Shown: one piece after another, positions 1 through 64,000 of the stretch
Position numbering within the stretch: the stretch's first letter is position 1
Layout: every line of letters starts with the position of its first letter
NCBI RefSeq assembly: GCF_021134715.1
Contig: NC_060024.1
Span: 13,566,974 to 13,630,973, forward strand
Source: Daphnia pulex
Taxonomy: Eukaryota; Arthropoda; Branchiopoda; Diplostraca; Daphniidae
DNA: 64,000 nt
Reading direction: 5' to 3'
Translations under genes and position numbers: made by a program
Notes under the pieces: model-generated
Told to the model about the DNA's origin: nothing
Seen by the model: only the letters and a program-made list of their open reading frames with translations
Databases searched by the model: none

Positions 1-139
1 AATCTCATTTGTGGATTTGTTAAACTTAAATTTTATAAATTACAGGTGTTCTTTTCCTGAGCTCATGCACATGGTGTCTTCTTTCCCTACCGACTGCTTG
101 CTTCAAGGTAGGCGATTTTTTCTTTTTCTTTGTTATTTT

Positions 140-267
140 CGAGAATCTTACCCCACCATTGCAATCGTTCGTTGATTGGTGTTTGAAAGTTCTCGTAGAT
201 GAAAGTGGAATATTCATCCACTGAATGATCTTCGTGTTCATATTGGTCAGATTTTATTCCAACATGT
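140..267 (+). ncRNA. Intronic H/ACA box snoRNA, family A, copy 1
   Basis: The 5' hairpin is closed by CGAGAA (140-145) and TTCTCG (190-195). H box AGATGA is at 197-202. The 3' hairpin is closed by TGGAATA/TATTCCA and followed by the ACA box at 262-264, three nt before the inferred end. This is the full hairpin-hinge-hairpin-tail architecture of a pseudouridylation guide. Copies at 26888 and 28001 keep the stems and boxes. The rRNA or snRNA target is not determined. Confidence 0.85.
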
Positions 268-426
268 TCTTTACTAGTTGTTGAGATGACTAGCCGGTTT
301 GGAGAAATTGATTTTTCACCGTTTATTTCTTTCGTTAGTGCGTTCGTTGGTTCAACGCCTCTGGTTCCGTCGTGTCGGTTTTATTCACTTGCGGCGCTAG
401 GTACGTTTCTTTTTTGCTTATACATT

Positions 427-547
427 TGAGATTAGCACACTTTGCATTCCTGTGAATGCCGAGTTCTATTCATCTCACAAATTATCCTCCGTTTCTAACG
501 CGTCCTTTGTGATCGTAGCGTTGGGCGTTTTGGATTCGGATACATTT
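427..547 (+). ncRNA. Intronic H/ACA box snoRNA, family B, copy 1
   Basis: The 5' hairpin is closed by TGAGAT (427-432) and ATCTCA (472-477). H box AAATTA is at 479-484. The 3' hairpin has TCCG/CGGA at its base, an inner AACGC/GCGTT stem, and an ACA box at 542-544. It ends 46 nt before the acceptor of the next host exon. The second copy is at 28288. The target is unknown. Confidence 0.82.
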
Positions 548-686
548 CGAATAATTTTTATCGTTTACTTATTTGTGTTTACTATTCGTACAGGGTTAAC
601 AAGGAAATTATGCTTTCGGTCAACAGCAGGATCGTTGCGTGCGCACTGTTTCGCTAGGTACGTTTGCGTCAGTAATTGAAGAATTT

Positions 687-794
687 GCACGTTGATAGTC
701 TGGCTTATTCTGAAATATGGGGTAGTTGGAAGAATTAAGTGCTACAGAATATGGAATTTCTGCAGAGCTGGGTGGAAAAATTGCCGCAACAGTT
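687..794 (+). ncRNA. Intronic H/ACA box snoRNA, family C, copy 1
   Basis: The 5' hairpin is closed by GCAC (687-690) and GTGC (739-742). H box ACAGAA is at 744-749 and the ACA box at 789-791. The base of the 3' stem is weaker here (TATGG against CCGCA) than in the copy at 28549, where TATGG/CCATA pairs perfectly. This copy may therefore fold less well. Confidence 0.7.
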
Positions 795-955
795 TTGAGA
801 AATAACTACAATTGTTCATTTGGTTATTAAGTATGTGTCTAAATATTCTCTTATCTCACAGGTCGTTGAGATGATCTTCACGTATCGAATCGTAATGTGT
901 GGCGTCACCGCTTGTTTATTTTTCCAATCGAATAAAAGCAGGGATTCTGATGCAA

Positions 956-1727
956 ATAAATTGTTATTGTCAATTAAATAATGGTTCTTCATTCCGTTAT
1001 TTCATTAAATGGTTGTGCACTAGTTTGTTCATGTTCACGTACTATTGCCATCTCACTTGGTAATTCGAAATAACTACCGAAGTAAGTAATTGTTACTGCG
1101 TGTAGGTATAGCAGCTAAGTATTAGTACAGTTCTTGTCCTATTAAATTGTTAACTCTAAGTGGGTTGAATTTAAACTCAGTGCAGGGAAAATTTAATTTA
1201 CGTACTAGCTAAGTCAGAGATGAATGAAAATTTAACGTCAGTGAAATGTGACCGATAAGGACATGGAATCTGTACGATTTGCAAATTTTTTCTGGAAAGC
1301 TTCGTAAAACGATATTTTTAATTTCAATGAATGGAACTGTTGATTCACTTGATATGTAGTGCTTTGTTGGAGTGTTTTAACGTTGTCATTGGAAGTTACT
1401 AAATAATCCTAATTATGCTGTGGTTTGCCAATGGGATAATTTTTTTAGGCTGTTTAAACAATAGGAAAGTAATTAGTTACTGTTCCTTCAATAGTTCCTG
1501 AAATCTAAACGCTAAAGAAAGTCCGATCCCAACCCTCATTTTAATTTTTAAGTTAAATGTTTGTCATTTATCAAAAGCGGCAACTCGTTTGCGAATGGAT
1601 GAGACAGAAACAAAATCCCGTTGCAGTAATTTATTGCCAATCACCGATGTTAAAAATGTTAGATAATTAGAGTTGAAATTTTAAGACCCCAGTAGATAGA
1701 AAAAAAAACTAGAAATAGTCGTCGACA
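956..1727. other. Intergenic, AT-rich, no gene seen
   Basis: Separates the snoRNA host gene from the first mucin gene. It holds only short ORFs, no splice-linked coding blocks and no repeat shared with other parts of the window. Confidence 0.5.
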
Positions 1728-2507
1728 TTAATAATAAGAATCAGTGACCATAAATTGCATTCTGATCGATGGTTCAACAGTAGGTGTGTCCGTCGGCATG
1801 TCTGTTATCCCATCCGTAGTACATTCACATTCACAAGGTGCATCTGTAAAATTAGGATCAGTAGTGGGATCCACCGTGGGCTCAACCGGAGAAGTAGCGG
1901 TAGGGTCGACTGTTGTTGTAGGAAACACCGTTGTAGTTGTGAAACTAGTTACCGTGTCTGTAAACGTAATCTCTGACGTTGTTGTTTCAGTTATGATAGT
2001 TGTTACGGGGATCGTTAGAGTGGTTGTGGTGGAAGTTAAAGGACGTGTGGTAGAAGTTAGTGTCTTTGTGGTAGGGACGGTTATTGTTGTACTAATTGTG
2101 GTGGCAGGACGCAGGGTTGTAGTAATGAACTTTGTTGTGGGTACTATAGTTGTACTTGTAATGGTGGTCATAGGGCGTTCTGTAAAAGTTGACGTTTTAG
2201 TGGTTGGAATGGTTGTTGTTTCTCTGACTATGAGTGTAGTCAATTTAGTAATTAGGGTTGTTATAGTAGTGGTTAGCGTGGTGGTGGTGCGTACAGTAGT
2301 AACAGCTCTATTCGAAGGAATTGGTGCGATGGGAACATCGCTAAAGCTGGACCGGATTCTAGGTGAATCGACATTGGCAGAAGTAACGACGGCTATCAAA
2401 ACCGCTAAAATAGCCTGTTTTAAATTCAAAAATTGTCACTGTAATGCAGTCTAAACTAACAGTAGCGAAATGGCGATGAATTAAAATTGGCTTACCAGAG
2501 TCTTCAT
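1728..2507 (-). CDS. Secreted Thr-rich mucin-like protein, copy 1 (about 232 aa)
   Basis: Two coding exons. A 12-nt first exon (2507-2496) encodes MKTL, with donor CTG|GTAAGCC; exon 2 runs 2414-1728 after acceptor AAACAG. The junction gives MKTLAILAVLIAVVTSA, a good signal peptide, which an ORF starting in the intron would miss. The mature protein is mostly Thr with Ile/Val/Pro repeats (TTTTxxxPTTK), followed by a Pro/Asp/Glu tail. This suggests a heavily O-glycosylated extracellular mucin or cuticle/gut-lining protein; no family domain is seen. A TATA-like GGATAAAAAA lies near 2595-2604, with an Inr-like TCAGTGC about 30 nt downstream. The C-terminus runs about 11 residues beyond the copy 2 and 3 stops because the stop codon differs. 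Confidence 0.72.
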
Positions 2508-3405
2508 GTTGATTTGCGTAGGATCGTCTTAACTGTGGAACTAGCCTCCTTGTAACTACGAAGTTGCACTGACTCAATCCGCTTAATGTAATGCTTTTTT
2601 ATCCACCCTGGAAGTTCACTAATGTAAAACTCCATCTGAAAAACTCAAAACATATGTCGGCATTTTTCTCTGTCGAGTTTTGTAAAGTGTTAGCGCTCTA
2701 ATGTCAGCTCGTGTTAAGTAACTGCTGGCGAACTGCTCGAGCATGACACGGATTTCCGACAACTGCGTTGAAACACTTAACTCAGCTGCGTTGTTACTTG
2801 TTACTTGTACAAAATACAGAAAATTCAGGCGCTATGAGGGCCACACGTCATTCGTATTTGTTGTTGGATTCAATCCAATTTTTTGAAGCATTTCGTTTTA
2901 GATGAAACTCCTCCCGATTATTCAGTTTTTATTAGCTGAGCGATTATTGCTGCAGTTTCCCTAGTGTATGGAAATTTTTTTGTGTTATGTTATAGCTACT
3001 TATTTGTAGTTTTTATGTTTTTATAACCCAGAAAACTTCCTGTAGAGCGTCTAACCGACTGTTTATTCTTTAAAGAATTTTGCTAGTAATTTTATAATTC
3101 CCGAATGAAAGAAACTGCGACTTACGCAAGATTCTTTAATTCAAAACTCAAAAGAAATAGATATTTAGGATTCAGCTTATAGGAAGGTGGTAACATTAGA
3201 AGCGCAGACATTTGGTTTACTTTTTAAATGTTGGCAAATCGAATAGAATATAATGTTTATTACCGACCACCCAAAAATTCTTAGTGAAACATCGTCAAGG
3301 AAAAATGACTTAATTGAAAATGTAATATGGTACCGTTAAAACCCCAAAATGTAGAAAATAATAAAAACACGACTAATAGTAGGAATCGGTGATCATAAAT
3401 TGCAT
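2508..3405. repeat. Spacer of tandem duplication unit 1 (mucin array)
   Basis: The spacer upstream of mucin copy 1 is highly similar to 4252-5105 upstream of copy 2. Shared blocks include the promoter region, a segment rich in CTCGAGCATGACACG and the AT-rich stretch before the next stop codon. The duplicated unit is about 1.7 kb and includes gene plus spacer. No separate gene is seen here. Confidence 0.7.
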
Positions 3406-4251
3406 TCACATCGATGGTTGAACAGTAGGGGTGTCCGTTGGTGCGTCTGTTATCCCATCCGTAATACAAGAAGTACAAGGCGCATCTGTAAAATTAGGAT
3501 CAGTAGTGGGATCCACCGTGGGCTCAACCGGAGAAGTAGTGGTAGGATTGATTGTTGTTGTTGATGTCGGAAACACCGTTGTAGTTGTGAAAGTAGTTGC
3601 CGTGTCCGTAAACGTAATCTCTGACGTTGTTGTTTCAGTTATGATAGTTGTTACGGGGAACGTTAGAGTGGTTGTGGTGGAAGTTAAAGGACGTGTGGTA
3701 GAAGTTATTGTCTTTGTGGTAGGGATGATTGTTGTTGTACTAATGGTGGTGGAAGGACGCAGGGTTATAGTAGTGAACTTAGTCGTAGGTATTACAGTTG
3801 TACTAGTAATTGTAGTCGAAGGACGCTCGGTTACAGTGCTGAACTTTGTTGTGGGTATTACAGTTGTACTAATAATTGTGGTCATAGGGCGGGTTGTAAT
3901 AATTGACGTAATTGTGGTTGGAATGGTGGTCGTTTGTTTGATTATAAGTGTAGTCAATTTAGTAATAAGGGATGTTACTGTAGTAGTTAGCGTGGTGGTG
4001 GCGCGTATAGTAGTAACGGCTCTATTCGAAGAAATCGGTGCGATGGGAACATCGCTAAAGCTGGACCGGATTCTAGGTGAATCGATATTGGCAGAAGTAA
4101 CGACGGCTATCAAAACCGCTAAAATAGCCTGTTTTAAATTCAAAAATTGCCATTGCAATGCGAAAAGAAATTAATTTCTAATAAAATCACTTAGTGAAAT
4201 AAAAAGTAGCGAAATGGCGACGAATTAAAATTGGCTTACCAGAGTCTTCAT
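3406..4251 (-). CDS. Secreted Thr-rich mucin-like protein, copy 2 (about 244 aa)
   Basis: Same gene structure as copy 1: exon 1 at 4251-4240 encodes MKTL and exon 2 runs 4128-3406. The signal peptide MKTLAILAVLIAVVTSA is identical. The body is Thr-rich with one more repeat block than copy 1, ending in a TDAPTDTPTVQPSM tail. Coding sequence, intron and about 0.8 kb of flank align with copy 1, so this is a tandem segmental duplicate. The conserved flank holds a TATA-like GGATAAAAAG. The function is inferred only from composition: secreted and probably O-glycosylated. Confidence 0.72.
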
Positions 4252-5105
4252 GTTGATTTGCGTAGGATCGTCTTAGCTGTGGATCTAGCCTCTTCGTAAC
4301 TGGGAAATTGCACTGACTCAGTCCATGAAATGTAAGGCCTTTTTATCCATCCTGAAAGTTCACTAATGCTATGAAAACTCCATTCGAAAAACTGTTACCA
4401 TATGTGGACATTGCTATTCAAAATTTTGTATAATGTTAGCGCTCTAATGTCAGCTCGTGTTAAGTAACTGCTGGCGAACTGCTCGAGCATGACACGGATT
4501 TCCGACAACTGCGTTGAAACACTTATAACTCAGCTGCGTTGTTACTTGTACAAAATACAGAAAATGCAGGCGCTATGGAGGCCGCACGTCATTCGTATTT
4601 GTTGCTGGATTCAATCCAATTTTTCCAAGCATTTCGTTTTAGATGGAACTCTTCGCGATTATTCAGTTTTTATTAGCTGAGCGATTATTGTTGCAATTTC
4701 CCGAGGTTATATCACAGAAAAGATCTTGTAGAGCGCCTAACCGATTGTTTATTCGTTTAAGAATTTCGCTAGTAATTTTATATGAAAGAACTGCGACTTA
4801 TACACAAGATTCTTTAATTCAAAAGAAATAGTCTATAAGGATTCAGCTTATAGGAAGGTGGTAACATTAGAAGCGCAGACATTTGGTTTACTTTTTAAAT
4901 GTTGGCAAATCGAATTAGACAGGATTATTGAGTAGAAATCGAATAGAATATAATGTTTATTACCAACCACCCAAAAATTTCCAGTGAAACATCGTCAAGG
5001 CAAAATGACTTAATTGAAAATGTTATGTGGTACCGTTAAAACCCCAAAATGTAGAAAATAATAAAAACACGACTAATAGTAGGAATCGGTGACCATAAAT
5101 TGCAT
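4252..5105. repeat. Spacer of tandem duplication unit 2 (mucin array)
   Basis: Second copy of the inter-mucin spacer, with small indels relative to 2508-3405. It carries the promoter of mucin copy 2 and the 3' flank of copy 3. No independent coding region is supported. Confidence 0.7.
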
Positions 5106-5815
5106 TCACATCGATGGTTGAACAGGGGGAATGTCCGTAGGTATGTCCGTTGGAACATCCGTTGGCGCATCTGTAATATTAGGATCAGTAATAGGATCCA
5201 CCGTGGGTTCTACCGAAGTAATGGCTGTGGGATCGACTGTAATTGTTGTTGTTGTAGGAATCACCATCGTAGTTGTGAATGTTGTCGTCGAAAAACTAGT
5301 GATTGTTTCAGTAACTGTAGTCTTCGGTCGGGTTGTAGATGTAACAGTCAAAGTGGTAGGAATCGTTTTTGTGCTATCATCAGGTTTATATCAAGAATAT
5401 TCGTGTGAAATTGGTTGATTAACGGTATGATGTAGTGCAGTTACGGTACTACCTAGTTGTTGTGACCACAGGACGGGTTGTAGAAGTAATAATGGTCGTG
5501 GATCCGGGTAAAGTTTTGGTGATGGTGATCGTCTTGTGGACCGTGGTAAAAGCGAGTTTGGTCACAGTTAACGTTTTTGTGCTAGTGGACGTAGTTGTCT
5601 TAGTAGACGAAGCAGGGAAGAGATTAAAAGGATTCACAATAGGAAAAAACTTGCTGGGAATGGTGCTGGGTTGAATTTTAGATGATTCAATGTTGGCTGC
5701 CGAAATACTGGCCACCATCAAAAATAAAATCGCCTATTTTCAGTCAATGTGAATTTAATGAGGCTTTTATACGTTTAAATGCATGAAAGCAAAATTTGAT
5801 TACCAGAGACTTCAT
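5106..5815 (-). CDS. Secreted Thr-rich mucin-like protein, copy 3 (about 186 aa)
   Basis: Most diverged member of the tandem trio. Three coding exons are inferred: 5815-5804 (MKSL), 5733-5453 and 5373-5106. The 79-nt intron between exons 2 and 3 (GTAGTACC...GATAG) contains stop codons but joins the two Thr-rich blocks in frame. Splicing gives the signal peptide MKSLAILFLMVASISAA. The second half has TTTxxxPTTTT blocks and the shared tail TDAPTDVPTDIP. Copies 1 and 2 have no intron at this position. A frameshifted gene is the alternative, but both splice sites are canonical. Confidence 0.62.
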
Positions 5816-6727
5816 GATGACTTGATTCTACGAAGACTTAAAAAGGAGCTAAGTGGTTGTTTATTCTAAATTTTACTTGTGACTCTCTCTGCAAGTGTCG
5901 GGTCTTTTTATGCAGTTCAGACGAGCACAAGTGTATTTTGAAAACAAATTTGCAATTTTTAAATAAAATAAAAAAAGGTGTTTCATTTTTAAAAATGTGG
6001 TGTCGTAAACAGACGAACGAGCTGCGCAGTGCTCAGTAGTCATCGCACATGTATTTTTCATCGTCGTGGCCCTGAGTACGTGGACAAAAAAAACGTAAGT
6101 GCAATTTTGTGTTGCTGGTCGGTGAGGTGTGCGTTCAATAGCGTCATAGCTAAACACCCGACATCCGGTTAGTCCAATGCGACGAACCCGATAATATCTG
6201 TTGCTTATCTAAAACGTTTTGGAGAAAGCCGCTTTCAATTAATCGCTTGCACAAAGTTTTTTTTTCTTTTCTTCTTTCGATAACACCTGTGAGGCATTTA
6301 TACTGAAACAGGGCGAGTTGAAAGACCCAAGTCGAGCCAACATCTTTTTTGAATGACGTACGCACTGCGCACTTGCCACACTTGCGTGTGTCGATCCAGC
6401 ATTACATTGCAACAAAATTTTTTTTAAATCAAGTTACCGTAGTTTCTCGTATTTCTCATTGAACTAGGTAGCTTTATATGAACAATAATTAGGTGAATAC
6501 GACTGGCTTATTTCCATTTTCCAATTCTCTTGACATTGTGACGACCACGTTGTCACAGCCACTCTTTTATACAGTTATAATTTTTTGCACAACTGGAGAC
6601 AATAATTCTGCTACAAGACGGAAAATTTTACTTAAAAATACCAGAAAGGTGTATATTCGAACTACAAAAATAGGACACGATATTGTTCAGATACAGCGAT
6701 TAGTCAAATGGCAACGGAGGTTTACAG
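5816..6727. other. Intergenic, upstream of mucin copy 3, no gene seen
   Basis: Contains the probable promoter of mucin copy 3 (TATA-like GCATAAAAAG near 5903-5912) and the 3' flank of the 3CxxC gene. ORFs here are short and unlinked. Confidence 0.5.
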
Positions 6728-7877
6728 TCAAATAGAAAAAGATTGAGAAGTTAAACAAAATCCATATTGACAAGCTTGGCAACGAGTAGCATCATGGTGA
6801 ACCGATGAACGGTAGCTGATGGGCTTGCTGCTCTGGAAACGAACACTCAGGGGCTGATCATTCATCTTCCTTCCTCCGTAATAAGCAGCGATGACTTGGC
6901 CTGAAAGGAATCTGATGGCATTTTCGATTTCATCGGGATACCACAGCGGAGGCAGGAATTCAGACTAAAAACATTTGACACGAATTAGCGAAAATTTCAT
7001 TGAAACAATAGAAAAGTAAAGTTACCTCATCGACTGAGACTGAAGGGTTGCAGGAACTGCATTTCTGTCCAAACAATTTGAACAAAACTTCAGAGAAGAT
7101 CTCTTCGCCTTGTCGTCGGATGCGGAACCAAAAGGCCACTCGACCCTTCATCGATGTCCATCCTCGCTTGCACTGAAACAACAAAACAACAATTCAATCA
7201 GTCACAATCACCACAAGTTGGAAATTCAATTCAATTTACCTTGCACTGGAATCGAACTTTGGCCAAGTAAGAAATGGAGTGCCATGGCCACTCGACGGAA
7301 AGCGGAGGAAGTTGCGTCGGTTCCAGTGTCCACAGATGTCCGTGCCCGGTCAGAAAAGGACGGAAGAACCAGCAAAAGGCGCTCTGCCAAAATGTTTCCA
7401 ATCCACTACAAACAAACACAGAAATTCAATAACACGGTGGAAAACAAACAGAGACAAATTAAAATCTTACTAAGGCATCGGGTTCCATCCAGGAAGAGCA
7501 ACAGGTGCCGGAGATGGAGGAGGTAGCGACCACTTGATGAGTAGATGCTTAGACTGGACAGGGCTGACTTGTTGAGCCGGTGCTTCATTGATGGGCAGGT
7601 AACACGGAACCAAAAGATGAATAGGCACGAACTCTACACAGAAAAGCGGAAGCAAAATTCCAACTTGAGGGAGAACCGGTTCACTCGGAATCTCCGAGGA
7701 AGAGACGGAGAATCCACTGTCGGACGAATTCTCGCAATCGACATCTGTCAATTGAAACAAACAAAGTGTTAAAAACAATTTTTTTACAGATTGCATCAAA
7801 TCAAAAGAAAATGGAAACAGTCAAAAGCAAAAGTGAAAATTACCCGAGTACTCGATGGAACAGTTGTCAAGAGACAT
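6728..7877 (-). CDS. 3CxxC-type zinc-binding domain protein (RTP-like), 285 aa
   Basis: Five exons: 7877-7844, 7744-7471, 7405-7240, 7172-7026 and 6964-6728; all junctions keep frame. The N-terminal half is Ser/Pro-rich (about residues 10-100) and lacks known domains. The C-terminal half matches the zf-3CxxC domain of receptor-transporting proteins: a KVRFQCKCKRGWTSMKGRV segment, then FGQKCSSC, and a final HDATRCQACQYGFC, giving three CxxC-type cysteine pairs. Vertebrate RTPs help odorant receptors reach the surface and RTP4 is antiviral; the role in an invertebrate is unknown. There is no C-terminal membrane helix, unlike vertebrate RTPs, so a soluble zinc protein is more likely. The start was chosen because it is the first ATG downstream of a TATA box at 7968-7977. 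Confidence 0.8.
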
Positions 7878-7967
7878 GATGGTGCGCTGAAAAGCTGGAG
7901 AAGTTATTTCGAGGAGTTGATGAGACAACAGGAAAGAACTGAATGATTTGAACTGCTGAAATGTTGG

Positions 7968-7977
7968 CTTATATAAG
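7968..7977 (-). promoter_or_regulatory. TATA box of the 3CxxC gene
   Basis: CTTATATAAG, with an Inr-like TTCAGTTC about 30 nt downstream (near 7937-7944) and the start codon at 7877. About 55 bp further upstream lies GGGAAGGTTCCC (near 8030-8041), which has the GAAnnTTC inverted arrangement of a two-unit heat-shock element. Confidence 0.6.
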
Positions 7978-8574
7978 AGGAGACCCAGAGCGTCAAGAAC
8001 CAATCGGAAGGTGTCGGACACATGACACGGGGAAGGTTCCCGTCTCTTCCGCAAAAATTTCACCCCTTCAACTGGGAACCCGCAAACAAGCGCGTTACGT
8101 CAAACGGCAGCCCGCACAGTCCCATTGGGACTTGGTGGAGAAAAGTGCAGCAAGGACAGGTGGGGAGAGGCACTCCGACCGAGGTCCTACCTGCCACGGC
8201 TCCATCATAACTTTACCGAAAAAAGAAAAGCGGCAGTTCCAGGAATTCGGAATTGAAAAACTTTTTCTTTCTTCCTAGAACGTTGAGGTAACTTTTGTTT
8301 ACGGGTGTGTAACAATCCAAAACTTTACTAAATTTGTTTCTCGATTTTTGTAGGTTGAAGAAGAAAAGTTTCGTTAGAGATAGACACTGAGAAGTCAAAT
8401 GTTTTAACACAAATGATTTTATTCAAGGTCTCTATCTTTACATTAACAGAGCATCTTGAAATTCAGTTGGGAAACGGTTTAAATAATTTATATGATTAAC
8501 AATTTAATAAATAATAGGGTGAGAATTGGTCATTTGGTCAAATCAGATCAGTGTAACAATTGAGGTACCGGTAT
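7978..8574. other. Intergenic between the 3CxxC gene and the carboxypeptidase gene
   Basis: Upstream region of the 3CxxC gene and the 3' flank of the carboxypeptidase gene. ORFs near 7961-8278 are short, unspliced and without recognisable domains. Confidence 0.5.
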
Positions 8575-10324
8575 TTATTTAACAACCACAGTGAGAGTGG
8601 ATACTTTGTCAGCGAAAACATCCATAGCCCGGAAGAAGTCTTGGCTCACCGGTATAATGTTTGAGGCAGGTAAGACAAATCCTCTAATTGGAAGCTCGAC
8701 GGAGTAGACGTATTCGATTCCAATAGATGCGGCCCAATCTGCCGAGTTACCTGTTCAAGTTAAAATTCACAAAATTTTATTTCTTTTAGCAACGAAGTTC
8801 AAGGTTATTGTATGTACCTGAAGCACGGTAGAGAAGATCGACCTTGTTTCCAACTTTGTAATTAAATAGCTTGAATTTACAAGCGGCATTCTGGGCCAGT
8901 GCCAACATTTCGTCGAAATTGTGTGGTACAATTCGATCGTAACCCCAAGGAAGCATAATCTTCTGACCAGAGCTGTGAAGACTTAGGTAAAGCTGTTGCC
9001 AAAGAAAAGGTTAGTTTTTAGTGATGACACTAAGGAACAAAATGTTATACTTTGGTTTTATAGGAAATACTGCTGATGAAATTTGCATAGGCGAGAGTCT
9101 CTGGCTCGGAAAAGGCTTTAGGTCCCTTGTATACTTGAGAGCACGGATTACTGCTTGAGCCTGCACCACCCCACTATAGATCATTATGGATACAATGAAT
9201 TAATTGAATTAAGACATTAAAACAGCAGTAAAAACCAATGACTGACCTTAAAGTCAAAATTACGATTAGGATCAACACCTTGACACCTTCCTGATTCCAC
9301 TTGCGATGGTGAACGAGTTTTTCGCCATAGTCGACTGCTCACATGTGAGTACTCATAACCTTGAATGTAATGTCAAAATATTATAACTATATTTATTTAA
9401 TATTTTGTTTCATAGGAAAGAACGTTTACCATCAGGATTCACAACGGGCATAATGTACCAGTCGACATTTTGCAAGAGTTTCAAGTTTGCCGGATCTTCA
9501 ACGAGCTGTTGAATAATGTAAGTCACCACCGCAGGTGAGATCCATTCTCGAGCGTGAAATGCTTGAAACAATAGAGAGCGTTACTTGTCAAAATCAAACC
9601 TTTTGTAATTGATTTTAATCAGTGGCCTTACTTCCATCGATCCAAATTGCAGGTGTGTGGGCAGAAGTCGAATTGGAGATGTGAACAACGTAGAGCGGCC
9701 GTCCTTCGTACGAGGTACCGATATTAATCAACTCGACATGACACGGGTAAGTGTCGGCCAAGTATTTGAGGTAGACGTAAATATCGTCCAGTCGGTGGTA
9801 CCTGGTCCAGTCCATTTGGTGAGCTAAACAATTTCAATACCGTTACGCGCACTCTTGATTAAGATATCAGCACAATTGTTAGGTACCTGCATTACGATTG
9901 GTGGCACTGGCGTTGACGATGGGATTCTCGTTTTTAATTGCCTTCTGCAAGTCCAGGATTTCAATGTCGTAGGGCAGTTTAGCTTCTTTCAACTTTTGTC
10001 TGACTTCTTTTTGTACGCGGGGTGGTACCATGATATCCACCGGATCGTCCAATTCCTTGGTCTCTTTCCATATCTCAAGTTCTGCGTTTTCAATCCAATT
10101 TAACTTGCGACTTAATCATTTAAATATCGCTAGACTTTACTGTAGTTTTTGATGATCTTGAAAAGGGCAGTTTGTTCGCTTTGTGAATGAGGCGTGATTG
10201 ACCAAATCTGGAATCCGGAATACGAAGTGGCAGTGTTCCGTGTTGCTTTGCATTGTCCGGTTGGAGCGGCGTGACAGGCAAAGAAAACCCAATTCACGGC
10301 GAATAAAGCAAACAACAACGACAT
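8575..10324 (-). CDS. Secreted zinc metallocarboxypeptidase (M14A, A-type), 429 aa zymogen
   Basis: Eight exons: 10324-10141, 10081-9887, 9823-9632, 9561-9430, 9359-9247, 9173-9051, 8992-8818 and 8750-8575; all phases agree. Order: signal peptide [20 protein letters not shown], propeptide fold to about residue 110, catalytic domain. Catalytic features are intact: HAREW (zinc His and Glu), SRLWRKTRS (Arg127 equivalent), PNRN (Asn144/Arg145), SLHS (third zinc His), LLYRASG (Tyr248 equivalent) and SVELP (Glu270 equivalent). The residue aligned with position 255, which sets P1' preference, is Ala rather than Asp, so aromatic/aliphatic C-terminal residues are the likely substrates. Probably a digestive enzyme secreted into the gut and activated by trypsin. 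Start is the ATG at 10324; an upstream in-frame TTG extension was not used. Confidence 0.93.
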
Positions 10325-11382
10325 CCTAAATCTAATCAAAAAAATCTTCCAATTGAATTAGTAAATAATGACTAAATATTGAAAATCCAATCCTACCTAT
10401 TTTCAAAATGTTGCTGCTGGAGAGGTGTTTTGCTGGTGGACGTCTTCACGGATGTTAACAAACACAATGAGCGACCAATTGGCAGGACGCTCCGTTATAA
10501 AATCTTTTCTATGGGAAGAAATTTAAGTATGGAACAACACGGGTTGTGCACAAAAACTGTCGACCCACTTTGAATTAAAAGATGCTGTTTCGTTAATCGT
10601 CCGATCTGTCCCGTATTATTGTCCCCGTTTCAAACGAGTAACATCGATTCCCCCTATGTGACTGTGGTCCATGTAAACTCTCATATCATCTACGAAAAAA
10701 GCCACAAAAAATCTGTTCGTTGCCGTGAAAAAACAGAGTCATTATTATTACCAAAGCGATTTACTTTGGTACTTTAATTAGCATTAGAAACGAGCCTGAA
10801 GATTTCTTAAATAGACATTTCGTGGTCACTGTGTTCTGTATTATTAATTATTCTATGGTGATGCACTAGTTCCTTCCGATTCCGCACTACTTTTCACCAA
10901 GTTCAACTGAGATTCGTGTTCGTCGCCGGTTTTCCCATTTTCTATGCCGCCCATCGACCCATATGGTCGAGTGTTTGTTCGTTCAGCCGTGCAATTTTTC
11001 TATTTGTTGTGGAGTCCGCCTTAACAATCGGCACTAACCCATTTGTGTCTCCATGTACTTTTGACTAAAATATCTGTCCTTCAATGTATTTTCCTTGTTT
11101 GATACTAATTTAACAATGCAGGACTGAGCACATATTTGATGATTGATATTGCGAAATGCGAAGGCAGCAAACATGCCCAGCAATTCAAAGCAAATTCCTA
11201 ATTATTAAAAATTATTAATTATAAACAACTTAAAATAATTTTTAAATATGGAAATATATTTGAAATATTATTTAGAATAAATTTATCACCAAATGAAAAG
11301 GCTGCAAATTGAAATTATGTGCAAAAATATGAAAAATAAGCGAAAAGTTATTCATGCAGGCTATCTATCCTCGGGTAACAGG
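10325..11382. other. Intergenic, very AT-rich centre, no gene seen
   Basis: Between divergent genes. Includes the carboxypeptidase promoter region and an AT-rich stretch at about 11190-11340. No ORF with support. Confidence 0.5.
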
Positions 11383-11420
11383 TATATAAGGGGACCGCGA
11401 TCAAACTTAAACAATCAGTT
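11383..11420 (+). promoter_or_regulatory. TATA + Inr core promoter
   Basis: TATATAAG at 11383-11390 and the arthropod initiator TCAGTT at 11415-11420 are about 34 nt apart, placing a start site about 100 nt before the ATG at 11514. Confidence 0.72.
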
Positions 11421-11513
11421 CAGCAAAGTTCCATCGAATCTTAGATCTTAGCTGTCACAAGAAAGCGAACAAGGAAGTATTTTTACTAGTTTGTGTCTCC
11501 ATCAAAGTTGAAA

Positions 11514-11768
11514 ATGTCTTCTACCGCAATTAAATATCTGGAAACAACTCCCGAGGAGGCCGGCGAGGATTTGGTTGGTCTCACCTCAGAACTAGTTGAA
11601 GATCTGCGCGGTTCTCCTTCCGACGAAACGAAGCCACCCTTGACTCGAAAGCAAAAGACAAACCAACGGACAAATCGACGCAAAAAGGAGAAGAAACGGC
11701 GTGATGCAGCGCAAAGGGAACGCGATGCAGAGCAAAGGGCCGTAGTGTCGTCCACGGAGCAGAAATAG
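11514..11768 (+). CDS. Small intronless charged protein, 84 aa, unknown
   Basis: ATG in good context (AAAATGTCT), TAG at 11766-11768, and AATAAA about 30 nt after the stop. The N-terminal half is acidic (TTPEEAGEDLVGLTSELVED). The C-terminal half is very basic and probably helical (RKQKTNQRTNRRKKEKKRRD, then alternating Arg/Glu/Ala). There is no signal peptide or membrane segment. The strong TATA/Inr promoter, Kozak start and close poly(A) signal argue for a real gene. The basic stretch could be a nuclear-localisation or nucleic-acid-binding segment; that is inference. No family recognised. Confidence 0.6.
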   Translation: MSSTAIKYLETTPEEAGEDLVGLTSELVEDLRGSPSDETKPPLTRKQKTNQRTNRRKKEKKRRDAAQRERDAEQRAVVSSTEQK

Positions 11769-11799
11769 AGATGTGTGACAAGTTTGAAGATGTCCAATA

Positions 11800-13538
11800 A
11801 AGAGATTGAGAAAAGAGAAAAAATTAATTTAAGCCCACAAAAAAATCTTTTCTTATTCTTCTTATTCTGACTACTTCACCATCTCTCTCTGTTTCCTTCT
11901 CTTTCTTCACTTATCCTTTGTTGTGGGTGCGTGATTTAAATGAATGACTCAATAAAAATATCTTAAACCAAAATTATACCAACAGAGTAATGTGTTTTCA
12001 TTTTTTAGCATTAGCAACATTTAGATGATCATTTTTAGTAATCATACACGAAAAAATGTTTAAAAAAACGGTAACGAATGTTAGGTAACGAAGTGACACC
12101 TAGCGGTCCGATTTAAACTAGGTCGTCTTATCCTCATGCCCAATGATTTTTCAGGAGTAGGATGACTAGGATCGAGTAGTTTGACTTGTGACTCTGAAGT
12201 CTGAACTTTGAGTCAAAGCAAAGGGCCAAGGGATTTTCCAACGTGGTTTTAGAGTTTTACTGACGCAATTTCACTTGTTTGATTAGACTTCAAATAATAA
12301 GATAGAAAAAGCATAATAACAAGAAAATGAAAAAAGATAAATCGAGACGATCCTCTTTTTCCAGTGTCGAGTCAATCGCCTTTTGCACGCTTTAAACTTA
12401 TGTATCATCATCATGTAGGCCTACTTTCATTTCTTTTCATCAACAAAAGGTGTACATTATCGGGTCGGGCCATGCTTACGAAGAATCTCTTATTCAGTTT
12501 TCACTATGTTTCAGTAGTAATATGTTCATGCTCTCGCCAACTTCTAATCAAACAGACTTTGGACTATTTATTTGGACAATAATTGGACATTCTTTCTACG
12601 TAAAGACAACAGATAATCGATAAAGAGCAGGCGATTCTGTGTAGACTTGATGTAATCGAGGCGACCTCTGCAATCGGCATGTTTTGCAGGCATATTCCAC
12701 AGAGTCGTCTGCATATTATTCACGTGCTAGTGGCTCCCAAAAGTTTTAACAAGAAAATCCCGATGAACTTGATGACTGGCGGAAAAAGAGTTACCCAATG
12801 CTGAAAGGTTAGTTCATTAATTAAGTCTTGGCCTTATCTGTACTAGTTTAGAAGTTTAGAATGGATTTAAAAGTTATAAATGAGCAGCTTCATCTGCAAT
12901 GAATGTGAGCCGAAAGCATAAAAGGTCCTATCCGACCTCATTCTGTATGTTGGAATACGTTAATTATTGAACTATAGCATGGTATTAAATGATATGTACA
13001 ACCCAAAGTTGAGTTCAAGAGAATAGGATGTCAGTCCAAATGTTAATTCAACTGTCACAAAAACGGAATGTGATGCTAAAGGTCGACGATAAGAACGTAA
13101 TATTTCGTATTTCTATAGGCTTATACTTGTTGTCTCAAACGACCCGACTGCATATTATTGACACGTTGTTTTCCTTCAGATGAGGATTATATTGCTTCAG
13201 GATATGGATAAAACATTCCGCTCGCTTGAACTGATAACTGCAGATAAAGCCAGCAAAGTATCCACGTGTAAAGGTGAACCAACTATGGATCAACCTCCAA
13301 GTATAGTCCATTACACACATCTTTGACACTTGAGTCTTGAACTCTTGACGCAATATTAAAGCCTCCCCAAAATGCACGACAAAGGAAAAAAGAAATGAAA
13401 ATTCCCGTTGTGCCGAGATCTACTTGAGTCAGTTGAGTAGACCAGGCGAGTCAGACGATCAGTATTCGGGCGGCAGCGAAAACCAGCAGCTGCAACTTTC
13501 AATCTAAATTTCAATAGCTCCGAGCACCTGGATGCAGA
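11800..13538. other. Intergenic, 1.7 kb, no gene seen
   Basis: Separates the small charged protein gene from the transporter pair. ORFs on both strands (for example near 12364 and 13135) lack splice context and recognisable domains. The last part (13430-13538) is probably 5' UTR of the first transporter. Confidence 0.45.
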
Positions 13539-15544
13539 ATGGATTGTGAAGGCAAATTCAGCAGCAGTTCAGAAAACTCGTCGGATTCGAAAAAGATTGA
13601 AACAGAAATCGCAGAAGAAGAAGAAGATGTCGAATATGTCGTAGTGGCGCCGGATGGAGGATACGGCTGGATCGTCATAGGAGCCAGTTTTTTGTGCATC
13701 CTCATCTCCGATGGAATTCTCTTCAGCTTCGGATTGATTCTCTCTGAATTGGAGCGGGTTTTCGACGAACCTGTTGCCAAAGTGGCTTGGATATTCTCCA
13801 TTGTTAACGGGATCTCATTGATATCAGGTTTGGCAACAATATTTTGGGAGCAGAAAACTGATGGAATAATTAATGATCTTCTCCTTTTTGGTGTTATAGG
13901 CCCCATAGCTTCTGCGTTGAGCAACCGGTTTAGCTTCCGGGCCGTCGTCCTAACGGGTAGTATATTTGGTTTTGTGGGGCTGTCGACCTCATCGTTGGCC
14001 CAGTCGGTAGACATTTTGTTTTTCACGCTCGGAATTCTATTCGGAGTGTCGATCGGTTTGATTTTCACTCCGCTCGTTGTAGGCGTGGGCTTCTATTTCG
14101 ACAAACGACGAGCATTGGCCACTGGAATCACCGTGTGTGGTTCTGGGGCTGGCACTTTTGTTTTTGCCCCCGTCATTTACTGGCTATTGGAAAAGTATGC
14201 TATCCGAGGAACGTTCCTTATTCTGGTACGTGAGTATATTCAAGAATAGCCAACGAGTGTCATCTAACATTTTTCAAATTATTAGAGTGGGATTTACTTG
14301 AACTGTGCAGTTCTTGGGTCACTACTCCTACCGTTGAAACCCCAGCGGCGTAAAATACTCCAACCTGAAGGAGTGAAACTACTTGAAGCTAATGAGACCC
14401 CAAATGCTCACAAAGAAGAAGAAAATAATAAGCAAGATCTTAAGGCTCTAGAACAAGGGCAGTTGAATAATAAGAAAGTCAACGTTGAAAAAGGGAATAA
14501 GGTAATATTAATAGATTTTTAATATTAAAAAAATAATCATTACTTAAAGATGCGTTGGTGTTCTATTTCAGAATGCTACCAAAGGGAAAGAGCTATCCAG
14601 GCGGGAGTATTTGTCGAGTATCTTCAAGTTCTCGCTATTCCGGTCGCCGACCTTTGTCGTCGTTTGCATCTCTAGTTTCTTCCAGTCTATCGGATGGTTC
14701 GTACCTTTTGTGTATCTGGCAGGTAATCTCTAGCGTGTCATCCGCACTGCATCCAGCAATTTCTCTCAAAGTTATTCTCTCTCTCCATTCTGAATAGCTC
14801 ACGCCGTCAACATGGGAATACCCAAAGAGGAAGCGTCGTTTCTGCTATCGATTGTCGGCATCTGTAGCATGATGGGACGCATTATCAACGGAGTGCTTGC
14901 TGATCATCCAAAGGTAGTAATGCTCCATGTTTTACACATGTTTTCCGCTGATACATATCCTGATGGGAATGCCATTTGAACTCTTATATCTTGTACATTC
15001 AAAGGTTAGCGTACTCCTTATGAATAACATTGGACTTTCAGCTTCCGGTTTGCTGATTATACTTTGCCCATTTTTTATCTCGTACGAACTACTAGTCTTT
15101 TATTCCATAGTCCTCGGGCTAGCCTTGTGTAAGTAAACTTAGTTCTTTTTTAAATAAGAAAAAGATCAATTGAGCCTTTTCTTTTGTTTTGACAAAACAG
15201 CCTGCACCGCTGTTACACGACCAATTTTACTCGGTGAGCTCCTGGGATTAGAAAATGTCAACAATGCTTACGGCTTCATGCTCGTGTTCTACGGAGTGGC
15301 TACTCTCTTTGGAACTCCCATGGCTGGTACGCAAACAATCATTAGCTAATGTCTTGCTATGTTTACCGTCGAATAGTTTTTCATGCGTTCGACATATTTG
15401 CGCGCAGGTTTACTTTATGACACTTTGGGTGATTACCACGGCGCCTTCTATCTCGCCGGATCTTTCGTCCTTCTCTCTGCCTTCATGTGTTATCCTCTCG
15501 GCGTAATTAATCGGTGGGAAAAGCGGCGGAATTCTAAGAATTGA
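13539..15544 (+). CDS. SLC16-type monocarboxylate transporter, copy 1 (494 aa)
   Basis: Eight exons: 13539-13827, 13900-14225, 14286-14501, 14572-14722, 14798-14913, 15005-15128, 15201-15326 and 15408-15544; all phases close. The acidic cytosolic N-terminus is followed by the family signature APDGGYGW in TM1, and YFDKRRALATG follows TM5. The long central loop (HKEEENNKQDLKALEQGQ) divides two six-helix halves. In TM8 the segment LLSIVGICSMMGRI keeps an Arg at the position of the transport-critical Arg of mammalian MCT1, while the adjacent Asp is Ser. This is a 12-TM major-facilitator plasma-membrane protein moving monocarboxylates or related small solutes; the substrate is not deducible. Its tandem paralogue follows 1.4 kb downstream on the same strand. 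Confidence 0.92.
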
Positions 15545-16978
15545 TTGGTCTCATTCGCGGCGTGTTTTTTGTTCATGTTGAAATCGCTAAAACAGCTTAG
15601 AGTCTTGATTGAACTTTGGCTTTTGCTGATAACATAATTTTTCAATTACATAAAACCTTCCACAATACTTCCGCGTCCGCTTAACCTTTCACCCGATAAG
15701 CTGAATCGCGCCTACTACCCTCCTCCAAACAATGAATTGTTTGTAGGTAAAATAATTTCTCCGCTGGTTTCGAAATCCCTTTAATTCCTTGTGATTTGTT
15801 CAGTCGATAATGTTTAATCTATTTTATACTTGTGCGTCTAAAAAGCCGGGTGATGCAAGTAGTGAAGTCATAAATCTACATTCCATATTTGTTATCATTT
15901 CAAGCGTTTGCGGACTAAACAAATCTTGTTGATCCTTGAGACTACCCGCGGATTAATTTATTGTATTCATTTGAAATGGAGTGTGGCAATATAGGCGCGA
16001 ACGTCATTGAATTTTCCGTAGACTTGAAACAATTGAACCGCCTCATTAATCAGTTATCATTTAGGACCGGAAATTGCTCTCAATATGGATGCTCTGAATT
16101 CGCCTCGGCAGTTTCCAGGAAATGTCGTTTCATTAAATGGCACGCGAGCTCTTTTGATCTTTTGAAATGGCTTCGCTCTCCGAACCAACATACAAGTATA
16201 TATGTACACATGCAGAGCCAACAGCATCTTTTTTAGCTTATATAGTCTCAAGCCATATTAGTGTCATTGTTGAATAAATTTCGTGTGATGCCCCCATCGT
16301 CGTGTTGCCGAAAGTGCTACACGATGTGATCGCTGACACTGACGTAAAGTGATGTTGAGCTATTATTGGCCGGCAGCAGCGGATGGAGTCTTCTTGTGTC
16401 TATTGCTTATTCATTCGACTGCTGTGATGTTTCTTCTTTTTCATATAGGAACGAATATAAAGTGGCGATTCGGACGTGGCGCATCACCTACTCGACGGGG
16501 CGTTTCGTTCATGTCAAGGCCAGCTGTCAAACCAATATGGGCACAAAAGTCGAACGTGTGAGACCTTATCTCTCGTCTCTTCCGTCGTCGTCGTCGTTGT
16601 GTGCTGTTGTGCATTCCAGTGAATTCGTCTACTGTGTTCCCAACTATGGTAAGAAAAATCAATAACAGCGCATGGCATTCCATTGCGTTGGGTAGTCGAG
16701 TTCCGCCATAGAATGAAAACGCAAGTTCTTAGTCCGTATGAAACACAGTTGGATTGATCACCGTGAGCACGCAGACATAGTGTTTGGGCGCCCAGCACGC
16801 AGCCTTCCCCATCCTGTATCTCGGCACGGGTCCAGAGAGACGGTGACTGATCTCCATCACCTCCGCCACCACCACCGGTGCAGTCTATGGCTGAGATCTG
16901 GCGAGCCGATTGAAAGGACACGAAATATTAAGTAGCACCCCTTTAAGAAAAACAAACAACCCACTCATCGCTTTTCAA
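15545..16978. other. Intergenic between the two transporter genes
   Basis: 3' flank of copy 1 and the probable promoter/5' UTR of copy 2. The ORF at about 16349-16665 has no domain and overlaps ORFs on the other strand. An upstream untranslated exon of copy 2 may lie here but cannot be placed. Confidence 0.4.
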
Positions 16979-19258
16979 ATGAAGACGGAAGAAAAGAGTT
17001 ACGAGCGGATTAACAACCAGCTTGACGGAACGCGCGGATGGGTCGTCACGGCCGCCTGTTTTATGGCTGCCTTTTTGACCGATGGCATCACTTTCTGCTT
17101 TGGACTTATCCTGTTTGAACTCATCCAAGTCTTTGACGAGCCCGTCGAGAAAGTCGCTTGGATCCCTTCCTTCCTATTGGGCATTCAATTGCTCTCAGGT
17201 ACACCATCATTTCAATCAATTCAAATTCATTAGTCGCCAATTATTTAAATAGAACGTCTGTGTATATGAAATGTATTATTCCGGAATGGGAAAAAATAGG
17301 TCCACTGGCGTCTGCTCTGAGTAATCGTTTTGGATTTCGCGTCGTCATCGTTTCCGGAAGTTTCCTGGGCTTCGCCGGACTCACTTGCTCATCGTTTGCC
17401 CCTTCCGTCGACGTTTTATTTCTCACCATCGGTTTAATGTGCGGCGTAGCTTTCGGACTGGTGTGGACGCCGGCCGTTGTGGCCGTCAGCTATTTCGAAA
17501 ACAGGCGATCGCTGGCGACAGGTGTTGTCATGTGCGGATCCGGAATGGGCACATTTGTATTCGCGCCCTTCATCTATTGGTTATTGGAAAATTATGCACT
17601 GCGAGGGACCTTTCTCATTTTGGTATGTTGGAATATGCTTTTCTTTTTATTTGAGACAATGTATCGCCTTGGCTATAAGATTTTTCAAAAAATATTTGAT
17701 TGACTGATTTTATAGGGAGCGTTGTATCTGAATTGTGCAGCGGTAGGAGCCTTCTTCCGGCCGATGAAACGAGGCGGAAGAAACAATAAGTCGTCACAGC
17801 ACGGCACGGCCATTACCCTCAAAGTCATGGAATCCAAAACCACACGAGACCTGCTGGAGAATTCCGATCCTTTAATAGTGTCGCTGGATCGAGGCCAGCC
17901 CGATATGGTGGTGGTGGAAGACAGCATCGTCGAGGAAGAATTGCGATCGACAGATTTGACATCCGCTCACGACGTCCCTAAGCAGGTGTGACAGCTACGT
18001 ATATTTCGTTTTGCGCTTCTCCGAACAAATAGACTTCAATGCGACAGTTTGATAATGTATTCGATGCGGCATTGCAATGCAGGTTCTCGAGGCCCTGTGT
18101 ACAGATCAAATTGAATCTTCAAGAAATCGATCCATCTTCAAGTTTTCCCTCTTCCGCTCGCCCTCCTTCGTTCTGGTCTGCACTTCCAGTTTTGTTCAAT
18201 TGCTAGGAAGTTTCGTTCCCTACGTGTATCTCACAGGTATTTCAACTATAATTGGAGGTTATGACTGAGCGCGCTAAATTCAAACAAATGTTGATTATTA
18301 AGCTTATGCAATCGACGTGGGCATCTCCAAGGAAGCGGCCTCGTTTTTGCTGTCGATCGTGGGCGTCACAAACACGGTTGGACAAGACTTACGTACATTG
18401 TCGTCGGTCAGGTGGAAGTATAATTTTCTCCAATTATTTCTTTACTCGCTATAAAGGTTGGAAATATTGCCGTCGGGGCTTTGACAAGCCATCCTAAGGT
18501 TATTCTGATTTATTTTACATTACCCACATTTTTTCGATTATAACTGTCTCTTAATTCCGAGTCGACCGGCAACTCAAAAGACTGATGCTGGTTCATTGTT
18601 TTCCAGGTGAGCGTACTCCTGACTAACAATATCGCCTTATCGCTGGAAGGCTTGCTATTAATTGCGTGCCCGCTCTTCACCACGTATGGCGCTCTGGTTT
18701 TCTTCGCCGTCATGTACGGTTTGTGCTCGTGTAAGTTGAACCCAACGCAACAATAGGGCGCGTATTGTTATCAAACCGCCGTCAATGGCGTCATTATTCC
18801 GCCATATTTTCCCATTAGTCTGATGGCTACTATTATTCTCTCTCTCTTTCTATGTGTTTCAGCTTGCATTTCGGTGTGTCGTCCTATTTTGATGGGCGAA
18901 ATGCTGGGCTTTGACAACGTGAACAATGCCTTCGGCTTTGTCCTGATGTTTTATGGATTGGCCAGCTTCATTGGTATTCCCCTGGCTGGTACGTTGGTTC
19001 TTGTCACTCTATGATTAGGCTTGAAATTGTGACACAGTGCATGACTTGTTTTATTGATTGAGACGTTTAGGTCATTTGTATGGGACTTACGGAGACTACC
19101 ACGGCACATTTTATTTCGCTGGCTCTGTTGTTTTCATCGCCGGCGCTATTTGCTATCCTCTTGCCTGCGTCAACAGAAAACCAAGTGAAGGTACTGTACA
19201 CAAAAGTCAACAACAATCCACTTTTATTGTGTGTCTACATAAAGCATTTTCAATTTGA
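16979..19258 (+). CDS. SLC16-type monocarboxylate transporter, copy 2 (about 506 aa)
   Basis: Nine exons: 16979-17198, 17300-17622, 17716-17985, 18083-18236, 18303-18376, 18457-18498, 18607-18730, 18863-18988 and 19071-19258. Intron positions match copy 1 except for one extra intron (18377-18456). The TM1 signature is altered (DGTRGW instead of DGGYGW) and the TM5 motif is YFENRRSLATG. With the GT-AG junctions used here, TM8 reads VGVTNTVGNIAVG, so the Arg kept in copy 1 is Asn. These changes suggest a shifted substrate or a non-transport role. The last exon could instead splice at GAAG|GTACTG to a block near 19278, so the C-terminus is uncertain. The start is the first in-frame ATG after the 16.9-kb region. 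Confidence 0.87.
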
Positions 19259-19575
19259 TTCCCATGTATGTCTATAGGGGCTTGAGGAATCGTGGACTAA
19301 ACAATTTCTTGTAATATTATTTGAGCAGTTTCCGGAAAGCTGCATTTCAATCACACATTATTACAAAATATTTAAATATTATTTGCCGTCAGTTTCCAAT
19401 AAACAATCGTGTCATTTGTATTCGGCTCTTGTTGTTGTTACATCATCATCTCACCGTCGCTGCATAAATGTCTATTCAGATCTAATCTCTCAAAAGGCAC
19501 AAATTTGATGTAATAAAAACAAACCCCAAAAAAAGAAGCAATCGTCTTTTTGCCATATTCTTTTTAATTAAAAAA
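19259..19575. other. Convergent 3' ends
   Basis: 3' UTRs of transporter copy 2 (+) and the fucosyltransferase (-) face each other here. AATAAA-like signals occur on both strands. No gene. Confidence 0.5.
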
Positions 19576-22500
19576 TCATTGCGTGGAATTGAAGTTGGGT
19601 CTAACCAAGCAATGGCTGTCGTCAACATACCATTTCTGAAGACCTTGGGCTTTCCTTTCCTGCATTGGAGTTTCGTGTAGAGCGGCGCACAAGTTGCAGA
19701 ACGATTCTTTGTTCGTTTGAGGCAAGTTAACTACACGGTAATGAGGCTTCCACCAAAAGAATTCGGCATAAAGGGAATCGTTTTGATCCACTCGCTTCAT
19801 GTACGCCGCAAGTTGACGGGGGCTGTACGCCAGGGCGTCTATGTACGAGTGCTCCGGGGCTATTGCCGAGTAATTGGCTCCCCCCAAAACGATCGGAACC
19901 AAGTTCCTGGCTATTGAGTTGAAAAACTTTTCCGTCACGTACTCACGGCAAATGGAATTTTCAAAAGCCAAATAAAACTTGTACGTTTTCTCGATCATGT
20001 CGTAGCAAAGCTCGTCGTTTTTCAGTTTTGGGCAGAGATCTTTGCCTCCGCATTTCCCCCCGGTGCTTATAATATCCACATCGACATATTTCTGAAGTTG
20101 GCGCACGTATTTCATCCGATTACTTCGAGCGTGACAGTTTGACACCATCCAGATGGCTAACTTGCTTTTTCCTTTGGCTGGGTTGACGTTTGACAAGCGG
20201 ACAGACTCTTGCATGTCACGTCGTTCTGTTTCTCCATTGGGAGCGCTGGCCAGTTGCTCAATCCGGCCGTAAGGCAACGGGATGTCAGATTCGGGAAGAT
20301 AAGTCATCGTCCAGTTGAAATAGTTCTCGAAGGCATCCAAACGAGGCATGTGGTCTGTAAAACCCAAGAAAAAGTTTGATAAATGAATAAATCTCTGTCC
20401 TCAGAAAGAATGTAGACTATGCCACATTATTGTTACGTGTGGGTTTTTCCTATATAGGTTAGAATCTAGACCGCTAAGATTCCAGACAACAGAATTTTCC
20501 ACACGTTTTTTCCATTTACCAATTAACCTGCCTTTATAGTGCAATTTATGGTTTTTTGTCATGCCCACTTGCGCAACAGTGAAAACCCAGTTCGATACAG
20601 AGTGGGACGGAAACCGTTAGTCAATTGTTTTCCATTGTCCAGCAGACGACGCAGTTAATGTCAATTGGATTTTCAAAACGTGTTTTCTGGACCACTTTAA
20701 GTTATCAACGATTGTGATAACTTAAAACTTGTAACAAAAATCTCAATTGCCAAAAATATTAGATACAGGTTTTAATGTTTGTTCTACAAAATCTGTGGAA
20801 TCCTTAAAGTTGAAAGAAAAATTTTAAAAGGATCAATAATGCTGGAAGCAGTACCCTTGATCATCACGGTGATCTTTTCGTTTGTAGTTAAAAATGTATT
20901 TGGTTCTACTGGAGATCGCTCCCAAATGTTCTACAGTTGTGTTAAAGACTGTGTGGAAAAAAACTGTTCAGGTAATATTACAACATTTGCTGTGTTTATG
21001 TGCTGTGGCTATTGTTGAGCTCTCATTCTCAACTATTAATAACAAATACTAGATTCAGCACAAGATTTCCAGTTGTCTCTTCCGTTAAGACTAATGCAAT
21101 GGACATGCTCTGATGAATGCAAATATATGTGTATGTGGCCAACTGTTAACTGGTTTGTTGAAGCTGAAATTGGAGTTCAGCAATTCTATGGCAAAGTATG
21201 AAGCATATACAGATTTTATCATTTATGTAACTAAATTGTAGTTGTATTTTAACAGTGGCCTTTCATTAGAGTCTTGGGTATTCAAGAACCTGCAGCAGCA
21301 TTATTTTCAGTTCTCAATTTAGTTGGCCATGTAGTTATGCTAAGGAAGTTTCGCAAAGAAGTCAATCCTGATGCTCCCTTCTACGTAATCACCCACATTT
21401 TTTGCCTTGTAAGTTTTGTTGTTAAGAAAAGTTTTTGACTTAAACCATTTAGATCTAAGCACATTAACAAAATATATCTAGATATGTTGTCATGCCTGGT
21501 TTTGGTCCAGCCTTTTCCACATCAGAGATGTCCGGTTTACAGAAATTATGGACTATCTGGGTGCATTCAGCATGGTGTCATTTTCTGTCTACCATTTTAT
21601 CATTAGGTAAATCACTATATTCTTACACTTACTATTTGATAATAATTTCATGTTTAATTATTGTACAGATTGACTACTTTGAGACGTTATAGCTCTCTGT
21701 ATTCCTTGTCCTCAGGAATTGCCATAGGATTTTACTTTATTTATCACAGCTACACAACTTTCTTTGTCAAAATGGATTATGGATATAATATGCTCATCAA
21801 CATAGCTTTTGGTAAATGCAGTAACTTTTATTTGCTCCCATATTCGTTACTGAAATGCAACTGGAATTTTATTTAAATTTTTTCATCTTTAAATTCTAGG
21901 TGCAATCAATATTTTGGGGTGGTCAATTTGGTGCTTGAAATTTTACAAGCAAAGACCCTACGTGAAACAGTGCGCAACATTCATTGCGCTGGTTGCCTTC
22001 ACTACGCTATTCGAAGTGCTTGATTTTCCTCCCTTGTTTTGGGTGTTTGATGCTCATGCTCTCTGGCATTTGTCAACTGCACCACTTGCCATTTTATGGT
22101 ACAAGTAAGTAACAGATCTATAATATGATGTATCCCGCATAGTTGATTCACTTGTGTTATGCAGATTTTTGATTGACGATTGCCGTTATTTGGAAGGACT
22201 GAAGATGGATCTCGAAAAATTGGCTTAATTGCGAAGCAATTTCTAATAACATTGAATATATTAGTGCACGCTTGTACGGCCTGAAGTTTAGTACTACTCA
22301 GAAGTTTACCTTTCCTAACGCGCATTTGAGCAGTAGTTCAGCAATCTCATATTCCATAAATCCTGTTGTTCAAGCAAAGTTTCCCCAGTTATTAGCGACT
22401 GTAGAATTACCTGGGGGTTCTGTAGAGAACAGAATGAAAACTTGATCTCGTCGTCGGTTAGGCAAAATCCACGGCCCTTTCCTTTGAGTTGGTCCGTGTA

Positions 22501-22828
22501 TGAGAAAAGCGTCAAAGTTGTAATCCTTCACGTAAGTGTGGTTGGTGGTTAGGATGCAGTTGCTCACCTCACAACCAGCGTTGATGAATCCAACTCGGCC
22601 CATATTGAATCGGAAACCCCAAAGATGAGGATACGTCAGCAGCACTATTTTGGTGTGATTGACGATGGATAACTGCGATTTACTCGGGATAGATTGAACG
22701 AAAGCGCTGCTGTCTAGAGCGTGCGGCACATACATAGATTGTGGCGACAGGTAAGTCATGAAAATGATTGTGGTTGCTAACATTGCAAGAAACGACAGCT
22801 TGATTACTATATTTTTACTTTCCATCAT
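19576..22828 (-). CDS. Alpha-1,3-fucosyltransferase (GT10), 398 aa
   Basis: Two coding exons: 22828-22411 and 20354-19576, joined at CCA G|AC so the protein reads through FSTEPPDHMPRLDAF in frame. It is a Golgi type II protein: short cytosolic N-terminus, signal-anchor LSFLAMLATTIIFMTYL, stem, catalytic domain. GT10 hallmarks are present: NYFNWTMTYLPESDIPLPYG and the C-terminal donor-binding FYLAFENSICREYVTEKFF, then VPIVLGGANY and APEHSYID. It transfers fucose from GDP-fucose to N-glycan core or antenna GlcNAc; core alpha-1,3 versus Lewis-type activity cannot be told. Several Asn-glycosylation sites are present. The 2.06-kb intron contains the complete PGAP3 gene on the opposite strand. Confidence 0.93.
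20839..22228 (+). CDS. PGAP3: Post-GPI attachment to proteins factor 3 (Per1-like), 321 aa
   Basis: Seven exons: 20839-20971, 21053-21195, 21256-21408, 21482-21606, 21669-21811, 21900-22104 and 22165-22228; all phases close and the length matches human PGAP3 (320 aa). There is a signal peptide, then a Cys-rich luminal head (FYSCVKDCVEKNCSG, LMQWTCSDECKYMCMWPT) and seven membrane segments of the CREST hydrolase superfamily. Conserved His/Asp positions include the HAWFWSSLFHIRD segment and the C-terminal DAHALWHLSTAP. It removes the sn-2 acyl chain from GPI anchors in the Golgi during fatty-acid remodelling. The gene lies wholly inside the fucosyltransferase intron on the other strand. Start is the ATG giving the hydrophobic leader MLEAVPLIITVIFSFVV. 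Confidence 0.95.
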
Positions 22829-23972
22829 TTTATCATGATTTTATTCCAAGTCTTAGCGGAACAATGGCACAACCGCGACTAAGTTTTCGTCGATTTCCTC
22901 ACAACACTCGGATCACTTGTATCAAAAGTTATATCAAACGGATAGACGGAACAAGAGACGTGGTAAGTAAACTCCAAAACTTGAAAGCTTGTTTGGTTTT
23001 AAACCGGCGCGTGCTCGGGCAGTTTATTAGTGACTAAAAGACGCGCTCACTGCTGCTCGATATTTTACCCCATATCCCACTACTCTAAATTTTCCTGTAG
23101 CCCAGGGGGTGTTTGGCTAATGCAACTGGGAACGTTACGGTTGAAAGGACGGTAATATCACATTCAGTATTGTGTTTTTTTAAGAACTGTGTGGTCTTTG
23201 GGGAAATTGTTTACGAGCAATTAAATAACGGGTTCCTTTTCCGCGAGAAAAGAGAAACACCGATCATGAACAGAAGAGTTTAATGTTACTTTTATTAATT
23301 TCTCGCGGTAGATGTGGGTATTTGATAAACTCAATTATTTTGCGTCTTGCTGAAGTGATTCCTTAACAGACCAAAACATTTTTCTAGATCTGGTGCTCGA
23401 CAAAGCGTGAGAAAAAATTGGTCCATCTCCGTTAATGTACATAGCGGAATCGGCGTAGAATAAAGTAAATTTCTATCACGTAATGACTTTGAGCATATAG
23501 TTGGAGTCTGGTTCTTCGGTAACTTTTGAAAGGGTTCTTACGGTAATCATACCATATACTAGCGGTAATCAAAAAGTAGTGAGCGTGTTTCAAGAGATGA
23601 TAGTTTATACGTAGGCTACAGTTCTTGGCAATTTAATAGGGACAAACTCACGGTATGTAACACGTGTGAACTCGACGCAATCCCCATCCCAATTGAGGAA
23701 AAAAACAAGAACCGCTAAAAGAACAACAATTTCCTTGTATAGCTAACTAACCCCGCTAGCATTGTTATTTAGAGCATGAAGAGGCGCTTGCGATTAGCAC
23801 ACCATTCTTTTATGTGAACTGCATTATTTCAGGACGGGAAATCAATACAACATTTTAGGGAGTTACTTCAAACCCCCTGTTAGTATTTTTCCTGTTAAAT
23901 AAGGCAATGGCTGGTGATGTATTTACCGTTTCCGCATTTTCTTTTGTTTTCCAGCTGGCACGAGTGATCTAC
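22829..23972. other. Intergenic upstream of the fucosyltransferase
   Basis: Contains the fucosyltransferase promoter side and AT-rich sequence. No ORF, RNA gene or repeat with support. Confidence 0.45.
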
Positions 23973-24845
23973 TTATCCAAGCGGAACACCATTTCCTGAA
24001 TGGTGCAAAGCCTCTTGTTTCATCATTATCCAGCCGTCGGGTGCCATTACTTCGACTGGGTGGAACCGGAAAAAATAATGCCCAGTTGCTGGATCGGGTT
24101 GAATGATAAGCCATTCTTGGGGGACACACGGCAAAGCAAATAACATCACATTCAGTTCCCAATTCATCCAGGATACGTTTATGGGCAGCTGGGAGAGTTC
24201 CTGCGGACATATCGTCTTTGAAGTCAGGCGACCGGTGTAAGGATAACAGTTTAACTCCTTGAAATACATCCGGTTCGTTATCTGAAACTTGCGCTTGATT
24301 AGTTATCTATGATTGAACATTGTCGCAATCCCTTCGCTTCTTGACGCCGAAATTGCCTTGCAAGCGGGAAATTCACGGATCGCTGTCAAAGGTTCACGGC
24401 GCTAAATGACGTGTCATCAGAAACCATTTCAAGTTGAGCAACTGATCGATCGATAGAGTTGACTGTGTGTTAGACAGGATGGGGAATGCCTTCTTTTTCA
24501 AGTGAAACTCCCATCCGTTTGCTGACACTCGGATTTGAGGACGTTTTCCATTGCTATAAAGGGAATTCAACATCATTTCGTCTGGCAGTGATGGAGTCAT
24601 TTGTTCGTGAACATTCTCTTCTTTTCCGCTTACAATGGCGAAAAGAACAGGGTCTTCACAACGTCCTTCAAGATTTAAAGTCACGGTTGAATTATTATTT
24701 GTTTGTATATCTCGTAGAGTTTTCTTGTCAATGTCTAGACGATCAGCTGTTTCTTTTGGTACACAGAAAATATGATTTTTAATATTGACTTTAACGAATG
24801 TGTAGTTTGTAGAAACAGCACTTGAATATGTTCCACTAGAAATTC
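23973..24845 (-). CDS. Unrecognised minus-strand coding-like blocks (possible exons or relic)
   Basis: Two open blocks. From about 24845 to 24394 there are about 150 codons without a stop (including FVKVNIKNHIFCVPKETADR and RPQIRVSANGWEFHLKK). From about 24284 to 23973 there is a second block (NCYPYTGRLTSKTICPQELS, WELNVMLFALPCVPQEWLII, ATGHYFFRFHPVEVMAPDGW) preceded by an acceptor-like TTTCAG. Composition looks protein-like: mixed hydrophobic/polar with spaced Cys and Trp. No donor linking the two blocks in frame was found. They may be exons of a lineage-specific gene with unseen junctions, or a decaying gene. No domain recognised. Confidence 0.3.
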
Positions 24846-25006
24846 ACTTTGACCATTTGAAATATTTGATCTGTATTTGATTGAAACGATCAAAACATGC
24901 CATTTTCAAAGAACGAGCAACAGTAGTTTATTGAACACCAGCAACATCGTACAAATTTAACAACAAATAAACAAACTGATATTAAATTCGAGTCGTTGTA
25001 AACATG

Positions 25007-25242
25007 CTAGACGGGACAACCATCAATCGGAACTATAACATAACTTAAACGTTCTGACGTTATGGATGGAGTGAAAGACGACGTCTGCTGTTCGCAATTA
25101 GTCGGTAGGCGATGCGCCCGAAACTGGATCATGATCCGCTTCCTGTTGTAATTACTATGGAGCTCATCTTCTTCTGCATGGCCGGCTGGGAGAGCTTTAA
25201 TATACCACATGCACTAATCTTTCTCCATACCATTTCAGGAAG
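25007..25242 (-). CDS. Possible terminal exon of an unknown minus-strand gene
   Basis: An open frame of about 70 codons (CEQQTSSFTPSITSERLSYV, ending IDGCPV) follows an acceptor-like GATTAG near 25210-25220. A minus-strand AATAAA lies at about 24925. No upstream exon could be assigned and no family is recognised, so support is weak. Confidence 0.22.
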
Positions 25243-25900
25243 ACGCACAGTCAAAGGTGGTGTATTATTATTTCCCTTTTTTGCGTGTGGCCTTTTGTTA
25301 TTTGTTGGGTTTTAAATATTGAGACTACGCAATGAGTCATCAATCCGTTCCACATTGAAGATAATTCAATTTAGTTGCTGACTCAAGGGAAATTTTTCAT
25401 CAAATCTTTCGAGTTTTTTGTTTACTTTTTACTGTTTCTGAAACCGCTTAAATGTTCCACTGGAACATGCTGCGCTAGTCACTAGATGATAGTTCATTAG
25501 TAATAAAACTGCATTCAATTATTCGCACTTGCAGGAATGAGGCGAAATAAATAAATTTCACATTTGAAATTTGGAGTGCAGTTACCGCGCCGATTTACAC
25601 ACAAAAGATCAGTAAGCACAGTTGCCAGTTGCCAAAAAGTGAAGTGATCGCTCAAATTGGTCGGTCTTTCTTAATGAATATGGCAACGTTTTCCGCAGTC
25701 CAGTTCCAGATATTAGGTTAACCGTCAAGTTAGCCTTGAGAAAGTCTATAAATAGTCTCGTCACTTGATATTCAAGCATGGTCAAAATTTTGAACAAGAG
25801 TTTGAGCTGCATGTGCCGAAGAAGCAATTGGAAAATGGTGTGAGATTTCGAATATGTAATTTGCAGGTAATTTGGTTTCAATTAATTTGCAGTGTCCAGT
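25243..25900. other. Intergenic, probable promoter side of the second snoRNA host gene
   Basis: No gene seen. The transcription start of the right-hand snoRNA host gene must lie in or just after this stretch but could not be placed. Confidence 0.35.
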
Positions 25901-26054
25901 ACTGTTTTGTTGTTACTTAAATAAATGTTATCTTTTTTAAGGGAAATTATTTTCAAGATGGTATGATCTTTGTGCAGCAGAAAATCTGAAGCAACTTCAT
26001 CTGTGAATGTGAGGTAAGATTTTGAATTCCTTGAGTGGTCACAATAATTTAAAC

Positions 26055-26124
26055 GGGATGAACCTTAAAATGTCTTGATAGGAATTGCCGTCTGATTATC
26101 TATTGATGATTTTTACTTCTGATT
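26055..26124 (+). ncRNA. Intronic box C/D snoRNA, family 1, copy 1
   Basis: Box C-like GGGATGA (26055-26061), D' CTGA (26092-26095), C' TGATGA (26104-26109), D CTGA (26119-26122). The possible antisense element before D' (CTTGATAGGAATTGCCGT) is identical in the copy at 27194. It ends 65 nt before the next acceptor. Predicted to guide 2'-O-methylation; target unknown. Box C has one mismatch here but is perfect in copy 2. Confidence 0.75.
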
Positions 26125-26337
26125 TGAGTTTTATATCCAAGTTTCTTCTCTGTTGACTCTGTTTCTAACTTGTTGTTTTTTAACTACAGGTTAGATAATC
26201 TAGCTACAGGTTTATCTGGATGCTAGTCTTTGAGAGGTCAGCTGGCTGCCTTCGTTGGGAATTCTTTGGGTCTTCCGATAGAACCAAGCTAAAGGTATAT
26301 TGATTTGGGAGGCTTATTGCTTGAGATGTTCCTTCAC

Positions 26338-26434
26338 ATGATGTTGTAATTTGCGACTGAGGCTTGGTTCTGCTGGACATGCCTGCATCCATTATGGTAG
26401 ATCTTGCTCTTTGTTGATACTGTGCTATCTGATA
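26338..26434 (+). ncRNA. Probable intronic box C/D snoRNA, family 2, copy 1
   Basis: C-like ATGATGT (26338-26344), D' CTGA (26357-26360), TGATA as a weak C', and D CTGA (26429-26432). About 97 nt are strongly conserved with 27455-27551 while flanks are not. It ends about 77 nt before the next acceptor, the usual C/D position. Boxes are imperfect, so the class assignment is tentative. Confidence 0.5.
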
Positions 26435-26611
26435 CCCAAATGATTGGGTTTGTCTTAATGATATCTTAGGATATTGGCTAGCAAATTTTTACTAATGTTC
26501 ATTATCTTTAGGTGTAGTTGTATGGTTGTGGCAATAAGCTTCTGGTCTCTGAGGATGCCTGGATGCAAGTCTGCAGTTGAGGTAAGGTTTGTTTTTACTC
26601 GTTTCACATAT

Positions 26612-26739
26612 GCATCGTCGATTAGTGATCTCTCTCCATTTTGGGGTTTCACATTTGCAACGGCGCTAGATCAATGCTGTACGTACCAGCTGGTGACTTT
26701 ATTCAATGAGGTGCACCTTCTAGAATACTACTGACACCC
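26612..26739 (+). ncRNA. Intronic H/ACA box snoRNA, family D, copy 1
   Basis: 5' hairpin GCATCG/CGGCGC (one mismatch), H box AGATCA (26668-26673), 3' hairpin with inner CTGGTG/GCACC pairing, ACA box 26734-26736. It ends 57 nt before the host exon at 26797. Copy 2 is at 27716. Confidence 0.75.
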
Positions 26740-26887
26740 CTTTTAAGATCTCACTTGTGGACTTGTTTTGTAACTGCTGATTTTAAACATTTGCAGATGA
26801 TTTATTCTCAAATAAAAATGGCACCTTCGTTTCCCTACCGACTGCTAGTTTCAAGGTGGGTGAGTTTCATTGGTTCGTTTTTGTTTC

Positions 26888-27015
26888 CGAGAATCTTACC
26901 CCACCATTGCAATCTGTCGTTGATTGGTGTTTGAAAGTTCTCGTAGATAAAAGTGGAATATTCATCCACTGAATGATCTCCGTGTTCATATCGGTCAGAT
27001 TTTATTCCAACAGTT
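26888..27015 (+). ncRNA. Intronic H/ACA box snoRNA, family A, copy 2
   Basis: CGAGAA/TTCTCG stem, H box AGATAA (26945-26950), TGGAATA/TATTCCA stem, ACA box 27010-27012. Sequence is nearly identical to 140-267. Confidence 0.85.
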
Positions 27016-27193
27016 TTCTTTCTAGTATTTTTTCGTTTGCCATGAATTGGTTTAGATTCTCCTGTTCTTTTTTTCCAGGGTTTCACCTAATGATACTTTC
27101 AACATATTTAATGGAATTCTTTGTTGAGGGATTGATGGATTTCATTGTTTGAAATGGTAAGGGATTTTTATGTAATAGGGCCTAGCTTGCTGA

Positions 27194-27264
27194 ATGATGA
27201 ACCTTAAAATGTCTTGATAGGAATTGCCGTCTGATCACATTGATGATTTTTTATTTCTGAAACA
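27194..27264 (+). ncRNA. Intronic box C/D snoRNA, family 1, copy 2
   Basis: Perfect box C ATGATGA (27194-27200), D' CTGA (27231-27234), C' TGATGA (27241-27246), D CTGA (27257-27260). The guide segment before D' is identical to copy 1. This is the clearest C/D candidate in the window. Confidence 0.82.
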
Positions 27265-27454
27265 TATTTTAGTGTGATATTTTGTCATTGCACTACCGGT
27301 TTCTAACCTGCTTTTTCTGCTACAGGTATGGTTGGGTGACTTACTGCAAGTTTCTTAATATAACTGACACTGGCTGCCTTTTTGGTGTTAAGGAAGTAAC
27401 GACTTGAGGTATGTTCACGTGAGGAGTAGGAAGTTGTTCGAATTATTCTTTCAC

Positions 27455-27551
27455 TTGATGTTGTAATTTGCGACTGAGGCTTGGTTCTGCTGGACATGCC
27501 TGCGTCCATTATGGTAGGTCTTGCTCTTTGGTGATAGTGTGCTATCTGACT
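27455..27551 (+). ncRNA. Probable intronic box C/D snoRNA, family 2, copy 2
   Basis: C-like TTGATGT (27455-27461), internal CTGA near 27473, TGATA, and D CTGA (27546-27549). The core is almost identical to 26338-26434, so it is under constraint or recently duplicated. Box C is degenerate. Confidence 0.5.
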
Positions 27552-27715
27552 GACACCTTATCGATATTCTCTATGTGTTTGATTGTATGTTGACTGATTT
27601 CGGTTTCATTCTCTATGTGTTGTCAGGTAGTCTTGGGAATCATACCTCAGTGCCTGAGGAAGCCTGGATCGTCTGCTCTTGAAGGTGAGGTATTGTTTTA
27701 ATTCATTTACTATAT

Positions 27716-27843
27716 GCATCGTCGATTAGTGATCTCTCTCCATTTTGGGGTTTCACATTTGCACCGGTGCTAGATCAATGCTGTACGTACCAGCTGGTGA
27801 CTTTACTCAATGAAGTGCACCTTCTAGAATACTACCGACAACT
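27716..27843 (+). ncRNA. Intronic H/ACA box snoRNA, family D, copy 2
   Basis: GCATCG/CGGTGC closes the 5' hairpin fully. The single difference from copy 1 restores pairing. H box AGATCA is at 27772-27777 and the ACA box at 27838-27840. Confidence 0.8.
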
Positions 27844-28000
27844 TAATAAAATCTTAATTGGGGATTTGTTTTTTAACTTTTGAATTTTTAACGATTGCAG
27901 GTGATTTATTTTCGGGCTTGAGCTGATGCACATGGTGTCTTGTTTCCATATCGACTGCTTGCTTCAAGGTAGGCGACTATTTTTACTTCTTTGTTAATTT

Positions 28001-28128
28001 CGAGAATCTTACCCCACCATTGCAATCGTTCGTTGATTGGTGTTTGAAAGTTCTCGTAAATAAAAGTGGAATATTCATCCACTGAATGATCATCGTGTTC
28101 ATATCGGTCAGATTTTATTCCAACATGT
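28001..28128 (+). ncRNA. Intronic H/ACA box snoRNA, family A, copy 3
   Basis: CGAGAA/TTCTCG, H box AAATAA (28058-28063), TGGAATA/TATTCCA, ACA box 28123-28125. The H box differs among copies but always fits ANANNA. Confidence 0.85.
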
Positions 28129-28287
28129 TCTTTACGAATCTTTGTGACGATTAGCTGGCGTGAAGAGATTGGATTTTAACCTTTATTTTCTGTCGTTAGT
28201 GCGTTCGTCGCTTCAAGGCTTCTGGCTCCGTCGTGTCGGTTTTTTCACTTGCGTCGCTAGGTACGTTTCTTTTTCGCTTCATCCCTT

Positions 28288-28408
28288 TGAGATTAGCACA
28301 CTTTGCATTCTTGTGGATGTCGAGTTCTATTCATCTCGCAAATTATCCTCCGTATCTAACGCGTCCTCTGTGATCGTAGCGTTGGGCGGTTTAGATTCGG
28401 ATACATTT
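28288..28408 (+). ncRNA. Intronic H/ACA box snoRNA, family B, copy 2
   Basis: TGAGAT/ATCTCG stem, H box AAATTA (28340-28345), 3' hairpin with AACGC/GCGTT, ACA box 28403-28405. Same order and spacing as at 427-547. Confidence 0.82.
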
Positions 28409-28548
28409 CGAAAACTTTTTATTGTTTACTTATTTTGTTTTTACTATTCGTATAGGGTTAACAAGGAACTGAAGCTGTCGGTCAACAGCAGGATCGATGC
28501 GTGTGGCCTGGTTCGCTAGGTACGTTTGCGTCAGTAATTGAAGAAATT

Positions 28549-28656
28549 GCACGTTGATAGTCTGGCTTATTCTGAAATATGGAATAGTTGGAAGAATTAA
28601 GTGCTACAGAATATGGAGTTTCTGCAGAGCTGAGTGGAATTATTGCCATAACAGTT
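28549..28656 (+). ncRNA. Intronic H/ACA box snoRNA, family C, copy 2
   Basis: GCAC/GTGC stem, H box ACAGAA (28606-28611), TATGG/CCATA 3' stem, ACA box 28651-28653. It lies in the last host intron, as in the left copy. Confidence 0.75.
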
Positions 28657-28815
28657 TTGAGAAATTCCTACATTTGCTTGCTTGAATTATACAATTCATT
28701 TGGCTAAATATTTTTCATTCACATAGGTATTTGGAAAATGGCCGTAGGTTCCAATCGTGATGTAGTATTCGTAATGTGTATGGACTCGTTTGAATAAACC
28801 TGTTTTGCTGAAATG

Positions 28816-30495
28816 AAATTCGATTGTCTAGTTTTTATTTTATCACGGGTTCATTAGTGGGAAAAGTCTGCCATAACATTTAAGCCAATATCGGCATCTT
28901 GCAATGGTGTTCTTAAACGGAAACGCGCGTGTTTCGTGGTAAGAAAATAACTGAGTCCCTCATTGCCAAGCAATAAATGTCGTCATATTCAGTTTAGTTA
29001 CTTGAAATGAAACGGTAGCAGAACATGTGATAACAAAAGCACACCATTCAGATGAGATGATTTAAGTGATATGGAGTGGTGCGTCTGCTATGAATTTTGC
29101 GGTGTTGTATTTTGGCTATTTTCTGTTATAGTGAATGTTGAAGAGTATGAAGACGTTTAGCAGGCTAACAGCTTGCCATTCTGGCAGCTTCATCCTCATA
29201 TAAGCTGCTTAGTTGATTGTCTCTTGTTGAAGTTGTTTTATTGGGTGAGTTAACTTTTTAATTTCGAAAAGGTAGCACGACTAGCCATGTGCAAACATTT
29301 CTGCTTTTTTCTATTGTGAGCATATTTCTGGTGCTAACTTTACCTTCTTTAATAATACTTTATATGATCTCAGCTGGCTTTAAAATCAACACAAGAAGCA
29401 TCATTGGATATGTTTGCCTGATGAGAAGACAATTTCTATAGCACTCCCTTGACAAATTGTGAAGAAAGATCTACAAGTTACAAGAATACAAAATTGATGT
29501 ATGTACATGACTCATGACTCATGATTCATTTTTTAAAAATGAAACAACTAATACATTCTGAAGAACATTTTTTACAATTTGACAGAGTGATACCTGATAA
29601 CTCCTTTCATAACACTCATTCGATAGTTCTGCCTTAAAACACCCTGAAAAGAAATCATGTTTGAGTAAGTAAGGTGATTTTCTCTTTGCCATCCTCATCA
29701 GAACGAGTAAATTTCTGAATTTCTTTTTAGAAATCCTGTGGTCATTCAGAAAACACATGTGTGGTGATGGCTATCAATCACCGATTTCATCATGTATTCC
29801 GGTATTCCCCATCTTCCATGTTTTCTGATTGTAACTCAGGGATACGTAACTAAGTGTAAGTTCATTGCTCTTTTATAATTTCTACCCCCTGAATTAATGG
29901 TGTGTGTATTTGAATTTTCAGTTGAGTGAAGTGAAGCCTTTTGGAGCTGTTGATGGCCGGAAGTCTGTAACTACCCAACACGAGGTCACTAGGTTCTCAC
30001 TGTCAAATAGAACTATGCAAGCGGCAGTTGCAGACTTTGCAGACCCCCCAAGATCTCCTGGCCGTTCCTTGTGCCGATTTAAAGCAAGTCCCTGACTATC
30101 ATCAGATATATCATCAAGGATCAAAACATGTACTTTGGTTGAGACCAGATAATTGAGACCCGCGGATTACAGAGAGACGTTACCAATGACTTGTGGAGTT
30201 TATTACCAACATCGTCAAGACTAAACCGATTTATAATAGTGGGTAAGTGTAAAATTTAATTTGTTGTACAGCAACCGAGGAGTGGAAACGCGTAAAGTGA
30301 CCCCTAATAGAAGATATTCGTACTGCAGGACAAATGTCATCATGTTGTTGATGACGGAGAGAAAGCTAGAGTCGTACACTCGTAGGTTACTTTAGAATGT
30401 CTTAAGTTAAATTTAGGTATTTTTTCAACATGTTCCAACTGATGCAGTGTTTATTAATTATTTTTCAATTACCATTATAGAGTTCAACCTGCAGA
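28816..30495. other. Intergenic, low support for any gene
   Basis: AT-rich. A short open block at 29921-30095 (+) follows an acceptor-like TTTTCAG and encodes ADFADPPRSPGRSLCRFKAS; its complement is also open. It could be an isolated exon or transposon remnant. Nothing else is supported. Confidence 0.35.
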
Positions 30496-30499
30496 CGGG

Positions 30500-31040
30500 C
30501 CGGCCAGTTTGCATGTCCTTCACGTTTGAAGGTCACGGGGATCATTCCGTAACAATAACTGTCATGCGGTGGTGTAGAGGTTGGGTGAGAATCGTGCAGT
30601 GGTGTAGAGGTTGGGTGAGAACGACACGTGTTGCAATCATTATGAAACAGGTATAATAGCCGCAAGGCTCAGCCATTTGATATTCATTTTGATATTTGTT
30701 GTTGTAGACCCATCCCCAGCAACGCCAACCTAAAGAAGAAAAGGCCAGTTTGCATGTCTTTCATACTCGAAGGTCAAGGAGATCATTACTTAAAACGTGC
30801 CATGCAGTGGGGTAGAGGTTGGGTGAGAACGACACGTGTTCAACTGTTACATAGCCATTTGGTATTCATTTTGATATTGGTTGTTGTAGACCCATCCCCT
30901 GCAGAAGGAAAGAAAATTTTTCTTCACTTTCGAAGGTCACGGAGATCATTTCGTAAAATGTGTCATGTGGTGTAGAGGTTGGGTGAGAACGGGACGTGTC
31001 GCATCATTATCAAGAAGGTAAAATAGCCGCAAGGCTTAAA
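30500..31040 (+). repeat. Degenerate direct tandem repeat, about three units
   Basis: Three diverged units of roughly 120-240 bp starting near 30500, 30741 and 30926. Each contains a GAAGGTCAxGGxGATCAT block and the motif GTAGAGGTTGGGTGAGAACG. That motif occurs four times (near 30572, 30604, 30810 and 30971). Later blocks such as TAGACCCATCCCC are also shared. Units differ by indels, so the array is old. Its function is unknown; it lies immediately upstream of a TATA promoter. Confidence 0.7.
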
Positions 31041-31063
31041 AGGTGAAGGGATAAAAAAAATAG

Positions 31064-31100
31064 TATAAAAGGAGAGAAAAAAGGCGGTGGAAAATCAGTC
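31064..31100 (+). promoter_or_regulatory. TATA + Inr core promoter of the Tyr/Thr-repeat locus
   Basis: TATAAAAGG at 31064-31072 and TCAGTC at 31095-31100, about 33 nt from TATA to initiator A. It precedes the ATGG|GTAAAT first exon. Confidence 0.65.
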
Positions 31101-31129
31101 GAGTGAGGATCTCCGACACGTCAACAACT

Positions 31130-31564
31130 GCAGCGTACTATTTGTCATCAACAGGATTATTCATCGTGAAATCATGGGTAAATATTCTGTTTTTATATGG
31201 AGCTTTGTTTTAATGAAACTTACTATTTGTAAATATTCCTGTTATTAATAAATATTAATGTTTAAATTTATAAGTTTTCTAGTTAATCATGGTGTCGTTG
31301 ATGGCTGGGTCGACCAATGGTGTACCGATGTCTCCTGGGTATGGAGGATTCCAAACCGTAACGCCGCCGCCTTACTTCTCAACAACAACATACGAAACAA
31401 CCGGTACTACATCACCAAGGCTCCAGGGTACCACCACATCTTATAATACCCCGAGCTACTACACCGAAGCCCTGAAGTATAACTCTGCCCCGAGCTACAC
31501 TACCAAAGAGCCGGAGTACCAAAGAGAGTTCTTTTTTTCAACAACTGGATTGTTCATCGTTTAA
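31130..31564 (+). pseudogene. Decayed Tyr/Thr 'YYTEAP' repeat gene, unit 1
   Basis: The first coding exon would end ATGG|GTAAATATT (near 31173). The second exon holds recognisable YYxTKAP and PSYYTEALKYNSAPSYTTKE segments in different reading frames: the first frame ends at a stop after ITKAPGYHH, and the other motifs are offset. Repeats of this type are common in Daphnia-like secreted Tyr-rich (cuticle/egg-shell-like) proteins; that family memory is approximate. An intact TATA promoter precedes it. Frame loss suggests a pseudogene, though unrecognised splicing could rescue it. Confidence 0.5.
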
Positions 31565-31569
31565 CCAGT

Positions 31570-32640
31570 TCATAATTATGGGTAAATATTATATTTTTTA
31601 CATTGAATTGTGTATCAATCATACTTTTTCTATTTGTTAATTTACCATTGAATATTAATGTATAAACTTTTTCATTGCTTAGCCAACTATAGCGTCGTGC
31701 TGCTGTTGGGCGTTGTATGACTGGGTCGACCACTGGTGTTCCGATGTCTCCTGGGTACAGCGGTTAGCCGGATAGCAAACGCCGCCGCTCTACTACACAA
31801 CAACAACTTTAACAACCAGTTACTACGCCGAGGCCCCCAAGTACTACACCACTAAGGCGTCGGAGTACCATAACTTACGCTTCGCCGAGCTACTACACCG
31901 ATGCCCCGAATTATTACTCTGCCTCGAGCTACACCAACAAGACAGCGGAGTACTACACGACTACGTATGCTGTCCTATCTGACAACACCGAGTCTCCAGC
32001 TACTACACCGAGTCTCCAGCTACTACACCGAGTCTCCAGCTACTACACCGAGTCTCCAGCTACTACACCGAGTCTCCAGCTACTACACCGAGTCTCCAGC
32101 TACTACACCGAGTCTCCAGCTACTACACCGAGTCTCCAGCTACTACACCGAGTCTCCAGCTACTACACCGAGTCTCCAGCTACTACACCGAGTCTCCAGC
32201 TACTACACCGAGTCTCCAGCTACTACACCGAGTCTCCAGCTACTACACCGAGTCTCCAGCTACTACACCGAGTCTCCAGCTACTACACCGAGTCTCCAGC
32301 TACTACACCGAGTCTCCAGCTACTACACCGAGTCTCCAGCTACTACACCGAGTCTCCAGCTACTACACCGAGTCTCCAGCTACTTTCTCGACCAAAACGG
32401 GCGAATACTATACCGAAGCGCCCAAATACTACTCTGCCCCGATCTACACAGCCTCAACTGAGACGGTCGAGCATTACGCAGCCCCGACGTACTACACAGA
32501 AGCTTCTCCTTCCCACTACGTTGAACAGAAATGCTGTACTGATTCTCCAGTTTACTACACCCCAAACGGGATTTTTGTTCAAATTTGTCGGTTATATTTT
32601 AATAATTGGCAGTCATCGATATTTGATTGTGGACGTTTGA
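31570..32640 (+). pseudogene. Decayed Tyr/Thr 'YYTEAP' repeat gene, unit 2
   Basis: A partial duplicate of unit 1: the ATGG|GTAAATATT first exon and the GGGTCGACCA..GGTGT exon start are both repeated. YYAEAPKYYTTKASEY, PSYYTDAPNYYSASSY and, after the minisatellite, GEYYTEAPKYYSAPIY are each readable but in conflicting frames. One break lies near 31868 and another across the 20-bp repeat. An in-frame TAG also interrupts the start of this unit near 31767. Confidence 0.5.
31991..32380 (+). repeat. Perfect 20-bp minisatellite, 20 copies
   Basis: The unit agtctccagctactacaccg is repeated without variation. The AGTCTCCAGC half occurs 20 times from 31991 to 32380. Because 20 is not a multiple of 3, translation cycles through three frames (YYTESPA, TTPSLQL, LHRVSS), none with a stop. 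Lack of divergence implies recent expansion. There are no unique spacers, so it is not a CRISPR array. Confidence 0.95.
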
Positions 32641-33161
32641 TGAGAAAATAAATTAATTGCGGGTAACTACCTTGTAAGACTTCCCTTAATACCTTTAAAC
32701 CTTTCGGCGACAGATGTTCCTATTTTGGAGGCAGCTTCTTTAGTCGCTCTCCATACGGACATATCCTGGTCTTTGGACGGAATTCTGTTTCAGGGTAAGT
32801 TACGAAAGAAACGTACTGTTGAGTGTTTAATATCAACAGTTTTGTACTTTACATTTAGGATGGCGTAACAAAGGAGTTCATGGCAGCCATTGTGTATGCC
32901 TGTTTGGATCCTTAGCAGAAATTTATTGAAAGAGGAGATGTCTTCATAAGTAATAGCCAAGTGTGTTTATGCATAAAGTAAAACTTCAAAGTTGTAACAA
33001 ATATATTATTTTAATTGATAAACTTTACTTTGTTATAAATAACTCAGACACAATGAACATAAACATGAAAAGGAATTGCTTTATTTTCCCACCTCCACCC
33101 ACAATTCCTCCACTTTTTACAATCACACATATACATACAATCATACATACATACACTTAAG
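32641..33161. other. Intergenic, no gene seen
   Basis: A short exon-like segment at about 32714-32798 and another at 32860-32912 have splice-like edges but no recognisable product. The stretch ends in a TACATA-rich microsatellite. Confidence 0.35.
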
Positions 33162-33165
33162 TTAA

Positions 33166-33426
33166 CCCGTTGGCTGCCACGCCATACAACCCGTAGGTTG
33201 CACTCTACTACTCTACGCGCCACGTCTTAAGGATCCATGACCAAGGTGGGACTTGCCATTGCTGACAAGTCCGTGCTGACAAGGGGGGACTAAGGTGCAT
33301 TGCCTGTTAACAGGCGCCTTGCGGCAGATTTTGGGCTTGGCGACTCTCCGACCCCGCGGCTTGTAAACCACGAGACCGAACAGCGCGGCCCGTGCAGGGG
33401 AGAACAAAGGCGTGGCAGCCAACGGG
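33166..33426. mobile_element. piggyBac-type MITE (261 bp)
   Basis: Perfect 18-bp terminal inverted repeats, CCCGTTGGCTGCCACGCC (33166-33183) and its reverse complement (33409-33426). They are flanked on both sides by TTAA (33162-33165 and 33427-33430). TTAA target duplication plus CCC termini is the hallmark of piggyBac-superfamily elements. The GC-rich interior has no transposase ORF, so it is non-autonomous. TIRs without mismatch suggest fairly recent insertion. Confidence 0.88.
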
Positions 33427-33687
33427 TTAACTAACACAGACACAAACATATTACCAACAACACATGATGATCCGCGATGACATTTTAGAGATACCGGCGA
33501 CGTTTTGGTGTCCATCTTCTCGACGTTTCCTCTGCTTCACCTGAATAAAGAGAAAACAATTCTTATTTAGTGACATGCCATAAAAGTTACATAATACAGA
33601 TGGAAAAAAGGTTTTTTAGCTCAAAGATTTAAAGAAGCAATTTTTTTAACTTAAAATCAAGCTTGCAATATTGCGAACTGTACGCAG

Positions 33688-34076
33688 AACAAAGCTCACT
33701 TGCTAGTTTTTTGAAAATTTTCCGGAAGTAAACCGGAAGTAACCACAGCGCCTCAACCATTGAGCTGTCGTCAAATTAAATCACATATTCGTGATCTCCA
33801 TGAAAAATGGGGTCGATTAGGTGTGATTTAAACGAAATCCAAAATTTGGCCAAAATCGAGAATTTTCCTGAACTATAGTTCAGGAAAATTTTCGAAACCG
33901 GAAGTACGAAAACGTAAAAAAGATAACATGAACTTTACTAAAAATTCGACGAGGATCACGAATATGTGGTTCTTTTGCTCCTCAGATGAATATTTACTGA
34001 ACTACTGAGTGAAATGAGCAAACCGGAAGTAGAAAAAAAAATGCAAATATCGAAAATTTAACAAGTGAGCTTTGTT
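33688..34076. mobile_element. Fold-back / palindromic MITE-like element (389 bp)
   Basis: 15-bp terminal inverted repeats AACAAAGCTCACTTG (33688-33702) and CAAGTGAGCTTTGTT (34062-34076). A second inverted pair, CACATATTCGTGATC and GATCACGAATATGTG, lies inside, with a perfect 30-bp palindrome in the middle (33861-33890, core CTGAACTATAGTTCAG). ACCGGAAGTA is repeated three or four times in one orientation. No coding capacity and no clear target duplication. Confidence 0.7.
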
Positions 34077-34233
34077 GTCGGGATAGTTATCGTCAGTTTT
34101 CATTGAAAAATTTCCACACAATAGCTGCCGATAAATTTTTAAAGAGTTTGCAAAGTAACTGAAACTGACTGTTTTAACAGCTGACAATTATCGAAAAGCC
34201 ATCTAGCGTTAGAAAAAAGAAACGCTTCTAAGT

Positions 34234-34587
34234 CTAAGTAACACTTCCGCGGAAGAAGGGCCTGATTTTGGAATTATTGACAGAGTTTAACGCAAATAAA
34301 TTACTAGTAGATAATCTACGAAAATAAGTCAATTGTCCGGTACCTGGCCATAATCCCGTGGTGAGTGACTGTAGGTGTGTCACAGCAACTGAAGTGATCC
34401 AACTCACAAAGAAAGCAAGAAAAGTTGTGTAGCAGGCTAGCAGCATAAGAAGCACTGAAGTAGTGAAGCTGGATGAGCGTACGTCTTGAAGATAAGGATG
34501 GAGAAAGAACGTTGGTGGAAATCCCTCTTCTGTCATGGACAAATCCAGCATTGGCTCAAGGATGTCCGTGGGGATCTTACGTGCTCT
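34234..34587 (-). CDS. Possible exon of an unknown minus-strand gene
   Basis: A run of about 115 open codons after an acceptor TTTTTTACAG (near 34588) reads ARKIPTDILEPMLDLSMTEE, then a hydrophobic stretch VLLMLLACYTTFLAFFVSWI that could be a membrane helix. No upstream exon was assigned and no family is recognised. It may be a real terminal exon or a relic. Confidence 0.28.
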   Translation of the reverse strand, partial: RARKIPTDILEPMLDLSMTEEGFPPTFFLHPYLQDVRSSSFTTSVLLMLLACYTTFLAFFVSWITSVAVTHLQSLTTGLWPGTGQLTYFRRLSTSNLFALNSVNNSKIRPFFRGSVT

Positions 34588-37500
34588 GTAAAAAATGTGT
34601 TACATTAATGAAAATATAAAGATTAAAAAAGCATATCAATCTTTACATTTTCTAAGAAGCACACTGAAATGTTCATGATGAAAAACCTTAGTAATGGAAT
34701 TACAGCAAACAACCGCATTACTCCTCAGGTGGGATAAATTTCCTGATTTTAAAGAAACTGTTATGAAGTATTACAGTAACATGGTGATAGGTGATTTTGA
34801 CGAGCTTACCTTTTTCATGTGGGTGATGATTTAGTAAGGCATCTGATGTGGCGTGGTATGTGTTGTAGCAGTAATGGGAAATCCACACATTTGTATTCCA
34901 CTATATGTGTGCTTCAAACATGGGTTTTAGGCTTTTGACAGCATGAGGATCTAATGGATGGAAAGTGACTGAGTGCTAAGTCAGCAACTTGTTGCGATGA
35001 CTGACAGTAGCTATGCATCTAAAATTTGAAGAAATAAGTTGGTATAATATGAACATAATGAACCTAGGTTAAGATAAACCTACTTATAAAGATATGAAGT
35101 TCAATTTGGTATTTTAAATCACAGGAATATAAGTATAATTAGCAACAATTTGTTTCGCCCATTTCGTCTCGTTTCATGACGTAGGAACAACAAGAATGAC
35201 AGTAGCGACATCTGGTAATGAGTTTTGAATCTTATGTCAGTTGCACATTCAAACGTAATGCGTCGTCTGCAACTGAAGCAGATGCCGTAATCAATACTAG
35301 ATGTCACTTTCAATAGAAGTTGTCAATAGTCAGCGGTAGATGGCATATAAATGTAAAACTTTTTGTGGCGCGCGGCATTCAAAACATTATCGTGAAAGTG
35401 TAACAATCACGGCAAATACTTACACTTGCATACCGACTTCCAGGGAGATTCAAAACACTGTTTTTAAAAATCGTAAAGCATTTCCCTAAGTTTGAACTAA
35501 TAATATCATATACGTATTTCGGTTGGACTGTTTGTTTTACACTGAACGACTTTTCCTCACAAGACAATCAAACCAATTCATTCGGGCATACGTTTAAACG
35601 GAAGATTCAAAATTATTTCGTGATGTTAACGATCATTTCGAAAAAAATTGAGAAAAACAATAGGAAAAATTAATAATTAATCGTATAAGGCGATTACAAA
35701 AAAATGACAACACGCTAAAATCACAGAGAGTATTATTTGTAATTTAGAGTAAACATAGCAGCGAGTTATCACCGGCGACGGAGGGCCGTGGAACCTAATT
35801 GCGAGGTCGGTTCAAAAAAGGAGAAAACTGTAAAATCGAAATGAATTCGTCGAGAAGACAGAGTGAACGCTTCCACGGCCAATCAGGGCTGATGTGAGCC
35901 ACTAGGAAACACGTTTGTCGTGAAGCCATCTGTGTCATCGAGCTGTGTTGATTCTAGCCAATTGAAAGTTTTCCTTTGGCAGCAGTAGCAGGAGCGCAGG
36001 AGGAGAAGCAGTGCTGGCCCGTCCGTGGAGAAGTTGTCGATGCACGAGAGCGAAAAGGAGGCTCGAATGTAATCCTCGATGCTGCGTTTAAAGCGAGAGT
36101 AATCCAATTCCAGTTTTTGCTGCTGTCTTCGATGATACTTTGGGAGCTGGAAAGAGCAGCAGGACAAGCGCAGCAGTAGCAGCAGCAACACAGTGGCGAC
36201 GGGTCGCCAGTCTGTTGACTTGATTATTATTCCGAGCGTCCGACAACGATGACGACCGACTATACAACAGAGAGTCGAGTCGCTCAATCGGATTAGACCC
36301 TCGTAGCCCGTCCCTAAAGCGTCCAAAAGCGTCCTCCTCGTCCGCACCAGCAGCCAGCATCCAGCATCCAGCAGCAGCCAGCAGTAACCGGGGTGGGGGG
36401 GACAAAAAGTCTGCATAAACGCACGCATCGCTGCCATTGGATAAACACACAACTTTGAACGCTGCTGAATGCTCCTGGCTACAAAGCAGACAAAACAAAA
36501 AAAGGGGGGAAATCTAAAAAAGAAAGGGAAGAAGAAGACAGACGGAATATACAAATCCTTTTTGGATTTTACGGAACGAGTCTTAATGCTGTTAGGTGAC
36601 GAGACCAAATGGCGTCTCCTAATCGAATCAAGGCCTCGTCGGCAAAAGAGCTTGCTCTGCCAACCTCGTTAGCTCTCGTTAGCCACGTTTTATCCGACGC
36701 TAAGCAAACACGAGCCGGACGAAAATCCAGCCCTCCCTACCCCTAGCTACCCTCCATTTTGCAGGAGAGCAAACACCTCAGTTTTCCGCTTCGAATCCAC
36801 TCAACGCGCCCGCACAAGACCCGCCAGTCTGAGCCCCCCAAAGTCGTCGGGACTTTTTCCCCCTTTTTTTCTTATTTTCTTATTTTACGACGGCGCATCC
36901 GACGCCCAACGAAGAAGGAAAAAAGATTCCCGGCTCCTAACTGGGCCGTCATTAAACGCCAGAGAAAAAGTTGGCATGTTTTGTTGCATCTTCTTCTTGT
37001 GTTTGACGCCGACGGCTGCTGCTGCTCCTGGATGTCACATCAAAGTTGGGTCGTTGATGTTGGTCCAATCAACTCCCTGCTGTCTGCCCATTTCATTAGC
37101 ATAATGCAAGCTCGTTCATGCATCTGTTTAACCTTCGCCCGACGCCCCAAGACTGGGCAGAAGAAGAAAAAGTGATCCAGCGGAATCGGAATGTTGTAGC
37201 TGCGAGGCGACGGCCGTTTTTTTGGGGTTGTTATTATCGTCCGTTGAAAAGTCGATGCTGAAAAATGACGGCCATCATTCGAGTCAAGTGACGATCCGAG
37301 TCACGACAATTGAAAAGGGAAGAATATTAGACGCAGCACGCAGCGAAATGACGAGAGATCAATCCGGCGAAAGAGATCCGTCGTCGTCCAGCAGTTGTCT
37401 GATAGTCGTGACAAAAACTCCGCCCATTTGGAAGCGAGTCGCCCACGGGATTGGAGCGAGACGGGACAAAGCTCTGCCACTCTACTGGCTGGCCTTCATC

Positions 37501-37814
37501 ACGAGTGGGTCGAGGCTCCGCCCCCCTTTGCTCCTCTACGTTCTCTCCCCCCCCCCCCCACCACCACCACCACCAGCCACCAGCAAAGTGACTTGGTGCT
37601 CTGTGAACGAACGCGATATCTCAGTGTTTTTGTTCCAGGATCGTAGACTCTTTCCCCAAAAGGTGACGGTTCCAGGCCCAGTCGTCCTTTGCCCTCAGTT
37701 CCGGCCGCTGCACACCCAACAAGTCCAGCACCTGGCAGGGAAACAAAACAAAACAAAAAAACCGAAAATTAGTGATTTCAATTTCATCATCGATTCGACA
37801 CGATCACGACAGAA
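34588..37814. other. Intergenic / upstream region of the MNX homeobox gene
   Basis: About 3.2 kb without a supported gene. The right part (35.9-37.8 kb) is GC-richer with low-complexity runs (poly-C near 37550, CCA repeats) and is probably promoter and 5' UTR of the homeobox gene. ORFs here (for example the minus-strand one near 35883-36608) are compositional. Confidence 0.45.
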
Positions 37815-42087
<4,273 letters not shown>

Positions 42088-44682
42088 TGGACGGCACCCA
42101 GCCACGTCTCATAATTAGCCATTCACAAGCAAATTCTCTCTTCGCTCTTCTTTCTAAATGGACTGACATGTTTTACGCAGATTTTTAGTTGATTGCCCGA
42201 CACAAGGCGACTGTTGCCCCGACCCATTTCGGTTGTGTCCCCTCTCCCCCCTTTTTTTGTGTTAGTCTCTCGGATGATTTAATGCGGACAATGGATGCGG
42301 ACAGACATCATCGGTCATATAGGCCGTCGAGCGGAAAATCTGCCCTGTCAGAAGTCAACAACAACAACAAGAAAAAAAAAACCAACAACCAAAAAACCAC
42401 ATCATTGCACAGAGAAAAACTGGGCGACATAAAAAGCCCAAGCCGTTGTAAATCGTCGACTGGAATATAACCGGCGGCTTGATGACAAACGATTGCCGGC
42501 GCTCTGTGGCGTCTGCGTCGAGGGGCGGATCCCACTTTGTCTTATTGGCTCTCCTATCCTCTTCTTCTTTAGTATATACATAAGAGTGGAGGGGGGGGGG
42601 GAAATCTTTTCTTTCTTTTATATTATACAACTATATAACCAATTTGGAACCAAATAAGCTCTCTCTTTCTATCTCTCTATCTCTCTCTCTCTCCATTTGA
42701 ATTTGAATGTGCAATTCTCAGAGTTATTTGGGAGGGGACAACAAAAATTCGTTCGTGTAATCCTTCGACAAAGGAAAAATTTTGAAAAATTCTCAACAGA
42801 AAAAGAAAAAAAAACTCGTGTGTTGTACAGAATATGACGATATGAATTTGTTTTTCCATTTTTTGAAAAAAATTTGTGTTTTCTCTGGTTTTTATATACC
42901 GCGCGCGCTATACCCTTTTAAAGTCGATTGTTTTTGTTTTCTTTTCGATCTTCATGGCTGTGTGTGTGTGTGTGGGTGTGTGTGTATGTCAATACATCAT
43001 TTTCATTCGTGATCGGTCTTGGGACACTCTTTGACTCTCTCTTTCTCTCTCCCGCTGATTTCATCATGTTAATGGCTGGCCGAGCCGGGGCAAAATCGCT
43101 GGAAAGAGATCGTCAAGCACGAAGCGGCCCTAGTAGTAGTGTCCGTTCTTCCATCGACGAGATTGACCAAACAGCCACCCACTTACAGCCATCCCCCCGC
43201 CAATGGCATATCATCATATCCCCCTCTTGTCAAAGAGTAGCTCGCCATTCTGACCTCGGCGCATAACTGTCGTCATCCATCCTCCTTGTCGTCGTCGTCT
43301 CCCAAAAAGCGGAAAACGTCGGAAGGGAATTAAAACAAATAATCCGATTGGCCGCCGCCGGACCGCTGCATTTCTTTTCTTTCTCTCTGGACAAAACACT
43401 CGTGAATATTACATCTACGGTCATGATCATCGCGGCACTATGGTCGATTACGGCCGATGAATTGCCTCGGTTTTTCTTTTTTTCGGGTCTAGTCCATCTC
43501 ATCCGCGAGCCGGAAGAGATGCCCCAACGTGACCAAAAGTCACCAGAGGGGCTTTTATCGTCTAGTACAGTTTTCTATAGTTGGCCGGAATTTTTCTTTT
43601 CTTTTCATTAGCTGGTGGTGGTGCTGCTGGTGTGAAGAAGAGCCCGAACCTCCGGGAGAAACTTTTAATTAAGAGCCAATCCGTAGCGCACACTCATTCG
43701 GAAAACAGCGGGACCCGCTTTTGGGTCCCGAAGGAGTCGTAGAGTTTTGCTTCCAAGATAGACTTTTGGTGAGCGAGGGGGGGGTATATCCTTTCTTGGA
43801 CGAATATAAAAACTGAACGCGAATAAGTTATGATTCCATCGGTCAAGTTTTTACCACCAACTCTGGCGGCGTTCGAGTGAGGAATATCTCCGAGCCGGCG
43901 GAAGAGGCGAGCGGGAAAAAACAAAAAGAGTTGACGACGGTAATTGGGAATCGGGATCGCTGATTGGTATGTGGATGGCGTGCGGATGGACGTCATGGAA
44001 GAAAGAGGGGGAATGGATCATTCGAGATGGTTTTCATCAGAACTTTGGAGGCCTCCTCCTCCTCCTCCATCGGGAGGCGACTCTAAAAAAAGAGGAGCAG
44101 CAAAGGGAGGGAGGAGAATTGGCTGGAGAACAGAGTTTGACCCTGGAGCGATGTCGCCTCTAATTGGCCCATCTCCAAAGGGGGCGACGTGAGGAAATGC
44201 GCAGCTAATTAACACTCTTCACCTCCTAATGAGGGCCATCAACCGTGGCTGGTCACACTGAGAGACACAGGCCGTCATGCCGAAAGAATCTCACCCTCTT
44301 TTTCGCACTCCCCCACACCCATCCACACCAGTTCGCTTTTTCATTTTCCAGTCGCAGCTCGCCAAACTACAGTGGCTATTCATTCTCTTCTCAATCGCTC
44401 CCCCCGGAATCATTGATTACCTCCGCCCCAGCCCATTCATTGTCCCCTTTATTCGATTCATTACTACACCAGACTCTTCCTCCGCCCTCACCCCACCAAA
44501 CACATCCGACGACAAACAAAAGATCCTTTTTTTTCCCCCAAGACCATCCTTAAGTAATAGAGAGAGAGAGAGATATATTGCGCTCAAAGATTTCATCCAC
44601 CTAGGCAACAGTTAAACGGAAAACAATAAAACATTGTTCAACAAATTACTCCCTCGACCAATCATTTTTCAGAAGAAAACGT
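42088..44682. other. Intergenic, low-complexity, no gene seen
   Basis: 3' flank of exex and 3' flank of ALDH, which converge here. Simple repeats include (CT)n at about 42657-42694, (GT)n at about 42959-42987 and a poly-G run near 42590. ORFs are compositional. Confidence 0.5.
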
Positions 44683-47002
44683 TTAGCTGTTCTTCTGGGG
44701 CATCTTGACGATGACGCTTTTGACTTCCGTGTAGGCCTGGAGGCCATATTCGCCCAACTCACGGCCGATACCCGACATTTTGAAGCCTCCGAAAGGCGTT
44801 TGCGCTTCCAAAACGTCGTAACAATTGATCCTGATCGGCACATAACGGAAAAAAAGACGAAAAAAAAAGGTTTGTTACGTACCCTAGGATAAGGAGATAT
44901 TTTTTGACAGGAAAAATACCAGACAGTTCCGGCGCGAAGTCCTTGAGAGAGATACATGGCCTTGTCCAAATCCTTGGTGAAGACGGCAGCTGCCAGGCCG
45001 TAGATGGTCTTGTTGGCGCGTTCGACGATCTCTTCCATCGAGCTAAACTTCAAAATTTGTTGCACTGGTCCAAAGATCTACTCAAAACGACAGGGGTAAC
45101 CATTAAAGGAGTGCTTAAAATCAAAATTTGGTGTAGATACCTCTTCTCTGGCGATGGTCATGTCATCTTTGACGTCAGCAAACACGGTCGGCTGGATGAA
45201 ATAACCGCGGTCTCCGTATCGTTGACCGCCAGTTAGAAGTTTGGCACCTTCTCTCTTACCCGTGTCGATGAGTGCCAGGATCTTTTTGAACTGATCTTCG
45301 TCCACTTGAGGTCCTTGTTCGACGTTCAAATCAAACGGATTGCCCACATTTCTCTTTTTGGCACGTTCGACGCTCCGCTCGACAAATTCGTCATAGATCG
45401 AATCTTCCACGAAAATGCGAGATCCGGCGCAACAGCTGGCAAGCGAAAAAACTCAGTTCACACAATTCCAATTAATGTTATTTGCGTTATCTTACCATTG
45501 ACCCTGAAATCGAAAATAAACGAGTTAAACCACGACTCCGATTTAAAGTAATGGATAAAATTTACCTGATTAAAGAACAATCCAAAATGAGCGGTTTCCA
45601 CTGCGTGATCGAGATCGCAATCCTTGAAAATAATGTTGGGTGACTTGCCACCAAGCTCCAATGTCACGCGCTTCAAGTTTGATTGAGCTGCTGCTGTCAT
45701 GACCAGGTGTCCAATCTGTCAACACATGAAATTTTATACAACAGGGTTTGAATAAAAAGCACGAATGATAGTTACCTCGGTAGATCCAGTAAATGCCACT
45801 TTATCGACACCCTGCACACAACAAGAAGCAGTTTTTACATTCTGCGTCAACACGGAATATTGTAATTAACTTTTTTTTTTACTTTGTGTGACGCAATGGC
45901 AGCTCCAGCCGTCGGTCCGAAACCAGGTACAATGTTAACTACTCCTGGAGGAAATCCAGCTTCTTTGATAAGCTCAGCAACGTAAAGGGCAGTTAAGGGT
46001 GTCTGCTCAGCTGGCTTCATGACGACAGTGTTTCCTGTGATTCCAATAAATCGATGATACAACCTCTATATTGGTTGTTAAACTTTATTTATTTCATACC
46101 TGTGGCTAGAGCTGGACCCAATTTCCATGCTTGCATCAATAACGGGAAATTCCTGCACAAAGAGGCTACTTTAGTATTCATACATTTTTCTGAAAGGGAC
46201 ACGCGATTTACCATGGAATGATTTGTCCGCAAACTCCGACGGGTTCATGGCGAGTAAATGCAAAGAAAGATCCGTCAACTGGGATGGTTTTTCCTTGGAC
46301 CTTATCGGCCCACCCGGCGTAATAACGCAAGCATTTGATGCTCAGCTCCAAGTCAGCAGCATATGCTGCACTGTAAGGTTTTCCATTGTTCAGGGTTTCC
46401 AAACTCTTTCAGAGAAATTAATTTGTATCAGATTAATCCATAACAAACTGATGTCTATAAGTAACTTACAGCCAAATAAACCCGGTCCCTCTCCATGAGG
46501 TCTGCTAGGCGATTCAAGAGATTTCCTCGTGAAGAAGCATTCATGGTTCTCCAAGTAGAACCCAACTGAAATGCATTTTGGGCAGCTTTCACAGCTTTGT
46601 TAACATCCTCCTAAATGATTTAAACGAAATTATTAAACATTTTTACGAGTGATTGACGATGATGATATTACCTTTTCAGCAGCTTGTATATTTGCAATTG
46701 CTTCACCAGTGGAAGGGTTATATACTGGAAAAGTTTTACCAGACACAGAATTGTGCCACTCATTGTTAATAAACACCTGTAAAACAAATGATTTCATGAA
46801 CAAGCATATGCATGTGCGTAAAAGTACTCTGCAAGGCATGGCAAACAGTTTTGGTTAGACATACTCCTGTATATAGAATTTCTGGATTTGTTTGAGGTGA
46901 AGGCAGTCCTGAAGAAGGTGCTGCTGACATGCACCTTGCAGCCACAGAGTTGAGATTGCACTTGAGATTAAGACTGGCAGCTTTATTGATTAAGCGAATC
47001 AT
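44683..47002 (-). CDS. Mitochondrial aldehyde dehydrogenase (ALDH1/2 class)
   Basis: Multi-exon. Exon 1 is 47002-46865, exon 2 46776-46672, exon 3 starts at 46610 and the last exon is 44830-44683. The N-terminus [20 protein letters not shown] is Arg/Lys-rich without acids, a typical mitochondrial presequence. Then follow [36 protein letters not shown], the NAD-binding VAFTGSTE, the general base in LELGGKSPN and the catalytic Cys in GQCCAGSR. The end is [14 protein letters not shown]. Alignment by eye covers the whole ALDH2 family (about 515 aa). It oxidises aldehydes with NAD+ in the matrix, as in acetaldehyde or lipid-aldehyde detoxification. Start is the first ATG in the presequence frame. 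Confidence 0.93.
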
Positions 47003-47496
47003 GGCGAACAAAACTTAAGTAATAAGAATTCCTATGAAACATAAGACAGATAATTATAAATAGAAATTTGCATGATAGCAAACAGGTGCGCATTACCTTA
47101 AGAGAAGCTTTGACGTTCAAAGGCAGGAGGCAGGACCTTGAATGAAGGCGATAATAATATGTCGACTAAACGACACCTACCGGCGTTCAAAATCCTATTT
47201 TTCAAATATTATGGCGCCAACATATTTACCATTTCTCACTTGGTTTTTACTGTTTAACTTTATTGTCAATTTCGTTAACAAACTAGAAATTACTGCTATT
47301 TCTTTAAAATCTAAAATAGAATATACATGAGAGATTGAGACATCTAGCGACTCAATCATAATGAACATTAATTCTTGGTTTATTTCAAAAGTTCCAGGTT
47401 GACGCACGAACATAATACGGATTTTAACGAATTCGTCTTAAACAAGGGGGTAACGGAACAAAAAGTAAGTTTTCACATTTAAACGGGATCCTTCCT
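47003..47496. other. Intergenic between ALDH and SMC6
   Basis: ALDH promoter/5' UTR side and SMC6 3' end. No supported gene. Confidence 0.5.
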
Positions 47497-50400
47497 TTAC
47501 TCCCGACGGTTAGGATCATCCATTCTGCAAGGTAGGTAATGAGGTTAATGAAAAACTATTTACTAATTTAGGACAACAAATTACAAACCTGAAGATGGAT
47601 AGGTCATCCATATTATTCAGCTGCTGCTTTTCCAATCCAAGGGGCGTGAGAAAAACAAATTGACGTCCTGAGTTTTCTCTTGCTTCGGTAACCAATAAAT
47701 CCATACAGATCGAACGATTAACATGGTCCTGCATAAAGATTAGTAAGGGATGATTCCAATTAGGCTTTCTTAAATTTTTTAACTTTAAGACGAAAAAAAT
47801 GTAAATAACAATTGATTTACCATAAATACGTCAAACTCATCGAGGATTCTGAATGGGCTTTCGGTGGCATCCCACAACGACAAAATGAAGCAGACCGTCG
47901 CAAAAGAACGCTCTCCGCCGCTTAAGGATCGAATGTCCGTTGCACCACTGTCACGACCGCGTTTAGACGTAGGTTGAGAGGATCCATCACGACCAGGTGG
48001 AACAACCATCAACGAAAGTGTCTTTTCATTGTGGTCGAACGAAAGTTCTCCCTAAAATGAAGTAAAATAATCAGCATGGTCCGAGGGTACGATGTTGAGA
48101 AAACTGATAAACTTACTTCAAAGTTACGAGTTCTTAGAAGAGCCCGAAAAATATGGTATGTTCTTGATTCGATGCTATTGCGAAACCCTTTAATGAAATC
48201 TTTACGCTTCTTGCTCATGTCCATCATTTTCTGTGCATACGTAAAAGGCTTTATTTCGTGAAGGAATATTATCATTAAGTAGAAATTACTTTTAAAGAAC
48301 TCTGTACTCCTGTGACTTCCTCGAAAGCTCGTTCAAAATCTGCTTTGCGCTTTCGATATTCTGCAAAAACATGGTCACGGGATCCTAGTTCCTTTTCTTG
48401 TGCAACGATTTGCTGCTCCAATTGTCTTAACTCTGAATTAAGGTTCTTTAAAGATCTAAAATTTTTAAATGTTATTCATACTCTTTAACTGAAAAAGAAA
48501 TGACATTCTCTCACTTAGTCACTGGTGCCCGGGAGGATGCCTGTGCAGCCAAAGCGGCTTCCGATTCTGCTTTAGCCCTAGCTTCTTCATAATCTGCTTC
48601 AAAAGAATCCAACTTTGATTGCATACTGGCAAGTGAAGCAGACAACTTCTCAATTGTCTCCTTGATGTTTTTTTGTTGGGTTTCCATGAATCTAAACGAG
48701 TCCTATCAAACACAAAAATAAATAGATAAATTTTCATTTTCATTTACGCAACATTTGGGTGTAATAAACCTGCAATGGCCCGCTGTCTGCCATCAAGGAA
48801 GAAATAGTGGCCTGGTGCTGGTTAACAATTTGTCGTAATTTTTGCATCTCGCGCTTTAGTTCTTCGAAACTTTCAGTCTTAGTTTGGATATCGTCATCAA
48901 TCCTTTCCAACTTATTTTCAACATCAACTAAATCTTCTTCCTGTGAGATTAAGTAGTTTGAATATGAAGATAAGACGGAACACTTAAAAAAAAAATTAGT
49001 ACCAAAGCCAGAACATCCGTAGAACCGCCTTCGACATTTTCTAACTCGAGTGTCTTTTTTTTCCTCTGACCATCAGATATTTCTCTCCGTGTCGACGAGA
49101 GTTTTGATTCTTCGTTTCTTAACTGCCCTTCATTATTTTGAATTTGCATACTGAAGTTTTTCAAGTTTTGGCTGATTCTTATTTCATCGCGCTGGAGGTT
49201 TTCAATTTCTTCGTGTAAATTCCTTTCACACAGAAGCAATTTTTTCGGTCAAATTAATACGCAAATAAGTTAAACAGTGACAAATTACTTACCGAATTGC
49301 GTCTTCCACCGAGGCTTGAAGATATCTGGCCGTATTTCCCACTCTTCCACAGTAAGAACGATAATTTGGATCCGGATGATAAGTATTTCCTTCTTTGGTG
49401 ATCGCACTTTTGCAATTATAAGGCACTCGAGAGGAATCCGACAATAAATAGCACGCATCTCGGTCATTACCAATAAGGAGAACTTGTTCAATGCCGTTTA
49501 AGTCTATCAAGACATTCGTAACTTCGTTATCTTCAATTATCAACATATCCATTAAACAATGAATATCTTTGCTTATCAATTCCTGACTGCAATGAACCTT
49601 GTGTTCCCTAACGTCATGAACCTAATAATTTTGAGATAAAATAGAAAACTTAGAAACTGAAAAAGATTACGCGAAAATTACCTGGCCATTCGTACACGAA
49701 ACAAGAATTTTTGGAGCTTGTCCGTTTCGCGGCGCTTCCTCGTGAACTATTTTCTGGAGTAACTTCGCGTCTTCATCATTGGAGCAAACAAAACAGGAAA
49801 GCCTCGGCCCGAAATAATGCTCTACTACAGGTGCCCAAGATCTATCTCGAAGTTTAATGTAAGAACCTAATTACGCAAAGGATATTGTGAAGGGGAAAAA
49901 AACCTTTAAGATTATACGAAGAACAGTAGCTTGATCACAGCTCTTTATACCGATTGGCCCTTTAGGCTTTGATCCCCTAAACGACGTTCTGTCAATTCTT
50001 TGAAGCAATTTAGGGACCCAATCTCCATAGACTGCACATGAGTTTGAATCTGATTTTTGGAGCTGAGCCAGTGTCTTTTTCTTATTTTCTGTAGTAAAAT
50101 TTTAATCAGATTAAATATGGTTTCTGAGCACCTGTCACAATTTTTACCTAAGCTATTGTGAGTACGCGTCAATTCACTCCTCACAGCCAAAGTTTCGTTT
50201 CTCAATTGCATCAAAGCATTTTTTAGCTGTTCGACTTGATGTTCAGAAACTTTTCGCGACGACTCCAAGTTTTCCAACTTTTCATTTAATTGGTGCAATT
50301 CTGCTTCTCTCCTCTCCTTTCTTTTAGCATGTTCGCTGTCACCGTACCTGCCCAAGGAATATAAATGATGAATCAAATATATCAAACATTTTTTGTAGGT

Positions 50401-52156
50401 AACACATACTCCCTATTTAATTTGTCAATTTCCGCTTTCAGTTCTGCCTTATCTTTTATAAGACGCTGTTTTTCATTGCCCAGTTGCCTAAGATCATTCT
50501 GAAACTAATAAAACAAAATATGGTGTCAACAACAGTACAGCATGTACTAAATAGGCAAAAGTATTAAATATTTACCGTTCCATGCCGATTTTTCATTTCG
50601 GTTAGTTGGTTATCAACGACAGAGAATTCTTCTCGAGCAATTTGCAACTAAGAAAAAACCTTGAGTTGGGGAATGTTTAATAAACGAGAATGAGATATTT
50701 TGAATAAACCTCTTTTTTCTTTTCAACGGCGTCTGATCTGCGATTTTGGAACTTTTCTTGCAATTCAACCAACCGTTGTTCATGTTCTTGAATTTTAACG
50801 CGAGCCTAACAAACAAAATGGATATTAATTGACCATACGAAACTTCCAAGGGCAAAAAAACAAAACAAACCTTTTCAATTTCTGACTGCTGATGATTCTT
50901 TCTTTGTAATGCTTCAGACGCTTTCTTCTCGAAAACTTCAACTTGTGCCCAAAATATTTCATTTTCTAATTTTGTTTTCTTGTCATGGATTTCATTGATT
51001 GCATCATACCATTCCTTTTTGGTCTTCCATTTATTCTTATCAGCATTTAAGATTTCCAAACTCTAAAGATAGTTAAGTTGAGCAGGTATTTGATGTTAAA
51101 TTAACACTTAGGCATATTTGATTGAAGGCTAACTTTGAAAGTGCTTGACAACACAACATTAATAGAAAACATACCTGTAACTTTTCTTTCATGCAAGCCT
51201 TGCTTCTTGATATCTCATCCTCTGCTACTGAATACTCGTTACGCATCGCATCCATCTGTGTTGCACGTTCGAACAGCTTGTATTTTTGCTGAGCGTCGTT
51301 ACTGTGCAGAAAGTTCTTCGCTGTTTCTTGGTTTAAAATACATACTGGATTGTCCACTTGAATGTTCATTTGAGCGAGGATTCTGTTAAGATCACTTCGC
51401 TTGTCGCTGATGAGTTTCCCTTAAAAAACAAATAATAAAAATAACTAGCACTTTAAAAAATTGTACGAGAATAATACGTTGTTCGTTGAAAATTTTGTAT
51501 CCTCCACTTCCTGTTGAAGCATTGATTGTTCGTTCTATTGTGATGGTATCACCAAAAATGTTTCGCTTGTAGGAACCCTTCCCTTTATTTATTAAAGTAA
51601 CAGAGACAACAGCTTTGGATTTGCCAGTTTTTACAAAATCTAAGGGGATTAATAAGGTACATTAATCAACTCAACACAGGAGAAAACATATCTGAAAATA
51701 CCTTTAATACTTTGACCACGACATGTGGCTGAAGCCCTTTCACCAAGAGCAACAACTATCCCTGTGAGAACTGCACTTTTTCCACTGCCATTTTTTCCTT
51801 TACAACACACAGATGTAATTTAAAGGACATTAGTTACAAATTAAGTAGTTACCAATGATGAAATTAATTTTTTCATTAAATTTCACTTCCAGGCGATCAT
51901 GACATAGAAAATTTTCCAGTACAATTTTTTTCAATATCCCAGCGGTTTCTGAAGATCGATCCTTAAAAATACTTTTATTAAGACCAGAAGAAATTTGACT
52001 TTGAAAAACAAACTTGAACATTACTGTATGCCTGGTAATTTCAAGGGTTCCACTTTCATTTTGGAGAACCGATGACTCTTGGCTACTCTGAGCCCGTTTC
52101 ATTTCTGGAGTTTGGTTGTTTTCAAATGTGGAGCTTTTTATCTGGGAAAAGTGCAT
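47497..52156 (-). CDS. SMC6: Structural maintenance of chromosomes protein 6
   Basis: A long multi-exon gene of roughly 1,080 aa by eye. The N-terminal head has [20 protein letters not shown] and Walker [13 protein letters not shown] near 51.8 kb. Coiled-coil stretches follow (50.2-51.3 kb), then a hinge around 49.3-49.9 kb (including [20 protein letters not shown]), a second coiled coil, and the C-terminal head. The ABC signature [17 protein letters not shown] is near 47.9 kb and Walker [21 protein letters not shown] near 47.8 kb. DEFDVFMD is typical of SMC6. It pairs with SMC5 in the nuclear SMC5/6 complex for recombination repair and replication-fork stability. A short in-frame intron may lie in the first exon (CATACA|GTAATG...TTTAAG). 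The start at 52156 is the first ATG in frame; an upstream exon cannot be excluded. Confidence 0.93.
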
Positions 52157-53142
52157 TGAGAAAAGACATGATGCTAAGTGAAGGAATATTTTATCATTTT
52201 TAACTTGAAAAGTATTGTAATCAACTTAATTAAAACTAATCTAAACTGAAATGATGTTATGTTAACCCTGTCTTAATCAGTTAAATGCAGCAAAGTACAA
52301 AATTCACCTCTCTAGACTCTAGCACATGTGTGTATACACGATTAGATAGATTCCCGCTCGACGGCTACCCATTTTTTTATTGGAAAATGCCGTGGCGTTG
52401 CCAGAATTCCTAATCTAGATTTTCTTTAATACAATTTTATTTGTCTTTTCTTTTTTTTTTTAATAAGTCCATTCATCAGTCATCACTCGATATTTAAAAA
52501 TAGATGTATGTAAATTTATATTAAATACATTATTTTTTATTTTTATAACAGTAAAAAACCATGGGTGGTGGGTCTTTTTTTTTACCTTTTTACCTGTGAC
52601 TTAGTGTCGATCCTCGATCGGGCCGGGGATGTGACAAAATTATATCTAGAAGAAAAAGTACTTTTTCCTCTAAAAAGACAGGAAAAAGTACTTCAAGACT
52701 TCAAGTACAGATATAATTTATAACTACTTAGTAAGTAAGAGACATAAACCATTTCTCATAGGACTTTGGTCATGGGGATTGGCGACTTACTGAAGGCAAC
52801 TTATGGAAGAAAAACCATCTTTCACGGATACACGCCTGCTGTCTGAGTCTTGACGCGACGAATTTTCTCGCTTGATCGTGCGATATGATTGGGGGAAATC
52901 ACAAACGGAAAAGCTACGTCAAATGAGGCTCGTATGTTCGTCGCATCGGGTCGCATCCACCACGAAACTCGCACTACACAATTTTCATGAGTGGCGTTAG
53001 TTTTCATTAGTTAAGAATGATCGAAATACACAAACTACGATTTTAAATTGATTACAACAATAAAACATACAAGCTTAAACGAAGGAACCAGACTAAAGAC
53101 ACATTTTGTTAAGAATGATTTCGAGGAAATATAACTGATATA
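52157..53142. other. Intergenic, SMC6 upstream and dolichol kinase downstream
   Basis: AT-rich. A 61-codon open block at 52822-53007 (-) has no splice or domain support. Confidence 0.45.
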
Positions 53143-54771
53143 TTAGATCATAACAATGATGTACATGACTAACGGCAAAACAAGGTTATCAACTTGAGTT
53201 GTACAGGCTTCAACGAGAGAAGTGACTACGGCGGCCCCAATAAAGCTAAGCCACGGCAATCGGGGGGAATCTCCAAACACGCCTGCCAGAAAAATCTCTT
53301 ATTTGTGATATACAAATTCCAATAAGTTTATGGATCACTTACCTAAATGAAACATGATGACTAGGAACAGGATTTCCGCCAATATAGAGCACACTGTCCC
53401 TTCGATACTCTTGGAGCTACCAGGAAACTTGTTTTTGCCCCACAAAGTTCCGCCAATGCTTGCAGCAGTGTCCCCGATTCCAAGTGACACTACACCAGAG
53501 CACAGTAGCAGTTTATCTGTTGTGTCCATTGCTGATTCGAGAGGGAAGATCCATATTGGTAACGAACAACCAATCAGTAAGTAAATATGAGTGAGTATGA
53601 GGGTTCCTTGGTCTTTTTCGTCAAGAAAGCCGACCATGTTCTTGTTTAGAATGTCTCCCACGTAGTCCAGATTGTACAGTCGAACTGACTCTAATAGAAG
53701 AAAGGCAGCCAAGACCATAACCGAAGCTACAAAGAGTAGTTCAGTGTCGAAAAATACTCCGGGCAAATAGATGGCAATAACGACGCCATGGAAATATTTG
53801 CGCAGGACGGTTAGTTTGACGGAAGAACCGTTTCCAAACCACCAAGCAATTGCTAAGGCCAAAATAGTACATGCTAGCCAATACAATATGAGAAATACCT
53901 GCAAAGAGAAATGGGAATGGATTATGCAAATGTCTGACATGATGCTAAATAGTTTTGGTACCCTTGTTGTGTCCAGAAAAATAAAGTCTATCAGAAACCA
54001 GGTAATAGGGTTCTTTTTCATAACTAGAAGCATAATTGGAATTGTTACAGTTCCCATCACAGTGAAAAGCAGTAGAATGAAAGGCAAAAATTGTTGAAAT
54101 TGTTGTATCAGGCCAGTACCAAGAAGAAATGATCCAATTCCCAAAAGAAAAATCTGAAAAAATTGAAAATTAAATAATGTATCAATTAATAATATAAATT
54201 GATGTGATGTACTTGGCAAAAAGCAGTGCTGAGATTGGAGCCATCCAACACACAATTTGATATTGAAACAAAACAAAAAACAATTGTCCCCTGAACAGCA
54301 AGAATTGCTTCACCAATTGAAAAGCTGCATGGAAAGTGAAGAAAAAGTTTACACAAGAATGTGTAACTCTTGATGTTGATGAGGATCATAAAGCATGTAA
54401 ATTTCATCACAGTTACTAGTGCAGTCCCAGTTAGTAAACAACCAGAAAGAGCCACAGCTAAAGCTGTAACATGTGTTATAAGTGGTTTCTTGTTAAACAG
54501 ATTCATATACAAGAAGACTAATGACACTGTTGAGCAAATGGTTGCTAACTTGTAACTTGTGGAAACAGTTTCATGGTATTTTAAACAAGAAAATATCATG
54601 GAAATTGGCAGGACAAATCCACACCATGATCCAACCTTTGCTCCTGGCCTATAAATCAATAATCTGTCATGAGGAAATCAAAATATTATTGATGTCCTAT
54701 ATTTACCTTAATTTTACAACTTTACTGATTTGGTAGTTGCATGGATTCTCTATTCTATTGATTAACTCCAT
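53143..54771 (-). CDS. Dolichol kinase (Sec59-like)
   Basis: Multi-exon, very hydrophobic. Exon 1 is 54771-54707 (MELINRIENPCNYQISKVVK), exon 2 starts at 54663, and the last exon ends VLPLVMYIIVMI before the TAA at 53143. More than ten membrane segments are visible. The C-terminal CTP-binding part is intact: LRKYFHGVVIAIY, GDTAASIGGTLWGKNKFP and SSKSIEGTVCS match dolichol kinases. It phosphorylates dolichol with CTP at the ER to give dolichyl phosphate for N-glycosylation, GPI synthesis and mannosylation. Middle exon edges are approximate; the segment around 54300-54400 may contain one more small intron. The CALML4-like gene is divergent, about 380 bp away, so promoter regions may overlap. 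Confidence 0.9.
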
Positions 54772-55149
54772 TGTTACGTGAGGAATGTTGACAGTGATAA
54801 CACGTTGGATTGTTTTGTTTTGAATGACTGTGCGTCGTCTGCTGCTGAAACGGAGTCTTGCTGCAGAGAGATTTGGTACTTTCTGTTTCCTTTTTAAGGA
54901 TGTAAAAAAAAATAGATTGTGTTAAATATTTATAAGAATTTTTTCATCGTTTTATTTTACAAGAAAATGCGTTTAAAATCATTTGCAGATATTTTAACTT
55001 AGATCTGGACTTGCCGCAAATCCTGTTTGACACTTGACAGTTAAACATCGGCTGCTTTCGAAATCCGTTATCTGAAAGTGCAATAAACCCCATTAAACCT
55101 TAGTTTCCCCATTGTTGTTCTGTATCCTTGGGTTTTTTTTATCATTAGA
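54772..55149. other. Divergent intergenic region (dolichol kinase / CALML4-like)
   Basis: The 378-bp stretch between two head-to-head start codons is a possible shared promoter. No TATA box is obvious. Confidence 0.45.
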
Positions 55150-55789
55150 ATGGTTAGTAAATTAGTTGTTTTGTTAGTATGAATGCTTAATGATTCTGAA
55201 TTTTACTTCATGCAGGCCAGACATTTTAAAGAACAAGATATTGCAGGTGAGACTATAATTGTAATTGATTGTATATGACCTGTTAACACTCTGTTGCAAT
55301 GTTGTTCCCAGAATTCAGAGATTGCTTCTCTCTGTATGCAAGAAATGGATATATTGAAACTATGGAAACACTAATGGTGATCATGAGATCACTTAGAACA
55401 AGTCCAACACCACCTGAGCTCAAGGTTTACATGAAGAATGGCAAAATTTCATTTGCTGACTTCCTAGAGGTTATGCATGCTCATACAGTGAAAGAAAAGT
55501 CATCGAAAGATATACAGGCAGCATTCAGAGCTGCTGATACAAATGGTAGAGGTGTTATTTCCTATAAAGAGTTGCGCCACATTCTTTGTGGTTGGGGAGA
55601 AAAGCTGTCAACCAAAGAAGGTATTTTAGTATACTTACCATTTTAGTAAATAAATTTTAAATCTGTAACATTTTCTTTTTGTTAGTTGAACAAATATTTC
55701 GTGAAGCACACATAAAGGCTAATGCACCAGTGAAATATGAAGACTTTATCAAGGTTGTTACCTCTCCAGTTCCAGACTACTACTACTGA
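55150..55789 (+). CDS. Calmodulin-like EF-hand protein (CALML4-like), 148 aa
   Basis: Four exons: 55150-55152 (only the ATG), 55216-55246, 55312-55620 and 55686-55789; phases close. Length equals calmodulin, but the loops are degraded: loop 1 (YARNGYIETMET), loop 2 (MKNGKISFADF) and loop 4 (AHIKANAPVKYED) lack key acids. Loop 3 DTNGRGVISYKE is the only near-canonical one. FREAHIKANAPVKYEDFI and the SPTPPE segment match CALML4, which acts as a myosin light chain for unconventional myosin in microvilli. Calcium binding is probably weak or absent. The single-codon first exon was chosen because ATG|GTTAGT splices in frame to ARHFKEQDIAEFRDCF, matching the family N-terminus. Confidence 0.88.
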
Positions 55790-56063
55790 AGAAAGCCATT
55801 TAATGTTTACTATTACTTCAGCATTCCAATGTTTTAAATAGTTTCTATACTTATTTAACTTATAGAACAATCAGTACAAGGAAAAAACCAATACAAGGAA
55901 ATTTGTCACTAGCTTTTGAGAGTTTTCCAAATTCTATATTGAAAAGTAAGAAAGATTTTATCATCTGTACAGCTTAAAGTTTGTTCTCACTTAAAACAGA
56001 AGTTAGTGATACATGTGCTTTTTGTGCTATTGGTTCAGAAAGGAAGAACTGCATGACACAATA

Positions 56064-56354
56064 TTAGCGTTTGGCATCAAAATTTGTAGCAAGATTACTT
56101 GATGAGGTACTTTTAGAAACCCCCTGTCTGGCTTGGTTAATGACGAGGGAAAGGGCTTCAGGTTTGACTCCATTTTCGCAAAGTCTGACACAAATGGCCA
56201 AGGTTTCAGCATCCAATCCTGTATTAAGCAGTTTCGACAGTTCCAACAGGACCTGGAAAGCTTCCCGTGCAGCTACTGTTTGGTTCGGCCCAGATCCAGC
56301 ATTGCTGCTTGTGCTTGATCGAGTCGTGGAACCCATGTCTATATTCTTTTTCAT
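56064..56354 (-). CDS. MZT1: Mitotic-spindle organizing protein 1 (MOZART1), 96 aa
   Basis: Single coding exon. The conserved MZT1 core is [20 protein letters not shown] followed by [18 protein letters not shown], predicted as three short helices. N- and C-terminal tails are Ser/Thr-rich and make it slightly longer than vertebrate MZT1 (82 aa). It binds the N-terminal region of gamma-tubulin complex proteins and helps recruit or activate gamma-tubulin ring complexes at centrosomes. The second ATG (MGSTTRSS, 56336) could also be the start. A GTAAGG donor-like site just upstream suggests a 5' UTR intron. Confidence 0.93.
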
Positions 56355-57154
56355 GAACGCGGGAAAAATCCTTACCTAGAGAAAAGAGAGAATAAATCGT
56401 TTAAACACCGTGCCGAAAAAATGTAACACGTCAGCTTACGCAATTCAATCAAATGAGCGACTAATTTGTTGACTATTCAAACAAAGATGTTATTGATAGG
56501 GGCAGCAGCAGACTGTGGCGTTTGCGACATTGCATTTTTTAAATCAACCGATGCGCATCAACGAACAAAATGCCCGAAGGGTTAATTTCAAATTAATGAA
56601 TGAAATTTCTCTATTTAATCAACGTTTGAAAAAAAAATTGTATGGTTTTCTTTAGATTATTTCCCGACAAACGAGTTTTGGCTGGAGACATTCAACACAT
56701 TTTTTTGCTGTTGCAGGTTCAGTGACGCGAAAAAAGTGAAAACAGGAAAGCGAGATAAAAAAAAAACATGTTTTTCTCTCACGAATTTGCCTATTGTTGA
56801 GTAGCGGTTATAGCATTTTCTCCTAATTTTCTCTCTTTTAAAAAAGCTCTTTCTCTTTTACCAACGGTCATCGGCGGCAGCAGCTAGCTCACTCTAGCGA
56901 GCTAACGGAAGCGAAAAAAATAGGCCATCGTTGTCGTACGGCGTTAGCTTGTCATCAGCTGTTTCAGTTGGTCGCAGACTTGGCAGTGAGGGGGATACGA
57001 GAGTTCTTTCTCTTTGTTTATTTCTTTTTAATTTCACCAAAATTTATTTTAACATCTTTATTTCCACAGCGAATATTATTTTAAACTAAAATTAGTTTTA
57101 TCAGTGGCTCTTTGAGTTGTTTCTTTTATTCCATCGAATTTATATTTTTAACCA
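56355..57154. other. Divergent intergenic region (MZT1 / SH3 adaptor)
   Basis: Upstream regions of both genes. It has A/T-rich tracts and no gene. The right end (56.9-57.15 kb) is probably 5' UTR of the SH3 gene. Confidence 0.45.
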
Positions 57155-59482
57155 ATGTCGCAGAGAACTCTATCGTCAAATGGTGAGGCAATCTTTCCCA
57201 TTGCCATCTGATAAAACTTGTTTTGCTAACATGTTGGTTTGGCTTCTTTTCCACAGCAGTCAAAGCCCCTGTGAGGCCTGCTCCCCCGCCACCATCAAAC
57301 ATTGCAAAAGTCAACACATTCCATGTGCAACATGCAGCTGCGGCACCATCTAGGTAATCAGGACAATCTTTTCTTTGTTACCACGCATGTAGCCTCAAGG
57401 CAGAACACATCTCCATATAAAAAATTCATTTGAACTGAGAACTTGCATAAATTAACCATGAAAGTATCAATTTCAAGGTTCACGTTACATCCTTTTGTCA
57501 GTTACATGTTGTTTGTGCACAAGGATAAATACTAGGAATTCCTTGTTCAACTTTTGGCGTTTTCCTCATGACATAATCTTGCGAATAAATTGTGATGTTT
57601 TGATTTAGCAGCAGGGCACCTCCTAGACCAAGTTCAGAACCGGGTAAGAAGAAAATAGCTCCACCAAGGCCCCCTCCACCCAAGGCCAGTGCCCAGCTCA
57701 AGGCAGTGCAGAATGCCGTGGCTTTCGCTGGAATGATTTCTCAGCCGAGAAAACAAGCTCAGCTTCCGTTGACCTCATCTGTAACGGCCCCCGATCTTCT
57801 TATCAATTGGGATTCGCCGCCAACCTCGCCCACTCCCGGCCGATCATCCAGCGACTGCCTCAGTCTCAAGAGCTTTGGATCGGATAGCAGCGGGACCCAG
57901 GGTGCGTTCAGCACCATGACAAGAAGCGAAAGTGGATTTGAGAGCGAGCCCGACGCTTGGAGTGAAACAGCTGTCACTCTGGCCGCACCCGTCAGAAATG
58001 GTAAGCTCTCACAGTCCCAACATGTTGAACGTGAAAAAATATGATTCTCAGAGGAATAAGTCGGGGGGTGTTGTTGTTGTTTTGGCCGGGATGAGAGATT
58101 GTAAACACGATATCGAATAACGCCCTCATCCTCGAATTTCTACATGTCGACCCGTCACGTGTCTAAATGCCAGCATTGTTGTTGTTGTTGTTGTACAGAG
58201 AACGTGAAACCGTTTAACATGCCGACGATTATCCGGCCGAATCGATCCAGACCGCCCCCTCCGGCCATCAAATCGTCTACTCACCTAAAAGTCTTGGAAA
58301 AGATGACCTCCTCCATTCCATCAGCTGCTGCACCACCACCACTACCGCGATCGTCGTCGCCTTACCTGGCCGATTTGCTCGATTTAGACGTCACGGCCGG
58401 TGCCGACAACGACTATTCACCACCAGAGCCTTGTATTCCGCCACCGGCCCCTCCGTCGTTCCTGCTCGTTTCATCATTCAGCGCCGCTGTTGCCGCCGCT
58501 GCCACGACGCTGACGTCGTCGTCTCCTCCTCCGTCCCTCGAGTTGAGTGTGCCAGGCCCTGACGCTGGATCAGCAGTGGCTCTCTTTGATTACCAGAGTT
58601 CACACCCCGGAGATCTTAACTTTAAGGTGAGAAGCGGCGTGAAACATGTACAACATACAAATCCCTCGTGTGGTTTGTGTGGCGCCGGGAAACTTGGTGC
58701 ACGGGGATTGAGACTCCCTCCGCGTCTCCTCAAACGGATCTCAGCCGTGTCCTCACGAGGCACAAAGTTAGTGAAACTCTAGAAAGGTTTTCTGCATGAG
58801 CTCCGGTGCGTCTTTGCTGCATCGATGACGTCCGTTCGTTCCTCAGTTTATAATCCCGCACACCCAGGGACATTATTGATCCCTTTTGTATTGAAGACAT
58901 CCACACACGTGAAGAGAGAGAACGCGGGAGAATACTGATGAGACAACACTTTTTGAGCGTCTCCTCCCGGCTTCTCCCCTTAAGGATATTTGACACATCC
59001 GACTGTAATTAACATATCATCATCATATCTGCAGGAAGGAGAGCGGATCGTGGTATTATCTCAAGTTAACGAAGAATGGTGTAAGGGGTCGATTGGATCG
59101 TCGCAGGGAATGTTCCCGCTGAGTTACGTCCGCCTCGACGCCCCACCGACGCCAGTGGAGACCAGCCGAGACGCTCCGTCATCAAATCGGGCAGTGGCCT
59201 TGTACGCCTTCGAAGCCGAAACTGATCACGATCTGAGTTTGAAGGTAAATAAAAATATTCTAATACTAAATTTAAAAAATTTTCCTTGGGGTTGATGTTC
59301 TCTTTTGATAATGTGATAACTTTTCTCACTCTCTCGTCTTGTTATCGATCCATCAACGACAGGAAGGTGATATTGTCCGAGTGATTGAATCAGTGGGCAA
59401 CGGCTGGCTCTACGGAGAAGATTGTCAATCCGGTCGGCGCGGTCAGTTCCCCGAATCTTTTGTCCGCCGAGAATTGAATTGA
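57155..59482 (+). CDS. Two-SH3 adaptor protein with proline-rich N-terminus (424 aa)
   Basis: Six exons: 57155-57182, 57257-57353, 57609-58000, 58199-58626, 59035-59244 and 59363-59482; all phases close. Residues 1-100 are rich in PxxP (APVRPAPPPP, IAPPRPPPPK). The Ser/Asp-rich middle includes DLLINWDSPPTSPTPGRSSS. Two SH3 domains fill the C-terminus: SAVALFDYQSSHPGDLNFK to PLSYVRL, and NRAVALYAFEAETDHDLSLK to PESFVRREL. Both SH3 domains are split by an intron at the same point, just before EGE/EGD, so they arose by internal duplication. The layout resembles SH3D19/EVE-1-type adaptors linking endocytosis and actin, but exact orthology is uncertain. No membrane or signal segment. Confidence 0.85.
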
Positions 59483-60314
59483 ATTGAATCACCCACACAC
59501 GTCCCAACCACCCACCCACTCTGGGAGTGAGAAATGCGCATCGATGAGATGATATAAAGTTTGAACCAATCTCGAAAAATCTTGTTAGAGAAATTCGCTG
59601 CCTTACATCTGATCGCCTCTGTCTATAATTATCAGAGACATGTTGTTTTCAACTTAAATCAACTTTGAAGAGATATATATACATACAATTTCTTTTCGCA
59701 CGTGTCTATTGCCTCGGTAAGAGTGTGAGGATATCGCACTTTAATTTATATACATATGTACATGCCTGCAAAATGAAATACAATTCCCGACCCAATTTCC
59801 ACCTTATTTTTAAAAAAAACATTCGGCGGGAAACGAGTAAAGAAAAATAAAAACTGGGCCGTCGTCTAGGCAATCGAGCCGTGGATATGGTGGCGAAACT
59901 GTTTCGTTTCTCTCCATTGCAGCGGAAGGCAATCTAATCCGTTCATTACGAGATGGTAATGCGCCAATTGGGAACCGGTAATCCTGATAACTAGGACTGT
60001 GGCACTGCACACAACGTCGAGCTCGTAATAAATCTGAATGGTACAACACACTATTATTTGAGGGACAGGAAAGAGGCGAGATGGGACGAGCTAATTACAA
60101 GGACGGAAGAAGAAGAAGAAGGAGAGCTAATTGCATCCATGTTTTTTTCGCTTTTTTTGGTTTGGGTTTGGGGGGAATTTTCGCCGGGCTCCTTTTGGCC
60201 GTCGTCGATGGCAGTCGGCAATCTCAACTGGTAGAAAAAAAAGGCAATAAGTTGCGTCGTCGTCGTCGTTTCTGTACTACATGATGAGACTCTGATGACG
60301 GATGAGAAGGGTTA
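59483..60314. other. Convergent 3' ends (SH3 adaptor / Kekkon-like)
   Basis: 3' UTRs of both genes; no other gene seen. Confidence 0.5.
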
Positions 60315-63159
60315 TCAACTGTAATACAGCTCGTCAACGACGGACGAAGGGACTTGGTAGCTGTCGCTTTGTAATTCCGGCGGATCCAGAATGCCTTCCG
60401 GCTCCTGCTCGTCAGACGACCATCTCCTCGTCTGATGGCGGGGCAATCGATTTTTCAGAATGGGACGCAGAGGCCGTTGATGGACGTGCGGGAGATTCGA
60501 AAGATGATGATGATGAGGCTGGGACTGCTGGCGGAGATGCTGTTGGTGGCGGACCGTGGGCCGGCTATCGATGGACTCGTCGTCAAGGCATCGGCCCCAC
60601 GTGTCCTGCATTTGGGCCAGCCGCTTCTGCAGGGCACGGTACTCGAACAGGAACCGATTCAGCTGGCCCGTGTGGTAGGCGTAGCGGCGGTGAAAGTCCT
60701 CGTCAAAGACTTCCTCGGAATTGTGACGGCGGATCAACTCCATTTGGCCACCGCCGTCCAGCTCAGAGTCGAAACTGTCCCTGCCCGACGAAGGCTGGAC
60801 GACGTGCTGGGCCGGGTAGAAGATGGTGGCCGGCGAGGGCTCCTGTTGCAGGTCGTCGTCCAGATCGTTCAGTTCCCAGTCGGACAGTCGCCGTCGATGA
60901 GCGCAAGGGCCCGACGAAGACGCCAGGATGGCCCTCCGCCCAGCTGCTGGAGGGAAGGCCGGCTCGTGTCGGTGGTGAAAGTGGAAGCGCGAAGTCGGGA
61001 AGATGGGCGGCGTTTCCCGTTTCAGCTGGATCAATTCCATGTCCTCCTGATTGGACGTCAAGTCACTGGAGCCGGGCGAATAGTCGCCCTCGGGCAAAAA
61101 GTCCACCAGATCCGGATAATTGCGTGACGGACTCGGAGATGTTGTCGCCTTGTCCGCCTTGAGGATGGAAGAGCGGCGAGTCGACTGTTGATTCTCGGCA
61201 TCCGCATTGAATTTGACTTTGTTTTGGTACATGGCGATTTGTCGGTGCTGGCCATCGACCATCATCGGCTCCGTCATCACTTCCGCATCGTTGGTCGGCA
61301 GCTTAATCTCGGGCGAGGGTTTGGCCGGCTGATTGTTCACCAGCCACTGCTTATCCTGGAATAATCGCGTCTCCACTTTGGGCTCGTACGACGATCCGGT
61401 CCCGTTCTCCATGGCGCTGCTGTCCATCGTGCCGGATTTGAACGCGAATCCGTTCTGATGGCTCTTGTAATTGTCCGAGGCGGTAGACTGGCGCCGGAGG
61501 AAGTTATCCATCTGATCCAGCTTGTCGAACATGCTGCCAGAGTTCTGCCCGTTCATGGAGGCCACTCCCATGACCATGGAAGGCCGCCTGTGGCGCAAAC
61601 TCGCGTGCATCCGGGCCCGTTTCAGCGAACACAAACAGCAGATCAACAGGACCAAGATCAACATACCGAAAATGGCCAGAATGAGGCCGGCCGTGAGTCC
61701 GCGACTCAGTTGGCCGGCTGCCAAGTCGATGCCGTTGGATTTGACCAGCAAGGTGATGTTGGCCGACACTCTCTCGGCCCGGTTGGTGGCCTGGCAAACG
61801 TAGAATCCGGAATCCTGCTCCCTGGCGGTGGCCAGGACCAAAGTGCTCGTCTTGTCCGTCCTGTCGATCCTGTCGCTGATCTCGCGGAGATAGTAGATCT
61901 GGTTGACGTTGGCGTTGGATGTGCTGGACGTGACTGCAGTCGGTGGCGGAGTCTCTTCCGGCGTCGTCAAGTTGACAATCAAGCGCTCGGCAAAGAACCA
62001 CAAGACGGAAGCTTCCGGATTGCTCTGGACGTGGCAAGTGAGGTTGGCCACCTGTCCGACCATGACCTGCACTAACGAATCCGCCGGATGAATTCTGGGC
62101 GGACAGGCGAGTTCCTCCAGGGGCATCCGGTTCCACGATTGCCCCCGCAGTCGTTGCGGCGAGAGACAAAGAGGCGGAACGGAGAAGGGCATGTTGCGGG
62201 CGGCCAGCCATGACCGGAGTGGCCGGAGTGGACAAGTGCAGTTCCAAGGGTTGTGATGGAGATCGATGCCCCTCAGGGTGCGCAACGGGCCCAGCGTGGC
62301 GGTTGGAAGCACTTCAATCAAGTTGCCGTCCAGCCGCAGCCATTCGAGAAGCTCTAAACCCTGCGGATTGTACGGATGGGCGGATTGTGTGAGCATCGAT
62401 TACCAGAGAGTGTGAAGATAAAATCTTTTGGCTGAATGAATGAAATAAAATCCTTACGTGAAACGCTTTCTGATCGATGTGATTGAGTTGGCAATTGGCG
62501 ATCTCGAGACGGATCAATTTGGTGGCCAAAGCGAAGGTCTGTCCGGCCAATCGGAGGAGCGGGTTGCCGTTGAGTTTGAGCTCGCGCAGTTCGGGGAAGA
62601 ACTGGAAGGCCTGGGTCGGGATGGACGACAAGACGTTGTGGCTGAGATCCAATTCGACCAAATTGGTTAATCCGTAGAAAGCCGTTCCGTCAATGTGCCG
62701 AAGAGCGCAACGTTGCAGAATGACCCGCTGGAGATGAGTCAGTCCCAGTTGGCGGAATTCGTTGGCCGCCAGCTGCGAGAGCGGATTACCACTCAAGTCC
62801 AGCACCTAAATAAATAATAATACCACGACCAGCAGCAGACATTGTGTGACATTTTCCTTTTTTGAGGGGGGGGGTGGTGAAATTATTCGAATCAAAAGAA
62901 TAACCTGAATGGTGCTCTCCAATCCGCTGGATGGGATTTCCGTCCAGCCGGCCTGGTGGCAAGAAACGCTCTCCTTTCCGCCCTTCCATTTGCAGACGCA
63001 CGGCTTGAGACAAGTATTGGCCGGCTCGGTTAGAGTAGTTGCTGACGCGGTGGTCGGGCCGGCTAGATGAAAGATGATGATGACAACGAAAACGACAAGG
63101 CTTGTGTTAATAATTCCGCAATGGAATCTCATCTTCCGGGCAAGCTTCGATTCCAGCAT
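60315..63159 (-). CDS. Kekkon-like LRR-Ig transmembrane receptor, 882 aa
   Basis: Three coding exons: 63159-62905, 62805-62458 and 62360-60315. There is a signal-anchor-like leader (TSLVVFVVIIIFHLAGPTTA), an LRRNT cysteine cap (CLKPCVCKW), and about seven leucine-rich repeats (for example LDLSHNVLSSIPTQAFQ, LRLDGNLIEVLPTATL). An LRRCT follows (NPWNCTCPLRPLRSWL), then one C2-type Ig domain (NLTCHVQSN to DSGFYVCQA) with N-glycosylation sites. A single TM helix GLILAIFGMLILVLLICCLC precedes a long cytoplasmic tail of about 430 aa rich in His, Gln and Ser. This matches insect Kekkon proteins, which modulate EGFR or BMP signalling; which Kekkon cannot be told. Start chosen as the first ATG after acceptor TTTGGCAG; a 5' UTR exon probably lies further right. 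Confidence 0.92.
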
Positions 63160-64000
63160 GTCATTTCTGCCAAATAAATAAATCAATCAATAAATTTCAT
63201 ATAGTATAAATAAGGCCAGAAATGTCTTCCATCTGGGGCATCATTGACACGCCCATCCGGCGGATTCTCCCCCCAGAAAAACTTGAGTGCACTACATTTT
63301 GATTTAAATAAACGGGGCAGAGTCAATATAAAGAACTATCTATCCCGCTCTGTGTGTGTGTGTATCTAAAGTCTTCCGGTCATATTATATATAGTCCAAT
63401 ATTTGCCGACTGGATGGCGGGGAACGAAAAAGATGGTGGGCACTTTTCTTCATCTGCCGGACACAGCACATTTTTTCCTCTTTCCCAGCAGACGGTGTGT
63501 ACAATATCTTTCCATTGTTTCTTCACAGTCAATATAGGCCCGTGATGTGTGTGTACGCATAAATCAACATTGTGCAGCTCCTCCTATTTTTCTGATTTCA
63601 CGAACATGTATCGACCCTCAGTTCCATTTTGTGTCGAATCAAAAAAGTCAATAACGGAATTTCTTCCCATTTTCTCCACTCATCGACAGTTTTTAGCCGT
63701 TCAAAAAAGTAGCAGGTAATAATGAAAAAATTTGGCCATTCCTTCCGGCGGATTAGATGGGCGATCGATGATTGTTTTCTTGAGAGGGTCCCGTCGTTGG
63801 CGTGTCCCGTTGTATTAAAAATAGAGATTGATTCCCTGGACGGACGGACGGTTATATTCCAACGACGAGGTGTTTGCGATGATGATGAAACGCGTTGCGC
63901 ATCTCCTCCCCCAGTCACACACATACACATGGCGATGGGGGTGGTGGTGGGATATTGATGGCCCAGCGTTCCCTTTTCGGTAGGTGGCGATCGATTGGAG
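63160..64000. other. Upstream region of the Kekkon-like gene, no coding gene seen
   Basis: Intron/5' UTR side of the receptor gene. It holds a GT microsatellite near 63350. ORFs on both strands are short. Confidence 0.45.

Follow-up and report, generated by a model that had tools for sequence, protein, structure and literature searches.

In human, introns of the non-coding host gene SNHG12 yield both H/ACA and C/D snoRNAs, namely SNORA44, SNORA61, SNORA16A and SNORD99 (PMC7154078). In Drosophila, the mfl 3′ cluster (dUhg6) comprises one H/ACA RNA and four C/D copies, plus another small RNA present twice; each intron holds one small RNA, and the copies are ascribed to duplications (PMC1821038). 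The Drosophila genes Uhg1-Uhg8 are also arthropod hosts with snoRNA clusters (PMC13228274).

The gene described here lies in a 64,000-nucleotide stretch of Daphnia pulex contig NC_060024.1 (the window). It resembles SNHG12 by layout: four snoRNAs are named for SNHG12 vs. ten in the Daphnia gene, and the account of SNHG12 drawn on here does not mention a duplicated block (PMC7154078). The one-RNA-per-intron arrangement and the duplicated copies are shared with the mfl cluster, but the mfl host is protein-coding and its snoRNAs are other ones. Uhg1-Uhg8 are alike in type. An initial annotation had proposed a mixed C/D and H/ACA host gene containing a duplicated four-snoRNA block, and the comparison of paralogs supports this proposal. 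We are highly confident that the locus is a non-coding snoRNA host gene of Daphnia, TATA-promoted and predicted to be spliced and polyadenylated, with 12 exons, 11 introns and ten snoRNAs.

Organization of the host gene

The features of the gene, all on the + strand of the window, are as follows (the paralogs G2 and G3 are described below).

25747..25754, +, putative TATA box of the host gene, TATAAATA
25777..25837, +, exon 1, donor ATG/GTGTGAG, with a counterpart in G3; start approximate, from the TATA distance
25838..25977, +, intron 0, without snoRNA, GT-AG; kept in G2 with a 7-nt indel
26014..26189, +, intron 1
26051..26127, +, C/D-1 copy a (SNORD49-like); C 26055-26061 GGGATGA, D′ 26092-26095, D 26119-26122; outer ends approximate
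26295..26511, +, intron 2
26334..26434, +, C/D-2 copy a (SNORD16-like); C 26338-26344, D′ 26357-26360, D 26429-26432
26582..26796, +, intron 3
26607..26737, +, H/ACA-D copy a; H AGATCA 26668-26673, ACA 26734-26736; weak fold
26856..27078, +, intron 4
26885..27015, +, H/ACA-A copy a; H AGATAA 26945-26950, ACA 27010-27012
27157..27325, +, intron 5
27190..27265, +, C/D-1 copy b; C 27194-27200, D′ 27231-27234, D 27257-27260; outer ends approximate
27409..27626, +, intron 6
27451..27553, +, C/D-2 copy b; C 27455-27461 TTGATGT, D′ 27474-27477, D 27546-27549
27685..27900, +, intron 7
27713..27843, +, H/ACA-D copy b; H 27772-27777, ACA 27838-27840
27969..28199, +, intron 8
27998..28128, +, H/ACA-A copy b; H AAATAA 28058-28063, ACA 28123-28125
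28261..28455, +, intron 9
28286..28409, +, H/ACA-B; H AAATTA 28340-28345, ACA 28403-28405
28520..28726, +, intron 10
28545..28656, +, H/ACA-C; H ACAGAA 28606-28611 or overlapping AGAATA; ACA 28651-28653
28727..28815, +, last exon; AATAAA at 28793-28798; 3′ end approximate

Each of ten introns with GT-AG ends holds one snoRNA-like core, whose box letters were read back at their coordinates, and the order initially given is borne out: C/D-1, C/D-2, D, A, then C/D-1, C/D-2, D, A again, then B and C. The interval first assigned to the gene, 25950..28815, covers the snoRNA introns but misses the gene start, since the TATA box, exon 1 and intron 0 lie upstream. TATAAATA at 25747 is common to all three paralogs, and TATAAATAGTCTYG is present in the window, G2 and G3. 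A 5′TOP/TCT start is common among snoRNA host genes; a pyrimidine-rich stretch was seen by eye in G3 alone of the three paralogs. Splicing is deduced from the conserved splice sites, GT-AG being retained in all six G3 introns compared and in 10 of 11 G2 introns. After predicted splicing, the longest ATG open reading frame has 55 aa in the window copy, 55 aa in G2 and 34 aa in G3, and no conserved open reading frame was found in the predicted spliced exons of the three paralogs. In the proposed mechanism, the exons would carry no selected product and each of the ten introns would free one snoRNA by splicing, then trimming.

Gene copies and conservation of the cores

Two paralogs, G2 and G3, are found on the same chromosome (C8), where the three gene copies, at 13.566, 13.593 and 13.666 Mb, lie within ~103 kb. 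G2 is 97% identical to the window gene and has the same ten snoRNAs; G3 is 87% identical and has a single four-snoRNA block, followed by B and C. The 3′ part of G3 falls within the window:

1..814, +, 3′ part of paralog G3, 88% identical to window 27850-28676
137..267, +, H/ACA-A core of G3
from ~426, +, H/ACA-B core of G3
from ~683, +, H/ACA-C core of G3

Duplication of the four-snoRNA block is confirmed by direct repeats, 1104-1139 nt apart, that link both blocks (families D1-D5). By divergence, this duplication would predate the split from G3, the rooting of block a vs. block b being given by unequal divergence among three sequences, not by an outgroup; hence, block a was probably lost from G3. 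The block would have been duplicated within the gene, and the whole gene would then have come to be present in three copies.

The initial observation that cores are conserved while exons drift holds, with 94-96% identity in cores vs. 64-76% in exons and 57-77% in the intron remainder. Between blocks a and b, core identity is 94.3% (400 positions the same, 24 different) and that of the intron remainder 57.7% (194 the same, 142 different; Fisher p 2e-35), counts that omit gap columns, of which the C/D-1 core has 23. When block b, B and C are compared with G3, the values are 95.6 and 76.7% (Fisher p 4e-22). Exon identity is 64% between the blocks (three exon pairs) and 76% between the window gene and G3 (seven exons). 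Taken by itself, H/ACA-B shows a small contrast (core 93.5% vs. 88.3%). The core-selective conservation is far beyond chance. It also makes it very improbable that the locus is a decaying cluster, made of copies of a formerly active host gene, as does the fact that splice sites are nearly all intact, even if several lesions would fit decay: the acceptor of G2 intron 1 is mutated from CAG to CAA, the C boxes of C/D-1a (GGGATGA) and C/D-2b (TTGATGT) are off consensus, H/ACA-D of G2 block a has a 4-nt deletion, and H/ACA-D of G3 has ATA where ACA is expected.

C/D RNAs and their predicted targets

The C/D assignment is strong, on the basis of the boxes, of conserved D′ guides to known 18S methylation sites and of splice-site spacing. 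In ten of ten C/D copies, 65-79 nt separate the end of the D box from the 3′ splice site downstream (for G2 intron 1, the distance is taken to the mutated acceptor), near the ~70 nt quoted for the C/D copies of the Drosophila mfl 3′ cluster (PMC1821038). D′ guide letters and boxes match SNORD49 (RF00277) for C/D-1 and SNORD16 (RF00138) for C/D-2. However, the scores are under the gathering cut-offs (17.7-27.5 bits vs. 37 and 21.4-22.7 bits vs. 45, respectively). More generally, the covariance search called for in the initial annotation returned sub-threshold Rfam matches and none at gathering score in the stretches searched; these include SNORD49, SNORD65 and snoR77Y, with the same guides, for C/D-1, and Afu_514, with the same guide, for C/D-2.

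Intact host rDNA was not found: a conserved 18S 3′ pattern had no match in the genome, and queries with 18S and 28S fragments returned one and three short matches at 73-90% identity. Two scans of viral contigs returned no eukaryotic rRNA. Five MAG contigs came out of a genome scan, and the three that were searched hold eukaryotic rDNA, though divergent; on this rRNA, C/D-2 is without the A484 pairing and is matched by 158 of 300 shuffles, and C/D-1 by 23 of 300. Because no intact host rDNA was found and the MAG rDNA was divergent, targets were searched on yeast rRNA, using the D+5 rule and 55 Nm sites.

The C/D-2 D′ guide forms 10 Watson-Crick base pairs that place D+5 at A436 of yeast 18S, equivalent to human 18S A484, the SNORD16 methylation site. 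This points to a SNORD16-like RNA with a predicted D′ guide to 18S A436/A484. The top-scoring C/D-2 hit was a 17-bp pairing to yeast 25S near 3264, which was set aside as it overlaps the C box and presumably lies outside the conserved core. Since the best-match shuffle figure (0 of 300) refers to that pairing, the Nm-site shuffle test was used instead: the C/D-2 score is reached by 16 of 20,000 letter-shuffled guides at any of the 55 Nm sites. Outside the array, three of eight matches to the SNORD16-like guide were found, and by eye none resembles a C/D RNA. As for the D-box guides, the best rRNA score was matched by 191-294 of 300 shuffles for five of six; for C/D-1b the figure is 14 of 300, but the pairing behind it, AT-rich and near y18 213, is in our view untrustworthy.

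The case of C/D-1 is less simple. The guide AUAGGAAGUGCCGUC of the Rfam SNORD49 consensus differs by one base, AGGAAGUGCCGU to AGGAAUUGCCGU, in all seven C/D-1 copies found. There is about an even chance that C/D-1 serves the ancestral SNORD49 site alone, 28S Cm4456 (C2879 of yeast 25S), and that its 18S complementarity is accidental. Indeed, the guide retains GCCG (Watson-Crick at D+5 to the 28S C) and GATAGGAA, the predicted duplex is stronger with 28S (-20.6 kcal/mol) than with 18S (-17.5), TGATAG upstream of the guide pairs with 28S only and is the same in five aligned C/D-1 sequences and seven contexts, and in the 18S pairing the nucleotide to be methylated falls in a G-U pair. The assignment of Cm4456 (Cm4426) to SNORD49A/B (PMC9941101) counts in the same direction. 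In contrast, the neighbouring guide positions 6 and 7 are both mismatched in the 28S pairing (the SNORD49 consensus has one mismatch), whereas the pairing to the 18S U578/U627 site is unbroken over 11 bp, including two G-U, with D+5 exactly on a known Nm site. Its score is reached by 15 of 20,000 shuffled guides at the yeast Nm sites; when shuffles are compared simply by best match, the result is weak (22 of 300). As unbroken 18S pairing coexists with much of the 28S pairing, the Daphnia SNORD49 lineage might have been retargeted or become bifunctional via one guide base, an idea that we put forward tentatively.

None of the 41 one-mismatch matches to SNORD65-like guides in the assembly has a C box (≤1 mismatch), a D′ CTGA and a downstream CTGA; 10 of them have a C-box-like stretch, among which L077 has the downstream CTGA but ATGA at D′. 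With the same scripted test, C box and D are present in all seven T-type C/D-1 copies. The C/D-1 family may therefore be the sole guide for the 18S U578/U627 site, with seven copies having two jobs. Separate canonical SNORD49 genes beside this derived set were considered and rejected: among 13 AGGAANTGCCGTCNGA matches, the six of G-type all belong to a single repeated, coding-like sequence that has no C box, and the seven of T-type carry C, D′, C′-like and D boxes, the C box being off consensus in the two from block a. Three non-T-type matches from a further search do not look like C/D RNAs by eye. One C/D-1 relative directly follows a KOW-domain exon, read as RpL14. Overall, the two SNORD49-like and two SNORD16-like RNAs of the gene would direct rRNA 2′-O-methylation via their D′ elements.

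H/ACA RNAs

The H/ACA RNAs number six (two copies each of D and A, one each of B and C) and would be expected to direct pseudouridylation. Judged by predicted folding, the assignment appears good for A and B (z -2.0 to -2.8 vs. shuffles; -4.3 for the G3 copy of B), moderate for C (-1.55; -0.71 in G3) and weak for D, which folds no better than shuffles (+0.2, -0.6). Pair-keeping lends mild support to the H/ACA structures, with P values of 0.012, 0.007 and <0.001 in three of ten comparisons and of 0.083-0.53 in the other seven; for a diverged H/ACA-C relative at L010 3158-3039, the outcome depends on the direction of comparison. An H/ACA-C relative sits near an exon resembling AP-3 sigma.

According to the initial annotation, pairing in H/ACA-D is restored by a base difference. 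An A.C in block a does correspond to A-U in block b and G3, but the change is one-sided, and a different pair reads U.C in the copies of block b. Two-sided changes were found in none of the 31 predicted pairs of H/ACA-D and in none of H/ACA-C; the compensatory-change argument for H/ACA-D fails. Some elements, H/ACA-D foremost, could belong to a different class of conserved intronic RNA (orphan or regulatory) and not to the canonical H/ACA guides. H/ACA-D would fit this description by its fold, by a 3′ half without clear basal stem and by its lack of a supported target. Nevertheless, its H and ACA boxes are correctly ordered in a 131-nt core, it weakly matches SNORA35 in Rfam and it is conserved to the same degree as the other cores, so that we regard such an alternative as unlikely and keep H/ACA-D, with its weak assignment, among the H/ACA RNAs. 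With yeast 18S and 25S and part of human 28S as targets, the pocket search predicted 353 sites, 10 of them at known yeast pseudouridines, which make up 44 of 1379 yeast rRNA uridines; without such enrichment, no H/ACA target is claimed.

None of the ten RNAs reaches its Rfam gathering threshold; hence, the set of snoRNAs annotated in such genomes probably has gaps. This type of host gene is already known, and the Daphnia gene is a new, ordinary but well-made example of it. Its three paralogs constitute a natural experiment, in which guides are fixed while exons and intron flanks drift, and the one-base change in the SNORD49 guide offers a concrete and cheap test of a guide shift, 28S vs. 18S.

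The host gene and its paralogs

The initial annotation read positions 25950..28815 as a snoRNA host gene with ten snoRNA-bearing introns. This observation is right: GT-AG introns are present throughout the interval, from 26014 to 28726. In this gene (the window copy), C/D-1, C/D-2, H/ACA-D and H/ACA-A form a block occurring twice (a, b), followed by H/ACA-B and H/ACA-C, and its description as a mixed C/D and H/ACA host is right in the main. The window spans C8:13566974-13630973 of a 133.2-Mb, 13-contig assembly; a search of that assembly gave two relatives, G2 and G3, over most of the gene length.

Introns of the window copy and genomic relatives
25838-25977, additional intron without snoRNA
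26014-26189, intron 1, GT-AG
26295-26511, intron 2, GT-AG
26582-26796, intron 3, GT-AG
26856-27078, intron 4, GT-AG
27157-27325, intron 5, GT-AG
27409-27626, intron 6, GT-AG
27685-27900, intron 7, GT-AG
27969-28199, intron 8, GT-AG
28261-28455, intron 9, GT-AG
28520-28726, intron 10, GT-AG
C8:13666228-13669080, G2, 97% identity to the host gene
C8:13566250-13567787, G3, 87% identity to the host gene

The three genes share TATAAATA, found at 25747 in the window copy. The spliced exons of the host gene contain no ATG-initiated reading frame longer than 55 aa, and the longest in G3 is 34 aa. GT-AG borders are kept in all six G3 introns compared and in 10 of 11 G2 introns, the exception being intron 1, where the acceptor CAG has become CAA and a second AG lies five bases further. 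G3 has a single four-snoRNA block plus B and C; its 3' part (H/ACA-A, B and C), truncated by the window edge, occupies window positions 1-814. G2 sits inside a segmental duplication (C8:13.666 Mb) that matches window 25536-34972 at 93-96% and is interrupted at 32104-32262.

Elsewhere in the window, a 186-aa reading frame encloses a near-perfect tandem repeat (31982-32384, 20-bp step, 99.4-99.7% between shifted copies), segments 1729-3591 and 3374-5279 form a tandem duplication (step ~1.7 kb, pieces 84-89% identical), and two minus-strand frames of 263 and 152 aa (19576-22828) resemble, on visual inspection, a fucosyltransferase gene.

Conservation of the cores and duplication history

With gap columns excluded (23 in the C/D-1 core, both for a vs. 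b and a vs. G3), the cores, i.e., the snoRNA parts of the introns, of the four block families are 94.3% identical between blocks a and b (424 aligned sites) vs. 57.7% for the remainder of the same introns (336 sites). Compared with G3, block b together with B and C gives 95.6% (661 sites) for cores and 76.7% (498 sites) for the remaining intron, and block a gives 94.3 and 56.9%. Exons are 76.4% identical between the window copy and G3 (471 sites) and 64% between blocks (127/198 sites, three exon pairs). G2 was excluded from these counts because it is almost identical to the window copy. The claim that snoRNAs are conserved between copies while exons drift holds (94.3-95.6% vs. 64-76.4%). A snoRNA host gene is expected to show this pattern, in which short segments stay constant and both the surrounding intron sequence and the exons drift. 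Taken singly, H/ACA-B shows a weak contrast (core 93.5%, intron remainder 88.3%).

On a clock, the free-intron identities of 57.7% (a vs. b) and 76.7% (b vs. G3, a figure that takes in introns 9 and 10) would place the block duplication before the G3 split, in which case G3 would have lost block a. Alternatively, block a may have drifted faster. Between the window copy and G2, 27636-28835 holds 6 differences in 1200 bases and stretches leftward are 96-98% identical; this tract may reflect recent gene conversion. A second near-identical stretch lies at 29136-29435.

In the window, each H/ACA copy shows an H-like box and an ACA box at the expected positions; H/ACA-D of G3 carries ATA at the ACA box. 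Minimum-energy fold z values are -2.1 and -2.0 for the window copies of H/ACA-A, -2.75 (window) and -4.3 (G3) for B, -1.55 and -0.7 for C, and +0.2 and -0.6 for the window copies of D. The base difference said to restore pairing in H/ACA-D exists but is one-sided, each block type breaking a different pair. The H/ACA target search yielded no usable assignment. A diverged H/ACA-C relative occurs at locus L010 (3158-3039, minus strand); 1.5 kb away, a same-strand exon resembles AP-3 sigma, with a Pfam match under cut-off.

Guides of the C/D snoRNAs

In C/D-2, TTGTAATTTGCGA precedes D' and forms 10 Watson-Crick pairs with 18S, placing D+5 at A436 of yeast 18S, the equivalent of human A484, a known methylation site (SNORD16). 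Of 20,000 shuffled guides, 16 scored as well at one or another of 55 known methylation sites. In the covariance search proposed initially, Rfam models aligned C/D-1 to SNORD49 and C/D-2, its guide almost intact, to SNORD16 and Afu_514, all with scores under gathering. From D box end to 3' splice site, all ten C/D copies of the three genes measure 65-79 nt; the optimum quoted in PMC1821038 is ~70 nt.

The SNORD49 consensus guide AUAGGAAGUGCCGUC and that of Daphnia C/D-1, AUAGGAAUUGCCGUC, are one base apart. SNORD49A/B are assigned to 28S Cm4456 (old Cm4426) in PMC9941101. Against the 28S target CGGCUCUUCCUAUC, the consensus has one mismatch within the pairing vs. two for C/D-1 (positions 6 and 7). 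With the same change, C/D-1 pairs over 11 unbroken bp with 18S GCGGUAAUUCC, including two G-U, one at position 5; D+5 is then U578, the equivalent of human U627. This pairing was equalled at a known site by 15 of 20,000 shuffles, and somewhere in rRNA by 22 of 300. Duplex energies with 28S and 18S are -20.6 and -17.5 kcal/mol for the Daphnia guide vs. -19.2 and -13.6 kcal/mol for the consensus.

The Daphnia base is common to all seven copies found with the C/D-1 pattern. Two lie outside the array, one directly after a KOW-domain exon read as RpL14 and the other near a carboxypeptidase gene. Six consensus-type guide matches were rejected as snoRNAs by sequence context, and of 41 sites that nearly match a SNORD65-like guide, not one carries a complete C/D box set; the C/D-1 lineage has thus changed throughout this genome. 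The repeated, coding-like sequence at loci L029-L032, L040 and L053 is not a snoRNA; it contains AGGAAGTGCCGTCTGA, the letters of the SNORD49 consensus guide with its D box.

A literature search of partial coverage turned up no title dealing with a snoRNA host gene of Daphnia, a result of little weight. Human SNHG12 is likewise a mixed host, and the Drosophila mfl cluster a mixed host with duplicated copies. Mixed C/D and H/ACA hosts are already known, and the interesting detail here is the C/D-1 guide, whose target may have moved, doubled or stayed.
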